A DNA stretch of 47,109 nt, taken from IMG/VR virus record IMGVR_UViG_3300005518_000020, positions 1 to 47,109 of that record. One strand, 5' to 3'. Every line of letters starts with the position of its first letter. Within the stretch, counting starts at the first letter, position 1. A program made the translations under genes and the position numbers. Origin of the DNA: a virus. The notes under the pieces are model-generated. The model did not search any database. It saw only the letters and a list, made by a program, of their open reading frames with translations, and was not told the DNA's origin. Shown piece by piece: positions 1-47,109 of the stretch.

Positions 1-50
1 ATAAGGTCGGAACTGATCCTTTAAGGCGGAACCAAGGAATTTCCCATATT
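1..50. repeat. Left copy of 50-bp terminal direct repeat (circularisation overlap)
   Basis: The first 50 bases are identical to the last 50 bases of the window (47060-47109). An exact overlap of this kind is what an assembler leaves at the ends of a circular or circularly permuted genome. An open reading frame continues through the junction, which supports a real join. A genuine short physical terminal repeat cannot be excluded from sequence alone. Confidence 0.95.
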
Positions 51-690
51 TTTCGCGGCGTTCAACTTCCCCGACCGTAGTGGTTTCCGTCTTCATACCA
101 GTCTTGGTATAGAAGGTACGGGTAAGTTCTTCTACGGGCTGGGCCCGAATTTTCCGTAATTCAGCACGGTACTTTTCGATCTCCGTAGCTTGGTCAGCGC
201 CCACCGATTCAACCAGTTTCCTATGTTCCCGCGCTTCCGGTGAACTACCGACCATACGAGTGCCCATCTGATCATCAAGGAAGTTGTATAGTCCGATAGC
301 ACCCATTCCTATACCAGTTCCGATTCCGGTAAGCATTCCACGGAGTTCTGTAGCGGCGTTTCGAATGACATGCTTACCTTCATTATATACCTTTCCCGGA
401 CCGGAAAGGGCCTGTTCACTGTAATCAATATAAGCCCTGAGGGTACGGGACTTCATCTCCGGACTAAGCTTCCGAAGGAAGGCTATCATGTATTGGGATT
501 CTTGTTCCCCTGGATCCGGGGGTGTCGGACCACCTTGTGGTAAAGCGTTCGGGGTAGGGGCGGCCTCGGCGGGTATAGCCAATGTGGACAGACGTTTCGT
601 TACATCCGGGTTTGGTTCTGTGGTTGCAGTTTCAACATCTGGAATGGTCAGCTTTTCAAGACGGGAGAGATCCGGTTCTCTAGGCGGCAC
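1..690 (-). CDS. Giant internal virion (ejection) protein, N-terminal 230 residues; continues at 47059
   Basis: This is the start of a protein split by the arbitrary linearisation of the circle. It begins with GTG at 690 (MPPREPDLSRLEKL...), directly after the stop codon of the upstream gene at 691, and stays open to base 1. The frame continues without a break at 47059 and ends at 40766, giving about 2,327 residues. The N-terminus is Pro-rich. It is followed by a Gly-rich hydrophobic stretch around residues 110-130 (GIGTGIGMGAIGLYNF) that could span a membrane. Very large proteins at this position, next to a transglycosylase, are typical internal virion proteins of podoviruses that enter the cell envelope with the DNA. 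The role is inferred from size and context. The start is well supported by the tight junction with the preceding gene. Confidence 0.85.
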   Translation of the reverse strand, partial: MPPREPDLSRLEKLTIPDVETATTEPNPDVTKRLSTLAIPAEAAPTPNALPQGGPTPPDPGEQESQYMIAFLRKLSPEMKSRTLRAYIDYSEQALSGPGKVYNEGKHVIRNAATELRGMLTGIGTGIGMGAIGLYNFLDDQMGTRMVGSSPEAREHRKLVESVGADQATEIEKYRAELRKIRAQPVEELTRTFYTKTGMKTETTTVGEVERREKYGKFLGSALKDQFRPY

Positions 691-1902
691 TTACTCACCT
701 TCTTCCGAAGCAGTGGACTCTTCGTCGATCATATCCGTTAGACGTTTGATTCCCTCGAACGGTGAAAGTCCCTGCTTCTTGAAGAAGGTTTGCACTGTGT
801 TTTGGTCCATTAATTTGAGGGCCTCTTCGAAATCTCCTTCTGCCAGCATTTTGACCACATACCAAACCGCCGTATCTAGTTTGGATCCAGTGATCTTAAT
901 AGTCTGCCGGATGAACTCCTCATCCGACAACCCACTGCCACTGGGGATATCCTCCTGCTTGTACTTGAATGGTTCCCCACCATCGTCGGCCGGTGGTAGG
1001 GCCCTCGGTCCCCACCATTGATTGAAGGTAGTGTCACCAAGAATGTTTGGGTAGTCGCCTTGAAGCGATTCGAAGTAAGCCTGTGGATCGGCGCCACTGT
1101 CCTGAATACGGGCCTTGATTTTAGGTCCGAAAATCCTGTCTTTTAGTACCTTGGCGTCCGTAGGGTTGGCCGGGTCGAGTAATCGTTGTTCATACTTACC
1201 CGGATACATGGTAGCGTCAACCATTTCCTTTGGGTTCTGTGGCGGCTGTGGTGTCACCGTGAACATTCCACCCTTGCCATGGTCCTGATCCCAAAGTTTA
1301 GTGGTACGTCCAAATGTAGCTTTTCCACCCCTAGGAGTTCCCCACCGTTCAACCGCAGCAGCGTTGGACACGTCCTTATTGAAGAATGCCTGTGCCGTGA
1401 TCCAGTCCTGTAATCGGTCACGCTTCTTGCTGTCGGCTATCTTCATTAAGAATTCGCGCATATCTGCCCTACCCGCGTTAGTGATACGGGCCTTCTCAAG
1501 TTCGTATGAATTCTTCAACTGGGCATTATTAAGTTGTGCGCCCACGATATCAATGGCTTCGCGAAACTTATCCCTTTGAAGTTGGTCACGCCTACTCTGC
1601 CTTTCCTTCTGCTGGGCCGCAATCTCCGGGTCGATAGTCGTAAGCCAATTCATGATGAACTTACCGGTCTTACCATTTCCTGGAGTCTCATTCTTGCCTG
1701 TTTGGGCCGCGAGGCCGAACAGCCTTGAAAGGTCAGGAGTCTGTGGTTCCGGAGGTGTTACTGGCGGTGCGGCCTCCATGGCCTTTGAGTAGGCCGCTGG
1801 GTCGTCCTCCGGAATGTACTTCTTCCTCAACTGGAACGTTTCGTTGAGGTATTCCTCGAACTGACTGACCCGTTGCTTTGCGTCAACTGTTGATATGGCC
1901 AT
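691..1902 (-). CDS. Probable internal virion / structural protein (403 aa)
   Basis: This 403-residue protein has a Pro-rich segment near residues 45-60, long charged helical stretches (residues about 95-170, rich in Lys, Arg, Glu and Gln) and an acidic C-terminus. I recognise no enzymatic motif. Its ATG at 1902 overlaps the stop of the upstream gene as TAATG, and the giant virion protein starts at 690, one base after its stop. The three genes therefore look translationally coupled. By position and helical composition it resembles the middle member of the three-protein ejection set of podoviruses (compare T7 gp14/gp15/gp16). The specific role is inference from order. Confidence 0.6.
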   Translation of the reverse strand: MAISTVDAKQRVSQFEEYLNETFQLRKKYIPEDDPAAYSKAMEAAPPVTPPEPQTPDLSRLFGLAAQTGKNETPGNGKTGKFIMNWLTTIDPEIAAQQKERQSRRDQLQRDKFREAIDIVGAQLNNAQLKNSYELEKARITNAGRADMREFLMKIADSKKRDRLQDWITAQAFFNKDVSNAAAVERWGTPRGGKATFGRTTKLWDQDHGKGGMFTVTPQPPQNPKEMVDATMYPGKYEQRLLDPANPTDAKVLKDRIFGPKIKARIQDSGADPQAYFESLQGDYPNILGDTTFNQWWGPRALPPADDGGEPFKYKQEDIPSGSGLSDEEFIRQTIKITGSKLDTAVWYVVKMLAEGDFEEALKLMDQNTVQTFFKKQGLSPFEGIKRLTDMIDEESTASEEGE

Positions 1903-2624
1903 TACATCTCCCCGAAGTACTCACTGGTGCCACCACCACCGCCTCCTGAGTACTGGGCGACTCCTCCACCGATTCCACCACCTCCGAAACCAGAGAAATC
2001 TATACCGCCCATATCACCGCCGCCCCCACCAGCCATCATGGATATGTACTTTCGAACCATGGCAGCATTCTGCTGTCTTCGTGCTTGTTTAGCCACTTCT
2101 TGTTCAGTTCGGTACTGCAAAGCAAATTCGTTTTCCGCTTGGGCTCCAGTCTGTTGCCCAGTAAGAAAACCACTGGTCAACTGCCCGACCTGAAATGGGA
2201 ACTGTTCCTTCCTGCGGGCTTGCCCTACCGCAACGCTACGGGAAGCGGAGGCCACATTGCTGCCGTACCCTCGTTCCAAATCAGCCATGACTCGGGCAAT
2301 AGTTGTAGGGTCAGCCCCAGAACGGATCAGGTTCTCCTTGGCACGTTCTTGGGAGGATGCGAACGATGCCCTTAGAGGCACTAGGACATTACTGAGCTCT
2401 TCCTGGAAGGAGTCCTCGAGGAATTTGTTCTCCCCGCCCTTTGCGGCGTCGATAAGATCGCCGTAAAGGCCTAGGAGTTTGTCCACATCTTCCCGCGTGA
2501 GTGCTGGGTTATAGAGATTTAGTTCCCTATAGTCCGGTCCAACACCACCCGTGTGGAACCCGAGTACTTCGGCCATGAATGGGGTTCCACTGTTATTGAA
2601 GATAGATCCTATACTGAGTCCCAT
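1902..2624 (-). CDS. Probable internal virion protein with Gly-rich C-terminus (240 aa)
   Basis: The first 180 residues are mixed helical with many Arg, Gln and Ala (about residues 90-195). The last 45 residues are almost entirely Gly with scattered hydrophobic and aromatic residues, a flexible low-complexity tail. The start at 2624 follows the fibre-like gene by 9 bases, with an AGGAGG-type site just upstream. It is the first of three consecutive genes ending with the giant internal virion protein, which fits a small ejection protein. No family motif is recognised. The Gly-rich tail would suit a flexible linker or an amphipathic membrane-active segment, but that is speculation. Confidence 0.6.
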   Translation of the reverse strand: MGLSIGSIFNNSGTPFMAEVLGFHTGGVGPDYRELNLYNPALTREDVDKLLGLYGDLIDAAKGGENKFLEDSFQEELSNVLVPLRASFASSQERAKENLIRSGADPTTIARVMADLERGYGSNVASASRSVAVGQARRKEQFPFQVGQLTSGFLTGQQTGAQAENEFALQYRTEQEVAKQARRQQNAAMVRKYISMMAGGGGGDMGGIDFSGFGGGGIGGGVAQYSGGGGGGTSEYFGEM

Positions 2625-2633
2625 GCTCCCTCC

Positions 2634-3371
2634 TTACTGCTCGATGATGGTAACTTGCATTCCCTTGAAGTCGATTCCATCAGACGTGGTATCCCCGTCC
2701 CGGCACTGAATCTTGATAGTTCTGGAACCGGAGGACACAGCCTTCCAACCATTAAGGCCGAAGTCGTCCTGTAGGTTATCATTGCCAGCCACGGTCGGGG
2801 ATACGATCGGAAGCGTCGGTCCGTTGGTCCCGTCGATCACCATTCTTACTTCCAAATCAGCCGGTGACAGACTGTTCTGCGCTTTCGCTGATCCATTGAA
2901 GACGGCTGTTATGATGGAACCACTAGCCGTTACAGTCCAACTAGCTCCTGTGATATCTGTCCATCCCGTGGCACAGGATAACCCGGTAACGTCCGTAGGG
3001 TTGGTAGTCGAAAACACCTCCGCCGTAGAGGCTGTTGGCGCAAAGTCCGCGGTCGTGATTGTGCTATCAAGGATGCCTGTAGAGGTAATGCACCCTGTGC
3101 TTTGGTCAAAGTTCGCGCACGTGAGATCCGGTCCTGCTGGATCCCAGTTGTCGTTGTCAATCTTGCCGTTGACCAGATTCTTGATAGCATCGAAATTGGC
3201 GTTGACGGTACTCGGGTCGGCGACCTGGCCGACCGAGAAGCTGTTTGGAATGGTGAGTGTATCGGCTTTGGATGGCCTAGGATCGTTGAAAACGGCGAAC
3301 CCTAGCCAACCCCAGACGGCGATTCCTCCGACGATCCCAAGCCATTTAAACGCGTCGAGTGCTCGTTTCAT
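2634..3371 (-). CDS. Fibre-like protein with N-terminal signal/anchor segment (245 aa)
   Basis: The N-terminus is basic then strongly hydrophobic (MKRALDAFKWLGIVGGIAVW, residues 1-20, continuing to about 29). A Pro/Ser stretch ending in SKA, a plausible signal peptidase site, follows. Residues 38-75 contain a pattern common near the shaft of phage tail fibres (GQVADPSTVNANFDAIKNLV). The rest is beta-rich with five Cys, unusual for a cytoplasmic virion protein. A GGAGG-type site precedes the ATG. It lies between tail genes and ejection genes. I read it as a minor tail fibre or tail-associated protein; the export-type N-terminus is the odd feature. Confidence 0.6.
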   Translation of the reverse strand: MKRALDAFKWLGIVGGIAVWGWLGFAVFNDPRPSKADTLTIPNSFSVGQVADPSTVNANFDAIKNLVNGKIDNDNWDPAGPDLTCANFDQSTGCITSTGILDSTITTADFAPTASTAEVFSTTNPTDVTGLSCATGWTDITGASWTVTASGSIITAVFNGSAKAQNSLSPADLEVRMVIDGTNGPTLPIVSPTVAGNDNLQDDFGLNGWKAVSSGSRTIKIQCRDGDTTSDGIDFKGMQVTIIEQ

Positions 3372-3380
3372 GGTTCCTCC

Positions 3381-3644
3381 TTAGATTGTAGCGAATGTGC
3401 CTATAAGACCGGACGGCGTAAGGGCTCCGAAATTAGTACCGTATCGGTTATTATGACTAGTCTTGGCGTCGGCCACGATACGTGCATTAATTACTGCGGA
3501 TAGTTCACCTATAGTGAAATAGGTGTAAATGCTACTATCGGTTTCGTTTTCGCTATCCACGCTATTACTGGTAACTCTGTACTTTCCCTGCACCGCGTCG
3601 TAATCAACCGCGTTGACTATAACCAACAAACTTGTTGCAGCCAT
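3381..3644 (-). CDS. Small tail-region protein (87 aa)
   Basis: This 87-residue protein is predicted mostly beta or mixed, rich in Ser, Thr, Asn and Val, with no Cys and no recognised motif. It sits between two fibre-like genes, 12 bases downstream of the larger one, and has an AAAGGAG-type site before its ATG. Small proteins here are often fibre chaperones, fibre-tip or tail-completion proteins. Function is unknown. Confidence 0.6.
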   Translation of the reverse strand: MAATSLLVIVNAVDYDAVQGKYRVTSNSVDSENETDSSIYTYFTIGELSAVINARIVADAKTSHNNRYGTNFGALTPSGLIGTFATI

Positions 3645-3656
3645 TCGATACTCCTT

Positions 3657-4826
3657 TCAGAACCACCAACCCCAAGAACCCTTTTGAACCACTACATCCG
3701 TGTTCGCTGCCAATTCATTGGCAAACCTAGCAGCGAATGTACCGTTCGCGGTACATTTGTACCTTCCCTCAATGGTGATAGCCAAATCCACATTGTTGGT
3801 AACGGTTGATGTCAGCAGTGTCATATCATCAACTACCACATTATGTCGGGTTGTATGGGTAGTCGCGCCAGCGGCAGCATTAGCAACAGTCTGTGATGAG
3901 GCCCAAAAATCGACCGTACCACCAGGGTGGTTGATACCTGCCTTCCAACCGGTTGTAAGTTGCGCCGAACGGAATGTGATATAATAGTGGAAGGCGTAGT
4001 CCGTTCCACTAACCACAGGGAACGTAAGATTGGTTATATCTACAAATGTCCCCGCACCGGCGTTGATAGTCTGGTCCGCCGTAGTACGAAGGGTCTTCAT
4101 TACATCCGGCGGATTTTGCCATGTACCATCCGCACGAAGGAAGTTTACAGTACCACCACCACTTGCCGGAGCCAAACCCTTTAAGGCCGTAGTAAAGGCA
4201 TCCAGAAGTGTAGTTGCCTGCGTCCCGGTAAGTTCCTCCGGGTCCCCCGCACCCGCCGTTATACGGCCCAACAACCGCGCCGTTGCGCTGACGTCCTGCA
4301 TCTTAGCGTAGGTCACGCCGTTGTCGTTCAGGGAAATAACCGGTGCTGCACCACCACTGGATGCAATGGGCGCAGTTCCGGTCACACCGGTGACCGTACC
4401 ATTACCAGTACCCGCGCCGATAGTAGTCCGAACTGCTGCGCCATCAACGTCATCCAGAATAGTACGAGCAAAGGAGGTGCACGGAATCTCTTCCACTACC
4501 CCTGCTCCTGCAGTCGCCCTACCCAGTACACTGGTAGCCGCGACGTTCTGGATCTTCGCGTACGTAATGGCACTATTCGGAACGTTTGCCTTTGCCTGAC
4601 CTGGTGTAGCAAGGTCCCAGGTTATTGTGGTAGTACCTGTAACCAACCGTTCTGCAGACAGACCGCCATCAAGAGCTCCGACCAAGTACTCCGCTGTCGT
4701 AGGCGCCCCACTACCACCACCAGAAGGCGGAGGGGTTGGTTGACCTGTGAGTGGTACTCGCTGCCATGCTACCAATTGAAACCCGAGTAACCCTACAACC
4801 AGAACCAGACTTAGTCTCTTCACCAT
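3657..4826 (-). CDS. Tail fibre protein with N-terminal Sec-like segment (389 aa)
   Basis: I place the start at ATG 4826, overlapping the stop of the upstream gene (ATGGTGA), with AAAGGTGG just before it. A longer frame begins at 4889 but has no site. The product begins MVKRLSLVLVVGLLGFQLVA, a typical signal-peptide profile, then a Pro/Gly linker. Residues about 65-200 contain two related shaft segments in which an ITYAKIQNV/VTYAKMQDV motif is followed by a GR.TAGAG motif, as in tail fibres. The C-terminal 120 residues look like a compact beta domain ending in GSWGWWF, probably the receptor-binding tip. A fibre with an export-type N-terminus is unexpected for a cytoplasmically assembled virion. 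Confidence 0.75.
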   Translation of the reverse strand: MVKRLSLVLVVGLLGFQLVAWQRVPLTGQPTPPPSGGGSGAPTTAEYLVGALDGGLSAERLVTGTTTITWDLATPGQAKANVPNSAITYAKIQNVAATSVLGRATAGAGVVEEIPCTSFARTILDDVDGAAVRTTIGAGTGNGTVTGVTGTAPIASSGGAAPVISLNDNGVTYAKMQDVSATARLLGRITAGAGDPEELTGTQATTLLDAFTTALKGLAPASGGGTVNFLRADGTWQNPPDVMKTLRTTADQTINAGAGTFVDITNLTFPVVSGTDYAFHYYITFRSAQLTTGWKAGINHPGGTVDFWASSQTVANAAAGATTHTTRHNVVVDDMTLLTSTVTNNVDLAITIEGRYKCTANGTFAARFANELAANTDVVVQKGSWGWWF

Positions 4827-5143
4827 ATGGCCACCTTTACGATTAGACCCGCCGTTGTGCACTTGAAGAACGCCGTAGTAGAAGTCCACGCCTTTCCGGA
4901 CGGATAAATTTCCCCTGCACCGCTCTTGGATACGATAACGAAGTTGTTCGGTATGTAGCCAAGACTGTGCACAATCCGGAATTCATCCCCGGCTACAGAA
5001 GCCGAACGAACTACAAAGGATTGCTGGAAATCTAATCGGGACATTACCGCTTCGCGAATCTCATCCAGGTATACGTTCAACTTATCCGCAATTCCCGGTT
5101 CTGAAAGGTCCTTTAAATTAAAAGGTTTCAGCTGCAGTTTCAT
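4820..5143 (-). CDS. Small tail/fibre-associated protein (107 aa)
   Basis: The start overlaps the stop of the tail hub gene (ATGA at 5143-5140), and the end overlaps the fibre gene start. It therefore lies in a tightly coupled tail operon. The sequence has an alpha-helical N-terminal 40 residues (KDLSEPGIADKLNVYLDEIR) and a beta-rich remainder with an IVHSLGYIPNNFVIV stretch. That arrangement is common in short phage proteins that link a fibre to the tail or trimerise a fibre base. No catalytic motif is visible. The precise function is unknown. Confidence 0.65.
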   Translation of the reverse strand: MKLQLKPFNLKDLSEPGIADKLNVYLDEIREAVMSRLDFQQSFVVRSASVAGDEFRIVHSLGYIPNNFVIVSKSGAGEIYPSGKAWTSTTAFFKCTTAGLIVKVAIW

Positions 5144-7479
5144 GACGTCTTCCTTAGAATCTGTGCCTTATGTTGGTACTTTCGTACCGCAAATGGCTGG
5201 TTTCCACCACGGGTACCAAATCGTAGTTGAAGCGCATTCGCTACACATTCGGCTATAGGTACAGGAATTTCTATCCGAAGTACAGATTCTGATCCCCAAA
5301 CATCCACACCCCATACGAAGGTGCCCCACAGAGCACCGCTTGCGAGTGGCACCTGTACCTGGTCACCGACACTTGGGGAGTATCCTTTGATAAAGTTCAC
5401 GTCCAGATTATAAGTACCCTCAGCCCGTACCCAAATTTCTATCACCCTGAATTTCTTTACCTGTCCAGGAAACTCCATATCATCGTAGGGAGTTTTGACA
5501 AAAGCGTCAATAGCCCTACCATCGTCATCGTTAACCGATGGTTCTTCATTCCTGTACACGTAGCCGTTATAGTCACCGACGCAATCAACTGGTCTACCGG
5601 CTACCATATAATTCCCGATGGCGCTATAGGCCTTCTTGTGTTTTACCCAAGCCTTTTCGTGAAGGTCGTACGCAAGTTCCCTTGAATTAGTGGCTTGGCC
5701 TAACAAGGTCACGGCTAATCGTAACACATTGTCATACCTGTCGTACCCGACCACAGCCTCTGCAACACTTGAATCAGCCCATGTCTTAATATCCGATCGA
5801 ATCTGACCACCGATAGGATTATCAGTATTGCCGGTGTACACGAAGAAATTGTCATCATTGGCGTAGGCTATCCCGTCCGGTATTACCCTGGTTGTTTCCT
5901 GGTTCCAGGTACCACGTTTGTTGATGTACCGGGCAGTCAGAAGTCCACCGCCGAGGTCAACGATACGGTACTTGGAGTTCCTTTTGAAGGCGACCACAAT
6001 GTTGTTCTCTGTAATTCGGAGAGCAACCACCACGTCACCGTCATCCTTAGCTACATCTACATATGAGGTAACCGGCACACTCTCCGGGTCGGATGCCTTT
6101 GAACGCCATACCCGGGAAGGGTTTGCGGGGTCCCCTGCGTAGTAAGTATAAATGCCGTCATGCGATACCATGGTGAATTTATTGGGTACATCATTGTCGT
6201 ACTGAAGGAGATCATCTAGAAGTTCCGAATCCTTATAGGTATCATCGAACGTGGTTCCAGCGCCCGTGTAAGCGATCTCTCCGGGAACACGGTAGTATTC
6301 ACTACTCGCTGGTGCGCCATCAAGCGTTCTGTACAGCCACACCTTGTCCACTTGGGTATCGTATCCGCCGTTAGCTGGTATGTTCACCCGGATACCGTCA
6401 TTAGGATCCGCGGCAGCACTCATATTAAGTGAAGCAGGACTCGGGTTACTACGATGGGCTGTGGTTGAATTCACATAAATGAATCTATAGAAGAATACTC
6501 CGGTTGCCGGCATTCCGCCATTAATGTTGGCATTGAAAGTAGGGGCTGCGGGAGGTCCAACAATTCCCAGATTAGTCTTGGCCGCTTTGTACTTAAAATT
6601 GGCGTCTGTACCGTTACCGGCAATCAAGTGGTCGTTGGCTATATCCCACCCAAGTCGCTTCCCCGCTGTTAGGCCGGTTACAATGGCTGACCAGTCTGTG
6701 TCCACGGAGATGCTATTGTAGACCTTGGTCCCCGCTTGAACCAACTTCATCTGGGTTAGGTCCCGCTTAATGTAGTCCATAAGTGCTAATATCTTCGTCG
6801 GGGTCGTAACAATGAGATCGTCCACAAGAATGAATGGGTCGGTACCCTGCCAGAAGCTTTTGCCTAGTGTAATCTGTACCTCAACCCTGGTTATACTGGC
6901 CCAATTGGCCGCGCCGGTTATAGAGAATGCGTCCTTTCTACGACTAAACTTATTCCAGCCCGCCATGATTTCAAATGGGGCAGTACTATCAACCACCCAT
7001 ATATATTCAAAGTAGGCACTGGCTACCGTGGTATAGAATCGGAATCGAATCTGCTTGATGAATCCTGTACTTGTACCCTGACTTGCGGAACTATAGAGAT
7101 GAGTTGTGTACATCCAAAGTTCGATAAGGTCCGAACCGGTAGCACCACCCATATTAAGAGCAGCGTCCGAGGTGGCTACGGTATTCAACCCAGTAGCCGT
7201 AATCTTCTTGCTTCCTGTACCCTGTTTGAAGATCACGGCTTCATTGGTGGTACCGGTCCAAACCTCTCCTGATTCCATTGTACGGATGGAAAGATATTCC
7301 ACAGGTCGGAGGTTAAGACGAAGGAATCCATTACGCTTCTGTACACTACCGTCACGAACTATGCAGTCCTCTCCATCGAAGATAGAATTCGGGGACATGG
7401 CTTCTGGTCGATTGGAGCCTATCTCCGGGACATAACCATCCCGGAAGTCCCTGGAAAGTGACTTAAGTGCGTGACCCAT
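5140..7479 (-). CDS. Tail hub / tubular (nozzle-type) protein (779 aa)
   Basis: This is the largest tail protein apart from the spike. Near the start it carries the pattern DGEDCIVRDGSVQKRNGF, seen at the start of many podoviral tail stabilisation and nozzle proteins. A long beta-rich region with repeated blade-like segments (residues about 230-600) follows, including FTMVSHDGIYTYYAG and MVAGRPVDCVGDYNGYVYR. The C-terminus is also beta-rich. Length, composition and position between adaptor and fibres fit the P22 gp10/T7 gp12 functional class: the end of the short tail tube and a docking platform for fibres. No Sec-type N-terminus is present here. The family assignment rests on these patterns and gene order. 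Confidence 0.7.
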   Translation of the reverse strand: MGHALKSLSRDFRDGYVPEIGSNRPEAMSPNSIFDGEDCIVRDGSVQKRNGFLRLNLRPVEYLSIRTMESGEVWTGTTNEAVIFKQGTGSKKITATGLNTVATSDAALNMGGATGSDLIELWMYTTHLYSSASQGTSTGFIKQIRFRFYTTVASAYFEYIWVVDSTAPFEIMAGWNKFSRRKDAFSITGAANWASITRVEVQITLGKSFWQGTDPFILVDDLIVTTPTKILALMDYIKRDLTQMKLVQAGTKVYNSISVDTDWSAIVTGLTAGKRLGWDIANDHLIAGNGTDANFKYKAAKTNLGIVGPPAAPTFNANINGGMPATGVFFYRFIYVNSTTAHRSNPSPASLNMSAAADPNDGIRVNIPANGGYDTQVDKVWLYRTLDGAPASSEYYRVPGEIAYTGAGTTFDDTYKDSELLDDLLQYDNDVPNKFTMVSHDGIYTYYAGDPANPSRVWRSKASDPESVPVTSYVDVAKDDGDVVVALRITENNIVVAFKRNSKYRIVDLGGGLLTARYINKRGTWNQETTRVIPDGIAYANDDNFFVYTGNTDNPIGGQIRSDIKTWADSSVAEAVVGYDRYDNVLRLAVTLLGQATNSRELAYDLHEKAWVKHKKAYSAIGNYMVAGRPVDCVGDYNGYVYRNEEPSVNDDDGRAIDAFVKTPYDDMEFPGQVKKFRVIEIWVRAEGTYNLDVNFIKGYSPSVGDQVQVPLASGALWGTFVWGVDVWGSESVLRIEIPVPIAECVANALQLRFGTRGGNQPFAVRKYQHKAQILRKTS

Positions 7480-7488
7480 TACTATTCC

Positions 7489-10140
7489 TTAAAAGCGATC
7501 GCAAGCGTCGCCTTTACCATCACCATCCGAATCGTATTGCGACGGGTTCGGAGTAGTACGGCAGTTGTCATGTAGATCCATGACGCCGTCGTTGTCTGTA
7601 TCGATATTCGGAACATTAGCGACGTCCTGTGGCTGATACCCATCAAATGTCAGAGCAGGGAATATTGATTGGAACTTGGCACGATTGAACCGGAACACCC
7701 GAGAACCAATTGGATCGGCGGCCGGAACAAGTCCAGCCGTCAATCCAGGAACTCTCGACATAAAACTATAGTCAGGAAGTGAAGTGCTAGCTCTATCCCT
7801 ATAAAAGAAAGTTGGTACACGGGATAATGTCAGGGTCGCGCACGTAAATACTGAACTTCCTCCTGACTCGGCCGTAACCGCAGTCAGCTGCGACTGAACT
7901 TTTCCAAAGTTCTCAACAGCATTGCTTCCATCTATACACCACACACATTGGTTATTATTTCCAAACATACAGGCAAGATCTCGAATTGTGCTAGTTGCAG
8001 TTACTGATGGTTTATTATAGAATGTCACTCCTAGAACATCTCGTCCACGGCCATCGCAGGTTGTATGGTCGAAAGTCGTGTCGAAGTCCACGTCGTTGCT
8101 ACCAAGGTAGTCGATACCATCGTGGATGATGCACCGACCTAGATTACCGCCTACACTATCCATTCCGACAATGAAGTTATCTGTAGCGGTCACAGCTTTT
8201 CGGTTAGTATTCCCGTCAAAGTTGAAAAGGCGAATGCCGTGCGGAGCACAACGATTTGATCCAGTACAATCCGCGGTACCACGAATAGCGTCCTCAACCC
8301 CTAGGATAAAATTCCCTTCCGCCGCTATAGGGTTAAGACTCCCAGATATACCGTTATTAGTCTGCGCCAGACCATAATTTCTAACTAGGTTACTAAACTG
8401 CTGCCCCATGTTCATGCCATGCGATTTGATATTACTGATGTAATTATGTGTGTACCCGGTCCCCTGTTGCTGTGCAATGGTAGTTGAACCGGATGTTCCA
8501 CCAATCCCACCATTCCCGGCGTTAACAATCCAGTTATCATGGATTGATGCTCCCAGACCACTTGCTGACAACACGGCTGCCCCTGGGGTGGTATCTAGGC
8601 GGTAGAAGTCAAACCCCACATTGAAGGCGACTTCTGCACCATCTGAACCGTCAACTTGCAGAGCAAAGCACTCGCCGTTGCTAATGCAACCTTCATAGAA
8701 AAGATTTCGAAGTACTTTAAGTCCCAGTGCCGGCAGAATGGCAGTCTCATTCAGATGAAGGTTGACGCCCATAGAGCGATAGAACACACTATCCTGTACA
8801 CTTACATTCGCTAAGGGACGACTAACTCCACCTGAAGTTGTCGCAGCAAATCCCAGCATGGCTTGGGTATCACCCTGCGTGGCCTGACCTGCGACTGTCG
8901 TCACGTCATGGAAGGCGCTCCACTTGACCGTAAGACTTTTAACACCGTGATAACGCCAAGCATCAATCGGACCCTTGAAGTCGTGGAAATTGACATACTC
9001 AATGTCCGGGGTAAGTGTACTGGTTGTTTTGGCATAGAACTCGATCCCGGTGGTCGAACCAGCTGACGGCGTTCCGGCGTTGGCGATGTTGGCGGCTCGG
9101 AAAATCGGCATCGGGTCGTTGCCGGGACCGAGAGCACCATTGATCCGGTAACCGTTTGAGCCAGCCGCCTGGAAGATTGCGGCGTCGTAGATGATGGCGA
9201 TCTTGTCTCCGACCGCCGGGGTGATTGGCGTACAGAATCCGGTATTGGCCCCGGTACAGCACGGGTAGGGGGTAAAGAGCGCGGTGCACTCAGGGTTCTG
9301 GGTGTTCCAGGCAGCCGGTTCGGTGTGCTGATTCAGCGGGTGAACCGGGCATGTCGCTCCAGCGTTAGCCCCCGTACAACAGGCCGTAGGAGCACTGGCA
9401 CCGGTGCAGAAGTAGGCACGGTTGGCATGGGGGGTGAGGCGCTGCCCTCCTGTCGTGTCCGAACCGCTCGTGGCGTCAGCGGTGTCCGTACATACTGAGA
9501 AGGTTGTTGCAGTTATGAGTCGGATCTCCAACTGTCTGTTACGGGCCTTGCCGGACTCGAAGATAACGCGACCGGTTTTCTTCGCTACATTTATTCCAGT
9601 AACTGGGGTAATTGTATATTTACGACCGACAGTACCGGCGGCGGCGCAGTCAGTGTCAGCGTCAGCGTCAACGAAGGTCCCGATTGAAGTCTCGACAATG
9701 GTGCCCTGTACATCTAGAAGTCCACCATCAAGGACATCCAAGACCCGTGCGGCAGCGGTAGTGTCGAAGCCCAGCCGATGCCCCGCACGCATTCGTACGA
9801 TTCCGCCGTTCGCGATTGTTACGTTCCCGGTGATCGTCAGGGTGCGGTAGCCGTTGGCGTCCCGGCCAGTCGAAACTTCATCGTAGATGAGTGTACCGGA
9901 GACCGTGGTCGCTCCGCAGACCTTGGCGTCCGTCGACAAGATGACCGTATGGGTGGCGCCAATCGAACAAGTATCAGTAGCCAGCGGAACTACACCACCA
10001 CAGCTTGTCCACGATCCGGCCGTATTCCAGTCACACGGTGTGGTTGCACATGCCGACACGGTCGCGCAAGCATTCGCCAGGACAAGGCGAGGTAGGAACG
10101 CCAGAACTAAGATACCGATCCACTTCACGAATTGTCTCAC
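7489..10140 (-). CDS. Secreted-type beta-helix tail spike with C-terminal TSP type-3 calcium repeats (883 aa)
   Basis: I take GTG 10140 as start: it overlaps the previous stop (GTGA) and has GAGG five bases upstream. A longer frame opens at 10200. The product begins [20 protein letters not shown] and ends a signal-like segment at VLA/NA. Residues about 25-110 are Cys-rich with Gly/Val strands resembling a G8-type beta domain. A CCTGAN motif occurs twice near residues 240-290. A right-handed beta-helix follows (residues about 350-750, e.g. [10 protein letters not shown]). The C-terminus has D.D.DG..D repeats ([25 protein letters not shown]), the thrombospondin type-3 calcium pattern. It is probably a receptor-binding or glycan-degrading spike. 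High Cys, signal peptide and TSP3 repeats look like a bacterial surface protein and suggest acquisition from a host. Confidence 0.75.
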
Positions 10141-10361
10141 AGATCCCTCACTCCGGAAGCGTCCCGTATTTGAATTTTGCCTGTAACCGGATTCACACAC
10201 AACCCGCCGATTCGTGTCGGTCCGTCACTCGTCTTGCATGTCGGCACCTGGGTCTCACCGTCGTAACAGATCGTAACACCGGTTCCTTCCGGACCGATTT
10301 CAATTCCATCATGGATCTGTTCATTGGTACGTACTATCTCTTTTGGGTATAGCGAGGCCAT
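10137..10361 (-). CDS. Small protein upstream of the spike (74 aa)
   Basis: A 74-residue protein with three Cys and many Gly ([20 protein letters not shown]). The stop overlaps the spike start as GTGA, so the two are coupled. A GAGG-containing stretch precedes the ATG at a rather long distance. It may be an accessory or adaptor for the spike. No family is recognised. Confidence 0.6.
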
Positions 10362-10367
10362 TTCCCG

Positions 10368-10811
10368 TTACCTCAAGCACGCGACATACGCGTTGTAGTC
10401 AAGGTCGGTTATAGTGCCGGCGGTGGTGCTCTCGATGGACAGTCCATCAAGGCTTATAGGACTTTCTGTGGGTGCGGCGCAAGTGTAGCCACCAGTAGCT
10501 GTAATGCTGGCGGTAGAACACATGATAGCGGCGACCTCGGCCGCATTCGGCTGCCATCGTAATCGGACGACAATGCTTCCACCGCCGACTATAGAAGTCA
10601 CGTTTACGTACAACGAACACCCGTTGCTATATCCAGGGACAAATGGAGCCACCTTGGTAAGTACCGTAGCGTTGGAGAAATCGGTGGCAGTTCTGGCCGA
10701 AGCAATATTGGATATCGTTCCAATATTGATGATGGTCATCTGAAGGGCGGCCAGCATCGTAACCGCCACAAAAGCCACTATCAAAGTTTTGGTTAGGCGC
10801 ATTTCCCTCAC
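10368..10811 (-). CDS. Secreted or membrane-anchored protein of the tail region (147 aa)
   Basis: The N-terminus (MRLTKTLIVAFVAVTMLAAL from the internal ATG at 10802, or nine bases longer from GTG 10811, which overlaps the previous stop as GTGA) is a clear basic-plus-hydrophobic signal or anchor sequence. The mature part is Ser/Thr/Ala-rich, beta-like, with four Cys (GYSNGCSLYVNV, AIMCSTAS, GYTCAAPT, YVACLR) that could form disulfides outside the cytoplasm. It sits between the head-tail adaptor and the spike accessory gene. Either start is plausible; the ATG has GAGG at close range. I recognise no family. It is one of several export-type proteins in this structural operon. Confidence 0.65.
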   Translation of the reverse strand: MREMRLTKTLIVAFVAVTMLAALQMTIINIGTISNIASARTATDFSNATVLTKVAPFVPGYSNGCSLYVNVTSIVGGGSIVVRLRWQPNAAEVAAIMCSTASITATGGYTCAAPTESPISLDGLSIESTTAGTITDLDYNAYVACLR

Positions 10812-11524
10812 CTTATATCCTGATCGTTGGAGAGACCCAGTAAAGCACGTTGAACATTCATTAGAGAAATTTCACTCTTCCATCCTGGAAGCTCCCCGGG
10901 TCGGCGGTTCTCGATACTACGCATGTGCTTCAGGGAATCCACATAGCGTTTCTCCCAGGGGCCAAGATCCGCTTCGTCTTCGTTGGAACGGATGTACACC
11001 AGTACCCTATTGATGATCACCCGGTCGTGCCTTGAAGGGATCTGACAGTAGTCCCCTGCCGCGAGAATTGGATGTTCGGCGTAGTAGTCGTAGTCGATTG
11101 TATAGGCGGCATCCGCGGGTGGCCAGAACTGAACTGTTTTAGTTACAATTCCAGCGGCGGTCGTATAGAGGATCGGCTTAATCCACACCCGAGGGGTTCC
11201 CCTTTTATCCGATGCCGTGTCCTTCCAATTCGGTACGGCCTTGACAAGAACTTCCTTGTCCATCGGGAAAAGGTTTGTTTCTTTCCCTGCCGTTGTGATG
11301 CGAAAATCCTTCGGCTTTACAAAATCCGTAGCCAACCCTTTCTGGAAATCACCTGCTACTATATTAAGTGGTGCGGCTGCTTCCCGCACCCGAAACTCCC
11401 ATAAGGAATCCTCCCAGATCTCCTGGATGGCCCAATTTAACCAGGTATTTATATAGTTCGACACGCCGGTATTTGAACCGACGGCCATGGCCTGTGAAGC
11501 TAGATCTGAGAGTTTTGTCGCCAT
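10808..11524 (-). CDS. Head-tail adaptor / connector protein (238 aa)
   Basis: The N-terminal helix pattern (YINTWLNWAIQEIWEDSLWE, residues about 24-43) is the hallmark of podoviral head-tail adaptors of the P22 gp4/T7 gp11 type, in which a conserved helix packs on the portal ring. The middle is beta-rich (residues 50-165, e.g. TVQFWPPADAAYTIDYDYYA). The last 60 residues are helical and basic and would form the C-terminal arm. Length and position after the capsid block and before the tail hub agree. Its start adjoins the stop of the zinc-finger gene at 11524. No odd features. Confidence 0.75.
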   Translation of the reverse strand: MATKLSDLASQAMAVGSNTGVSNYINTWLNWAIQEIWEDSLWEFRVREAAAPLNIVAGDFQKGLATDFVKPKDFRITTAGKETNLFPMDKEVLVKAVPNWKDTASDKRGTPRVWIKPILYTTAAGIVTKTVQFWPPADAAYTIDYDYYAEHPILAAGDYCQIPSRHDRVIINRVLVYIRSNEDEADLGPWEKRYVDSLKHMRSIENRRPGELPGWKSEISLMNVQRALLGLSNDQDIR

Positions 11525-11946
11525 TAAGCGGCCTTACCCTTGCTCTTCTTTTTCTTTGCCGGTACTGCGTCCTCGGCATCCAAGGCTTCCTGACGCTTCC
11601 TGTCACGGGCTGCCTTGGAATGCTCTTCCTGCCGATGCTCGTCCATGGCCTCTTCGGTGAAGGACCTGAACTTGCATTTTGGGAAGCCGCAGATGTAGGT
11701 AGCAACCTCTTGCTTCACCTGCACCACGTCATCCGGAATCACCCCTTCGAAGATACGACTTCCGAAACAGGCGTGCTTGCGAAGGAAGTCGATCTCATCT
11801 TCCTCGGCCGTTTCGTAGTACGCTCCCCGGAATTTGATATCCCTTTCCGGGTCTACCACGACCTGTCCTCCAACCTCTGTGGTCTTCCGAGGTTTCATCT
11901 GGATTGACAGGTTGTGGTCCAGACTGATGAACATGACCGATTCCAT
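11524..11946 (-). CDS. C2H2-type zinc-finger protein in the head operon (140 aa)
   Basis: I choose ATG 11946 (MESVMFISLD...), which has GGAG five bases upstream, over a longer frame opening at 12000. Residues about 84-107 read C-x4-C-x12-H-x4-H (YICGFPKCKFRSF then DEHRQEEH), a good C2H2 zinc-finger spacing. A strongly basic Lys/Ala-rich tail follows (KKKKSKGK near the end). The finger plus tail suggest nucleic acid binding. The gene sits directly after the major capsid gene, where a decoration or completion protein is common, so a zinc finger here is unusual. A hairpin just upstream may control its translation (see separate entry). Function unknown. Confidence 0.65.
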   Translation of the reverse strand: MESVMFISLDHNLSIQMKPRKTTEVGGQVVVDPERDIKFRGAYYETAEEDEIDFLRKHACFGSRIFEGVIPDDVVQVKQEVATYICGFPKCKFRSFTEEAMDEHRQEEHSKAARDRKRQEALDAEDAVPAKKKKSKGKAA

Positions 11947-11959
11947 GCTTTCTCCTTTG

Positions 11960-11984
11960 TGGCCGTTTTGAAGGAGAACGGCCA
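11960..11984 (-). promoter_or_regulatory. Hairpin after capsid gene whose loop complements the next ribosome binding site
   Basis: On the minus strand TGGCCGTT and AACGGCCA form a perfect 8-bp stem around a 9-base loop, CTCCTTCAA. There is no run of T after it, so it is not a standard terminator. The loop CTCCTT is complementary to the AAGGAG of the ribosome binding site for the zinc-finger gene, immediately downstream. A pseudoknot that hides the site, or simply an mRNA-stabilising hairpin behind the capsid gene, are both possible. Confidence 0.5.
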
Positions 11985-12007
11985 AACTCCCTTGCCCCAC
12001 CCCGGTT

Positions 12008-13312
12008 TCAGATGAAGTTCTTGATGTACCCGTGGTGACGTGGATGGATCAGCTTGAGACCGCACTCGGTCAGATACTCGTCGATCTGACCGTCCACGTC
12101 GTTCGCCTGTCGGCCGATGTACAGTTTGGTGTCGGCGTTGTTGAAGAAGACGTACGCCAGGTCGGCGAGATCGAGACAGACGATCCAACCGCTCCAACGC
12201 TTGTCCGTTTCGGCCCCGGTGAACAGATTGTTCACGATGAGCTTCGCTGTGCCGTGAGGAGACAGGTACGTGTAGATAGCGATACCGTAGACCTGGTCCT
12301 GCGGGAACATACGGAGTTTGTTCGAGGCCTTGGCGATCTGCGAGATCCTGGTCATTCCGAGACGGGAGCAGAAGAAGAACTTGGTTTGATTCCCGTACCG
12401 GAACGCATCCTGCATGAAACTGTCCAGACCTGTTTCATCCAAGGTGGCAGCAGCCATGTCCTTTGCAGCTGCACCACTACCGGCCTGAAGGAGCCACCGC
12501 ATCACGCCGCGGGTTCCGCGTCGTGGTTTGGCGGTGAGGTTCTCGAACCGTTCACCGAACCAGAAGGCATTCTCGATCGCCATCATGTGCTCGACCGCAT
12601 GCTTCCGGCGCAGCCTCCCCAGGTTCATCCCGCCGTACGTGCGCGAATCATTCTCCGTACGCGTCGCACCAACGGGCTCACGGAAGATCTGAGTGTAGTT
12701 GAACTGGTTGCTCACCTTGGTTGTCCTGATGGCCGGCATGTTGTCGCCTTCCTTCAGGGCGTTTCCGACGATCCAGAGAGGGTCGTTGTCCACCAGGGCG
12801 GCAGCGACAGTCTCACCGAATCCTCGGACCACGGTCAAGGTGTTGGTTACGACGGCCGTAACCAACATGATCTCGAGAGTCCTTGGAACGTGGATGAGAT
12901 CAAACGGTCTGAAGAACGCACCGTTGTCCACAACCAACGAAGTGGCGCCAGAGGCGTAACCAGCGCCATTGTTGATTGCGTCCTGCTTGGGAGCGTATTC
13001 GTCCTCCAACCAATCCAACTTCGGGTTGAAGGTACTCTCCTTTCGCAATTTCATCAGGAGTGCGGTAAGGGAGGTAGCCTGAGGGTCCAGATCGTGAATC
13101 ATGTCGTCCATGTTGACGACACGCTGGGCCTGCAGGATAGCCCCACCATCCCCACCGTCGGTCGCCAGAACGTCCGTTAGGACGGTAGGGACAGCCAGTA
13201 GCAGGACACCGGTTCCCCCGAAGGGAATACCAGTGATGGCGTGAAATGCAACTTCCACTGCTGCGAATGCACCAAGCAGTAGTAGAAGCTTTGGAATGCC
13301 TCGAAGTTTCAT
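12008..13312 (-). CDS. Major capsid protein, HK97-fold type, with hydrophobic N-terminal extension (434 aa)
   Basis: I choose ATG 13312 with GAGG five bases upstream; a longer frame from 13393 runs into the scaffold gene. From residue about 65 the sequence resembles SU10/DUF5309-type major capsid proteins: MIHDLDPQATSLTALL, FNPKLDWLEDEY, then beta-rich segments and a C-terminal region (FFFCSRLGMTRISQI, YTYLSPHGTAKLIVNN). Length and position after the scaffold-like gene agree. The first 50 residues (MKLRGIPKLLLLLGAFAAVE and onward) are strongly hydrophobic with two membrane-like stretches, which the family does not usually have. They may be a cleaved delta-like region or a membrane anchor. Codon use is more GC-rich and regular than in neighbours, as expected for a highly expressed gene. 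Confidence 0.8.
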   Translation of the reverse strand: MKLRGIPKLLLLLGAFAAVEVAFHAITGIPFGGTGVLLLAVPTVLTDVLATDGGDGGAILQAQRVVNMDDMIHDLDPQATSLTALLMKLRKESTFNPKLDWLEDEYAPKQDAINNGAGYASGATSLVVDNGAFFRPFDLIHVPRTLEIMLVTAVVTNTLTVVRGFGETVAAALVDNDPLWIVGNALKEGDNMPAIRTTKVSNQFNYTQIFREPVGATRTENDSRTYGGMNLGRLRRKHAVEHMMAIENAFWFGERFENLTAKPRRGTRGVMRWLLQAGSGAAAKDMAAATLDETGLDSFMQDAFRYGNQTKFFFCSRLGMTRISQIAKASNKLRMFPQDQVYGIAIYTYLSPHGTAKLIVNNLFTGAETDKRWSGWIVCLDLADLAYVFFNNADTKLYIGRQANDVDGQIDEYLTECGLKLIHPRHHGYIKNFI

Positions 13313-13319
13313 TTGATCC

Positions 13320-14228
13320 TCAGACGATACCGAAGGGATTCCCCTTTTCGGCATCGCGTTTGCCTTTGGCCGTACCGGCGAAGAACTTGTCAAGAGGGGA
13401 AGACCCCTGCATGATGTCGTCCTTTAACTTCTTGTCCTGCGCCGCACGGTCTTCGGCGGTTTCGTCCAGAGGCTTACCACCAGAACCGGTAGTAAGTCGT
13501 TGTTTCCCTCTGGGCTTCTGTTCCTCGTCGGAGTCGGGTTCCTTGTACCCCGTTGAATCGAGTCGGCCTGAACGCTTGAGGTTGTTCTTCACAACCTCGA
13601 ATACGTCCTCTATCGAGACCGAACGCTGTGCCTGTGGAGTCAGATTCCTCTTCATCCAGGCCTTGGCGTGCGGCAGTAGAGGTTCGTATTCAGGGTTCTC
13701 ACCAAGGAACAACGCCATCATGGTGTCGGACTGAATTCCTCCGACTTCTGATCTCACCGATCCCGCCATCCCCTCCGCAATTGTCGTTGCGGCCTCGATG
13801 ATGGTATCGACAAGCGCCCCTGGTGCATCATCCCCTGCCTTCAAGATGAACTTGTTCTTCAGGTCCTCCCGAAGTGCGTCCATAGCCACCTTCCCACCGG
13901 TCCCACCACCTGCGATCTTCGCCTTTATATCCGGCCTCAGATCGTATAGTCCGGTTTCGGGATTCAGTTCGATAAAACCCGAGATTCCCTGAAGCTGGTT
14001 CATGATGCCCATGGCCCTCTGGAGTTCAGCGTAGTTCTTCTTGTTGCTGGCCTCCAGTTTGTCAAGATGCACCTTTGCAGCCTCTTCGGTATCGAACCTT
14101 CCAAGGAACTGCTGTTTCCCCGTTCCCCCATCACCAAAGTCTGACGAGGCGGAGGCGTCCTGAGACGTCTTCGGATCAGACGGGGTGCCGTCGGCATTGC
14201 CCTGGGCCTGACCGGTTTTCTTAGCCAT
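13320..14228 (-). CDS. Probable capsid scaffolding protein (302 aa)
   Basis: The protein lies between portal and major capsid genes, the classic scaffold position. It is rich in Asp, Glu, Lys, Gly and Ala. It has a disordered N-terminus (residues 1-40), a helical region with coiled-coil character (about 45-80, EEAAKVHLDKLEASNKKNYA) and a charged C-terminus (about 235-290, DETAEDRAAQDKKLKDDI). No enzymatic motif is visible. The ATG at 14228 adjoins the previous gene's stop, and the capsid gene starts 7 bases after its stop. The assignment rests on composition and order rather than on a family signature. Confidence 0.65.
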   Translation of the reverse strand: MAKKTGQAQGNADGTPSDPKTSQDASASSDFGDGGTGKQQFLGRFDTEEAAKVHLDKLEASNKKNYAELQRAMGIMNQLQGISGFIELNPETGLYDLRPDIKAKIAGGGTGGKVAMDALREDLKNKFILKAGDDAPGALVDTIIEAATTIAEGMAGSVRSEVGGIQSDTMMALFLGENPEYEPLLPHAKAWMKRNLTPQAQRSVSIEDVFEVVKNNLKRSGRLDSTGYKEPDSDEEQKPRGKQRLTTGSGGKPLDETAEDRAAQDKKLKDDIMQGSSPLDKFFAGTAKGKRDAEKGNPFGIV

Positions 14229-14557
14229 TACAACCTCCTCTTCCTTTCCTGTTGGACTACTAACTGCTCCTTGGCACGCTCTCCTGCATCAATCCGTGTC
14301 TGGAAGTACTTGATGAAATGGTGAAGCACTCTCATTTCCGTTCGGATGGCCCTGAATTCGTTAAAGTTGTCGTCCCCGAGGGTATCTGCCTTCCTGTCAA
14401 GAAGTTCGATCCTAGCCAATATGGAGTCGCGGAAATGCTGCCATCCTGGGGTCTTCTGGGTCGTTTTGTACATTTCACCGATGTTCACGTTTTCCTGAAG
14501 CTTCTCCGTACTGAGTGGGCCCTCAACCATCACCTCACGCGGGTCGTTGGGTAACAT
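14228..14557 (-). CDS. Small helical protein between portal and scaffold (109 aa)
   Basis: A 109-residue, mostly alpha-helical protein with an Arg/Glu-rich second half (RKADTLGDDNFNEFRAIRTE, then ERAKEQLVVQQERKRRL). It overlaps the end of the portal gene by 23 bases in another frame and abuts the scaffold gene. It has no Cys and no recognised motif. Location suggests a head-assembly accessory protein. Function unknown. Confidence 0.6.
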   Translation of the reverse strand: MLPNDPREVMVEGPLSTEKLQENVNIGEMYKTTQKTPGWQHFRDSILARIELLDRKADTLGDDNFNEFRAIRTEMRVLHHFIKYFQTRIDAGERAKEQLVVQQERKRRL

Positions 14558-16595
14558 CTCTCCCTCCCTGTGCAGATATGGCGTCGGCCGGGTTCACTCC
14601 TTCACCATACTGCGGTCCACCACCGCCACCACCGTTACCCATGGGACCCATCTTAATCTGACCGGGTTGGGTTGCCATTGGGCTACCAAGTGGTTGATAG
14701 ACACTCATCTGAATCTTCATATGAAGCTGGATGTGTTCACGGAACAGCTTCATAATCTGGTCGGGAATTTCTGCTTCATGCTCCTGAATGAACTGCATAT
14801 GTGACCGTACATGTTCATTCACATCCTCGTTCGGGAGCGGAACAACCAGACCACCCTGGGAAATGATAAGGTTCTCCTCATCCGGGCTGAGCTCCTCACT
14901 CTCCGGCATAAGGAGTTTACCTTCCACCCCAGGTGCAAATTTGCTGAACAACCAGGACTTAAGGTACCGCTGGTCAACCTGCGGATCACCCCTGGTCAGA
15001 TTGTAAATGGTCAACGCCTGGTTCTGTGCGATAGCCTTGTCCACCAGTTCGTTGGCATTCTTAACCATGATATCGAACATACCGTGTACATTGTCCGGGT
15101 TGAACCTAACATACTTGATACCGGCCTTTCCGGCGATACGGACGGCGGTACTTTCCCCGAGGTTCTCCAAGTCGTATTGAATCATCTTCTTGATGGTCGC
15201 TGTGATCAGGTTGTTCTGCATACTAATGATACGTGCCCCGAAACGAGCATTGGCCGCATTTGAAAGCCTTGCTATACCAGATGCCGTATCCGGGGCGCCC
15301 TCGCCTTGGTTCCCACGGAGATAATCCAGCACACCGGTAAAGTTCTGAACGTCCTGCTCAAGATTCCGCGCCTCAATCAGAGCATCCTGTGTTAAAGCCG
15401 GACGCTCCAACGGCTGGATACCTTCCATGTCGTTGGTTTCGATCACACCCCACGGTCTCGAGACCAGTTGGTTCAAGTCCACGTCCGCAAAGGTAGAAAC
15501 CTTCCACATACCGTTCACGCCAAGGGTGGCGTTATCGATATGGAGGTTCCGTAGACGGTTTATCATCAGGTTGAAGGGAAGTACGTACTCCGCTTCCGAT
15601 GAACCCGTAAACCGTCCTGTAAGGGATGAGTTCTTGGTGTAAAGGAGTGGCGGGTCGCCGTTTGGGTGAGGGTTGTCGTCACCGAACAGTAAGACCTTCC
15701 TGTTCGCAACAACCATCATCTGTCGCTTATTGCCCTTATCGTCAAGGCCGTAGGCCTCTAGGATCTCACACCGCTGAAGGTGGTCCCCGCCTGTAATCTC
15801 CGGCATGCTGCCGAAGGTTTCATAGGCGTCTTCGTAAAGTTCTCTACGAGTCTGTTCCAGGTCTTCTTCGGTTTCCTGGGTTCCTCCGTAATCGATATTG
15901 CCGCCGTTCTTCCAACCGGCGTTGTCCGGACCCATCATGGCGTCAACTTCGAACTTCGGCATGAAGTAACGATCTATAAGAACCGGGCACTTTTCTGGGC
16001 AAGAAACCGTGTCATCCCAATAAATACGCTCCGGACCCAAGGCTTCCTTTTCCGGACGGTTGATAACCGGCACTTTCTTCCAAACCCGCTGTTTCCCTAT
16101 CTTAAGTCCAAGAAGATTGATACGAGCGGTAGTGACTTCCCTTTGGGCTTCTTCGTACCGATGGCCCATTTTGGACCACGCAAAGCCACAAAGCAGATGA
16201 TTTTGTATATGTGCCTGAGATGAGTCAAAGAAGTTGCCGTCAGCCCATTGCTTACGAAGAATGGTCTCAAATGGGTCTACAGAGGAAATGTCGCTTTCCT
16301 CCATGGGGAGGAGCTCGAAGAAGTTAGGCTCCCCCATTATAGCCATAGCAACCTTGGGTGTTAAGGTATCGATGTTGGAAAACACCAAGGGGAAATAAAG
16401 AGTTGACCTCCAACCAAGATTATTGTACATCCGTTTATAACGTTCATATTCATCATCCCATCCCTTGTAGGCCTTTAAGGACCTGCGTACCCTATCGTCA
16501 ATCGGTGTACGCAGGCGACGGTACCACTTGAAGATCTCGACCACATAGTCGATAGTCTTCTGTTCCGCATCTCCTGGTCGGTAGCTAGATGGCAT
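14535..16595 (-). CDS. Portal protein (686 aa)
   Basis: The length and sequence features match podoviral portal proteins of the P22 gp1-like group: an N-terminal helical region (YVVEIFKWYRRLRTPIDDRV), IDTLTPKVAMAIMGEP, a central region with YVLPFNLMINRLRNLHID, the stem/crown part (residues about 430-480, TASGIARLSNAANARFGARI) and a long helical C-terminus. The tail end (residues about 640-686) is Gly/Met/Pro-rich and flexible. The portal forms the dodecameric vertex through which DNA is packaged. It follows the terminase genes and a 77-residue gene, whose stop at 16595 it meets. No missing features apparent. Confidence 0.85.
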   Translation of the reverse strand: MPSSYRPGDAEQKTIDYVVEIFKWYRRLRTPIDDRVRRSLKAYKGWDDEYERYKRMYNNLGWRSTLYFPLVFSNIDTLTPKVAMAIMGEPNFFELLPMEESDISSVDPFETILRKQWADGNFFDSSQAHIQNHLLCGFAWSKMGHRYEEAQREVTTARINLLGLKIGKQRVWKKVPVINRPEKEALGPERIYWDDTVSCPEKCPVLIDRYFMPKFEVDAMMGPDNAGWKNGGNIDYGGTQETEEDLEQTRRELYEDAYETFGSMPEITGGDHLQRCEILEAYGLDDKGNKRQMMVVANRKVLLFGDDNPHPNGDPPLLYTKNSSLTGRFTGSSEAEYVLPFNLMINRLRNLHIDNATLGVNGMWKVSTFADVDLNQLVSRPWGVIETNDMEGIQPLERPALTQDALIEARNLEQDVQNFTGVLDYLRGNQGEGAPDTASGIARLSNAANARFGARIISMQNNLITATIKKMIQYDLENLGESTAVRIAGKAGIKYVRFNPDNVHGMFDIMVKNANELVDKAIAQNQALTIYNLTRGDPQVDQRYLKSWLFSKFAPGVEGKLLMPESEELSPDEENLIISQGGLVVPLPNEDVNEHVRSHMQFIQEHEAEIPDQIMKLFREHIQLHMKIQMSVYQPLGSPMATQPGQIKMGPMGNGGGGGGPQYGEGVNPADAISAQGGRDVTQRPA

Positions 16596-16828
16596 TATGT
16601 GGGACCTTTACGCCCCCTTGAGATGGACGGGTAGGCCAGGCCGCTGTTTGGATTCTTATGCATTCTTTCCAACGGCTGCGCTGGTGATGGTGTTGGTTTG
16701 TGAAACTTTGGTTTTATCGGTTCGATTGGTGAGTAGTTATATCTTGGCTGCCCTTCCTGAATTTCGGCTAACGTACTCTCCACATCACGCTGAACTCTAG
16801 CGGACGGTTTCATCTTTTCCATTGTCAT
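16595..16828 (-). CDS. Small basic Pro-rich protein between terminase and portal (77 aa)
   Basis: A 77-residue, Pro- and Lys/Arg-rich, largely disordered protein (PIEPIKPKFHKPTPSPAQPL). Its ATG at 16828 overlaps the stop of the terminase nuclease gene (ATGA), and its stop touches the portal start, so it is translated as part of a coupled series. Function unknown. A packaging accessory role is only a guess from location. Confidence 0.6.
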   Translation of the reverse strand: MTMEKMKPSARVQRDVESTLAEIQEGQPRYNYSPIEPIKPKFHKPTPSPAQPLERMHKNPNSGLAYPSISRGRKGPT

Positions 16829-17940
16829 CGCTCCAGTTGGCTGTACCGTGGCCCGTCGTACTCATCACGTACAAATATCTGCCTACGTTTGACGCCACCT
16901 ACTTTGTCGGTCCGTGGCCTGTCAGGATGTACCCCTGCTTTATCGCTTCGGGGATCGGTAAACCCTCCCTGTCCTGGATATCGGTCACGGGGATGGATGA
17001 GATCAGGTCGTCGATCTGGGTCCTTTCCTTGACCATGCTGTTCGGATTCAAACCGACTGGACGCGATCCGCCTTCGTGTGTCTTCTGAGGTGGCATTCTC
17101 TTCCCTCTTCCGCGCCTTTAGGCGCAACCTGTGACCGTGGTAATACCGGAGGCAGTCCTGCAGGTGTTCGTAGTATCCATCGTCCAAAGGTAGTTCCTTG
17201 GACGCTTTCCCTTCCTTTGCCGGTGCGTACCGGTAGCCGCCTGAAAGGCCATCCACAAGGATAGGACAGTTACTGGCGTCCACCAGTAACACCGGCATCC
17301 CGTCAGCCATGGTGGTCGTAAGGGAATTTCGAACGTAGTTGATGGTGTCCTTGATTTCGAACTGGGCCCATGTCGGGCGAATGTCAAATTCCCGAAGGAT
17401 TTCCAGATCTGATTTTCCCGTACTTTTCGGCTGCTTACCGGCAGGATCGCAGAAATCCTTCACGTAGCTGAACTTTCCTTTAATCCGTTCCATCTTCTCC
17501 AGTATCATTGGCACAAAGTCCTGGAGGAAGATGTCTGTACCCATTAGTTCATCGAACACAACATGATGATGCGAACTCGCCTCTTGAATAAATAGTACTG
17601 CTGGATGGTGGTAGCCAAAGTCCCATATGCGGTAGATGGGACGATCGGGTTCAAGGCCCAGGTTGTGCACCAGATGACCCCCCTCGGCCACAGGGGAATT
17701 AGCGAATTGGCTACGATATACTCCCTTTCCCTCGTAGGAGGTAAACGTAATCTCGAACTCTTGATCCCAACCAGTTTTGGAGTAACCAGGACGAGTCTTC
17801 TCATACCACCTCTTCGTCGCCTTGTCGGGATCTGCGGTGTAATGCGTTCGCAGTACACGGAACCGGTTGGTTCCATTAGTCCAACGGGCCAGTCCCTTGG
17901 TGTTGGTATCGACATCCTTTGCTGTCTGTGGCATCTGCAT
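16825..17940 (-). CDS. Large terminase, nuclease half (371 aa; split TerL)
   Basis: This gene carries the C-terminal RNase-H-fold nuclease of a large terminase as a separate protein. Visible acidic motifs are YRIWDFGYHHPA (Asp107), KDFCDPAGKQ (Asp165) and DDGYYEHLQDCLRY (Asp253/254 with His259 and Asp262). The first 80 residues (FRVLRTHYTADPD, then WDQEFEITFTSYEGKGVY) match the linker normally joined to the ATPase. The preceding gene ends TAA and one base later this ATG follows, in a different frame (TAATATG). No good ribosome binding site precedes it, so translation probably depends on reinitiation. The last 110 residues are Arg/Asp-rich and disordered. The nuclease would cut concatemeric DNA at the portal. 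A sequencing frameshift at the junction is an alternative. Confidence 0.8.
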   Translation of the reverse strand: MQMPQTAKDVDTNTKGLARWTNGTNRFRVLRTHYTADPDKATKRWYEKTRPGYSKTGWDQEFEITFTSYEGKGVYRSQFANSPVAEGGHLVHNLGLEPDRPIYRIWDFGYHHPAVLFIQEASSHHHVVFDELMGTDIFLQDFVPMILEKMERIKGKFSYVKDFCDPAGKQPKSTGKSDLEILREFDIRPTWAQFEIKDTINYVRNSLTTTMADGMPVLLVDASNCPILVDGLSGGYRYAPAKEGKASKELPLDDGYYEHLQDCLRYYHGHRLRLKARKREENATSEDTRRRIASSRFESEQHGQGKDPDRRPDLIHPRDRYPGQGGFTDPRSDKAGVHPDRPRTDKVGGVKRRQIFVRDEYDGPRYSQLER

Positions 17941-17941
17941 A

Positions 17942-18766
17942 TTAGGCCGCGTCTATCAGATCGTAGCAAATTCGGTAGAAGAAGTTCTTCCCGTTGGCCG
18001 AACTCACAATAATATACTTACCACCACCGTCAATCGTGGGTTTGGCTGCCTTGTAGGAATCCTCGTGCTTTGCCTGGAACGCGCCTTCGTCTGCCATAAT
18101 GGCAGAAGCTGTGTGCTGGCGTAGGATATCCGGCCCTTGCGGGATTCCCCAAATGGTGGAACCATTTCCCACCAGAAGCTTGTTATACGGCATAATTGGC
18201 ATTTTCTTGCGAAGCGGGGCCGCGGACTGGATCCACCAAGGAAGGTGTGTATAGGTATGCTTTACTCTATCTATAAGGGCGACCGCGTCATCTTCCTTCT
18301 TGGATTGCAGGAAGATAAGCCGGTGTTGGTTGAACAAGGCCATATGCAGCAAGTAACACAAAACTGTCCAGGTAATCATGATCTGTCTGGATTTCGGTAT
18401 GGCTACCAACTGGTTCCTTGCCAATTCGCGCAAGACATATACTATATACCGCTTACGCGGAAATCGTTTCACGGGGTGCCGTGCATCATGCTCATCTTTG
18501 GTAAAGCAGTGTGTCATTACAAAGTACGCCGGATACCGTTTACATCGTAAAAGTTCCGCCTGTACCCTCGCAACGTCCCCCTCATTGCAAAGGTCCAGGT
18601 GCCGGTCTATATCTACACCGGCAGTCGCATCGCCTCTCGCTGGTCTTAACTTGGAAGGAAGTGGCCATACCCAAGGGAGATCCTCCTGGCGGAGATGGGT
18701 TTGCCGGTTGGCATGGGGTGAAACTTTGCCTGTTGGGCTATATTGTGGGATAATTGCAAGGTTCAT
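17942..18766 (-). CDS. Large terminase, ATPase half (274 aa; split TerL)
   Basis: The product contains the packaging motor: a Walker A-like AIPKSRQIMITW (residues 123-133), a Walker B SAIMADEGAF (Asp226, Glu227) and the coupling motif region YIIVSSANGKNFFY (residues 251-264). It ends at residue 274, just where a normal terminase would run into the nuclease domain, which is encoded by the next gene one base further. Its ATG at 18766 overlaps the stop of the upstream gene (ATGA). The deviant Walker A (KSRQ instead of GxGKS) occurs in other large terminases. The protein would hydrolyse ATP to drive DNA into the prohead, with the nuclease half supplied separately. Confidence 0.85.
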   Translation of the reverse strand: MNLAIIPQYSPTGKVSPHANRQTHLRQEDLPWVWPLPSKLRPARGDATAGVDIDRHLDLCNEGDVARVQAELLRCKRYPAYFVMTHCFTKDEHDARHPVKRFPRKRYIVYVLRELARNQLVAIPKSRQIMITWTVLCYLLHMALFNQHRLIFLQSKKEDDAVALIDRVKHTYTHLPWWIQSAAPLRKKMPIMPYNKLLVGNGSTIWGIPQGPDILRQHTASAIMADEGAFQAKHEDSYKAAKPTIDGGGKYIIVSSANGKNFFYRICYDLIDAA

Positions 18767-19632
18767 CGGGGACGCCCTTTAAGGGACTTGTAGTTGGTAG
18801 AAGGGGGTAAAACCTTGGTGCTGCGGGCTTCAATGGCCTTATCGGCGCCATCGTAAGGCATTTCAAAATGCACGTGCTTGTGGTCGTGTGTTTCGGTCTT
18901 GCTGCCCTCTGGCTGCAGGGTGCGGGACATTTCCCCAAGTAAACGCGCCATCTGGGCGTTCCCTTGTGCGGCGTGTTCTTCCCCGTAAAGCATAAGGATA
19001 CCCGAACGGGCCGCGATCCTTTCCCGCCAGAATTGGGAAAGGAAGAACATATGTTCCGGTTTCTTATAAAGATCACCTTGCATAAGGGACATGGGAAGCT
19101 GTGCAAGGCGGGTAGCTTTGGAAAAGTTCGCGCGTACGTGTGGAAGGATGGTAGCGTAAGCAAATGCAACAACTTGTCGTGGGGGAACGTACATTGTGGC
19201 AAGGTCAGCTTCGGTAAGGTGTTCCGGTATAATTGCGCCTGCAAGAATAGCGTTTTCAAGACGGGCAACAAGGTCGTCGCTAGCCTCGTTTTCAAGGCAA
19301 ATTCGTATCTTTCTAAGCCTACTTCCGTGGGCCTGACTATCAACCCCTGCAATCACGCGTGCGAATCTGGTAGGCTTGTAGCAATCATCGGGGAAAAGGT
19401 ACAAAGCGTCCTTTACAGGGTCATACCGGTGCGCAGGAAGCGGTTTCACGTTGTATTTAGCGAACCGCCTTTTCTGGCGTGATCCATAAAGCCTTCTGTA
19501 CTCGGCCTTGGAAAGCCCTTCGGCTTCCGGCGGTGCGGGTACGCGCCATTGATCGTAGCCTTTGGTGCCTTTGGCGTGTGACAAAGCCCGTCCGTCGTCG
19601 GAGCCTATGAAGGATCGCGGGTCATTACGCAC
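18763..19632 (-). CDS. Unknown late gene in small-terminase position (289 aa)
   Basis: This is the first gene of the late operon, directly upstream of the terminase ATPase, where small terminase genes commonly sit. I choose GTG 19632, which has GGAG eight bases upstream. The product is basic with an aromatic N-terminal part (LSKAEYRRLYGSRQKRRFAK, residues about 40-60), a central helical region (about 115-215) and a short His/Glu/Thr-rich segment (ETHDHKHVHFEMPYDG). I cannot see a convincing helix-turn-helix by eye. A small terminase or packaging regulator is plausible from order only. Confidence 0.55.
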   Translation of the reverse strand: MRNDPRSFIGSDDGRALSHAKGTKGYDQWRVPAPPEAEGLSKAEYRRLYGSRQKRRFAKYNVKPLPAHRYDPVKDALYLFPDDCYKPTRFARVIAGVDSQAHGSRLRKIRICLENEASDDLVARLENAILAGAIIPEHLTEADLATMYVPPRQVVAFAYATILPHVRANFSKATRLAQLPMSLMQGDLYKKPEHMFFLSQFWRERIAARSGILMLYGEEHAAQGNAQMARLLGEMSRTLQPEGSKTETHDHKHVHFEMPYDGADKAIEARSTKVLPPSTNYKSLKGRPR

Positions 19633-19651
19633 GGTGTAGTCTCCACTTACA

Positions 19652-19681
19652 ATTATAAGGGTAGTACGGGGATGAAAGCAA
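19652..19681 (-). promoter_or_regulatory. Late promoter, sigma70-like, 18-bp spacer
   Basis: On the minus strand TTGCTT and TATAAT are separated by exactly 18 bases (plus-strand positions 19676-19681 and 19652-19657), and TG follows the -10. The -35 hexamer equals that of the early promoter at 29149. It points into the late operon. The predicted start lies about 13 bases before the GTG at 19632, a very short leader like those of the early promoters. Confidence 0.6.
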
Positions 19682-20017
19682 CAGGTTTCTTTGGATTTTT
19701 TCGGTAGTCGCCATCAACTGTACATAAATACGTGTATTGCAGGAGTATAGAGTATATAATTGTATACAGTATACTAATGAATCAGTATAGGTAAGTATAT
19801 GTATATATTAAATTAATAATAAAGAAGAATAAAAAATGTTTTGGTCAAAAAATAAATACATCGTTCACGAAAAACGACTAAGTTAGGTAGGGGAGGTAAG
19901 TCTATATATTATAATATATAAGATCAAGGGTACCCTCGGAATTTAGTCGTTTTTGGTAAAACAAAACGTAAAGGCCCCGGCCCAATGTATTTTTTTGCAA
20001 AACCCCAGTTCCGGGCT
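19658..20017. other. AT-rich palindromic gap between divergent operons: candidate replication origin / control region
   Basis: No convincing gene lies in this stretch. It is far more AT-rich than the rest of the window. Visible structures are GTATAC-A-GTATAC at 19762-19774; a perfect 12-bp inverted repeat, AAAAACGACTAA at 19870-19881 with TTAGTCGTTTTT at 19943-19954; between its arms a perfect 18-bp palindrome at 19903-19920 and a 10-bp palindrome AGGGTACCCT at 19927-19936. Divergent promoters flank the gap. Nested palindromes, DNA-unwinding-type AT richness and a location at the divergence of both arms fit an origin or operator region. This is inference. Confidence 0.5.
19870..19954. repeat. 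Nested inverted repeats
   Basis: Arms AAAAACGACTAA (19870-19881) and TTAGTCGTTTTT (19943-19954) are perfect reverse complements. The 61-base interior holds an 18-bp palindrome made only of A and T (19903-19920) and the palindrome AGGGTACCCT (19927-19936). The whole can fold into a branched cruciform. No such arrangement is seen elsewhere in the window. Confidence 0.85.
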
Positions 20018-20023
20018 TATAAT
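19994..20023 (+). promoter_or_regulatory. Early promoter, sigma70-like
   Basis: TTTGCA, 18 bases, then TATAAT (20018-20023). The spacer half CCCCAGTTCCGGGCT resembles the spacers of the other early promoters (C-rich then TTCCGG). It faces rightward, the first promoter of the early arm, about 85 bases before the start at 20108. Confidence 0.55.
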
Positions 20024-20107
20024 GGAGGTCAGATGTTTTTTTCTTCTTTTGAGTGGATTAACATGCGCACGAGTGAAGTTAATGAAGTTCAATTAAAAGG
20101 AGCGTCA

Positions 20108-20344
20108 ATGACCAACTCAATTTGGCTGGTAGTGATGATCAGTTCGGATGGTGAGAAGTTAGAATTTCTAGTCGGAGCGCGTACACCGGCTAGTAGACAT
20201 ATGAAGATAGTTAAGCTATATCGGTCTATATTAAAACCGAAGATTGTACGGATATGGTATGAGATGTGGTGCGAAGGAGGCAGACATAGTAGTAAATCTA
20301 GAATACCATATAGTAGAATTCCATATGATAATAAATATTATTAA
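20108..20344 (+). CDS. First early gene, unknown basic protein (78 aa)
   Basis: I place the start at ATG 20108 because AAAAGGAG lies five bases upstream; a longer frame opens at 19985 without a site. The product is basic. Its N-terminal half is probably beta (NSIWLVVMISSDGEKLEFLV) and its C-terminus is rich in Lys, Arg, Tyr and Ser (SSKSRIPYSRIPYDNKYY). The DNA is AT-rich like the neighbouring control region and unlike the rest of the arm. As the first gene after the leading early promoter it could be a host-takeover protein. No family recognised. Confidence 0.6.
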   Translation: MTNSIWLVVMISSDGEKLEFLVGARTPASRHMKIVKLYRSILKPKIVRIWYEMWCEGGRHSSKSRIPYSRIPYDNKYY

Positions 20345-20448
20345 TGAACGTGGGGTGGAGGTGCACGGGTGGTAGAGTAGAGAAAAGAAGAGTCGGGAGG
20401 GGTACCTACCCGGTCGCCACCTAATGAACGTAATGAGTCCGAAAGGGG

Positions 20449-20634
20449 GTGAACACCACGCAACACAAGTGCAAGGCAAGCAAGTGCAAGGAGCGACCAC
20501 ATCGCATGGTCGTGATGACTGACGAAGGGGTTGCCATCTGCTTGTACTACTGCGACGGTCACTGGTTGCAGTTGCACAGGGACCTCAGGCAAGCGAGGTC
20601 ACTGGATCTGGTACTGAAGGTAGTGGCGGTCTAA
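20449..20634 (+). CDS. Small zinc-binding protein (61 aa)
   Basis: GTG at 20449 is the only start upstream of the first Cys, although the AAGGGGG upstream is very close to it. Cys spacing is HKCKASKCKERPH (C-x4-C) and, 20 residues on, CLYYCDGH (C-x3-C), a zinc-ribbon-like layout. The C-terminus is helical. It is one of several tiny Cys-rich early proteins here. Function unknown; nucleic acid binding or host-protein binding would be typical. Confidence 0.5.
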   Translation: MNTTQHKCKASKCKERPHRMVVMTDEGVAICLYYCDGHWLQLHRDLRQARSLDLVLKVVAV

Positions 20635-20665
20635 AGGCATCAGCAGTCAGGGTGCGTGTCTAACA

Positions 20666-20683
20666 GGGCGCAGATACGCGCCC
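20666..20683 (+). terminator. Hairpin before the 180-aa gene
   Basis: GGGCGC and GCGCCC form a perfect 6-bp stem with a 6-base loop, followed only by TT. It lies in the leader of the gene at 20714. A weak terminator, attenuator or 5' stabilising hairpin are all possible. Confidence 0.4.
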
Positions 20684-20713
20684 TTCACACCAGCGCCCAG
20701 AACAGAGGGCACG

Positions 20714-21256
20714 ATGGACACCACCAAGAAGCTGGAAGTCTTCGGTCTCACCACTCAACTGGCTCGCGCACTCGACGAGGCAGGACTCAACGGTCCGCAG
20801 TCGCAGGAGCTTCGTGGTCTCCTGGGCAAGCTGGCTGTTGGAACACAGCCTGCCAAGGGCGAGAGAGCTGTCGTGACCAAGAGAGTTCGACGGGTCATGC
20901 CGGCTGGTGCGTTCGGTCGTCGTCCGCGGAAGGTGACAGCATTCGGTCACGAGTTCGCGGAAGACACCATCGCACGCATGGTGTGCAGCATCTTCTGCTT
21001 CCTGGAAGAGAAGGGAGTGAAGGAGGTGGACCACAAGAAGGTGGCTGCTGCCATCGTGGAAGCGTACCCGGAGAATCGCTACTCCGAGGTTCGCTCCATG
21101 ATCGACCAGGACAAGTGGTCGAACCTGAGGTTCAGTTTCCAGCAGAACGGTGAGTATCTGCCGAGCAAGAATCGCTCGGATGTGAAGGGTACGAAGGAGA
21201 AGGTCGCCACCAAGGAGACCGGTGACGATTCGATCGTCGAGGAGCTGGGCTTCTAG
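20714..21256 (+). CDS. Probable DNA-binding early protein, related to the 301-aa protein at 25135 (180 aa)
   Basis: A helical N-terminus (residues 1-45) is followed by a very basic stretch (about 52-75, RAVVTKRVRRVM then GRRPRKV) and a domain of about 75 residues (FGHEFAEDTIARMVCSIF to NGEYLPSK). By eye that domain aligns with the C-terminal part of the protein at 25135: the F...I...IF pattern, then (A)AI..A.PE and R...D..K.N...F. The shared unit looks like a small helical DNA-binding fold. GAGGG precedes the ATG. Base and codon use are GC-rich and regular, suggesting high expression. Function unknown; nucleoid or regulatory protein is a guess. Confidence 0.65.
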   Translation: MDTTKKLEVFGLTTQLARALDEAGLNGPQSQELRGLLGKLAVGTQPAKGERAVVTKRVRRVMPAGAFGRRPRKVTAFGHEFAEDTIARMVCSIFCFLEEKGVKEVDHKKVAAAIVEAYPENRYSEVRSMIDQDKWSNLRFSFQQNGEYLPSKNRSDVKGTKEKVATKETGDDSIVEELGF

Positions 21257-21265
21257 CTTCTTAAG

Positions 21266-21296
21266 GGGGAGGGTGGGCCGAGTGCCTGCCCTCCCC
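21266..21296 (+). terminator. Terminator-like hairpin
   Basis: GGGGAGGG (21266-21273) and CCCTCCCC (21289-21296) are perfect complements around a 15-base loop, ten bases after the stop at 21256. There is no U tract, so termination may be inefficient or Rho-assisted. Confidence 0.55.
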
Positions 21297-21299
21297 ACT

Positions 21300-21450
21300 T
21301 CTAACCACTAACCACTTACAGCGGTATATACCAGTAACCAGCACTAATTACCCATTCCAGGCGTAATTACCAGTGTCACCGATACTTAGCGGTATTTAAA
21401 CCCGTTGCACGGGTAATTAGGCGTGTCTGTAACTTGTATCAGTTACGGCG
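21300..21450. repeat. Iteron-like short repeats in a gene-free stretch
   Basis: No gene is supported here. Short elements recur: TAACCAC twice, GCGGTAT twice, ACCAGTAACCAG, and three copies of TAATTA flanked by G/C (CTAATTACCC, CGTAATTACCAG, GGTAATTAGGCG). CCCGTTGCACGGG forms a hairpin. The pattern suits protein-binding sites (an operator or a second origin element) but could be chance. Confidence 0.35.
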
Positions 21451-21543
21451 CAGTCAAGTTTGGGCGTACGCGTGATAGTGTTCGCACACCAGCCACCACA
21501 CCACCCGCAGTGAACAAACGCACAATACAAATAGGAGGCCAGT

Positions 21544-21795
21544 ATGGCATACCATTGCCCTCGTTGCAAGCAAACCCGCAAACCCATCCACATTACCATA
21601 GCCAAGCGTCTACGACCGTCCGACACAGCCAAAACGCTCGTAGGAGCAATCCTACGCCGTTGCAACGTATGTCAAACCAAGCTACGCCACCAACCCACCC
21701 CCGACCCACGCACGTGCGTCTCCACCAATCCGAACGCGTTCCAACCCCCACGTACCAACGGCGTTCGAACCCTTTTCTCCAATCGGGTCGTTTGA
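21544..21795 (+). CDS. Small zinc-ribbon protein (83 aa)
   Basis: ATG at 21544 follows AGGAGG by six bases, a strong site. The start reads MAYHCPRCKQTRKP, and CNVCQ occurs at about residue 40, giving a C-x2-C ... C-x2-C zinc ribbon with a basic middle (IAKRLRPSDTAKTLV). The C-terminal 35 residues are Pro/Asn/Arg-rich and probably disordered. A longer frame in another phase covers the same stretch, but it lacks a ribosome binding site and has a shuffled composition, so I leave it out. Function unknown. Confidence 0.65.
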   Translation: MAYHCPRCKQTRKPIHITIAKRLRPSDTAKTLVGAILRRCNVCQTKLRHQPTPDPRTCVSTNPNAFQPPRTNGVRTLFSNRVV

Positions 21796-21824
21796 CCCCT
21801 AAAGGCCACGCATGAACAAAGGTC

Positions 21825-21854
21825 TTGACACCAACCCCGTTTCCGGTCTATAAT
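21825..21854 (+). promoter_or_regulatory. Early promoter, TTGACA-18-TATAAT
   Basis: TTGACA at 21825-21830 and TATAAT at 21849-21854, spacer 18. The flanking AAAGGTC before the -35 and CACC after it are shared with the promoter at 22445. It serves the small genes from 21878. Confidence 0.85.
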
Positions 21855-21877
21855 TGTCCCTTAAAGGAGGCCACCAA

Positions 21878-22045
21878 ATGCAAGAACCCCTGAAGCTTCG
21901 TATCACCATCTCCACCATGAACGACATTGTCCTTGACATACACGAGGTGACACGGGAGCAAGCCGCTCAGATTGATTTCAACCGTCAGATTCAGATGTTC
22001 TTCGAGGCAGAACACAACCTTCGAAACCTGGAGCCACGCGGCTAA
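21878..22045 (+). CDS. Small early protein (55 aa)
   Basis: ATG 21878 has AAAGGAGG seven bases upstream and lies about 25 bases after a strong promoter. The 55-residue product starts MQEPLKLRITISTMNDIVLD, which recalls the start of the protein at 22221 (KFRITLEAIIEGQEDV), so the two may share a beta-strand fold. The rest is helical (QIDFNRQIQMFFEAEHNL). Function unknown. Confidence 0.7.
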   Translation: MQEPLKLRITISTMNDIVLDIHEVTREQAAQIDFNRQIQMFFEAEHNLRNLEPRG

Positions 22046-22050
22046 CACAC

Positions 22051-22287
22051 ATGAGACTCTACGCCAAATGCCTTACATGCCGTAAAGAGTGCAAACCCCA
22101 CCAATACATGGGGTGCCAACTGACAGCCAGACAGAAGGATGAGGTAATGCTTGCAGACATACGCGAGCATATCTTATTCCACAAAGTTAACGGCCTTGAG
22201 GCCACCATTCTGGTGAAACCATGGCGAAAGCCAACGTCAAGTTCCGTATCACCCTCGAAGCCATCATTGAAGGCCAAGAGGACGTAA
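22051..22287 (+). CDS. Small Cys-rich protein (78 aa)
   Basis: The ATG at 22051 lies six bases after the previous stop but has no strong ribosome binding site, so translation may be coupled. The N-terminus carries CLTCRKEC and a further Cys (YMGCQ), a plausible four-Cys zinc site. The last 22 residues, Ser/Pro/Lys-rich, overlap the next gene out of frame. Function unknown. The gene is less certain than its neighbours. Confidence 0.5.
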   Translation: MRLYAKCLTCRKECKPHQYMGCQLTARQKDEVMLADIREHILFHKVNGLEATILVKPWRKPTSSSVSPSKPSLKAKRT

Positions 22288-22427
22288 CCCTCCATTCTTG
22301 GGAGGGTACGTACTGGTCGTACTCCCAGAGCTGCATTACACTGTGCGACAAGTTCCTCGACCAAATGGAGGGCGCTATCGACTACCTTGAACCCGACGAC
22401 CCACCCCAAACCCTAGGAGACGCCTAG
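22221..22427 (+). CDS. Small acidic early protein (68 aa)
   Basis: ATG at 22221 sits inside the end of the previous frame; upstream is only GGTGAAACC, a weak site. The product (MAKANVKFRITLEAIIEGQE...) looks like a beta strand followed by helix and an acidic C-terminus, with an N-terminal pattern like the protein at 21878, hinting at tandem duplication. Two Cys are near residues 38 and 42. Function unknown. Confidence 0.55.
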   Translation: MAKANVKFRITLEAIIEGQEDVTLHSWEGTYWSYSQSCITLCDKFLDQMEGAIDYLEPDDPPQTLGDA

Positions 22428-22444
22428 CCCCGTAAAGAAAGGTC

Positions 22445-22474
22445 TTGACACCCACGGCCTTTCCAGGTTATAAT
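22445..22474 (+). promoter_or_regulatory. Early promoter, TTGACA-18-TATAAT
   Basis: TTGACA at 22445-22450 and TATAAT at 22469-22474, spacer 18, preceded by AAAGGTC and followed by CACCCAC, nearly identical to the promoters at 21825 and 25083. The predicted transcript begins about 15 bases before the TTG start at 22495. Confidence 0.85.
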
Positions 22475-22494
22475 GTCCCACGAAAGGAGCGAAT

Positions 22495-22674
22495 TTGGAA
22501 CCAACACCACGCTGGTGTGTACACGTTCCCGCCCCATACGGGCCGTGTAACCAGTGCCTTTTAGTACGCTTCCAAACAATCCGTAGTATGGAGTTTAACT
22601 GCCCAGGCCCCATAAAGGAGGGCAACAATGGACCACAGCAACAATACCCCGAGCGAACCCCAACCAGTAAGTGA
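22495..22674 (+). CDS. Small Cys-containing protein with TTG start (59 aa)
   Basis: AAAGGAGCGAAT leads to TTG at 22495, directly behind the promoter at 22445, and an open frame runs to TGA at 22672. The product (MEPTPRWCVHVPAPYGPCNQ...) has C8, C18, C21 and C36, giving a C-x2-C pair with two flanking Cys. The end overlaps the next gene by 47 bases in another frame. The strong site and promoter make the TTG start credible. Function unknown. Confidence 0.6.
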   Translation: MEPTPRWCVHVPAPYGPCNQCLLVRFQTIRSMEFNCPGPIKEGNNGPQQQYPERTPTSK

Positions 22675-22843
22675 TATCCCTTCACCCTTTAAGGTGAAAC
22701 GACAGGCCGTAGTTGCTTGTGGATGTGGCCTTTACATTCACAGGTTCCCCCACGATACACCCAACCAGACAGCCCTTGCACACGCCAAACAAACCGGACA
22801 TATCTGCGAACTAAAAATTGTTTACAGGGTCCGCAAGGACTAA
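22628..22843 (+). CDS. Small C2H2-like zinc-finger protein (71 aa)
   Basis: AAAGGAGGGCAACA precedes the ATG at 22628. Residues about 29-60 read ACGCGLYIHRF, then AHAKQTGHICE, a CxC...H...H-x5-H...C layout with the TGH motif common in zinc fingers. The N-terminal 20 residues are Pro/Ser/Asn-rich and disordered; the C-terminus is basic. Probably a nucleic acid or protein binder. Function unknown. Confidence 0.65.
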   Translation: MDHSNNTPSEPQPVSDIPSPFKVKRQAVVACGCGLYIHRFPHDTPNQTALAHAKQTGHICELKIVYRVRKD

Positions 22844-22855
22844 GGAGACCCGTTC

Positions 22856-23167
22856 ATGAAAGAACAAGTCATCCAGATTGACGAGAAGAACCAGGTACGC
22901 ATTCGCCTGAACGAATGGAAGGGCGAGGTGAAGGTTTACCTGCAGAACTTCTTCACCCCCGGTCCCACCAGTAAGTTTCCTACCGGACCGGACGGCTACG
23001 CCTTTGGCAAGGCTGTCACCCTTCCACCCGAGCGGTTCGCCGAATTCCTTGACAAAGCGTACGCCTTTGCCAAGGACAACCAGTTGGTACATAAGGAGAA
23101 AACCAAGAAAATCAAAGTGGGTATGGCACAACGCACACCGTCAGATGATGTGGACGAGGACATTTAG
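22856..23167 (+). CDS. PC4/p15-like ssDNA-binding protein (103 aa)
   Basis: The segment from residue 14 (VRIRLNEWKGEVKVYLQNFF) through GKAVTLPPERFAEFLDKAYA matches the PC4/p15 transcriptional coactivator pattern: beta strands with an NEWKG turn, then LxPE-type residues leading into a C-terminal helix. Members bind single-stranded DNA as dimers and act in transcription or replication. The C-terminus is charged and extended (KEKTKKIKVG, ending in an acidic DDVDEDI). AAGGAG precedes the ATG. Its place in the early arm suits a role in early replication or host transcription control. The family call is by eye. Confidence 0.7.
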   Translation: MKEQVIQIDEKNQVRIRLNEWKGEVKVYLQNFFTPGPTSKFPTGPDGYAFGKAVTLPPERFAEFLDKAYAFAKDNQLVHKEKTKKIKVGMAQRTPSDDVDEDI

Positions 23168-23170
23168 CCG

Positions 23171-23410
23171 ATGACCACTTCTAACAACTGGGGTAGCCAC
23201 GGACGTCTTGGTGCAGACTTTTCCAAGTTGTCCGTACAGGAGGAATTAGGTAGAGTAGACTACCTTATCAAGGAAGCCGCCGGCATCCTTGAGAAGTACC
23301 GTAAGGCAGAATCTGAGAGTCGTTTCAAGAATCTCTTGAACGTTGATGTACAGATTCTGGTTCAGGTACGAAAGCACCTCGTCTCGTATCGAGACAGCCT
23401 TGGCCTGTAG
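23171..23410 (+). CDS. Small helical protein (79 aa)
   Basis: This gene starts three bases after the previous stop. From residue 19 on it looks like two amphipathic helices (VQEELGRVDYLIKEAAGILE, then VDVQILVQVRKHLVSYRDS), a possible coiled coil or helical hairpin. No strong ribosome binding site is visible, so coupling to the PC4-like gene is likely. No family recognised. Confidence 0.6.
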   Translation: MTTSNNWGSHGRLGADFSKLSVQEELGRVDYLIKEAAGILEKYRKAESESRFKNLLNVDVQILVQVRKHLVSYRDSLGL

Positions 23411-23438
23411 GCTTTACAGGCCGCAAGAGGGCACCACA

Positions 23439-23636
23439 ATGTCCACCAAGAAGCAGCACATGGTTGCACGTCTCGAGAGCGGTCGTCTGGCCCATTCCCT
23501 GCGGAAGCTTCTGAAGAAGGAGGTCTCACCCGTACCCCCCTTGACACCGAAGGAGCACAAGAAGCTTCTCCGGATGCTGAGGGTGGTTGACCGCAAGTTC
23601 CAACCCAAGGCTCCGACGGCCCAGACCACCAAGTAG
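23439..23636 (+). CDS. Small basic protein (65 aa)
   Basis: I choose ATG 23439 (MSTKKQHMVARLESGRLAHS...) with AGAGGG upstream; a longer frame starts at 23343 inside the previous gene. The product is strongly basic and helical with a Pro/Lys/Thr tail. It is the last gene before a hairpin terminator. Nucleic acid binding is plausible from charge; function unknown. Confidence 0.6.
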   Translation: MSTKKQHMVARLESGRLAHSLRKLLKKEVSPVPPLTPKEHKKLLRMLRVVDRKFQPKAPTAQTTK

Positions 23637-23649
23637 CGCCAACCAACCG

Positions 23650-23687
23650 GGGCGGGCGGGGACCCAAGTGAACCCCGCTCGCCCTTT
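23650..23687 (+). terminator. Strong hairpin terminator
   Basis: GGGCGGGCGGGG (23650-23661) pairs with CCCCGCTCGCCC (23673-23684) over 12 positions with one G-T wobble, loop 11 bases, then TTT. It closes the operon that begins at the promoter at 22445. The short T run suggests partial read-through into the next genes, which have no visible promoter. Confidence 0.7.
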
Positions 23688-23702
23688 GGAGGGCCTTTAA
23701 AC

Positions 23703-24182
23703 GTGCCACAACCAACAAAGCTTTGGTGCCCCACCAACCCAAAGCACCGAGTTGCGACGGCACCCAACCAGCTTCACTACTGTATGGAGTGTACTGTGAA
23801 GCACCCCCGTATGCTTCCGAAGTCACGCTTCCGACAGGTGATTAAGGAGATGAAGTCTATGCCACTACCCGAACCAAACAGACCGAAGATCCGTATCAGC
23901 CGCATCCTTTCCGAGACCTTAAAGGCCAAGTACGAGGCCAACAAACCCCTCGTACACGCGGCCTTGAAGCAGCTACGGGATATGAACTATCCCAAGGCCA
24001 CGGTCATGAATGGCGACGGACGTGTGCGGATACTGTTCCTTATCCGCCTCAAGTCCCAGATGCCGGACTTTAAGATGTATCTATGTATCTACAACAAGTT
24101 CGGCAAAACCATAGCCGGTGTGGACTTCACGGCTATCCAGAACAAAACCCCGAAGTGCTTCCAAATGGGAGAACTCCTGTGA
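23703..24182 (+). CDS. Zinc-binding early protein (159 aa)
   Basis: GTG at 23703 follows GGAGGG by about a dozen bases. The N-terminus has CPTNPKHR and HYCMEC, a four-ligand zinc ribbon (residues about 9-30). The rest is a mixed alpha/beta domain with a basic centre (RPKIRISRILSETLKAKYEA) and a strand-rich end (VRILFLIRLKSQ, FKMYLCIYNKFGKT). Its last bases overlap the next start (GTGA). Function unknown. Confidence 0.6.
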   Translation: MPQPTKLWCPTNPKHRVATAPNQLHYCMECTVKHPRMLPKSRFRQVIKEMKSMPLPEPNRPKIRISRILSETLKAKYEANKPLVHAALKQLRDMNYPKATVMNGDGRVRILFLIRLKSQMPDFKMYLCIYNKFGKTIAGVDFTAIQNKTPKCFQMGELL

Positions 24183-24421
24183 GCCAGAACGACCGATACA
24201 TCGTTGCAGTGACCCGTCGTCGCCTTTCCTGGTTGCCGCACCTTCTGACCTACGGTGAGGCCGGGCCATTCACCTACCAGAAGGCCCTTACCACCGCCTT
24301 GGCGGCCAGGGACTACAAACCCGAGACCTTCGTGAAGGCCGTTGTCTACACGGCTATCAAGCAGGTGAATGGTACCGGATCCATTCCCGGTAGTATCAAG
24401 CTGACTCTTGTACGGGAGTAG
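24179..24421 (+). CDS. Small early protein (80 aa)
   Basis: GTG at 24179 overlaps the previous stop (GTGA) with GGAG seven bases upstream. A longer frame opens at 24083 within that gene. The product (MSQNDRYIVAVTRRRLSWLP...) is basic, with a helix at about residues 33-62 and a strand at the end (GSIKLTLVRE). Coupled to both neighbours. Function unknown. Confidence 0.6.
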   Translation: MSQNDRYIVAVTRRRLSWLPHLLTYGEAGPFTYQKALTTALAARDYKPETFVKAVVYTAIKQVNGTGSIPGSIKLTLVRE

Positions 24422-24423
24422 AC

Positions 24424-24690
24424 ATGAAGGTCCAGATCATCCGCGACAAGAACGAGTACGTTCACAACCTTTACCTGAAGCACCGAAACAAGGTGCGTGC
24501 AGCAATCCAAGCCTGGTTGGAGTACAAGAAACCCGGCCATTTCATATTTAAGTACGGAGGGAAGAGTTACACGGGGTTGGTTACTATGTACAGTTCCCAA
24601 CCGCACAAGAATGACAGGTGGCTTACCATCTGGTCCTATAAAGGCTACTACGTTTCCGGCGTAAACATACGCCTTGAGGGTTACAGGTGA
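24424..24690 (+). CDS. Small early protein (88 aa)
   Basis: ATG two bases after the previous stop, with GGGAG close upstream. The product has a helical N-terminal half (VHNLYLKHRNKVRAAIQAWL) and an aromatic, strand-rich second half (FIFKYGGKSYTGLVTMYSSQ). Its tail overlaps the GTG of the next gene. The helix-then-strand pattern also occurs in other small proteins of this operon, so they may form one expanded family. Function unknown. Confidence 0.6.
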   Translation: MKVQIIRDKNEYVHNLYLKHRNKVRAAIQAWLEYKKPGHFIFKYGGKSYTGLVTMYSSQPHKNDRWLTIWSYKGYYVSGVNIRLEGYR

Positions 24691-25055
24691 TCAAGATTGC
24701 AGGAGGCTCCGGACCAGATCCACTTCTTCTTGCCGCGACGGTATGGAGTCCGCCGGTAAATGTGAAGTGCGTTTTCAAGGAGAAGTGCAAGGGTGTCACC
24801 ATAACCAAACGTGACACCGGCATTCAATTCCTTTCAACCAAAAACGGGGAGGAAAAGCAAATCCATTGGGGTTGCCTTGCATGCGGTCGGAAGCAGCTTC
24901 TACGGCATCTGAACAACCTTTCAAGATGCCAAGGTTGGATTGTTGACGCCTTGAACAAGGCAAGCCAAACCGAGTACGCCATTACCAAGCAACGGAAGAA
25001 CTGGGAACGCGACAAGAAATTCGTGAAAGTCGCGGACAGGGATGAGAGCGAATGA
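24687..25055 (+). CDS. Zinc-binding early protein (122 aa)
   Basis: GTG at 24687 overlaps the previous TGA (GTGA), with GAGG seven bases upstream. Cys pairs lie at VKCVFKEKC and WGCLACGRK (residues about 28-34 and 63-66), a treble-clef or ribbon-like site. The second half is helical and basic, ending in an acidic ADRDESE. Last gene before the promoter at 25083. Function unknown. Confidence 0.6.
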   Translation: MIKIAGGSGPDPLLLAATVWSPPVNVKCVFKEKCKGVTITKRDTGIQFLSTKNGEEKQIHWGCLACGRKQLLRHLNNLSRCQGWIVDALNKASQTEYAITKQRKNWERDKKFVKVADRDESE

Positions 25056-25082
25056 AACCGCCCTTTCCCAGTGAAAAAAGTC

Positions 25083-25112
25083 TTGACACCCACCCCCTTT
25101 CCGGGGCATAAT
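25083..25112 (+). promoter_or_regulatory. Early promoter, TTGACA-18-CATAAT
   Basis: TTGACA at 25083-25088 and CATAAT at 25107-25112, spacer 18, with AAGTC before and CACCCAC after the -35. It differs from the 22445 copy mainly in the first base of the -10. The transcript should start about 16 bases before ATG 25135. Confidence 0.8.
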
Positions 25113-25134
25113 TAAGGGCGTCGGGAGGTTTCCA

Positions 25135-26040
25135 ATGGCCGGAAGGATCGACGAAGCAACGTACGACCTGGAGTGGAAGGCCAGGGATCGTGTACAGCCT
25201 ATCATGAAGATAGGGCAACTGACCCTTCCAACACTGCAGCGTCTCTACATGAAGTACTTCAAGGACAAGGCCGTGAAACGCTGTGACGACACGGCACTCC
25301 TTGTAAGGAAGTTGCAGTACTTCTTCCAGTATCACTGGGCCAGGCTACACAAGCGGGAGCTGTCCCAGAAACTGTTGGAGAAGTGCCGTGAAGTAATCCG
25401 TCTCCCGCTTTTTCCGGGGCATGCCGCCCCATCACAGGAGGTTACCGTGGGAAAGAAAGCGAAGGCCGAGAAGCCGGTTGAAGTGGAAGAGGAAGAGGAC
25501 GTCCTCGAAGAGGAAGAGGAAGAGGATTCCGACGAGGACGACTCCGACGACGACGAGGACATCCCGGACGTGGACGAGGATGTCGATGAGGAGGACGAAC
25601 CCAAGGCACCCAAAGCCAAGGCCCCGTCCAACAAAGGCGTCGCTCGGAACTTCAAGCTGAAGGGTCAGAAGTTCAGCTGCAAGTTCATCTACGAGGCCAT
25701 GGTGCAGATCTTCGCGGTCAACAAGAAGCTGAAGGCGACCAACGAAGAGATCCACGCGGCCATCACCGGTGCCTGGCCCGAGGCCAAGTTCGAGCCTTAC
25801 AGGGTCAACGCCGACCGCAAGAAGTACAACGCGGGAGCGTTCAACGGTCAGAAGGGGAAGCCGGAGTTCTCCTCCAAGGAGTACGATGCCGAGGGGAACG
25901 TGGTGAAGCGTCAGATCCCTGACCAGCTGAAGGCGTACGTGAAGCCGGGTCAGCCCGTGAAGCAGACCATCGCCGAGAATAAGGCGAAGGGTCTCATCAA
26001 GAAGACCAAGAAGGCCAAGAAGGAATCCGCAGCCGCCTAG
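25135..26040 (+). CDS. Three-part protein: helical N-domain, acidic linker, basic DNA-binding-type C-domain (301 aa)
   Basis: Residues 1-100 are helical and basic (RLYMKYFKDKAVKRCDDTAL). Residues about 115-160 are nearly all Glu/Asp (VEVEEEEDVLEEEEEEDSDE and onward). Residues about 175-260 form a domain that aligns by eye with the protein at 20714, with FIYEAMVQIF, EEIHAAITGAWPEAKFEPYR and KKYNAGAFNGQ. The end is Lys/Ala-rich (KKTKKAKKESAAA), like histone tails. GGGAGG precedes the ATG. The second half is GC-rich and regular in codon use, suggesting strong expression. Likely a DNA-organising or transcription-related protein; function is inferred only from composition. Confidence 0.65.
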   Translation: MAGRIDEATYDLEWKARDRVQPIMKIGQLTLPTLQRLYMKYFKDKAVKRCDDTALLVRKLQYFFQYHWARLHKRELSQKLLEKCREVIRLPLFPGHAAPSQEVTVGKKAKAEKPVEVEEEEDVLEEEEEEDSDEDDSDDDEDIPDVDEDVDEEDEPKAPKAKAPSNKGVARNFKLKGQKFSCKFIYEAMVQIFAVNKKLKATNEEIHAAITGAWPEAKFEPYRVNADRKKYNAGAFNGQKGKPEFSSKEYDAEGNVVKRQIPDQLKAYVKPGQPVKQTIAENKAKGLIKKTKKAKKESAAA

Positions 26041-26070
26041 GAGCCCCCGCTCCCAGCGGTTTGTGGGTAG

Positions 26071-26105
26071 GGGGCCAGTCCGTGTGCCGGGCTGGTCCCT
26101 TTTTT
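26071..26105 (+). terminator. Intrinsic terminator
   Basis: GGGGCCAGTCCG (26071-26082) pairs with CGGGCTGGTCCC (26088-26099) through 12 positions including two G-T wobbles, loop TGTGC, followed by six T. It lies 31 bases after the stop at 26040 and is the clearest intrinsic terminator in the window. Confidence 0.9.
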
Positions 26106-26127
26106 CTTCCTTTGGAGGGCGACCAAA

Positions 26128-27492
26128 GTGGCTTACGAATTCCAGTCCCGCATTCTTAACCAAATCAACACACGGAATCACGTGTCCCTTATCCTTCCAA
26201 TGGGCGCAGGGAAGACCCGCATTGCGTGCCTTTGGGCAGATGGTAAACCAGCAGGACCACGATGGGTTGTTTGTCCACCAGTCGCTATGCCGGTTTGGCA
26301 GGAGGAAATTTGGAAGTGGTTGAATTTACGAGCGTGGCTGGTCGAGGGTTCTAGAGCCAACAAAATATCGTACCTTCGTTCCGGATGGAACGGTTGGTTG
26401 ATAATCTCATATCAAACCTTCCGTTCACTTCAGAACTATATGTTCAACACGGACCCCCCGTTGGTTGCCGTTCTTGACGAGTCCCAAACAATCAAGAACC
26501 CCAAGGCCCAGGTGACCAAGGCGACCCACGCTTGGCTGAAAAACGTTGCGTTCAAGGCCATCTTAACGGGAACGCCGACGAGCCAGTCAGAGCTTGACCT
26601 TTGGTCCCAGTGGTACTTCCTGGACAAAGGCGCAACCTTCGGTACTTCCTTCTACGGGTTCCGGCAATACTACTTCGCCCCGGATAACATGGGATGGAAT
26701 TGGACCTTAAAGGCAGGAATGGCCCGTATTATTAATGCCAAGATGCTTTCCACAGGACCCATAATGCAGGAGGAAGAGATAGACCTGCCACCGCAAACAT
26801 ATTCCAGGGTATACGTGGAGCCTTCAAAGGCGCAAAGGAAACACTATGACGCAATTCTCAAGGAGTTTAGGACCGCTTCTTCAAGGACAGGTGAGACCAT
26901 CGTCGATACTCAGTGGGCTTTCGTACAACTGCTCCATCTGCGGCGCATATGTTGTGGATTCCTCAAGGCCGACGATGGAACTATGTACAAACTGTCGACG
27001 GAGAAGTACACCACGCTTCTTGGGCTACTTGACGAGTTTCTACCGAAGTATAAAGTCGTTATTTGGACGACGTGGATAGCCGAAAGGAAAGCCGTATCCG
27101 ATGCCTTAAAGGCGAAGGGGATTAACCATGTGGTATACCGGGGAGGCATGGCAACAAGAGACCGTAGAGAAGTTGTTCGACGATTTCAACAGGATCCTAC
27201 CATACGAGTCTTTCTCGGTTCAGTTTCAGCGGGTGGTAAAGCAATTACACTATCTGCGGCGTCAAGGGTTATTTACACCTCGAACACGTATAGTGTTGAC
27301 ACCCGTCTTCAATCAGAAAAGAGAACTCACCGAATTGGTTCTGAAATTCACAAAAGAATCCACTACACCGACATTCTCACTAAAGGAACCGTAGAGGAGG
27401 ATATCCTTTCCGCACTACAGACCAGGAAGTTAACCAACGAGATGCTTCTTAAGAGGCATCTCCTTTCCAAACTACTTGAGGGTGCCAGATGA
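26128..27492 (+). CDS. SNF2/SF2-type helicase (454 aa)
   Basis: The protein has the two RecA-like lobes of a superfamily 2 helicase. Walker A is PMGAGKT (residues 24-30), motif II is DESQ (117-120) within VAVLDESQTIKNP, and motif III is LTGTPTSQSE (about 147-156). In the second lobe are VIWTTWIAERKAV, FLGSVSAGGKAITLSAASRV (motif V) and RLQSEKRTHRIG (motif VI). The order and the DESQ/IKNP signature are those of compact SNF2-like phage helicases. GTG at 26128 has GGAGGG upstream. It probably remodels or unwinds DNA at replication or recombination intermediates. Its stop overlaps the lipoprotein gene. Confidence 0.85.
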   Translation: MAYEFQSRILNQINTRNHVSLILPMGAGKTRIACLWADGKPAGPRWVVCPPVAMPVWQEEIWKWLNLRAWLVEGSRANKISYLRSGWNGWLIISYQTFRSLQNYMFNTDPPLVAVLDESQTIKNPKAQVTKATHAWLKNVAFKAILTGTPTSQSELDLWSQWYFLDKGATFGTSFYGFRQYYFAPDNMGWNWTLKAGMARIINAKMLSTGPIMQEEEIDLPPQTYSRVYVEPSKAQRKHYDAILKEFRTASSRTGETIVDTQWAFVQLLHLRRICCGFLKADDGTMYKLSTEKYTTLLGLLDEFLPKYKVVIWTTWIAERKAVSDALKAKGINHVVYRGGMATRDRREVVRRFQQDPTIRVFLGSVSAGGKAITLSAASRVIYTSNTYSVDTRLQSEKRTHRIGSEIHKRIHYTDILTKGTVEEDILSALQTRKLTNEMLLKRHLLSKLLEGAR

Positions 27493-27755
27493 AACCCTTT
27501 GTGATTGCCTTGGTGTTGATCCTGTCAGGGTGTACACAGGATCGTAACAGTACCGATCCTTTCCAGGCACCACAGAAACTTGTGGATACTTCCATTGAAT
27601 GCAGGCCATGCGACAAACGTGGACCCGACATTCAAGTAGGTATTCCAATAAGCAGTCACGACGAAAGAAAGATGCGGCTTTGCTGGACGCCACACCTTGA
27701 CCGGTGTTGGTATGAATGCCAGGAAACCGGTAGTGTTGGAAGACGGTGCCGCTAA
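27489..27755 (+). CDS. Small lipoprotein (88 aa)
   Basis: MKPFVIALVLILSGCTQDRN is a textbook lipoprotein signal with lipobox LSGC, so the mature protein would begin at Cys15. Five more Cys follow (CRPC, LCW, RCWYEC, RRC region). The ATG overlaps the stop of the helicase gene (ATGA). An exported lipoprotein in the middle of a replication region is unusual: superinfection exclusion or an outer-membrane spanin are the known phage roles for such proteins. No inner spanin lies next to it, so I favour an envelope-modifying role, without proof. Confidence 0.65.
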   Translation: MKPFVIALVLILSGCTQDRNSTDPFQAPQKLVDTSIECRPCDKRGPDIQVGIPISSHDERKMRLCWTPHLDRCWYECQETGSVGRRCR

Positions 27756-28120
27756 TGCCCACCGAGCCGAGCGCGACACACGGCCACGATTGCACCATCG
27801 CCAACCCGTGCGTAGAGTGCCGCAAGTTCATGAAGAAGCCGCCGACTCCGACGCTGCGAGAGGCGGACGCCAAGGAGCGGTTCGAGTTCTGGATGGGACA
27901 GCTGACAAGCCGCGTCGAGCCGGGTTCGATGTTTCAACTGGCTCAGAAGGTCGAGACTCTGGCCCGCGCCTGGGTCGCAGCCGCCCGGGCTGAGGCGATT
28001 GAGGGCATGCACGCGAAATGGTGCGATTGCCGTGAATACCGGAAGCGAGTCTATGGGCCGTTCCCGGACGCACGCTGTCTTGCCGCTCGCGCCCTCGCCC
28101 GGAAAGGAGTCGAGCCGTGA
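27755..28120 (+). CDS. Cys-containing protein of the GC-rich island (121 aa)
   Basis: The start at 27755 overlaps the lipoprotein stop as TAATG. The N-terminus has DCTIANPCVECRKF and the C-terminal part has WCDCREY, so a zinc site is possible. The middle is helical (AQKVETLARAWVAAARAEAI). Base composition from here to about 28.9 kb is distinctly higher in G and C than the flanks, with Ala- and Arg-rich proteins, which points to recent transfer. Function unknown. Confidence 0.6.
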   Translation: MPTEPSATHGHDCTIANPCVECRKFMKKPPTPTLREADAKERFEFWMGQLTSRVEPGSMFQLAQKVETLARAWVAAARAEAIEGMHAKWCDCREYRKRVYGPFPDARCLAARALARKGVEP

Positions 28121-28914
28121 GTGAGCCGACGATCAGGTTGCCGCTGACTGTGGAAGAAGTCAACGGTAGCGACTATGACATGGTGCTGGACGCTGCCGGA
28201 GAGTGGCTTGCCGATGTGCGTAACGGCACCGGCCCAACCGCCCTCGTCTCCCTCGTCAACTCCCAGGCAGAGCGCATAGAGGCGGGCTACGCTGTGGAGA
28301 GGGCGCTGCGTGGCATTCTCGAAATAGGCAAGCGCGACCTGAGCAACCCGAAGTATGACGGTTACTTTGCTGAGGCCCGCGCCGCGCTCGAGAAGTTCTC
28401 GGCGGGGACGAAGCCCGACCGCTGCCCGACGTGCGGAACCAGCGACCCGTACCTGATACCGCGAGCACCGAAGATGCCGTGCCCGGACACCTTCCATCCG
28501 CGTAACGCCCCGACTCCCGCTCCGCAGCCAGATGTGGATGGTGCAGAACGGATATTTAATGAGGTTCAAATCCTGCGTGATACTCCAAGGCCCGCTCCGC
28601 AGGACGAGGCGGCGAGCATGAACGTCGAGGGGATGCGTCTCGCAGCACACCCGCTCTGGCGTGGCAGGAATCTTGGAGAGCTTCGCCCAGACTGCCAGCC
28701 GGGTTGTCCGATCTGCGCCCTCGCCGACGCGCTCGCGGCACTCCAATGCGAGTTCGAGTTCTCTGTGAAGCGGTTGGCAGAATATAGAGAGGAGAACGCC
28801 GCCCTCCTCAAGCGGGCCGAGGCGGCGGAACGGTGGGGCGAGACGCTATACGATGCGCTGCCGGTGAGAGCGAGCCGTGGCATGGCGGGGCCGCCATGGA
28901 GGCAGGGGAGATGA
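28117..28914 (+). CDS. Unknown protein of the GC-rich island with two Cys pairs (265 aa)
   Basis: GTG at 28117 overlaps the previous stop (GTGA) with AAAGGAG eight bases upstream. Residues about 105-110 (RCPTCGTS) and about 190-200 (CQPGCPICA) hold Cys pairs that could bind zinc. Between them lie Pro/Ala-rich linkers carrying a PAPQ repeat; at DNA level CCCGCTCCGCAG occurs twice, at about 28516 and 28590. The rest is helical (LADALAALQCEFEFSVKRLA, REENAALLKRAEAAERWG), the last part coiled-coil-like. No family recognised. The GC-rich composition matches the gene before it. Confidence 0.6.
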   Translation: MSEPTIRLPLTVEEVNGSDYDMVLDAAGEWLADVRNGTGPTALVSLVNSQAERIEAGYAVERALRGILEIGKRDLSNPKYDGYFAEARAALEKFSAGTKPDRCPTCGTSDPYLIPRAPKMPCPDTFHPRNAPTPAPQPDVDGAERIFNEVQILRDTPRPAPQDEAASMNVEGMRLAAHPLWRGRNLGELRPDCQPGCPICALADALAALQCEFEFSVKRLAEYREENAALLKRAEAAERWGETLYDALPVRASRGMAGPPWRQGR

Positions 28915-29132
28915 ACTGGTCATGGGATGCTTCAACGAGTCCGGACGTAGTGGCTTACGTTCTTCTAATTGCACTGTTACGGCAACCAGCACAACCGGAG
29001 TCTTGGGTTGAGATTGCAGAAACATCGGAACTATCTATAGCCGTGGACATACCAGACCCTGGTCTGGGTGAATGCTACCTCATAGATGTGGAAGCCATTG
29101 ACGCGGCGGGCAATATCAGTAGGGGTGAATAA
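28911..29132 (+). CDS. Stand-alone fibronectin type III-like domain (73 aa)
   Basis: I choose ATG 28911 (MNWSWDASTSPDVVAYVLLI...), with GGAGG about nine bases upstream; a longer frame starts at 28833. The sequence has the hallmarks of an Fn3 module: W.A..SPDV..Y near the start, and at the end YLIDVEAIDAAGNISRGE, the typical (Y/F).V.A.D.AGN.S strand G region. The whole protein is one domain with no signal. Single Fn3 domains are usually part of tail or surface proteins, so a free one in the early arm is odd. It overlaps the end of the previous gene by 4 bases. Confidence 0.7.
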   Translation: MNWSWDASTSPDVVAYVLLIALLRQPAQPESWVEIAETSELSIAVDIPDPGLGECYLIDVEAIDAAGNISRGE

Positions 29133-29148
29133 AGGTACCAGAAACGTC

Positions 29149-29178
29149 TTGCTTTCAAGGCCGTTTTTCGTTTATAAT
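29149..29178 (+). promoter_or_regulatory. Middle promoter, TTGCTT-18-TATAAT
   Basis: TTGCTT at 29149-29154 and TATAAT at 29173-29178, spacer 18, with AACGTC upstream. It shares its -35 with the late promoter at 19652-19681. It would serve the replication and recombination genes from 29207. Confidence 0.75.
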
Positions 29179-29206
29179 TGATGTTTCGCAAATGGGAGGG
29201 CACCCC

Positions 29207-30184
29207 ATGTTGAAAGTTTGGACGCAATCAGCGTATCAAACCAGCCAGGAATGCCTGGAAAAGTTCCGACTTGCCTACCTAGAGGGTGGGCATGGTCTCA
29301 AATCCCGTGCACCATCGCAGCCGATGTGGTTCGGTACGGTGGGGCATGAAGTTATAGCCGGATTATATTCACCGCATGTCAAGGAGTTAGAAACAGAATT
29401 CACCGACGCCACCATTGATAGGCGGTACAAGGAACTCCTTCAAGGGTCCATTGGTACCGACTACCAACAGGTAGAAGTCGACAAGGCAGCCCTTAAAGGG
29501 TTGATGCGAGGGTACCGAAATGTCTACAGAAAGGAACTCGAAGGTCGTTCCGTACTCGACTTTCGTTACCAGGAGAAAGAGCTTACTTGGAATCTCGCAC
29601 TACGAGGACGCACTTACGTACTTACTGGGAAGCTTGACGCGGTATCGGTACATAGAAAATCCGCACGACACTACATCGTTGAACGAAAGTTCCCTGGACA
29701 ACTTTCTAAGAACTTCGTGGATGACATGGAAATGTCCCCGCAGACCCCGTGGTACCTCATCGCCTACTGTGAAACCTATAACCCTAAAAGAGTTGGCATC
29801 CTATACGACTATATTCGACGACCGGGTATCCGTCAGCGAAAAGGCGAGTCAAAGGAGGGGTTTATTCAGCGTGTCTTCAAGGAGTCCACGACCCGTCCAG
29901 AGTTTTACTTCTACCGAGCCTTCGTTCGGAAGTCCCCGCAAGATATCCTCATGCTTAAGCAGGAGATCGTCAACCAGATTCATCTGATGGAATATGTGTC
30001 CGACAAAGGCCTTTGGTCGAAGAACCGAAAGGCCTGTCTGGCCCGTGGCAGATGCCAGTTCCTGGACATCTGCGCCCACGGTCAGATTCCACAGGTGATG
30101 GCCATGTTTGAGAAGAAACGAACTGAACATGAAGAACTTAACGACGTAGTGGAGGGTACCCGTGCTGCCGTTAAAGAAAAGTAA
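29207..30184 (+). CDS. Cas4/RecB-like Fe-S exonuclease (325 aa)
   Basis: I choose ATG 29207, with GGGAGG nearby and about 22 bases after the promoter start. The PD-(D/E)xK nuclease core is visible as LTGKLDAVSV (Asp144) and IVERK (Glu159, Lys161). Four Cys have the AddB/Cas4 arrangement: one near the N-terminus (Cys16 in SQECLEKFR) and three at the end with C-x5-C-x5-C spacing (277, 283, 289), which usually ligate a 4Fe-4S cluster. The family degrades DNA ends to make single strands. It overlaps the Sak4-like gene by 23 bases, making a recombination cassette with the SSB-like gene. Confidence 0.8.
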   Translation: MLKVWTQSAYQTSQECLEKFRLAYLEGGHGLKSRAPSQPMWFGTVGHEVIAGLYSPHVKELETEFTDATIDRRYKELLQGSIGTDYQQVEVDKAALKGLMRGYRNVYRKELEGRSVLDFRYQEKELTWNLALRGRTYVLTGKLDAVSVHRKSARHYIVERKFPGQLSKNFVDDMEMSPQTPWYLIAYCETYNPKRVGILYDYIRRPGIRQRKGESKEGFIQRVFKESTTRPEFYFYRAFVRKSPQDILMLKQEIVNQIHLMEYVSDKGLWSKNRKACLARGRCQFLDICAHGQIPQVMAMFEKKRTEHEELNDVVEGTRAAVKEK

Positions 30185-30899
30185 GCCGCAGATGAATCCC
30201 CTGGCCTACACTACCTTGATGCACGGACCACCCAAGATTGGAAAGTCGGAGTTCTGGTCTAATACGGACGCCCTTTACCTTGATGCCGGTAACAACCTGA
30301 AGCATCTTGAGGTATACAAGAAACGGGTGGACGACTGGCCCGCTGTGAAAGCCGCGCTCAAGGATGTCTGGAAGCTTATCCAGAAAGGTAAGTGCCCGTA
30401 CAGTGGTATCATCTGGGACGAAACCGGGATGATGTACGACATGGCCTTTACCTACACCTGCGAGAAGCATGGCTTCGAACATCCTGCCGACGAAGCTTAC
30501 GGAAAAGGATGGGAGAAGATCAAGTTCGAGTTCCAACGCGTGGTGAACTTTTCCTGCCGTATGCCTATTGGTACCGTATTCCTTGCACACAGTATCGAGA
30601 AGGATATCGAGGAGCGTACCGGCAAGGTGACACGAATCCAGGCTGACCTTAAAGGAGGATGCCGGAATGTAATTCTGCCCCAGGTTGACACCATCCTGTA
30701 CGCAGGGTTCTCACCTTCAGATGGAGAGACCCGTCTCCTTTACACCACAGGTACGGAGAAGATTGAAGCCGGTAGCCGCGGTAAGAAGTTGTTCCGGTTA
30801 CCGAAGCGGTTGCCGTTCAGTTATCAGGACTACATGGACGCCATCAAAAAGTCTGCCCAACCCAAGGCACCAAAAACAGCCACAAAGGGAGGTAAGTAA
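30162..30899 (+). CDS. Sak4-like RecA-fold ATPase / annealase (245 aa)
   Basis: GTG at 30162 has GTGGAGGG just upstream and lies within the end of the nuclease gene. Walker A is GPPKIGKS (residues 22-29), Walker B is GIIWDET (Asp86, Glu87), and a second motif, TVFLAHSIEKD, follows at about residue 140. The size and layout match phage nucleotide-binding proteins of the Sak4/AAA_24 group, single-strand annealing or RecA-like recombinases. The C-terminus is Lys/Ala-rich (PKAPKTATKGGK). Neighbours (exonuclease before, SSB-like after) fit recombination-dependent replication. Confidence 0.8.
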   Translation: MLPLKKSKPQMNPLAYTTLMHGPPKIGKSEFWSNTDALYLDAGNNLKHLEVYKKRVDDWPAVKAALKDVWKLIQKGKCPYSGIIWDETGMMYDMAFTYTCEKHGFEHPADEAYGKGWEKIKFEFQRVVNFSCRMPIGTVFLAHSIEKDIEERTGKVTRIQADLKGGCRNVILPQVDTILYAGFSPSDGETRLLYTTGTEKIEAGSRGKKLFRLPKRLPFSYQDYMDAIKKSAQPKAPKTATKGGK

Positions 30900-31372
30900 T
30901 GTCCACCGAGTTCCGCAAGAAGCTGTCAAAACTGGAGAAGACCTGGAAGACCGCGAAGGGTAACCAGGAGGCTACCTTCAAGAAGGTTCCCCCAGGAAAG
31001 TACATTACCAAGGTGCATTCCGCACAGCTTGGAATGTCGAAGAACAAGGACAACCCAAGGATGCAGGTTGCCTGGGACTTCAGGGTGATCAAAGGTGATC
31101 ACCTCAACGAACACATCATGACGTGGGACGGCATCGAGAGCGACAACGGGATGTCCATCGTGAAGGGCCGTCTCGAGGCCCTTGGTGTTGAACCGCCCGC
31201 AAAGCTTGCCGATATCGCAGAGGCCCTTGACAACGCCTGTGATATCAAGTGCCTTCTGTCCGTGAAGAAGGCCAAGGGTGCGGGCGACTTCCTGAACGTG
31301 ACCATCCTGAAGCGTCTCAAGAAGAAGAAGTCCAGTGGGGATGACTCGGCGTCGGAGACTGCTGGCCTCTAA
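30899..31372 (+). CDS. DUF669-like single-stranded DNA-binding protein (157 aa)
   Basis: The start follows GGGAGG and touches the previous stop. Residues about 30-75 (VPPGKYITKVHSAQLGMSKN, then NPRMQVAWDFRVIKGDH) have the PxGxY...K.A.....K...NP.....F.V..G pattern of phage DUF669-type SSB proteins. MTWDGI..DNGMSIVKGRLEALGVE follows, and a basic then acidic C-terminal tail (KRLKKKKSSGDDSASETAGL) as in many SSBs. It probably coats single strands made by the exonuclease. A structured RNA lies directly downstream. Confidence 0.75.
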   Translation: MSTEFRKKLSKLEKTWKTAKGNQEATFKKVPPGKYITKVHSAQLGMSKNKDNPRMQVAWDFRVIKGDHLNEHIMTWDGIESDNGMSIVKGRLEALGVEPPAKLADIAEALDNACDIKCLLSVKKAKGAGDFLNVTILKRLKKKKSSGDDSASETAGL

Positions 31373-31382
31373 CGCTGGAGTC

Positions 31383-31484
31383 CTGGGAGTGGGTTACGCG
31401 CCGCGCCCAGCGCCGTGTAGCTACTGTTGGTGGCAGTAGCCGGGATCCGTCTGGTGCCCTCCAGATCCCCGTACCCACTCCCAG
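31383..31484 (+). ncRNA. Cloverleaf-like structured RNA upstream of the primase gene
   Basis: The stretch between the SSB-like gene and the primase gene folds on paper into a four-way junction. A perfect 12-bp closing stem is CTGGGAGTGGGT (31383-31394) with ACCCACTCCCAG (31473-31484). Arm 1 is ACGCGC with GCG-C-CGT (31396-31416, one bulge). Arm 2 is GCTACTG-TTGGTGG-CAGTAGC (31420-31440, perfect 7-bp stem, 7-base loop). Arm 3 is GGGAT..CTGG with CCAG..ATCCC (31443-31469). It is not a canonical tRNA: the closing stem is too long and the T-loop consensus is absent. A leader element, regulatory RNA or branched terminator are possible. Confidence 0.6.
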
Positions 31485-31499
31485 TTTCCCTACTGGAGG
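31458..31499 (+). promoter_or_regulatory. Possible anti-Shine-Dalgarno switch before the primase gene
   Basis: CCTCCAG at 31458-31464, part of arm 3 of the cloverleaf, is exactly complementary to CTGGAGG at 31493-31499, the ribosome binding site of the GTG at 31504. Formation of arm 3 would leave the site free; opening it would allow the site to be masked. This is inferred from complementarity only. Confidence 0.45.
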
Positions 31500-31503
31500 A
31501 TAC

Positions 31504-34293
31504 GTGAGACGAGACCTGAAGGCGTTGTTGCTGGAGAAGGTCAATCCTGTACAGGTTTACGAAGATATCTTAGGCGGGTATGAGTCCGGTCAAAACGTTC
31601 TGTGTCCTTTTCATAGCGACAGTAATCCCAGCGCGAGCGTTCGGGAGAAGGACGGTGCCTTTTATTGCCACTCCTGCGGAAAGAAGTTTTCATCCTTTGT
31701 TGGGTTCTTTGAGGCCTACTATAAGATACCATACCAGACCGCGATGCACAGGTTACACCACCGTTACATTGCACCGGTTGTGCCTTTAAGGAGAGTCTAT
31801 GGGTGGCACAAGGAACTCTGGAAAAGGAAGAAGGTCATTGAATACATCGAAGACAAGAGGGGTATCAGCGAAACCACTATCAAGTTCTTCAAGCTCGGCT
31901 GGAATGGTGAAAGAATTACTATTCCGATATTTAATGAATACGGAACCTGTCTTAACGTTCGTCTGTACCATCCCAGGCGAACACCTAAAATTATCTCTTT
32001 TCGTAAAGGTTATGGCAGCGCCCGCCTTTTCCCTATTGAGAAGTGGAGAGAAGACGAGCAGGAAACCATTCTCGTTGAAGGTGAATGGGACGCTATCCTA
32101 GCGTGGCAGATGGGCTACAACGTGTTAACTTCAACGGGCGGGGCCAACTCATGGACCCCTCAATTTTCGAAGCTCCTAAAGGGAAAGGACGTGGTGATAT
32201 TCTATGATGCTGACAAAGCTGGAAGAGAAGGGGCTAAACGAGTTGGGAAATCAATTAGCGGAGTTGGAAAAACAGTATCAATCGTTTCGGAAAAGCCGCG
32301 AGGGGTTAGGGAAACCTCTAAGGACCTTTCAGATTATGTCGTTAAAGATGGAATCAATACACAATCAATCAGCACACATCTTAGGCATTCTGAGCATGTT
32401 GGAGGTGTTAATGGTTCTAAGAGAGTCGAATCCGAAACCGAAGAAACCATCGAGGTAAAAATCCATGATGCCTCTAAAAGCAGTATATTCTATCGTCCGA
32501 TACGGACAACAGCACACGTGGCCGGAAAACGACTCACCCCATACCTTCCGCCAAAGAAAGTTCGAATCAAATGCCGTATGGATAGAGGCAAACTTTGTCA
32601 AACCTGCCACATGTTACCACACAAGGGAGTGCGAAGTTTTGATTTCAAGGCTACAGACTCAAGAGTACTTGGCCTCATCGATTCCTCCGATTTTTCAATC
32701 AAACGAGTTGCTAGAGACATTGCAAGAATACCACCAGGTTGCACAACGACTGTCGAAACTCTTAGCACCTTCAACATAGAGGAAATTACAGTCATCCCAC
32801 CCATAGATGAGGCGGGCGGGCATTACACCGCCCGTCTTGCTTACTATATAGGCCACGGTCTCCCATCCAATAGGAGCTACTCCTTTGAAGGCTACACGAT
32901 CCCGCACCCGAAGGACCAAAGTGCCACACATATTTTCACCGAAGCAATCCCCGCTCAATCAAGCCTTGAAACATATATCGCAAAACCAGGAATACTCGAA
33001 CGTCTTCGACGATTTAACCCTGGAAGTGGAAGGATTATTACACGACTTAAAGACATTGAAGAATATCTATCATCGAGCGTTACAAGAATCATTAACAGAC
33101 GCTCAATGCACCTCGCTATTGACCTTGTATTTCACTCACCCATTCGATTTGTTTTCAACGGTGAACTCGTTAAAAAAGGATGGCTTGAAGTTGCCGTTAT
33201 CGGTGACACTCGATGTGGTAAGGGATATGTTGCAACTGAGCTCGTTCGGTTCTACGGCCTTGGAGAGATTGCAACTGCTGAAAACTGTTCTTTCGCTGGC
33301 CTCGTCGGTGGAATAATGAAGTCCGGTAATAACATGTCTATCACCTGGGGTTTGATACCCCGTAATACGGGCAGACTTGTTATTATCGACGAGACCAGCG
33401 GCCTTTCCACCAGCGACATTGCACGTATGACCCGTGTCCGTAGCGAGGGCATCGCAGAGATATACAAGATTCAGTCTGAAGCAACCCAAGCCAGAACCCG
33501 TATCGTTTGGCTGTCGAACGCACGGACAGGCCGACCCGTTAACACCTACGCATATGGTGTGGAAACTGTACCGGAGCTTTTCGGAAAGTCGGAGGACGTA
33601 TCCAAGTTGGACTACGCCCTGGTTGTTTCTTCAGGAGAAGTCAAAGCGGAGGTTATCAATGCCTACAGGCACCCGTCAAAGGACGAGGAAGAAGTACCCT
33701 ACGAACGAGAGGATTTTAGGAACCTTATCATGTGGATATGGACACGTACTGAGGATCAAATCTTCTTTACTCCAGAGGCCACGGAGCTCATCCTTACTTC
33801 AGCTATGCATCTTGGGAGGAAGTACCACCCTTCAATCCCACTTATCCAGATTGAAGACGTTCGAATCAAGCTTGCTAAACTTAGTGCAGCAATTGCTGGA
33901 AGAATCTTTAGTGCTGATAAGTCGGGTACCTCCCTACTCATCACAAAAGAATGTGTCGAAGTTGCCCTGTCCTTTTTGTCCTCCATCTACGATAGGCAGC
34001 CAACTTCGTACCTCAACTACAGTGAAAATCAGTACGCCGCCACGACCATTCCGAATGAAGCGGCCGTAACGAGGTTGCTTTACGAGGCCGGTAAGTACCG
34101 TGCCAGTTTGGTACAGGGTCTCCTTGACACCAAGACCCTAGGCATTACGGACGTAGCCGACTTTATGAACTGCGACAAGTTCGTAGCCAAGGAGTTGATA
34201 GGTGAACTTGTCCGTGCAAGGTGCCTTCAGAAGGAGTACAGTTTCTACGTGAAACGCCCGGCGTTTATCAACCTGTTAAGGGGGATGGTATGA
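31504..34293 (+). CDS. Primase (CHC2-Toprim) fused to MCM-like AAA+ helicase (929 aa)
   Basis: GTG at 31504 follows GGAGG by five bases. The N-terminus is a DnaG-type primase: CHC2-like zinc site Cys34, His37, Cys55, Cys58; Toprim motifs VEGEWDA (Glu192) and FYDADKAG (Asp235, Asp237). A linker (about 260-350) leads to KCRMDRGKLCQTC (Cys357, 365, 368), like the zinc site before an MCM N-terminal fold. Walker A is GDTRCGKG (567-574), then AENCSFAGLVGG, Walker B LVIIDET (Asp629, Glu630) and sensor 1 LSNA (Asn672). SKLD (700-703) stands where MCMs have SRFD, so the arginine finger is Lys. The end (about 830-929) resembles a winged helix. Most phage primase-helicases use RecA/DnaB-type motors. It should prime and unwind at the fork. 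Confidence 0.8.
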   Translation: MRRDLKALLLEKVNPVQVYEDILGGYESGQNVLCPFHSDSNPSASVREKDGAFYCHSCGKKFSSFVGFFEAYYKIPYQTAMHRLHHRYIAPVVPLRRVYGWHKELWKRKKVIEYIEDKRGISETTIKFFKLGWNGERITIPIFNEYGTCLNVRLYHPRRTPKIISFRKGYGSARLFPIEKWREDEQETILVEGEWDAILAWQMGYNVLTSTGGANSWTPQFSKLLKGKDVVIFYDADKAGREGAKRVGKSISGVGKTVSIVSEKPRGVRETSKDLSDYVVKDGINTQSISTHLRHSEHVGGVNGSKRVESETEETIEVKIHDASKSSIFYRPIRTTAHVAGKRLTPYLPPKKVRIKCRMDRGKLCQTCHMLPHKGVRSFDFKATDSRVLGLIDSSDFSIKRVARDIARIPPGCTTTVETLSTFNIEEITVIPPIDEAGGHYTARLAYYIGHGLPSNRSYSFEGYTIPHPKDQSATHIFTEAIPAQSSLETYIAKPGILERLRRFNPGSGRIITRLKDIEEYLSSSVTRIINRRSMHLAIDLVFHSPIRFVFNGELVKKGWLEVAVIGDTRCGKGYVATELVRFYGLGEIATAENCSFAGLVGGIMKSGNNMSITWGLIPRNTGRLVIIDETSGLSTSDIARMTRVRSEGIAEIYKIQSEATQARTRIVWLSNARTGRPVNTYAYGVETVPELFGKSEDVSKLDYALVVSSGEVKAEVINAYRHPSKDEEEVPYEREDFRNLIMWIWTRTEDQIFFTPEATELILTSAMHLGRKYHPSIPLIQIEDVRIKLAKLSAAIAGRIFSADKSGTSLLITKECVEVALSFLSSIYDRQPTSYLNYSENQYAATTIPNEAAVTRLLYEAGKYRASLVQGLLDTKTLGITDVADFMNCDKFVAKELIGELVRARCLQKEYSFYVKRPAFINLLRGMV

Positions 34294-34712
34294 GGGAGAC
34301 TTGGTACATTGCGGCACCGTTCTTCACGGACAAGCAGAAGCAGAGGATTCACAGGGTAACAGAGGTCCTTAAGCATCATGGTATCATGGCGTACCTTCCC
34401 ATGGAATTCATGGTCCTTAAGCCCGACGCCACTAAGGAGGAGAAGCGAAAGGTCTTCCATGAGAACGTCCGGCAGATTGCCAAGGCTGACCGAATCCTAG
34501 CCATTCAGGATGAGAAGGACACCGGTACCATATGGGAGATGGGTGCCGCGTACATGCATGGCACCGAAGTAGTAATGGTTTACGTGGACCCCGTGCCCCA
34601 GATTAACGTAATGCTGGAGATGGGTTCCTACGTTTGCTGCAATGGAATATTCCTGCTTGAGAACTGGCTCCGAACCGGCACCATACCCGAAACCCACGCA
34701 ACCACCCAGTAG
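34290..34712 (+). CDS. Nucleoside 2-deoxyribosyltransferase-like protein (140 aa)
   Basis: ATG 34290 overlaps the previous stop (ATGA). The start reads MRETWYIAAPFFTDKQKQRI and the middle has ADRILAIQDEKDTGTIWEMG, which match the nucleoside 2-deoxyribosyltransferase fold (phosphate/sugar loop near YIAAPF; acidic residues Asp74 and catalytic-type Glu83 in the D..DTGT..E.G pattern). Such enzymes move deoxyribose between bases or hydrolyse deoxynucleosides. It begins a run of nucleotide-metabolism genes and may feed an altered or salvaged base into the pool. Substrate unknown. Confidence 0.75.
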   Translation: MRETWYIAAPFFTDKQKQRIHRVTEVLKHHGIMAYLPMEFMVLKPDATKEEKRKVFHENVRQIAKADRILAIQDEKDTGTIWEMGAAYMHGTEVVMVYVDPVPQINVMLEMGSYVCCNGIFLLENWLRTGTIPETHATTQ

Positions 34713-34720
34713 GAGGCATT

Positions 34721-35329
34721 GTGGAACGCTTAAATATGAGGAAGGTACTAATGGGTTCTACGATACGAGCGGCGCACATACATAGGTATAGTTCTATACC
34801 TATCCTACTGAAGGAGAGTGTGGCGGAACACAGCTTCTACGTTGCACTATACGCGCAGATCCTTTCCGACTACCTGAGGTTAGGATGGGACGACAGGCGA
34901 CTTGCCATTGAGTCAGCCCTTCTTCACGACATCGAGGAATCGTTGACGGGCGACTTCCTTCGCTCCTTCAAGAAGAGTAACCCCACCTTAGAATACGAGA
35001 TCAAGAAGGCCGCGGAGCAATGCGCCTTTAAGGTCATCTCTGAGGCGTTCAACCATGCCGATGCACCACCGACCTTCTTCTGGAAGGGTGCGAAGGTACA
35101 GTCCCCTTCTGGTAGGATTGTCCAAATCGCGGACTTCCTCTCCGTAGTCTCCTATCTGTGCAAGGAGGCCGCACTTGGAAATAAGTACGCGATGGCCATG
35201 ATGGAAACGGAACTGATGCAATACCTTAGCCTGTTCCGCAACGCAGGGTTCACGGACTTCCAAGACATCTTGGACGAAGTGGAAGGCATCATCAGGGAGG
35301 GGTGGAAGCATGTCACAGTCACAGTTTGA
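34721..35329 (+). CDS. HD-domain phosphohydrolase, YfbR-like (202 aa)
   Basis: GTG at 34721 has TAGGAGG just upstream. HD motif residues are visible: ESVAEHSFYVA (His37), ALLHDIEESLTGD (His69, Asp70) and IVQIADFLS (Asp about 137). The R...R(Y/W) pattern before ESVAEHS and the overall length are those of YfbR-type 5'-deoxyribonucleotidases, which dephosphorylate deoxynucleoside monophosphates. It overlaps the next gene by 20 bases. In this context it may remove a normal dNMP or help balance the pool for a modified base. Confidence 0.8.
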   Translation: MERLNMRKVLMGSTIRAAHIHRYSSIPILLKESVAEHSFYVALYAQILSDYLRLGWDDRRLAIESALLHDIEESLTGDFLRSFKKSNPTLEYEIKKAAEQCAFKVISEAFNHADAPPTFFWKGAKVQSPSGRIVQIADFLSVVSYLCKEAALGNKYAMAMMETELMQYLSLFRNAGFTDFQDILDEVEGIIREGWKHVTVTV

Positions 35330-35981
35330 GCATGATATACAGGAGTTTTTTGCACATTGTAGGGACAAGTTCGACAGCCGTGGAAAGAAGTACAACTCCG
35401 AAGAGACTGAAATCAAGGACTACCATATCTTCGGAATTCGTTCGGTGTTCCAACATGTGTGGGGAAAGGCACTACGCCTTAAGACGCAGATGCTTTCCCA
35501 ACCGCAGTTGGTAGCGTTCCAAACCACGGACTCTGAGGGACCCGGGATAATGAACGACCTTGTAGACTTAGTGGTCTACGCGGCAATCTTCTATGCCGAG
35601 AATAGGAGACAACTCAAGGTTCTTTACCAGGAAAAGATGTTGGAGGAACTAGATGCACAACCACAACCGGCCATCCGTTTCGCTACTGTCAATAACCCCG
35701 GATCCACTGACCCTGCTGTGGAACGCGTGGTACTGGACCCGGGACAGGGGCAAAGTTCTCGTGGGGCATCAGGATCGGACCATGAATTCAACCCAGTACA
35801 CGAAGCTTGTCCAGCATGCGCTGATGTGCTTAAGGGAGCACGTCCCGATACCGGAGATGGTCCACATGACATGGGGGATATCCAACATCCCGAGGGCACT
35901 CCAGGAACAGATGGTTCGTACTCGGAAGGCGGCGTTCTTCTGCGAGACGATGAGGGTGGTGGACAAAAGCCGGTTCGCTGA
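35310..35981 (+). CDS. Nmad1/DUF1599-like protein with long out-of-frame overlap (223 aa)
   Basis: GGAGGGGTGGAAGC precedes the ATG. The first 115 residues fit the DUF1599/nucleotide-modification-associated domain 1 pattern: FGIRSVFQHVWGKALRLKTQ, then GIMNDLVDLVVYAAIFYAEN, an all-alpha MazG-like fold. From about residue 125 the protein is Gly/Asp/Pro-rich and disordered, and this part (35653-35981) overlaps the ThyX-like gene in another frame. The ThyX frame is clearly the conserved one there, so the tail is probably a by-product of the overlap rather than a functional domain. Such proteins occur near base-modification enzymes in phages. Confidence 0.65.
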   Translation: MSQSQFEHDIQEFFAHCRDKFDSRGKKYNSEETEIKDYHIFGIRSVFQHVWGKALRLKTQMLSQPQLVAFQTTDSEGPGIMNDLVDLVVYAAIFYAENRRQLKVLYQEKMLEELDAQPQPAIRFATVNNPGSTDPAVERVVLDPGQGQSSRGASGSDHEFNPVHEACPACADVLKGARPDTGDGPHDMGDIQHPEGTPGTDGSYSEGGVLLRDDEGGGQKPVR

Positions 35982-36426
35982 CAAAGAAGCCTACTTCGTC
36001 CCGGAGGGACTTGAGAAGAGCTTCACCTATCATGAGTTTATGCGGATGTCACAGAACACGTATAAACTTATGATGGGTGCCGGATTTCCACCAGAGCATG
36101 CGAGAGGTGTGCTCCCGATGCATGTTCACACCTCCCTCGTGATGGGTCTGGACCTGAGGGAGTTCACCCGCATGATGGGCAACCGTACCTGTTGGATTGC
36201 CCAGGGTTCGTACTGGCGGCCTGTAATCGATCAGTTCCAGAAGCAATTACTTATGTGGTTAGGAAGGGAGGTTTGTGACTACATCTTCAACCCGCCGTGC
36301 GAAAGGACGAACCCCCACTGCATCATGCCAGACGAAGCTGAACATCGTCTCGCCGGGGAAAGCCCATATAAGCCTTGCCCCAAGTACACTGAAGAAATTA
36401 GAAAGGTTAGTAGCCAGAAAAGGTAA
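35653..36426 (+). CDS. ThyX-like flavin-dependent thymidylate synthase homologue, divergent signature (257 aa)
   Basis: ATG 35653 has TTGGAGGAACTAG directly upstream, a strong site inside the preceding gene. The N-terminus NRPSVSLLSITPDPL matches the ThyX start. GISNIPRALQEQMVRTRKAA holds the signature region and HARGVLPMHVHTSLVMGLDL the C-terminal ThyX block. In place of RHRxxSxNxxSxR it reads RTRKAAFFCETMR (residues 89-101): first and third Arg and the last Arg are kept, His becomes Thr, the two Ser become Ala and Thr. The fold should be the same, but substrate or chemistry may differ, for example modification of another pyrimidine. Its end overlaps the polymerase gene by 152 bases. Confidence 0.75.
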   Translation: MHNHNRPSVSLLSITPDPLTLLWNAWYWTRDRGKVLVGHQDRTMNSTQYTKLVQHALMCLREHVPIPEMVHMTWGISNIPRALQEQMVRTRKAAFFCETMRVVDKSRFADKEAYFVPEGLEKSFTYHEFMRMSQNTYKLMMGAGFPPEHARGVLPMHVHTSLVMGLDLREFTRMMGNRTCWIAQGSYWRPVIDQFQKQLLMWLGREVCDYIFNPPCERTNPHCIMPDEAEHRLAGESPYKPCPKYTEEIRKVSSQKR

Positions 36427-38458
36427 GTACCTAGCGATAGACACCGAAGGTAAGGAGAGGGCCTTTGCCTATTCATTCTGCAACGAGTATGGCGACAGCG
36501 TTGCCATCCGACACGGCGACGTTGAACAGCCTTGTCTGGCTTGTAAAGGCAAAGGAAGTTGGTTACCCTCGAAGGTCACCAGAATACCACAGCTTTGGAG
36601 CGTCCAGGAGTGCGTAACTTGCAATGGTCGGGGGGTCGCCCCCGGCCATGCGTTGGCTAAATGGGTCGCCAAGCGACTTTGCGAAGACCCCTCCACCATA
36701 AAGATATTCCACAATGAGAAACATGACAGAAGAATCCTCCGACGAGAGGGAATTAGAACAGCAGGAGTCACCCACGATACAATGCTCATATCATACGCCC
36801 TTGACCCTAGACGGCCTCACGGCCTTAAGGAACTTACTCAGCTCAAAATCGGGGAGGGAGTCGGTGAACGCGACGCGGTTGTTGAATGGATTAAACGAAC
36901 TCACAAAGATATTGTCGCGGAATGCAGGAATGTTGGATACTATAGAATTTGCGGTCGAATTGAAATTGACCCTACGAAAATAATCTGGGAGGAGAAGGGC
37001 CTTAAACGCCGTAATGGATGGGAGTACGTGCCCTGGTCCGTCATGGGTCCATACGCAGAGGACGACGCCAGGAAAACCATCAAGTTGTTTTTCTACTTCC
37101 GCAAGCATGTGAAGAAGAAGCCGTATATCACTGTGTACCTTAAGGAGAAGAAGCTTCTTCCTGTCGTTGGCAAGATGGAAGATACCGGTATGCTTTGGCA
37201 TATGCCAATGGCGTATCGTCTCCTTAAGATCATTAACATGGACCGGAACAGCTTTCAGAAGGAAGCCTTTAAGCATGCGAAGAAGGAATTCAATATCCTT
37301 AGCGGTAAGCAATTGGCTAACGTTCTCTTCTCCGATTTGGGTATGGAAATTATGGAGAAGACTGCGAAGGGCAACCCGTCTCTAGACAAGGACCACTTGA
37401 TGTTATACGATCATCCACTTGCTACCGCTGTCCTTCGATTCAGGATGGCGAAGAAGATGGATGGCTACATGCGGAACTTTATTCGTTCCGCTAGGAGGGA
37501 GTCCGATGGCTGGGTCATTCATCCGAATCAATTGCAGCATGGTACTATCACCGGGCGCTTTAGTATTATCGACCCACCCTTACAGACCACCCCGGCTATT
37601 GATACTGGGCGTAGATCACATTACATCATCGACATACGTCGCTGCTTTGTCCCTCGCCGAAACCATATACTATATTTCTTTGACTACTCTCAGATCGAAA
37701 TTAAACTGTTCGCCTATTTTACTCAAGACCCCTATCTTATCGGACTTATCAAGGAAGGCCGCGACTTTCACGGAGAGGTTGCGGCTGAGGTTACTGGAGT
37801 CAAAGAAGGTACAGACGAATTTTCACACGTCCGGAAAATGACCAAGATGGTTAACTTTGGCATCATCTTCGGTGCCGGGGAGGATAAACTTGTCCAGATT
37901 ACTCACGAGGATCGCGGGAAGATTCACGAGTTCAATGAAAGATATCACGAGCGCCTTCCGAGCGTACGTGAGTTCATGGAGAAGACAATATTCGAAGCAC
38001 GAAGAAATGGATACATTGACACCGAATTTGGAAGGCGTATCCCCGTTGACGGAAACAGAGCCTACGCCGCCGTCAACTATAGGATACAAGGAACGGCAGC
38101 GGATATCCTTAAGCAGGCAGCTATCGACAGCGCAAGATATGCGGAAACATTCGGAGGAAAACTATTGCTTACTATGCATGATGAGACGATCCTTGAAATT
38201 CCAGAGGGGGCTGAACATACTACTCATATCCATAATCTTCGGACTACTCTGGAGCGGTGGGACTCCCAATTCGGACTACCTATCAATACCGACTGTGCTG
38301 TTGGCGCTGTTAGCTGGTCTGATAATGATTGTGTAAAGGTGGAAGGAGCCAAGAATTATGAGACTGCTATCAATCGATCCATCACTGAGGCACTGCGGAT
38401 ACGCGATCTTCGACGGGCCGACCCTCCAAAGCTACGGGATCTTAGAATCATCCGTTGA
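36275..38458 (+). CDS. DNA polymerase, family A, with DnaJ-like zinc insert in the exonuclease domain (727 aa)
   Basis: GTG 36275 has GGGAGGTTT before it and is the only start ahead of exonuclease motif I, so the gene overlaps the ThyX-like gene by 152 bases. Exonuclease residues: Asp56/Glu58 (LAIDTEG), HNEKHD (146-151), Tyr260/Asp264 (PYAEDDARK). Between motifs I and II are CLACKGKG (Cys87, Cys90) and CVTCNGRG (Cys113, Cys116), two CxxCxGxG motifs as in the DnaJ zinc centre, not expected in this family. Polymerase motifs: A FFDYSQIEIK (Asp470), B RKMTKMVNFGIIFG (Arg520, Lys524, Phe528, and Phe where Tyr is usual), C TMHDETILEI (His635, Asp636, Glu637). It replicates the genome. Confidence 0.9.
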   Translation: MTTSSTRRAKGRTPTASCQTKLNIVSPGKAHISLAPSTLKKLERLVARKGKYLAIDTEGKERAFAYSFCNEYGDSVAIRHGDVEQPCLACKGKGSWLPSKVTRIPQLWSVQECVTCNGRGVAPGHALAKWVAKRLCEDPSTIKIFHNEKHDRRILRREGIRTAGVTHDTMLISYALDPRRPHGLKELTQLKIGEGVGERDAVVEWIKRTHKDIVAECRNVGYYRICGRIEIDPTKIIWEEKGLKRRNGWEYVPWSVMGPYAEDDARKTIKLFFYFRKHVKKKPYITVYLKEKKLLPVVGKMEDTGMLWHMPMAYRLLKIINMDRNSFQKEAFKHAKKEFNILSGKQLANVLFSDLGMEIMEKTAKGNPSLDKDHLMLYDHPLATAVLRFRMAKKMDGYMRNFIRSARRESDGWVIHPNQLQHGTITGRFSIIDPPLQTTPAIDTGRRSHYIIDIRRCFVPRRNHILYFFDYSQIEIKLFAYFTQDPYLIGLIKEGRDFHGEVAAEVTGVKEGTDEFSHVRKMTKMVNFGIIFGAGEDKLVQITHEDRGKIHEFNERYHERLPSVREFMEKTIFEARRNGYIDTEFGRRIPVDGNRAYAAVNYRIQGTAADILKQAAIDSARYAETFGGKLLLTMHDETILEIPEGAEHTTHIHNLRTTLERWDSQFGLPINTDCAVGAVSWSDNDCVKVEGAKNYETAINRSITEALRIRDLRRADPPKLRDLRIIR

Positions 38459-38852
38459 ACCTTGGCAAGACGCCGCAAAGGACATAGGAGGTCATCTCCT
38501 TTACGACCTATTCGGTGATAGTAGAGTCGGTACACATATGTGCGATACCGCCATTATAGAGATGCCTACGGAGATCCATAGTCCGGGAGGTCATGCCGTA
38601 ATGCATAGTGGTGCCCTCGGCAAGTTGTTCTTCACGGTTGGACTGTTCTATGGCCTACTGTCTGAAGTTACTTCGGACGTGTACCTAATCCCTGTAAGGA
38701 ACTGGAAAGGACAGCTTCCCAAACAACTAACCACCAAACGCGTCAACCAGAAGTACGGTACCAAGTTTAACTGGCGTACCAAGCAGCATAACATCGCAGA
38801 CGCCGTTGCCTTGGGGGATTGGTATCTTACCAAAAGAAAACCCGGTGCCTGA
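38358..38852 (+). CDS. RuvC-like Holliday junction resolvase (164 aa)
   Basis: GGAAGGAG precedes ATG 38358, which lies inside the polymerase gene (101-base overlap). The RNase-H fold residues are LSIDPSLRHCGYAIFDG (Asp7), AIIEMPTE (Glu68) and HNIADAVALGDW (Asp148), the RuvC catalytic layout. The usual role is cutting recombination or replication branches before packaging. It is the last gene of the rightward arm and ends within a hairpin. Confidence 0.75.
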   Translation: MRLLSIDPSLRHCGYAIFDGPTLQSYGILESSVEPWQDAAKDIGGHLLYDLFGDSRVGTHMCDTAIIEMPTEIHSPGGHAVMHSGALGKLFFTVGLFYGLLSEVTSDVYLIPVRNWKGQLPKQLTTKRVNQKYGTKFNWRTKQHNIADAVALGDWYLTKRKPGA

Positions 38853-38919
38853 GTGACCCGTACACCCAAGCACCGGGCAGGAGGAGTGGTCTTCTGGACT
38901 ACTAGCTAAGTCCGACCAC
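38841..38919. terminator. Convergent terminator region, two hairpins
   Basis: CCCGGTGC (38841-38848) pairs perfectly with GCACCGGG (38870-38877). A second element stacks GTGGTC/GACCAC (38886-38891 with 38914-38919) on GGACT/AGTCC (38896-38900 with 38909-38913). They lie between the ends of both arms (38852 and 38931). No long T run is visible. They could end transcription from both sides or block antisense read-through. Confidence 0.6.
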
Positions 38920-38930
38920 CACAGGCCTAG

Positions 38931-39449
38931 CTAAGGGCACAATCCAATCACGACACCGGCTGTCACGCGATCGTAGTACTTGGCCGTTGTCCCTTCAAGG
39001 CGGTCCACACCAACCCGAACCTTGACAAGGGCCTTCTCGTTCTTCACCTTCCACCCTCCCCCGATACCATACATGTACCTGGGGGCGACGTCAGTGAGAT
39101 CCTTGTCAAACTTCTTGACAAAGTAATCACCGACACCTTCTATGAACATGGTACCGACATCGAATCCTGCCAGCAGCCCACCGGTATAGGCATTCGAGGA
39201 TCCGACACCCTTTTGCGAAGCGTAGAGATACGACCCTCGAATACCGAATCTCAGAGCGCTTCCAATGGGCCAGGAGTCTTCAATCGAACCCTGACCTGTC
39301 TGGCCCACCCCTTTGACGTCCGAGTAGTTCAGACCGAAGAGGAGCTCGTCCGTTCGGTTTGCCTTCCAGGTAGTCTCACCCCAGACCTGCTGCGCTGCAA
39401 CCGAGCCGGTGAAAACCAGGGCCAGAAGAACCAGCACGAACCTCTTCAC
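38931..39449 (-). CDS. Exported beta-barrel-like protein (172 aa)
   Basis: MKRFVLVLLALVFTGSVAAQ is a classic Sec signal with cleavage after VAA. The mature part is made of alternating hydrophobic strands and Gly/aromatic residues (LRFGIRGSYLYASQ, AGFDVGTMFIEGVGDYFVKK, MYGIGGGWKV, KVRVGVDRLEG), as in small outer-membrane beta-barrels. It is the last gene of the late operon, after lysis-type genes. Possible roles are blocking superinfection at the outer membrane or helping release. Family not recognised. The end, VVIGLCP, lacks the terminal Phe typical of many barrels. Confidence 0.65.
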   Translation of the reverse strand: MKRFVLVLLALVFTGSVAAQQVWGETTWKANRTDELLFGLNYSDVKGVGQTGQGSIEDSWPIGSALRFGIRGSYLYASQKGVGSSNAYTGGLLAGFDVGTMFIEGVGDYFVKKFDKDLTDVAPRYMYGIGGGWKVKNEKALVKVRVGVDRLEGTTAKYYDRVTAGVVIGLCP

Positions 39450-39841
39450 GGAGCCTCCTTTGCCGCCCCATTCGACGGCGGTTTAAGAAATGGTAACCAC
39501 TTACCTAACACTGTACCCACCATAAACACAAGCTGATCAGAAAATAAGTCCACACACGCGCCAAGCATGAACCCAACCTGCGGAGTGAATGGAATACCCA
39601 CATTCACCCATTCCCTAGTTTCCATTCCAGGAATAATTTTTATGATATCATCCAGTAGTTCCATCCTCCACAAAGCAAGAGCGATGCCATCACCGACGAT
39701 ATTCATCATTAAGTGCGGAAGGCCCATATGCCAATAACCAAGCCAACCATCCTCCTTGGTCTGATGCTTGGTCTTCCAGAATCCCCACTGCCAGATATTC
39801 GAAGCGACAATTCCGAGCAGAAATCCGAAAAACGGTTCCAT
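39446..39841 (-). CDS. Multi-spanning membrane protein, holin candidate (131 aa)
   Basis: I choose ATG 39841 (MEPFFGFLLGIVASNIWQWG...), which has AGGAGG four bases upstream; a longer frame from 39952 overlaps the gene before. Three hydrophobic stretches (about residues 4-20, 44-66 and 88-115) would cross the membrane, with Trp-rich interfaces and a basic C-terminal tail. Size, position after a transglycosylase and another small membrane gene, and lack of other motifs make it a holin candidate. Its stop overlaps the ATG of the beta-barrel gene. Confidence 0.6.
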   Translation of the reverse strand: MEPFFGFLLGIVASNIWQWGFWKTKHQTKEDGWLGYWHMGLPHLMMNIVGDGIALALWRMELLDDIIKIIPGMETREWVNVGIPFTPQVGFMLGACVDLFSDQLVFMVGTVLGKWLPFLKPPSNGAAKEAP

Positions 39842-39849
39842 CTTGCCTC

Positions 39850-40248
39850 CTATGGGCCGAGCCACTTCACCAAGAGCGCCGCCACACAGCCACCGAATAG
39901 AGCCGCCATAGTACCAACCACTGCCATTCGCCCAAGCATGTTTGACTGCCAAAGCTGTAGGGCTAGAAGAGCTTTCTCAAGTTCCCCGATCTTCGCGTGG
40001 TAGACATCCTGTCGAACGTTCTGGGACGACATGAGGAGAAGACGTCCACCTTCGTTATTAAGATCACCAAGTCGCTTTTCAAGCACAACGGCCTGGATCT
40101 CGTGCTCCTTTTCCTTTGCTATGAATTGAAGATCAACCTCCCTTCTGACGTGCTCAACCTCTTTCGGAAGCAGTGCCTCCAGAACGGCAAGGCGGGCATG
40201 ATGGTCCACGAGACACAACCCATCATTCTTAGGGGGTTCGGTGTTCAT
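39850..40248 (-). CDS. Coiled-coil protein with C-terminal membrane helix (132 aa)
   Basis: ATGA overlap with the transglycosylase stop (40248-40245). A long charged helical stretch (EALLPKEVEHVRREVDLQFI to about residue 100) is followed by one C-terminal membrane segment (MAVVGTMAALFGGCVAALLV). This tail-anchored coiled coil resembles small phage proteins annotated as holin-like or as lysis accessory. An inner-membrane spanin would normally have its anchor at the N-terminus, so I do not call it that. Confidence 0.6.
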   Translation of the reverse strand: MNTEPPKNDGLCLVDHHARLAVLEALLPKEVEHVRREVDLQFIAKEKEHEIQAVVLEKRLGDLNNEGGRLLLMSSQNVRQDVYHAKIGELEKALLALQLWQSNMLGRMAVVGTMAALFGGCVAALLVKWLGP

Positions 40249-40769
40249 ACGATTGGTCCAGTACCTTTATATGCCTGGTAGTATCCGGCTATTCGTTCTA
40301 CGTAATCGGTTGTTTCCCTCGCGTTCGCCGGACCCGTGACAAGCTCCAGAACCTTTACGATATCCGACCACTTGTCATTCCAAAGGCCACGAGACTTGGA
40401 TAGGTCTCTAGCCTTTAGGATGTTACCCTGCCCGGCGTTATAGGAGCCGAGTATGAAACTGTAGATTTCATCCTTTGGTGTGGCCCTTGTTGACCAAAAC
40501 CCGAAAAGGAAGTTAAGGTACCATACCCCACCTTTGATATTCTTGTAGATATCGTACCCATCTACTTCGCCGTCAACCCACTTATCTGTGGCGGGCATCA
40601 ACTGCATGAGACCCATTGCCCCAGCACTAGACCGTGCTATCGGATTAAAGGCGCTCTCCTGCTTCATGACGGCCTTTACAAGCAGCCAATCAATAGAGGA
40701 TTCTTTCGGCACAATGCTTTGGATGAGCCCATCGTAAACTGATTCCAACAACGAGGTTTCTATCTTCAT
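40245..40769 (-). CDS. Lytic transglycosylase (SLT family), probably virion-associated (174 aa)
   Basis: The SLT motifs are clear: VKAVMKQESAFNP with catalytic Glu38, SAGAMGLMQLMPAT, YNAGQGN at about residue 123, and YVERIAGYY near the end. These enzymes cleave the glycan strands of peptidoglycan. There is no signal peptide. The ATG overlaps the stop of the giant virion protein (ATGA, 40769-40766), so it is likely made with the ejection proteins and used to open the wall at infection, or serves as the lysis enzyme since no other endolysin is visible. Confidence 0.85.
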   Translation of the reverse strand: MKIETSLLESVYDGLIQSIVPKESSIDWLLVKAVMKQESAFNPIARSSAGAMGLMQLMPATDKWVDGEVDGYDIYKNIKGGVWYLNFLFGFWSTRATPKDEIYSFILGSYNAGQGNILKARDLSKSRGLWNDKWSDIVKVLELVTGPANARETTDYVERIAGYYQAYKGTGPIV

Positions 40770-43700
40770 TTCAGCCCCTGCAGTTTCTCCGGTATTCTGG
40801 TCTTCTTCCGTAGTATCTTCCGCATGAAGTCAGCTTCTTCTTTCTTGTTGAAGGGCCGCTCCAAATCCTTCATCGCGAAGGCACGGAACTCCGGTTTAGA
40901 CGCTACGTCACGATTGAATTTGCCGCTCTCACCCTGCTCTAGCTCCATGTCCATCTTATCTTGCCAAGCATTCAAGTCTTCCACAAAGTTTATGTTGGCT
41001 GCCATGACCTTTAAGAAGGCAACAAGGGCGGACTGCGGATACTTAGGTTGCCCGGTCTTGGGGTCCATGATGAACTTCGGGTGGATGATGTCGTTGGTTC
41101 CATACTGCGCGGCGATCTGATTGAACCGGATGAAGTTAGACACGTCCTTGGCGATATCCCAGACTTGGGTTTGCCGCGCCAGATGTTCCCAGAGAGGTGG
41201 GGCCACCCCCGGCTGCCTCACCACTTGGCCGTCGTCGCCAATGTAAACGCGTGTCCCGACGGAGGTATCCATGGTGTTCGGGTCACTGAACGGTTTGCCG
41301 GTGAACATACTGTTCCCAGTCGCCCTTTCGATACCCACTGTAAGGAGAGGGTGTAGTCCAGGCAAACGGTTCCCACCCTGTTGGGTGAACTGAATCAAAC
41401 TCGCCGGCAAGTTGAAGACATCAGCGAACGGGTTGAATGATTTGGTGCTTGCGAAGGCCACGTCCGAATTGTTCTGCAGGTTCTTCCGCCACGAATCCGG
41501 CAGAACGATACGGCCCTGCATGAAGTTCTCCATATCCTTGTATTCGATACCCATCTCCGCGAATTGGTCTTCCACAGCATCCTGACCAATCCTGCCTAGA
41601 TGGCCGAATACGAAAGACTTGTACCGGTGCTTTACCGGCAGACTGTAAGCCAGGGTATTGATATGCTTGTACCAGTTCCAGAAGGGTACAATTCTTCGGA
41701 CCCAACGGCGTTCGATTGGATCCAGACGCTGGTAGTTTCCTAGGAACTCCCATGCCCCTTCCAGAGCATTCTTCTGAAGCTGGAGCATTTCTGGCGTACC
41801 GGCTTGCTTCATCTGACCCAAGGCTCCGGCCAGTTCATCCAGATATTTCTGGCTACGGTAGAACCGGAACCCGGAGTCCTTCATGATATACTTACGGGCT
41901 TGCTTCTCTGCGGCCTTGAAGTATCCGGCCTGTAGGTAGAAGTCTTCTACCTTACGGTTGATGCCATACATTGCGTCGAACACCGCAAAAGTACGAGATG
42001 TAGGTTTAGCCCGACCAAGGAGGAATTCGTCAGCGGTTGATGCGTAGAGACCAGTAGTAGAAAGTTCGTCAGGGTAGATGTTTTCGAACATTTTCATCTT
42101 AGATCGCATGTAATCCCATGGCATTACTCCGGCCATAGAATTTAGAAGAGTGTTGCTTACCAGATTGTTGAGGATCCACCTTGGTGAAATCGCCAAGGTC
42201 AGTGCCCGCCACCAGTCCGTACCCCTATCGAACCACCGTATCCAGTTCGGCACAATGCCAGCGGACACGTGTGCATAGATGGCATCGGCTAGTTCCTTTG
42301 GGATCTGATGAAGTTCGTTCTTGTAAGCCATTGTTACGGACGATTGCATCTTGGGAATGTGTTCCTGTATAGCCTTAAGAAAGGTTTCATCCGCGACGTA
42401 TCCGGCCTTCTGAATAGTCTTCTTGAAGGTATTAAGGAAGTCAATGTTCTGCGTGTGGAACTGCATCAACCCTTCGTAGTTGAAGGGGACATGTCCTTCA
42501 AGGATAGTGTCCGGGTCACCGTTCCAAGGCTTAGCCCTGCCACTATCCCTGATCTTCTTCACCATATCCATGTTGGCTTCGTACCGGTGAACTTCCCTGG
42601 CGGCCTTTATAGACACCAACTCCGGGTCATTCACCATGTAGCCCCATGCGTTAGTATGGGTACGAAGGAAATCCGGTCTCTTGATTGACGGTGTGATCTT
42701 GCCGCCAGCCAACCCTGCAATCCAATTACGTGTGGGCTGCCCATACACGATCTTGTGATACTCCCCGGCTTCGTCGTAGAAACCAGTGTAGCCCTTCTTG
42801 TAAAGTTCCTTGATGAGTCCTGTCTTCACGTCCTGCGTAGCACCCAAGGAGTTCTTCATATCTGCAAGAAGAAGCTTCCCCTCCGGTGACCTTGCGTCCA
42901 GAATGATGTGACGCTTCTCCCACATGTGCGGGTAGTAGCCTGGTCTCGAGAGTTTGCCTTCAAGGGACTTACCTGCCGCGATACGGATAAGGTCAGCTGC
43001 CGTTAAGGCGTCCTTACCGAACAATTGTTGCACCACAAACGGGGTAAGGTCGGAGATCTCCGGCGACTGCTTACGAACGTAGTTGTAGGCCTGGAGTAGA
43101 TCCTGTATCTGACGGCGAACCGGTTTAGGTACACCGTTGTCAATCAACAGCATCTTCACGGTATCCATATTAAAGGTTTCGCCAGGACCTACAAGGTACG
43201 ATTTGGATGCCGCAATCTTCTGTAGTGCTTCCCTCATAGGAGGGTCGTTCTTGATAGCGATGTTCAGTTGAGTTATAATAGCATTCGCGGAAGCCGTGTC
43301 CCTGCCCATAGTAGGCTTAAGGATACGGGGCACGTCTATTTCTTTTCCTTTTATAACTGGTTTACCAAGTAGGTCCGCACGCATTTCACTTACTTCGATA
43401 TCCGTTTTTAGGTTTTGTACTCTCTTCCAATAAGAAGAAACTTCTGGGATAGCCATTATCTCTGGACTTGGTTTATAAAGAGGACTCTCTTCAATATTTC
43501 GTTTCACCTCATCAATTACTGTACGGGCCGGGGCCTTTTCAACCATCCGTCGTTCCGCCCCGCCGGGTGCGCCTTTGGATGGTTCAGGAGCAGGCTTCGA
43601 CGTGACGTTGGGGGGTGGGGCCGTGTCGGGTTCAGCCCAGTTTGTACGAACGTCAGACGCGTCGAGCTCCACTCCCGCTTCGAGTTCCTTGATACGCCGT

Positions 43701-46700
43701 TGAATCCTAGTGGCGTCCTTACGGAAGCCTTCCAAATCACGTACTGCTTTATTGTAGGCTACCGCACGCCTACGGAGATCCGTGATTTCCCCAAGTACGT
43801 TTCCTGCGGTTCGTGCTCCTACTGTCCCACCTTTAGCTTGTATCTGAGCCACTTTCTTCGCACGACGAATAGGATTCTCAATCGATTGAGCCTCTCTAAT
43901 TTCCCTACGGATCTGCTCAGATCGAGCGGCCTTTGCAAGTTTTGGGTCCTGAAGTAGTTTGGCTTCGTTCTGTAGCTCCTTGATGTGTCTATTGAACTTC
44001 CCCCTATCGATGGTTCCCGTAGTTTCGTTGATGACATTACGTGGGATACGGGCAGCCGCCGCCACGTTCTCCCTATCCTTGATAAGTTCCATGATACCCT
44101 TACCCGGTTCCCCGGCAGGTTTCTTTTCCCCGGTTACAGTATTGATTTTCTTGTACGTTCCTTCAAGCTGCAATTTCAACTGTTCAATGGCATACTGTCG
44201 TTCCAACTCTGGCCTGGTAATGGCACGGCCCATGCTTTCAGCCAGGAGTTGCTCCCGCATGTGAACGGTGAGATGCCGTCCCGGACGGGTTTCCATCTGG
44301 TCAAGGGCACCGATGGCCCAGGAGTGTACATTCATGAAGTCATTGATGTCCCGCTCAAAGTTGGCGGCTATAATAGCGTCCTCAGTAGTCTCCACGTCCA
44401 TAGCACCAAGGGTGGACTGAAAAGCCTTCGGGTCCATCTCTGCCATCTCACGGACAGTTTTAGCCTCCAGTCTTAATTCATTCAGCCTTTGAACTGTACG
44501 TTCAATAGCCTTTTCCCTGGCTACCGCGCTCATGGTTTCCGGGTTGCTACGAGTAAGGTACCGCTGATAATCAGAAGCTTGGCGGTCACCCTTCATCCAC
44601 TGCTTCGAATGAAGTATGGTAACCCTGTTACCACCACGAGTGGTAATCTTGTGTTTATAGAATGGATTTACCAAAGGGTCATTCAAGAGGCCATCGGTCC
44701 ATTCCGCTACCCTATCATAAATCGGCTGCACCACTCCTTCAAAGGTAGCCGTTCTATCCAGTTCCTTCGCAAGGGTATGCATTCTGAAGACAGTGTTCGA
44801 TATTTGCCGACTAGTCTCCGGGTTAATACGGATCTTCTCACCACGTTCGAGAGGTGCTCGAATATCTTTGATGATATTCTCAATTTCTTCTGCCGTAGCA
44901 TTCACCATAATAGCACGGGAGTCAGCATCAAGATCAGCCCACTTTGGTGCCGAACTCTTTATATCTGCTGGTGCATCGCGATACCCTAGTTCATACCGGT
45001 ACTTAGCGGTCTTTTCGGCCATCTTCTCTATACTGGCCTGGAGACCAGTAGCCTCGGTATGGGAATAGGTACCCCTGTAGATTTCACTGGTGATGCCTTT
45101 TCCTTTGGATGGCTTAAGAAGTGCTACCTGCCCTGTAGAAAGTCTATAAATAGATTCTGCCGTATCGGGGTCAATGTCCCTTGAAAGGAGATCCTCCTCC
45201 ATGATGACCTTCTTCGGCTTTCGATGGATACCCTGTTTGCCGAGAGAGATCTCTCCTTCAGCAGCCAAAGCTTCGGCAACCTCATCACCATAGGCTCCGG
45301 CCCGTGCGGCCTGTTCTTCCATGGTGAGAGTCTGGTACTCTGTCTCTACGGGCAGTCGCCGTGTGATATCGATTGGTGACGAGGGACCAAGGCTGGTCTC
45401 CGACTTCGCCTGTTCCACCAATTCCTTGAATGTCACCTTTAACTTCCTCAGTTCCGATATCATGACATTCTTTTCTGCGATAGGTGGAACTGCGTGACCA
45501 ACACGGTTAGTCACCCTGTAAAGGAAATCTTCTCGAATTTTGATTGCATCATGTAGGTCTAGAAGCCGTCGCGCCGCCACTGGATTGACGCGTGCCATAC
45601 GAACAATGGACTCTGTACCGGCATGTTCAGCAGCAGTCTGGATCTCTGGTGACACAAGGCGATTCTCCGCGCCTTGAAGGAACTGATCAAGTTCATCACC
45701 AGAAGTACTGATGGCTGTCTTGACCTTGGCTTGGGTTACATAGTCACGAAGGAATTCTTCTTCATCACGGCTAAGTACCGGTCCCGAAGGTGGTGCACCC
45801 TTTGGTTTCTTTCGCATCAGGGTGCCTTTTACTTCGGTTCCCGGTTCAAGAACAATACGATCTCCCTCCTGCCCTGGAGACGAAAGGATCTTCCCTTCGA
45901 CACGTTCCTTCCCTGCCTGGTACCCTGCTGTGGTCATGATCTTGGTGTAGTTACCCTTCTGCATAGAACCACGTTCCCGTACCAGGTATTCCACACCATC
46001 TTCAGTTACGAAGATATCGCCTTTCTTTACGGTCGAATATAGATCCTGTCCTTCTGGAATGGCTACATTATTATAGCGTATATCCTTTCCGGTTGTACGT
46101 TTGATGTTCTCCGCGATGGCGTCGTCAACTTTCGACATCTCTTCATGAAGTTTTTCGACACCTTTACCCTTCGCTAATTCCGCCTGTACACCCAACTGAG
46201 AACGCTTTTTACCAAGGTTGACGATCTCCTGGGCATCGGCGTGGGATAGAACAGCTGCGATAGGAGTAAGTTCCTGTGCCTTCTTTGCAGCCTCCTCGGC
46301 CACAGTCTCTTCAGATATAAGGACAGTGCTAGCAGCATTCTCCTGTGCGACTTTTAAAGCCGAACCAACTTCCTGCGGAGTGCGTGCAGCTATGTTCTCC
46401 ACTAGAGAATTCAATTCAGCCATCGTCAGCCCAGTGGCATCCATTAAAGGCTGCCACGTACGCTTCAAGTATTCCTGTGCATCCGCGAGTCCTTTACCAG
46501 ATAGTCGTTGATGGGTAAGGTCCCAGTACTCCGAATACTTCTTGATAGCTTCGACAAGTGCGCCATCCTTATCTACGGGGTTCGCCAATCCTTCAATGGT
46601 CGCGGCGAAGGCTTCCTTTTCCTTTGGCTTTAATTTTTCGAAGATACCCTGGAATTGTGCCGACGATCCCTTTAGATTCTTGGCGAATTGGTTATAGGAT

Positions 46701-47109
46701 TCCCTATTAAGTTCCCCTACGAACCGACGGCTTTCAATAACTCGACCGATGTGCGTATCCTTAAGCATCCCGGCAACGTGCTGAAGTCCCCTGGCGGACT
46801 GAAGGAATGGATCAATGATCTGTCCAGTCTTCTCCAGAACCTCCCCTGCACGTGCCAACTTAGATACGCTATTCATGGCACTACCTGTCTTGGATAGTGC
46901 CGTGAACCCCTTACCCATTGCCGTAACACCCTTACCAGCAATTCCAAAACCGAAGGAGGCATCTAGGAGTGCCGATATCGGACGGTCATGGGCGTAGTGC
47001 GCCATGATACTGATAGCTTCCTTGAAATCCCCGCGGTCCAGTGCCTTGGCGGATTCAATATAAGGTCGGAACTGATCCTTTAAGGCGGAACCAAGGAATT
47101 TCCCATATT
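40766..47109 (-). CDS. Giant internal virion protein, residues 231 to 2,327 (continues from 1-690)
   Basis: The frame is open to the right edge of the window and joins the 230 residues encoded at 1-690 across the circular junction (47060-47109 duplicate 1-50). An internal ATG at 47005 is not the true start. The protein is mostly long charged helices with Ala/Lys/Glu-rich stretches, a Pro-rich linker (around 43.5-43.7 kb), and near its C-terminus a Trp/aromatic-rich region (WWRALTLAISPRWILNNLVS, WVRRIVPFWNWYKHINTLAY) that could insert in a membrane. No enzyme motif is seen. Size and position before the transglycosylase suggest the main ejection protein that forms a channel for DNA through the envelope. 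Confidence 0.85.
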   Translation of the reverse strand, partial: YGKFLGSALKDQFRPYIESAKALDRGDFKEAISIMAHYAHDRPISALLDASFGFGIAGKGVTAMGKGFTALSKTGSAMNSVSKLARAGEVLEKTGQIIDPFLQSARGLQHVAGMLKDTHIGRVIESRRFVGELNRESYNQFAKNLKGSSAQFQGIFEKLKPKEKEAFAATIEGLANPVDKDGALVEAIKKYSEYWDLTHQRLSGKGLADAQEYLKRTWQPLMDATGLTMAELNSLVENIAARTPQEVGSALKVAQENAASTVLISEETVAEEAAKKAQELTPIAAVLSHADAQEIVNLGKKRSQLGVQAELAKGKGVEKLHEEMSKVDDAIAENIKRTTGKDIRYNNVAIPEGQDLYSTVKKGDIFVTEDGVEYLVRERGSMQKGNYTKIMTTAGYQAGKERVEGKILSSPGQEGDRIVLEPGTEVKGTLMRKKPKGAPPSGPVLSRDEEEFLRDYVTQAKVKTAISTSGDELDQFLQGAENRLVSPEIQTAAEHAGTESIVRMARVNPVAARRLLDLHDAIKIREDFLYRVTNRVGHAVPPIAEKNVMISELRKLKVTFKELVEQAKSETSLGPSSPIDITRRLPVETEYQTLTMEEQAARAGAYGDEVAEALAAEGEISLGKQGIHRKPKKVIMEEDLLSRDIDPDTAESIYRLSTGQVALLKPSKGKGITSEIYRGTYSHTEATGLQASIEKMAEKTAKYRYELGYRDAPADIKSSAPKWADLDADSRAIMVNATAEEIENIIKDIRAPLERGEKIRINPETSRQISNTVFRMHTLAKELDRTATFEGVVQPIYDRVAEWTDGLLNDPLVNPFYKHKITTRGGNRVTILHSKQWMKGDRQASDYQRYLTRSNPETMSAVAREKAIERTVQRLNELRLEAKTVREMAEMDPKAFQSTLGAMDVETTEDAIIAANFERDINDFMNVHSWAIGALDQMETRPGRHLTVHMREQLLAESMGRAITRPELERQYAIEQLKLQLEGTYKKINTVTGEKKPAGEPGKGIMELIKDRENVAAAARIPRNVINETTGTIDRGKFNRHIKELQNEAKLLQDPKLAKAARSEQIRREIREAQSIENPIRRAKKVAQIQAKGGTVGARTAGNVLGEITDLRRRAVAYNKAVRDLEGFRKDATRIQRRIKELEAGVELDASDVRTNWAEPDTAPPPNVTSKPAPEPSKGAPGGAERRMVEKAPARTVIDEVKRNIEESPLYKPSPEIMAIPEVSSYWKRVQNLKTDIEVSEMRADLLGKPVIKGKEIDVPRILKPTMGRDTASANAIITQLNIAIKNDPPMREALQKIAASKSYLVGPGETFNMDTVKMLLIDNGVPKPVRRQIQDLLQAYNYVRKQSPEISDLTPFVVQQLFGKDALTAADLIRIAAGKSLEGKLSRPGYYPHMWEKRHIILDARSPEGKLLLADMKNSLGATQDVKTGLIKELYKKGYTGFYDEAGEYHKIVYGQPTRNWIAGLAGGKITPSIKRPDFLRTHTNAWGYMVNDPELVSIKAAREVHRYEANMDMVKKIRDSGRAKPWNGDPDTILEGHVPFNYEGLMQFHTQNIDFLNTFKKTIQKAGYVADETFLKAIQEHIPKMQSSVTMAYKNELHQIPKELADAIYAHVSAGIVPNWIRWFDRGTDWWRALTLAISPRWILNNLVSNTLLNSMAGVMPWDYMRSKMKMFENIYPDELSTTGLYASTADEFLLGRAKPTSRTFAVFDAMYGINRKVEDFYLQAGYFKAAEKQARKYIMKDSGFRFYRSQKYLDELAGALGQMKQAGTPEMLQLQKNALEGAWEFLGNYQRLDPIERRWVRRIVPFWNWYKHINTLAYSLPVKHRYKSFVFGHLGRIGQDAVEDQFAEMGIEYKDMENFMQGRIVLPDSWRKNLQNNSDVAFASTKSFNPFADVFNLPASLIQFTQQGGNRLPGLHPLLTVGIERATGNSMFTGKPFSDPNTMDTSVGTRVYIGDDGQVVRQPGVAPPLWEHLARQTQVWDIAKDVSNFIRFNQIAAQYGTNDIIHPKFIMDPKTGQPKYPQSALVAFLKVMAANINFVEDLNAWQDKMDMELEQGESGKFNRDVASKPEFRAFAMKDLERPFNKKEEADFMRKILRKKTRIPEKLQGLK
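47060..47109. repeat. Right copy of 50-bp terminal direct repeat
   Basis: Identical to bases 1-50 and marking closure of the circle; see the left copy. One copy should be removed to obtain the 47,059-bp unique sequence. Confidence 0.95.

Follow-up and report, generated by a model that had tools for sequence, protein, structure and literature searches.

Does a single polypeptide of a tailed phage join a bacterial-type primase to an MCM-type motor and, if so, does that polypeptide serve as the phage's own replicative primase-helicase? The question is raised by a gene in the window, by which we mean the whole 47,109-base virus contig analysed here, a record that also carries tailed-phage genes for portal, major head protein and terminase large subunit. 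In the textbook one-piece primase-helicases, a Toprim primase is joined to a RecA/DnaB-type ring, which tracks the lagging strand in the 5'-3' direction. The original prediction for this gene proposed a CHC2-Toprim primase fused to an MCM-type motor, a distinct replisome, and a lysine in place of the MCM arginine finger. Coordinates of the features discussed are collected in Table 1.

Table 1. Features of the primase-MCM gene and of neighbouring replication genes, by position in the window
Feature	Position	Strand	Basis or remark
SNF2-type helicase	26128..27492	+	Pfam 8.6e-20
PD-(D/E)XK exonuclease	29192..30184	+	Pfam
RecA-like/Sak4 protein	30162..30899	+	domain/profile matches
DUF669 single-strand DNA-binding-like protein	30899..31372	+	domain/profile matches
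Shine-Dalgarno-like GGAGG	31495..31499	+	4 nt 5' of the GTG start of the primase-MCM gene; from sequence
Primase-MCM fusion gene	31504..34293	+	929 aa, GTG start
CHC2 zinc-binding domain, DnaG type (C34, H37, C55, C58)	31585..31773	+	Pfam PF01807, 6.9e-10
DnaG/Twinkle-type primase core	31801..32373	+	Pfam PF13155 (Toprim_2), 1.8e-9
Linker between primase and motor	32374..32448	+	residues 301-312 predicted disordered (AF2 pLDDT below 50)
MCM N-tier, OB-fold region, Cys site C357, C365, C368, probably C413	32449..33018	+	AF2, Foldseek, Cys conservation
MCM-type AAA+ core and lid, with MCM-like helix-2 and pre-sensor-1 segments	33019..33993	+	profile searches, Foldseek, alignment
Walker A GDTRCGKG, Gly574 replacing Ser/Thr	33202..33225	+	motif alignment; change absent from the original prediction
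Walker B LVIIDE, residues 625-630	33376..33393	+	alignment with archaeal MCMs and relatives
Sensor 1 Asn672	33517..33519	+	invariant, 64/64 relatives
Lys701, codon AAG, arginine-finger position	33604..33606	+	alignment with archaeal MCMs
C-terminal winged-helix-like domain	34051..34290	+	AF2 helices 852-904, then strands 908-917
Family A DNA polymerase with 3'-5' exonuclease	36275..38458	+	Pfam

Both halves of the protein carry their motifs at the predicted places. In the primase half, the four zinc ligands listed in Table 1 are followed by a Toprim domain (residues 187-283) with E192-G-E194 and D235-x-D237, and by these motifs this half looks catalytically complete. The NCBIfam dnaG model TIGR01391 matched the window protein at 3e-26, which is under that model's own cut-off, and PADLOC matched the primase half weakly to the DnaG-like parts of reverse-transcriptase systems and to nothing else. 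The motor half contains C357/C365/C368, GDTRCGKG (567-574), D629-E630, N672 and SKLD (700-703).

Is the motor an MCM, or does its AAA+ domain come from another family, such as NtrC, YifB/Mg-chelatase, MoxR, RuvB or D5? Taken singly, the window motor reaches just E 0.09 against Pfam MCM, under the cut-off, and 3 of 41 motors from the family touched Mg_chelatase at 7e-4. However, the relatives turn this weak single-sequence signal into a decisive one, and the MCM assignment is therefore firm. Pfam MCM was matched individually by 34 of the 41 motors (best 3.4e-16), and when a profile of all 41 was searched against PDB, the best 60 of its 74 matches at E up to 1 were all MCM chains, headed at 1.2e-12 by 4fdg, which we take to be Sulfolobus MCM. 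In local profile-profile comparison with seven archaeal or archaeal-virus MCMs, the score was 180 over 524 columns, against 70, 43 and 27 for the YifB, NtrC and MoxR sets, respectively; for RuvB and D5, the evidence is their absence from the best PDB matches. The AlphaFold2 model (mean pLDDT 88) gave the same answer by Foldseek against PDB, the best 50 matches to the full model being all MCM (E 1e-20 to 2e-18). Membership of another AAA+ family is, by every direct comparison, scarcely credible, and the structural and profile checks proposed at the outset thus favoured MCM by a wide margin. With the Pfam matches of the primase half, they bear out the central claim that a bacterial-type primase and an MCM-type motor are fused in one phage protein.

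The likeness to MCM extends beyond the ATPase. The N-tier by sequence alone gave a weak MCM match (E 4e-4). Modelled apart from the AAA+ domain, residues 316-505 reached pLDDT 92.9, and the best 50 Foldseek matches to this piece alone were again all MCM chains, which indicates that an MCM N-tier is present and not just an MCM-like ATPase. Within it, C357, C365 and C368 are near-invariant, and a further Cys absent from the original prediction, C413, is shared by 48 of the 58 relatives ungapped there, so that the putative zinc site is probably a set of four Cys. The AAA+ core has the MCM motif order, the h2 insert and the pre-sensor hairpin, as judged by profiles, alignment with archaeal MCMs and Foldseek; at the C-terminal end, modelled helices precede a two-strand wing, and the MCM profile alignment reaches into this region. 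By sequence and predicted structure together, the motor half looks like a complete MCM, with N-tier (Zn/OB), AAA+ and a probable winged-helix-like end.

The motor recurs in about 60 relatives from cultured and uncultured phages, and most of these also share the CHC2-Toprim primase. Cultured full-length relatives, at about 30% identity, are from phages of Microbacterium, Bacillus, Arthrobacter, Weizmannia and Paenibacillus, among them gp47 of Microbacterium phage Krampus and gp45 of Bacillus phage BSP7. Among viral contigs, 57 or so had full-length relatives and the alignment scan gave 59 loci; a scan of viral contigs with the single window sequence found no relatives. With the full-length set, a scan of genome contigs yielded one Toprim-MCM, in a Robiginitomaculum MAG, nearly all other matches covering the DnaG-like part alone. 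The surroundings of the gene also recur: an SNF2-type helicase is encoded upstream, in the same orientation, in 42 of the 64 related loci, and PolA downstream, again in the same orientation, in 30 of them (PolA is present in 30 of the 44 related records). Krampus and Wollypog have genes annotated as DnaE-like instead of PolA. A search for DnaB_C found none in the 44 related records, while control genomes gave DnaB_C; most of these records are metagenomic contigs and possibly incomplete, and so absence of DnaB from a record is not absence from the virus. Two of the cultured phages, Bacillus phage BSP7 and Weizmannia phage Youna2 (L003 and L008), have QueC, QueD, QueE and FolE downstream of the primase-MCM gene, queuosine/deazaguanine pathway genes that suggest modified DNA, and both encode the family A polymerase as two separate genes.

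Some relatives bear a different primase on the same motor. In L007 (vB_BboS-125), L051 and L063, an AEP primase with the motifs DxD and SGxKGxH replaces CHC2-Toprim; L007 matched DNA_primase_S at 3.9e-10 and MCM at 3.4e-13, and a GenBank note ties vB_BboS-125 to 'MCM family protein'. A further scan added about 40 AEP-MCM loci. In one AEP-MCM gene (L142, 5965-10382), AEP motif II is broken by an intein-like stretch and the flanking stop-to-stop frames differ. Homology of the window motor to the AEP-type relatives was found by tblastn and phmmer; the window protein lacks the N-terminal AEP domain and has CHC2-Toprim in its place. We take the AEP-MCM form of L007, L051 and L063 as the BcMCM type, BcMCM being known here from its published description. 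On BcMCM and its relatives, PMC4538821 cites work by McGeoch and Bell (2005), Samuels (2009) and Sanchez-Berrondo (2012).

In a tree, all phage motors, Toprim and AEP alike, fell in one clade apart from the archaeal MCMs, on a separating branch of over 3 changes per column. Because both primases occur on one motor lineage, at least one exchange of primase fold is required. The Toprim/AEP distribution on the tree called for at least 2 changes, and 0 of 200 bootstrap trees had one change, which suggests two separate Toprim acquisitions; a single Toprim clade was not rejected (AU p 0.088) and is left standing. Naturally split versions also occur. In L046, L058 and L056, two overlapping or abutting genes encode the primase plus N-tier and the AAA+ part, cut at the same domain boundary; L046/L058 and L056 sit in different parts of the tree, and the split therefore probably arose at least twice. 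One contig (L043) has the motor gene and no detectable CHC2 primase.

We turn to the ATP site, where the window copy departs from MCM at two catalytic positions. The window sequence EDVSKLDY aligns on LLSRFDLI of archaeal MCMs, placing K701, as had been predicted, in the arginine-finger column (the SRF motif), and no substitute Arg adjoins it. In this phage the Lys might, as the original prediction suggested, alter trans-activation. The lysine had also been read as a mark of the whole system, and that reading failed: all 64 aligned relatives carry Arg, as do the AEP-type relatives inspected, so the family keeps the finger and Lys, peculiar to this phage, is not family-defining. Departures at this site occur elsewhere, since a Halorussus pelagicus plasmid MCM (L193, 1048-3126) has Gln there (LISQFDL). 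The second departure lies in Walker A, where the window has GKG for GK[ST]; Ser or Thr is found in 60 of the 64 aligned relatives. Five relatives (L010, L011, L012, L014 and L022) share GKG with the window, which makes it, unlike K701, a feature of a clade. With G574 and K701 both changed, the label of canonical MCM would be wrong, and the window protein is, as read from its sequence, a divergent member of the phage MCM lineage.

What do these changes mean? K701 could be accounted for by a mistake in sequencing or assembly, since AAG differs from AGG by one base, a transition, and no near-identical contig is at hand for comparison. Yet the same domain departs from near-invariant residues at two more positions, I813 and C817, departures absent from nearly all other complete Toprim-type members, and the TGT codon of C817 is at least 2 base changes from either His codon, which suggests real divergence of the lineage and makes a simple error less likely; we regard it as distinctly improbable. 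If the changes are real, the motor may be weak or dead, since both are at catalytic positions, and the primase alone could be working in this phage. This reading, which we consider unlikely though somewhat less so than an error, draws on the replacement of an Arg invariant in the relatives, on the loss of the Walker A hydroxyl and on the departures at 813 and 817. On the other side, the window motor retains the Walker A Lys and the Walker B DE, along with sensor Asn672, R646 and R666, and the close relatives with GKG keep the finger Arg. Faster decay of the motor than of other genes was also considered and found unsupported: its branch (0.73) is not longer than those of other genes on the same lineage (0.71 to 1.36). 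The likeliest reading of the altered ATP site is a functional but retuned ATPase. The AAA+ domain is interrupted by a frameshift in one close relative of the window (L022, 9968-12810), giving parts of 662 aa and 294 aa.

From the architecture, the homology, the wide recurrence, the replication-module context and a search that found no DnaB, we infer a replicative role, together with hexamer, polarity and priming; in our judgement the phage quite probably uses the window protein as its own replicative primase-helicase. On the leading strand MCM translocates 3'-5', NTD first (PMC12593628), and its N-tier may bar the lagging strand (PMC8426354), and so an N-terminal primase would sit at the lagging-strand exit. 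We therefore picture a six-subunit ring that would sit on the template of the leading strand and, like other MCMs, travel 3' to 5' with the N-tier leading; the lagging strand would be kept out on the N-tier side and primed there by the fused primase. The phage PolA would extend the primers and the DUF669 protein would cover single strands. The fuller proposal, that a DnaG-type primase, carried at the front of an MCM ring, primes the excluded strand, that AEP and Toprim folds have been swapped on one motor lineage, and that the ATP site was rebuilt without the Walker A hydroxyl in a clade and with a lysine finger in this phage, is offered tentatively, at somewhat less than even chances.

As a counterpoint to a fork-helicase role, an SNF2 helicase is encoded nearby and the host DnaB could serve. 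The motor might instead be an origin-binding initiator or loader that opens the phage origin and loads host DnaB, with the Toprim part supplying primers. Phage AAA+ initiators are common, the winged-helix-like end could bind an origin, host DnaB is always at hand, and the catalytic changes of the window copy would matter less. We hold this to be rather improbable in view of the full N-tier and AAA+ architecture, which is that of MCM helicases, the 3'-5' helicase activity reported for the related BcMCM (PMC4538821), and the module itself, in which domain matches recognised no loader-like gene.

How does the proposed primase-helicase compare with known systems? BcMCM resembles it in a homologous motor with N-tier, an N-terminal primase and a place among phage or prophage replication genes; it differs in that its primase has the unrelated archaeo-eukaryotic (AEP) fold, and aligned AEP-MCM members keep the Arg finger and the Walker A Ser/Thr. 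BcMCM-type fusions of Bacillus cereus prophages have been known since 2005, and primase and polymerase activities are reported for BcMCM beside the helicase (PMC4538821). Thus, of the predicted distinct replisome, the CHC2-Toprim/MCM pairing stands, but phage primase-MCM fusions as such are not new; since the same motor also occurs on an AEP primase, the DnaG-type pairing is a module-swap variant. T7 gp4 and Twinkle-type proteins likewise carry a CHC2-Toprim primase ahead of a ring motor on a single chain. The gp4 motor is RecA/DnaB-type, working 5'-3' on the lagging strand, whereas the window motor is MCM-type and expected to run 3'-5' on the leading strand; gp4 encircles the lagging strand (PMC12593628), a layout opposite to that proposed here. 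If, as expected, an MCM-type ring follows the leading strand 3'-5', the lagging strand would be approached by primase and motor from opposite sides of that ring. With archaeal MCM and Mcm2-7 the window motor shares the N-tier, the AAA+ domain with h2 insert, the pre-sensor hairpin order, the arginine-finger position and probably the winged-helix end, but the phage motor is very divergent and fused to a bacterial-type primase. Bacterial mobile elements offer PrimQH-MCM, an MCM with AEP primases (Kazlauskas 2018, PMC5862659), and SCCmec Cch, an MCM-like helicase (PMC7581432); in the available portions of these papers such motors often go with a primase, which is AEP or encoded separately and not a Toprim fusion.

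No description of a Toprim-MCM fusion appeared in the available portions of PMC5862659, PMC4538821, PMC7581432 or the papers reporting the genomes of Paenibacillus API480, Lake Elmenteita and Microbacterium phages; a 2016 survey of replication proteins in viruses (10.1093/nar/gkw322) lay outside this search, and a prior description is possible. Many cultured relatives are annotated simply as 'DNA primase', the name also used in the available parts of their genome papers, and a replicative helicase would thus have been overlooked in those phages. With a single polypeptide, the coupling of primase to helicase on a 3'-5' fork can be tested with no need for Pol alpha, GINS or Cdc45, and the AEP-primase relatives on the same motor amount to a natural swap experiment.

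Other genes of the window deserve brief mention. Between primase-MCM and PolA (34221-36426, + strand) are nucleotide-metabolism genes: nucleoside deoxyribosyltransferase-like, HD phosphohydrolase and thymidylate synthase-like. A 2079-aa ORF (40766-47005, - strand) had no match in PHROGs, Pfam or PADLOC. The terminase large subunit (16825-18766, - strand) is in two abutting ORFs, of which 17942-18766 matches the ATPase side and 16825-17940 the C-terminal part; with TAATATG at the junction, this is either a natural split or a frameshift.

Follow-up and report, generated by a model that had tools for sequence, protein, structure and literature searches.

The window, which is the whole stretch of DNA that was analysed, is 47,109 bases long, and its first and last 50 bases (positions 1-50 and 47060-47109) are identical. 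Given these identical ends, it is probably a complete, circularly assembled phage genome. One of its genes encodes PolA, a family A DNA polymerase whose 3'-5' exonuclease domain carries an insert with two CxxCxGxG motifs (Table 1). The neighbours of PolA are an SNF2-type helicase, a PD-(D/E)XK nuclease, a Sak4-like protein, a primase-helicase, a nucleoside deoxyribosyltransferase, a YfbR-like HD protein, ThyX, and a weak RuvC-like match; the surroundings of PolA are thus an ordinary phage replication module. Also encoded in the window is a 929-aa protein with an N-terminal primase zinc ribbon and a Toprim domain, which shows further on a weak MCM-like match (phrog_18685, of unknown function).

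Table 1. Positions in the window of PolA, its motifs, its insert and adjoining features
Feature	Positions	Strand	Basis or remark
929-aa protein	31504-34293	+	
ThyX	35653-36426		open reading frame
Bases shared by ThyX and PolA	36275-36426		152 bases, at the ThyX end
PolA, family A DNA polymerase with 3'-5' exonuclease domain	36275-38458	+	727 aa, GTG start; Pfam and fold match
Exonuclease motif I, D56-T-E58	36440-36448	+	D56 and E58 invariant in 43 aligned sequences
Insert, about residues 81-121, between strand β3 (75-80) and helix αA (123-136)	36515-36637	+	AlphaFold2 secondary structure; without counterpart in relatives
First knuckle, C87LACKGKG	36533-36556	+	sequence
Second knuckle, C113VTCNGRG	36611-36634	+	sequence
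Exonuclease motif II, N147 to D151	36713-36727	+	N147 and D151 invariant in 43 aligned sequences
PolA residues 225-246	36947-37012		low-confidence stretch of the model
Exonuclease motif III, Y260 to D264 (DEDDy type)	37052-37066	+	Y260 and D264 invariant in 43 aligned sequences
Polymerase motif B, R520...NFGIIFG533	37832-37873	+	F532 is Phe in 21 of 43 aligned sequences (a biased fraction; see text)

The polymerase gene and its product

The GTG start of PolA lies just 3' of a GGGAGG sequence, and the reading frame contains no other start codon before exonuclease motif I. The overlap with ThyX is long for two conserved genes. The protein scores well above the Pfam cut-offs for both of its domains (DNA_pol_A, 1.8e-74, 251.4 bits against a cut-off of 34.3; DNA_pol_A_exo1, 1.6e-10, 41.5 bits against 23.6) and so belongs to the family A polymerases with an exonuclease domain. 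The top PDB fold match of the full-length model is the Klenow fragment (1kfs; E 7e-33).

Residue conservation was read from an alignment of 43 sequences, consisting of the window PolA and 42 other phage polymerases. In this alignment the exonuclease residues D56, E58, D151, Y260, and D264 and the polymerase residues D470, K524, and D636 are invariant, and R520 is nearly so. Judged by its residues, PolA is a normal phage enzyme of family A, of the DEDDy type and with a full catalytic set. F532, which we take to occupy the place of Klenow Tyr766, had been singled out in the first-pass annotation as an unusual Phe in motif B. The NFGIIFG sequence is indeed present, but its Phe is unremarkable and was dropped as a candidate peculiarity, since 21 of the 43 aligned polymerases share it, a biased fraction, because the pattern used to gather some of these sequences contains the Phe.

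The AlphaFold2 model of full-length PolA (mean pLDDT 80.5, pTM 0.82) places strands at residues 52-60, 63-70, and 75-80, followed by a helix at residues 123-136. Between the last strand and the helix, residues 81-121 are modelled with a pLDDT below 50, and this part of the model is uninformative on the distance between the two Cys pairs. A second stretch of low confidence, residues 225-246, lies between exonuclease motifs II and III, within an insertion whose length varies across relatives.

A paired CxxCxGxG insert in the exonuclease domain

As the first-pass annotation had observed, the two motifs (DNA positions 36533-36634) are in frame with PolA and lie between exonuclease motif I (D56, E58) and motif II (N147, D151); 18 residues separate them. 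The pair is beyond chance: none of 200,000 shuffles of PolA contained two such motifs, and 0.1% contained one. On the Pfam family DnaJ_CXXCXGXG, residues 80-121 of PolA score 18.7 bits, under the cut-off of 32.7, and on the Anti-TRAP family the insert scores 17.9 bits. A score under the cut-off is usual for single hairpins, since the polymerase of phage HMO-2011, for which a CxxCxGxG pair has been published, obtains only 29.0 bits on DnaJ_CXXCXGXG.

The insert was modelled as residues 78-126 alone, in an alignment to which 41 phage hairpins with this motif were added, because alignments that combined the exonuclease domain with the hairpin put the strands wrongly. The resulting model has a mean pLDDT of 78, and the ten-residue blocks at the knuckles reach about 87-90. 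Its cross-strand bridges lie at model residues 9 and 45, just outside the knuckles, and at 18-19 and 34-35, inside them, a pattern that fits a hairpin with its two knuckles opposite one another; this pairing was taken from the secondary-structure string rather than from coordinates. Nearly all of the PDB matches found with Foldseek, at E-values of 0.05 or weaker, are DnaJ-type zinc hairpins, and they include DnaJA2 (VIA-align Z 4.2, the highest), λ Q, E. coli DnaJ (1exk), anti-TRAP (rmsd 1.6 Å over 37 residues, Z 3.7), UvrA, and BSD2. The earlier assignment of the pair to the DnaJ zinc-hairpin type is therefore borne out in the model, in which the insert fits a two-knuckle, single-zinc hairpin. 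However, since the motif was also the criterion for choosing the aligned hairpins, the model speaks for compatibility with the fold and is not proof of it or of zinc binding. On this modelled fold, C87, C90, C113, and C116 very probably hold one structural zinc.

The nearest phage clade, at 25-28% identity, contains a short VxPxTRxPxW loop at the place of the insert, and the same loop, which joins strand β3 to helix αA, is variable in length across bacterial PolA proteins. Between its two knuckles the window PolA reads KVTRIPQLWS. The resemblance of this segment to the loop of the nearest clade is suggestive of an arrangement in which the knuckles may flank an older loop. The insert and the PolA gene are alike in codon composition (GC3 0.537 versus 0.527), which gives no hint of a recent transfer.

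Occurrence of the insert and its possible role

A search for polymerases with the same insert, which had been proposed from the first reading of the sequence, found none. Two profile scans of IMG/VR gave about 155 distinct-locus PolA open reading frames of at least 560 aa, 42 of them less than 80% identical to each other, and one profile scan of genome_contigs gave 80 loci, mostly bacterial PolA. None of these approximately 235 family A polymerases contains a CxxC pair in its exonuclease domain; none is closer to the window PolA than 32% identity. Exact 8-mers detected no close relatives of PolA in the searchable records of IMG/VR. DNA patterns that combined DTE with two CxxCxGxG motifs matched 88 IMG/VR loci, 0 of them a PolA, and a fixed-spacing pattern matched at least 120 loci, with no PolA among the matches listed, which are mostly DnaJ, Q-antiterminator-like proteins, and small zinc proteins. 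For the neighbouring primase no close relatives were found, its identity to named phages being 28-31%, and a search for relatives of the portal protein gave no match.

The RNase H-like fold opens with a meander of three strands, so that the end of strand β3 and the end of strand β1, the carrier of exonuclease motif I, are located on the same side of the sheet. The β3-αA loop would therefore leave the sheet on the side of the catalytic carboxylates, placing the finger probably at the rim of the exonuclease cleft; the side of the sheet follows here from fold topology, not from coordinates. The reading that we favour, and regard as reasonably probable, is that the β3-αA loop of PolA, at the rim of this cleft, has received one DnaJ-type zinc hairpin with four Cys ligands. 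The four Cys residues and one zinc would create a rigid finger in the exonuclease domain, for which the likeliest role would be contact with a replication partner or with the single-stranded end of the primer. Such a contact could in turn tune how the primer moves to the proofreading site, a proposal about function that we hold tentatively.

The main rival to a contact role is that the hairpin is only a staple, which would stabilise a long surface loop of variable length and bind neither DNA nor a partner. The β3-αA loop tolerates insertions, given its variation among bacterial PolA proteins and the VxPxTRxP segment of the nearest phage clade, and the first zinc finger of the nidovirus exonuclease ExoN is chiefly structural (PMC7968707). 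On the other hand, all of the sampled relatives manage without the hairpin, and the stability of the domain does not generally depend on it; we consider the staple rather unlikely, although it deserves more weight than the explanations that follow.

Paired CxxCxGxG motifs have already been published for the PolA of HMO-2011-type marine phages, in papers that place this partial DnaJ domain between the exonuclease domain and the polymerase domain (PMC9038755, PMC6918029, PMC8528129). Thus, the idea that the motif is unusual for family A polymerases stands for the exonuclease domain, where about 235 others are without it, but not for the family as a whole. Members of this type include Puniceispirillum phage HMO-2011, roseophages CRP-1/2/3 and CRP-207, and pelagiphage HTVC033P; the sequences compared were those of HMO-2011, CRP-207, HTVC033P, and CRP-3. 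Like the window PolA, these are phage family A polymerases with exactly two CxxCxGxG motifs at nearly equal spacing (17 residues versus 18), which might suggest that the two inserts are the same one, shared through a common ancestor or through movement within one gene lineage. However, the HMO-2011-type hairpin aligns to the thumb, at the segment that matches residues 362-367 of the window PolA, and is located between the SPEQLSxVIYS and GFSTDK segments, whereas that of the window lies inside the exonuclease domain; in the alignment, the exonuclease domain of the HMO-2011-type enzymes contains no Cys pair. The "partial DnaJ domain" of the aligned polymerases of this type (L340, L257, L341, and L342) falls in the thumb, close to the segment before the STDK motif. 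In a tree built from the polymerase domain, a split with 97/97 support separates the window PolA, which sits on a long branch (1.45), from the HMO-2011-type enzymes; neither insert is present in the phage clade closest to the window PolA. A shared insert is consequently very improbable. Given the different site and the different branch, two gains are the simplest reading, and the two hairpins were probably acquired separately.

It is likewise highly improbable that the Cys pairs constitute a redox switch or a metal-free, decaying relic. The homologues at hand, at 32% identity or less, are without the insert, so that conservation of the Cys residues lends no support to a zinc site; however, all four Cys and the four Gly of the motifs are intact, which is unexpected for a relic, and the modelled hairpin fold is compatible with the insert. 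The least probable explanation, that the insert acts like DnaJ and recruits DnaK, from the chaperone machinery of the host, draws on the resemblance of the insert to the DnaJ cysteine-rich domain, but it was set aside, since PolA has no match to a J domain, has two of the four motifs, and scores under the Pfam cut-off, and since the same hairpin is present in the non-chaperones UvrA, λ Q, and anti-TRAP.

Related hairpins in phage exonucleases and in known zinc modules

One of the pattern matches is a phage RNase_T (DnaQ-like) exonuclease that also has a paired CxxCxGxG, L463 (1501-2211, plus strand, on the same contig as L087). As in the window PolA, the pair lies between exonuclease motifs I and II; in contrast to PolA, L463 is a separate protein of the DEDDh family, and its hairpin, a stretch of about 31 residues, occupies an apparent β2-β3 turn and has a shorter loop. 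The sole relative of L463 found, L464 (1456-2085, plus strand), is 61% identical to it and aligns on both sides of the hairpin, but lacks exactly that stretch. This clean presence and absence indicates that phage exonucleases gain or lose such hairpins as whole units, and the comparison of the two sequences supports a graftable hairpin cassette. Since L463 and L464 are otherwise similar, with and without the hairpin, the pair makes the effect of the hairpin directly testable.

The sites compared are the exonuclease loop of PolA in the window, the thumb of PolA in the HMO-2011-type phages, and the turn of the DnaQ-like exonuclease L463; the hairpin is also found in stand-alone proteins of about 60-105 aa. 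In the favoured reading, the HMO-2011-type thumb and the DnaQ-like exonuclease each acquired a hairpin of this kind in a separate event, and the three cases together suggest at least three additions of one small zinc hairpin to phage replication enzymes, at different sites. A wider generalisation, that phages repeatedly graft this hairpin onto proofreading and replication enzymes, in various surface loops, and so re-tune the handling of the primer strand or of a partner, is possible, but we consider it somewhat doubtful. Several phage contigs (L378, L385, L392, L395, L366, L460, and others) have short open frames, of about 57-105 aa, with one DnaJ-type hairpin each. Small frames of this kind are a possible source of such inserts.

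The arrangement of the insert, CxxCxGxG-loop-CxxCxGxG, is that of the DnaJ zinc site, λ Q, anti-TRAP, the C-terminal zinc finger of UvrA, and BSD2. The targets of three of these, λ Q, UvrA, and anti-TRAP, are nucleic acids or proteins that bind them. Unlike the hairpin of the window PolA, none of the five lies within a polymerase or an exonuclease, and the cysteine-rich domain of DnaJ contains four motifs and two zinc sites, whereas the insert contains two motifs. What is new here is the position of the hairpin, in the exonuclease domain of PolA; the hairpin type and its presence in phage PolA were already known.

A zinc module inside a DEDD exonuclease domain is otherwise found in the ExoN proteins of nidoviruses and arenaviruses (PMC7968707). 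Those fingers, however, are of the CCCH/C and HCHC types and belong to DEDDh enzymes of RNA viruses, while the window PolA carries a Cys4 CxxCxGxG hairpin in a DEDDy domain and so is not a zinc-finger ExoN of the nidovirus type. A 2021 survey concluded that the DnaQ-like exonucleases of cells and DNA phages, unlike those of nidoviruses, are without zinc fingers in the exonuclease domain (PMC7968707). The window PolA and L463 are predicted to be counterexamples to this rule.
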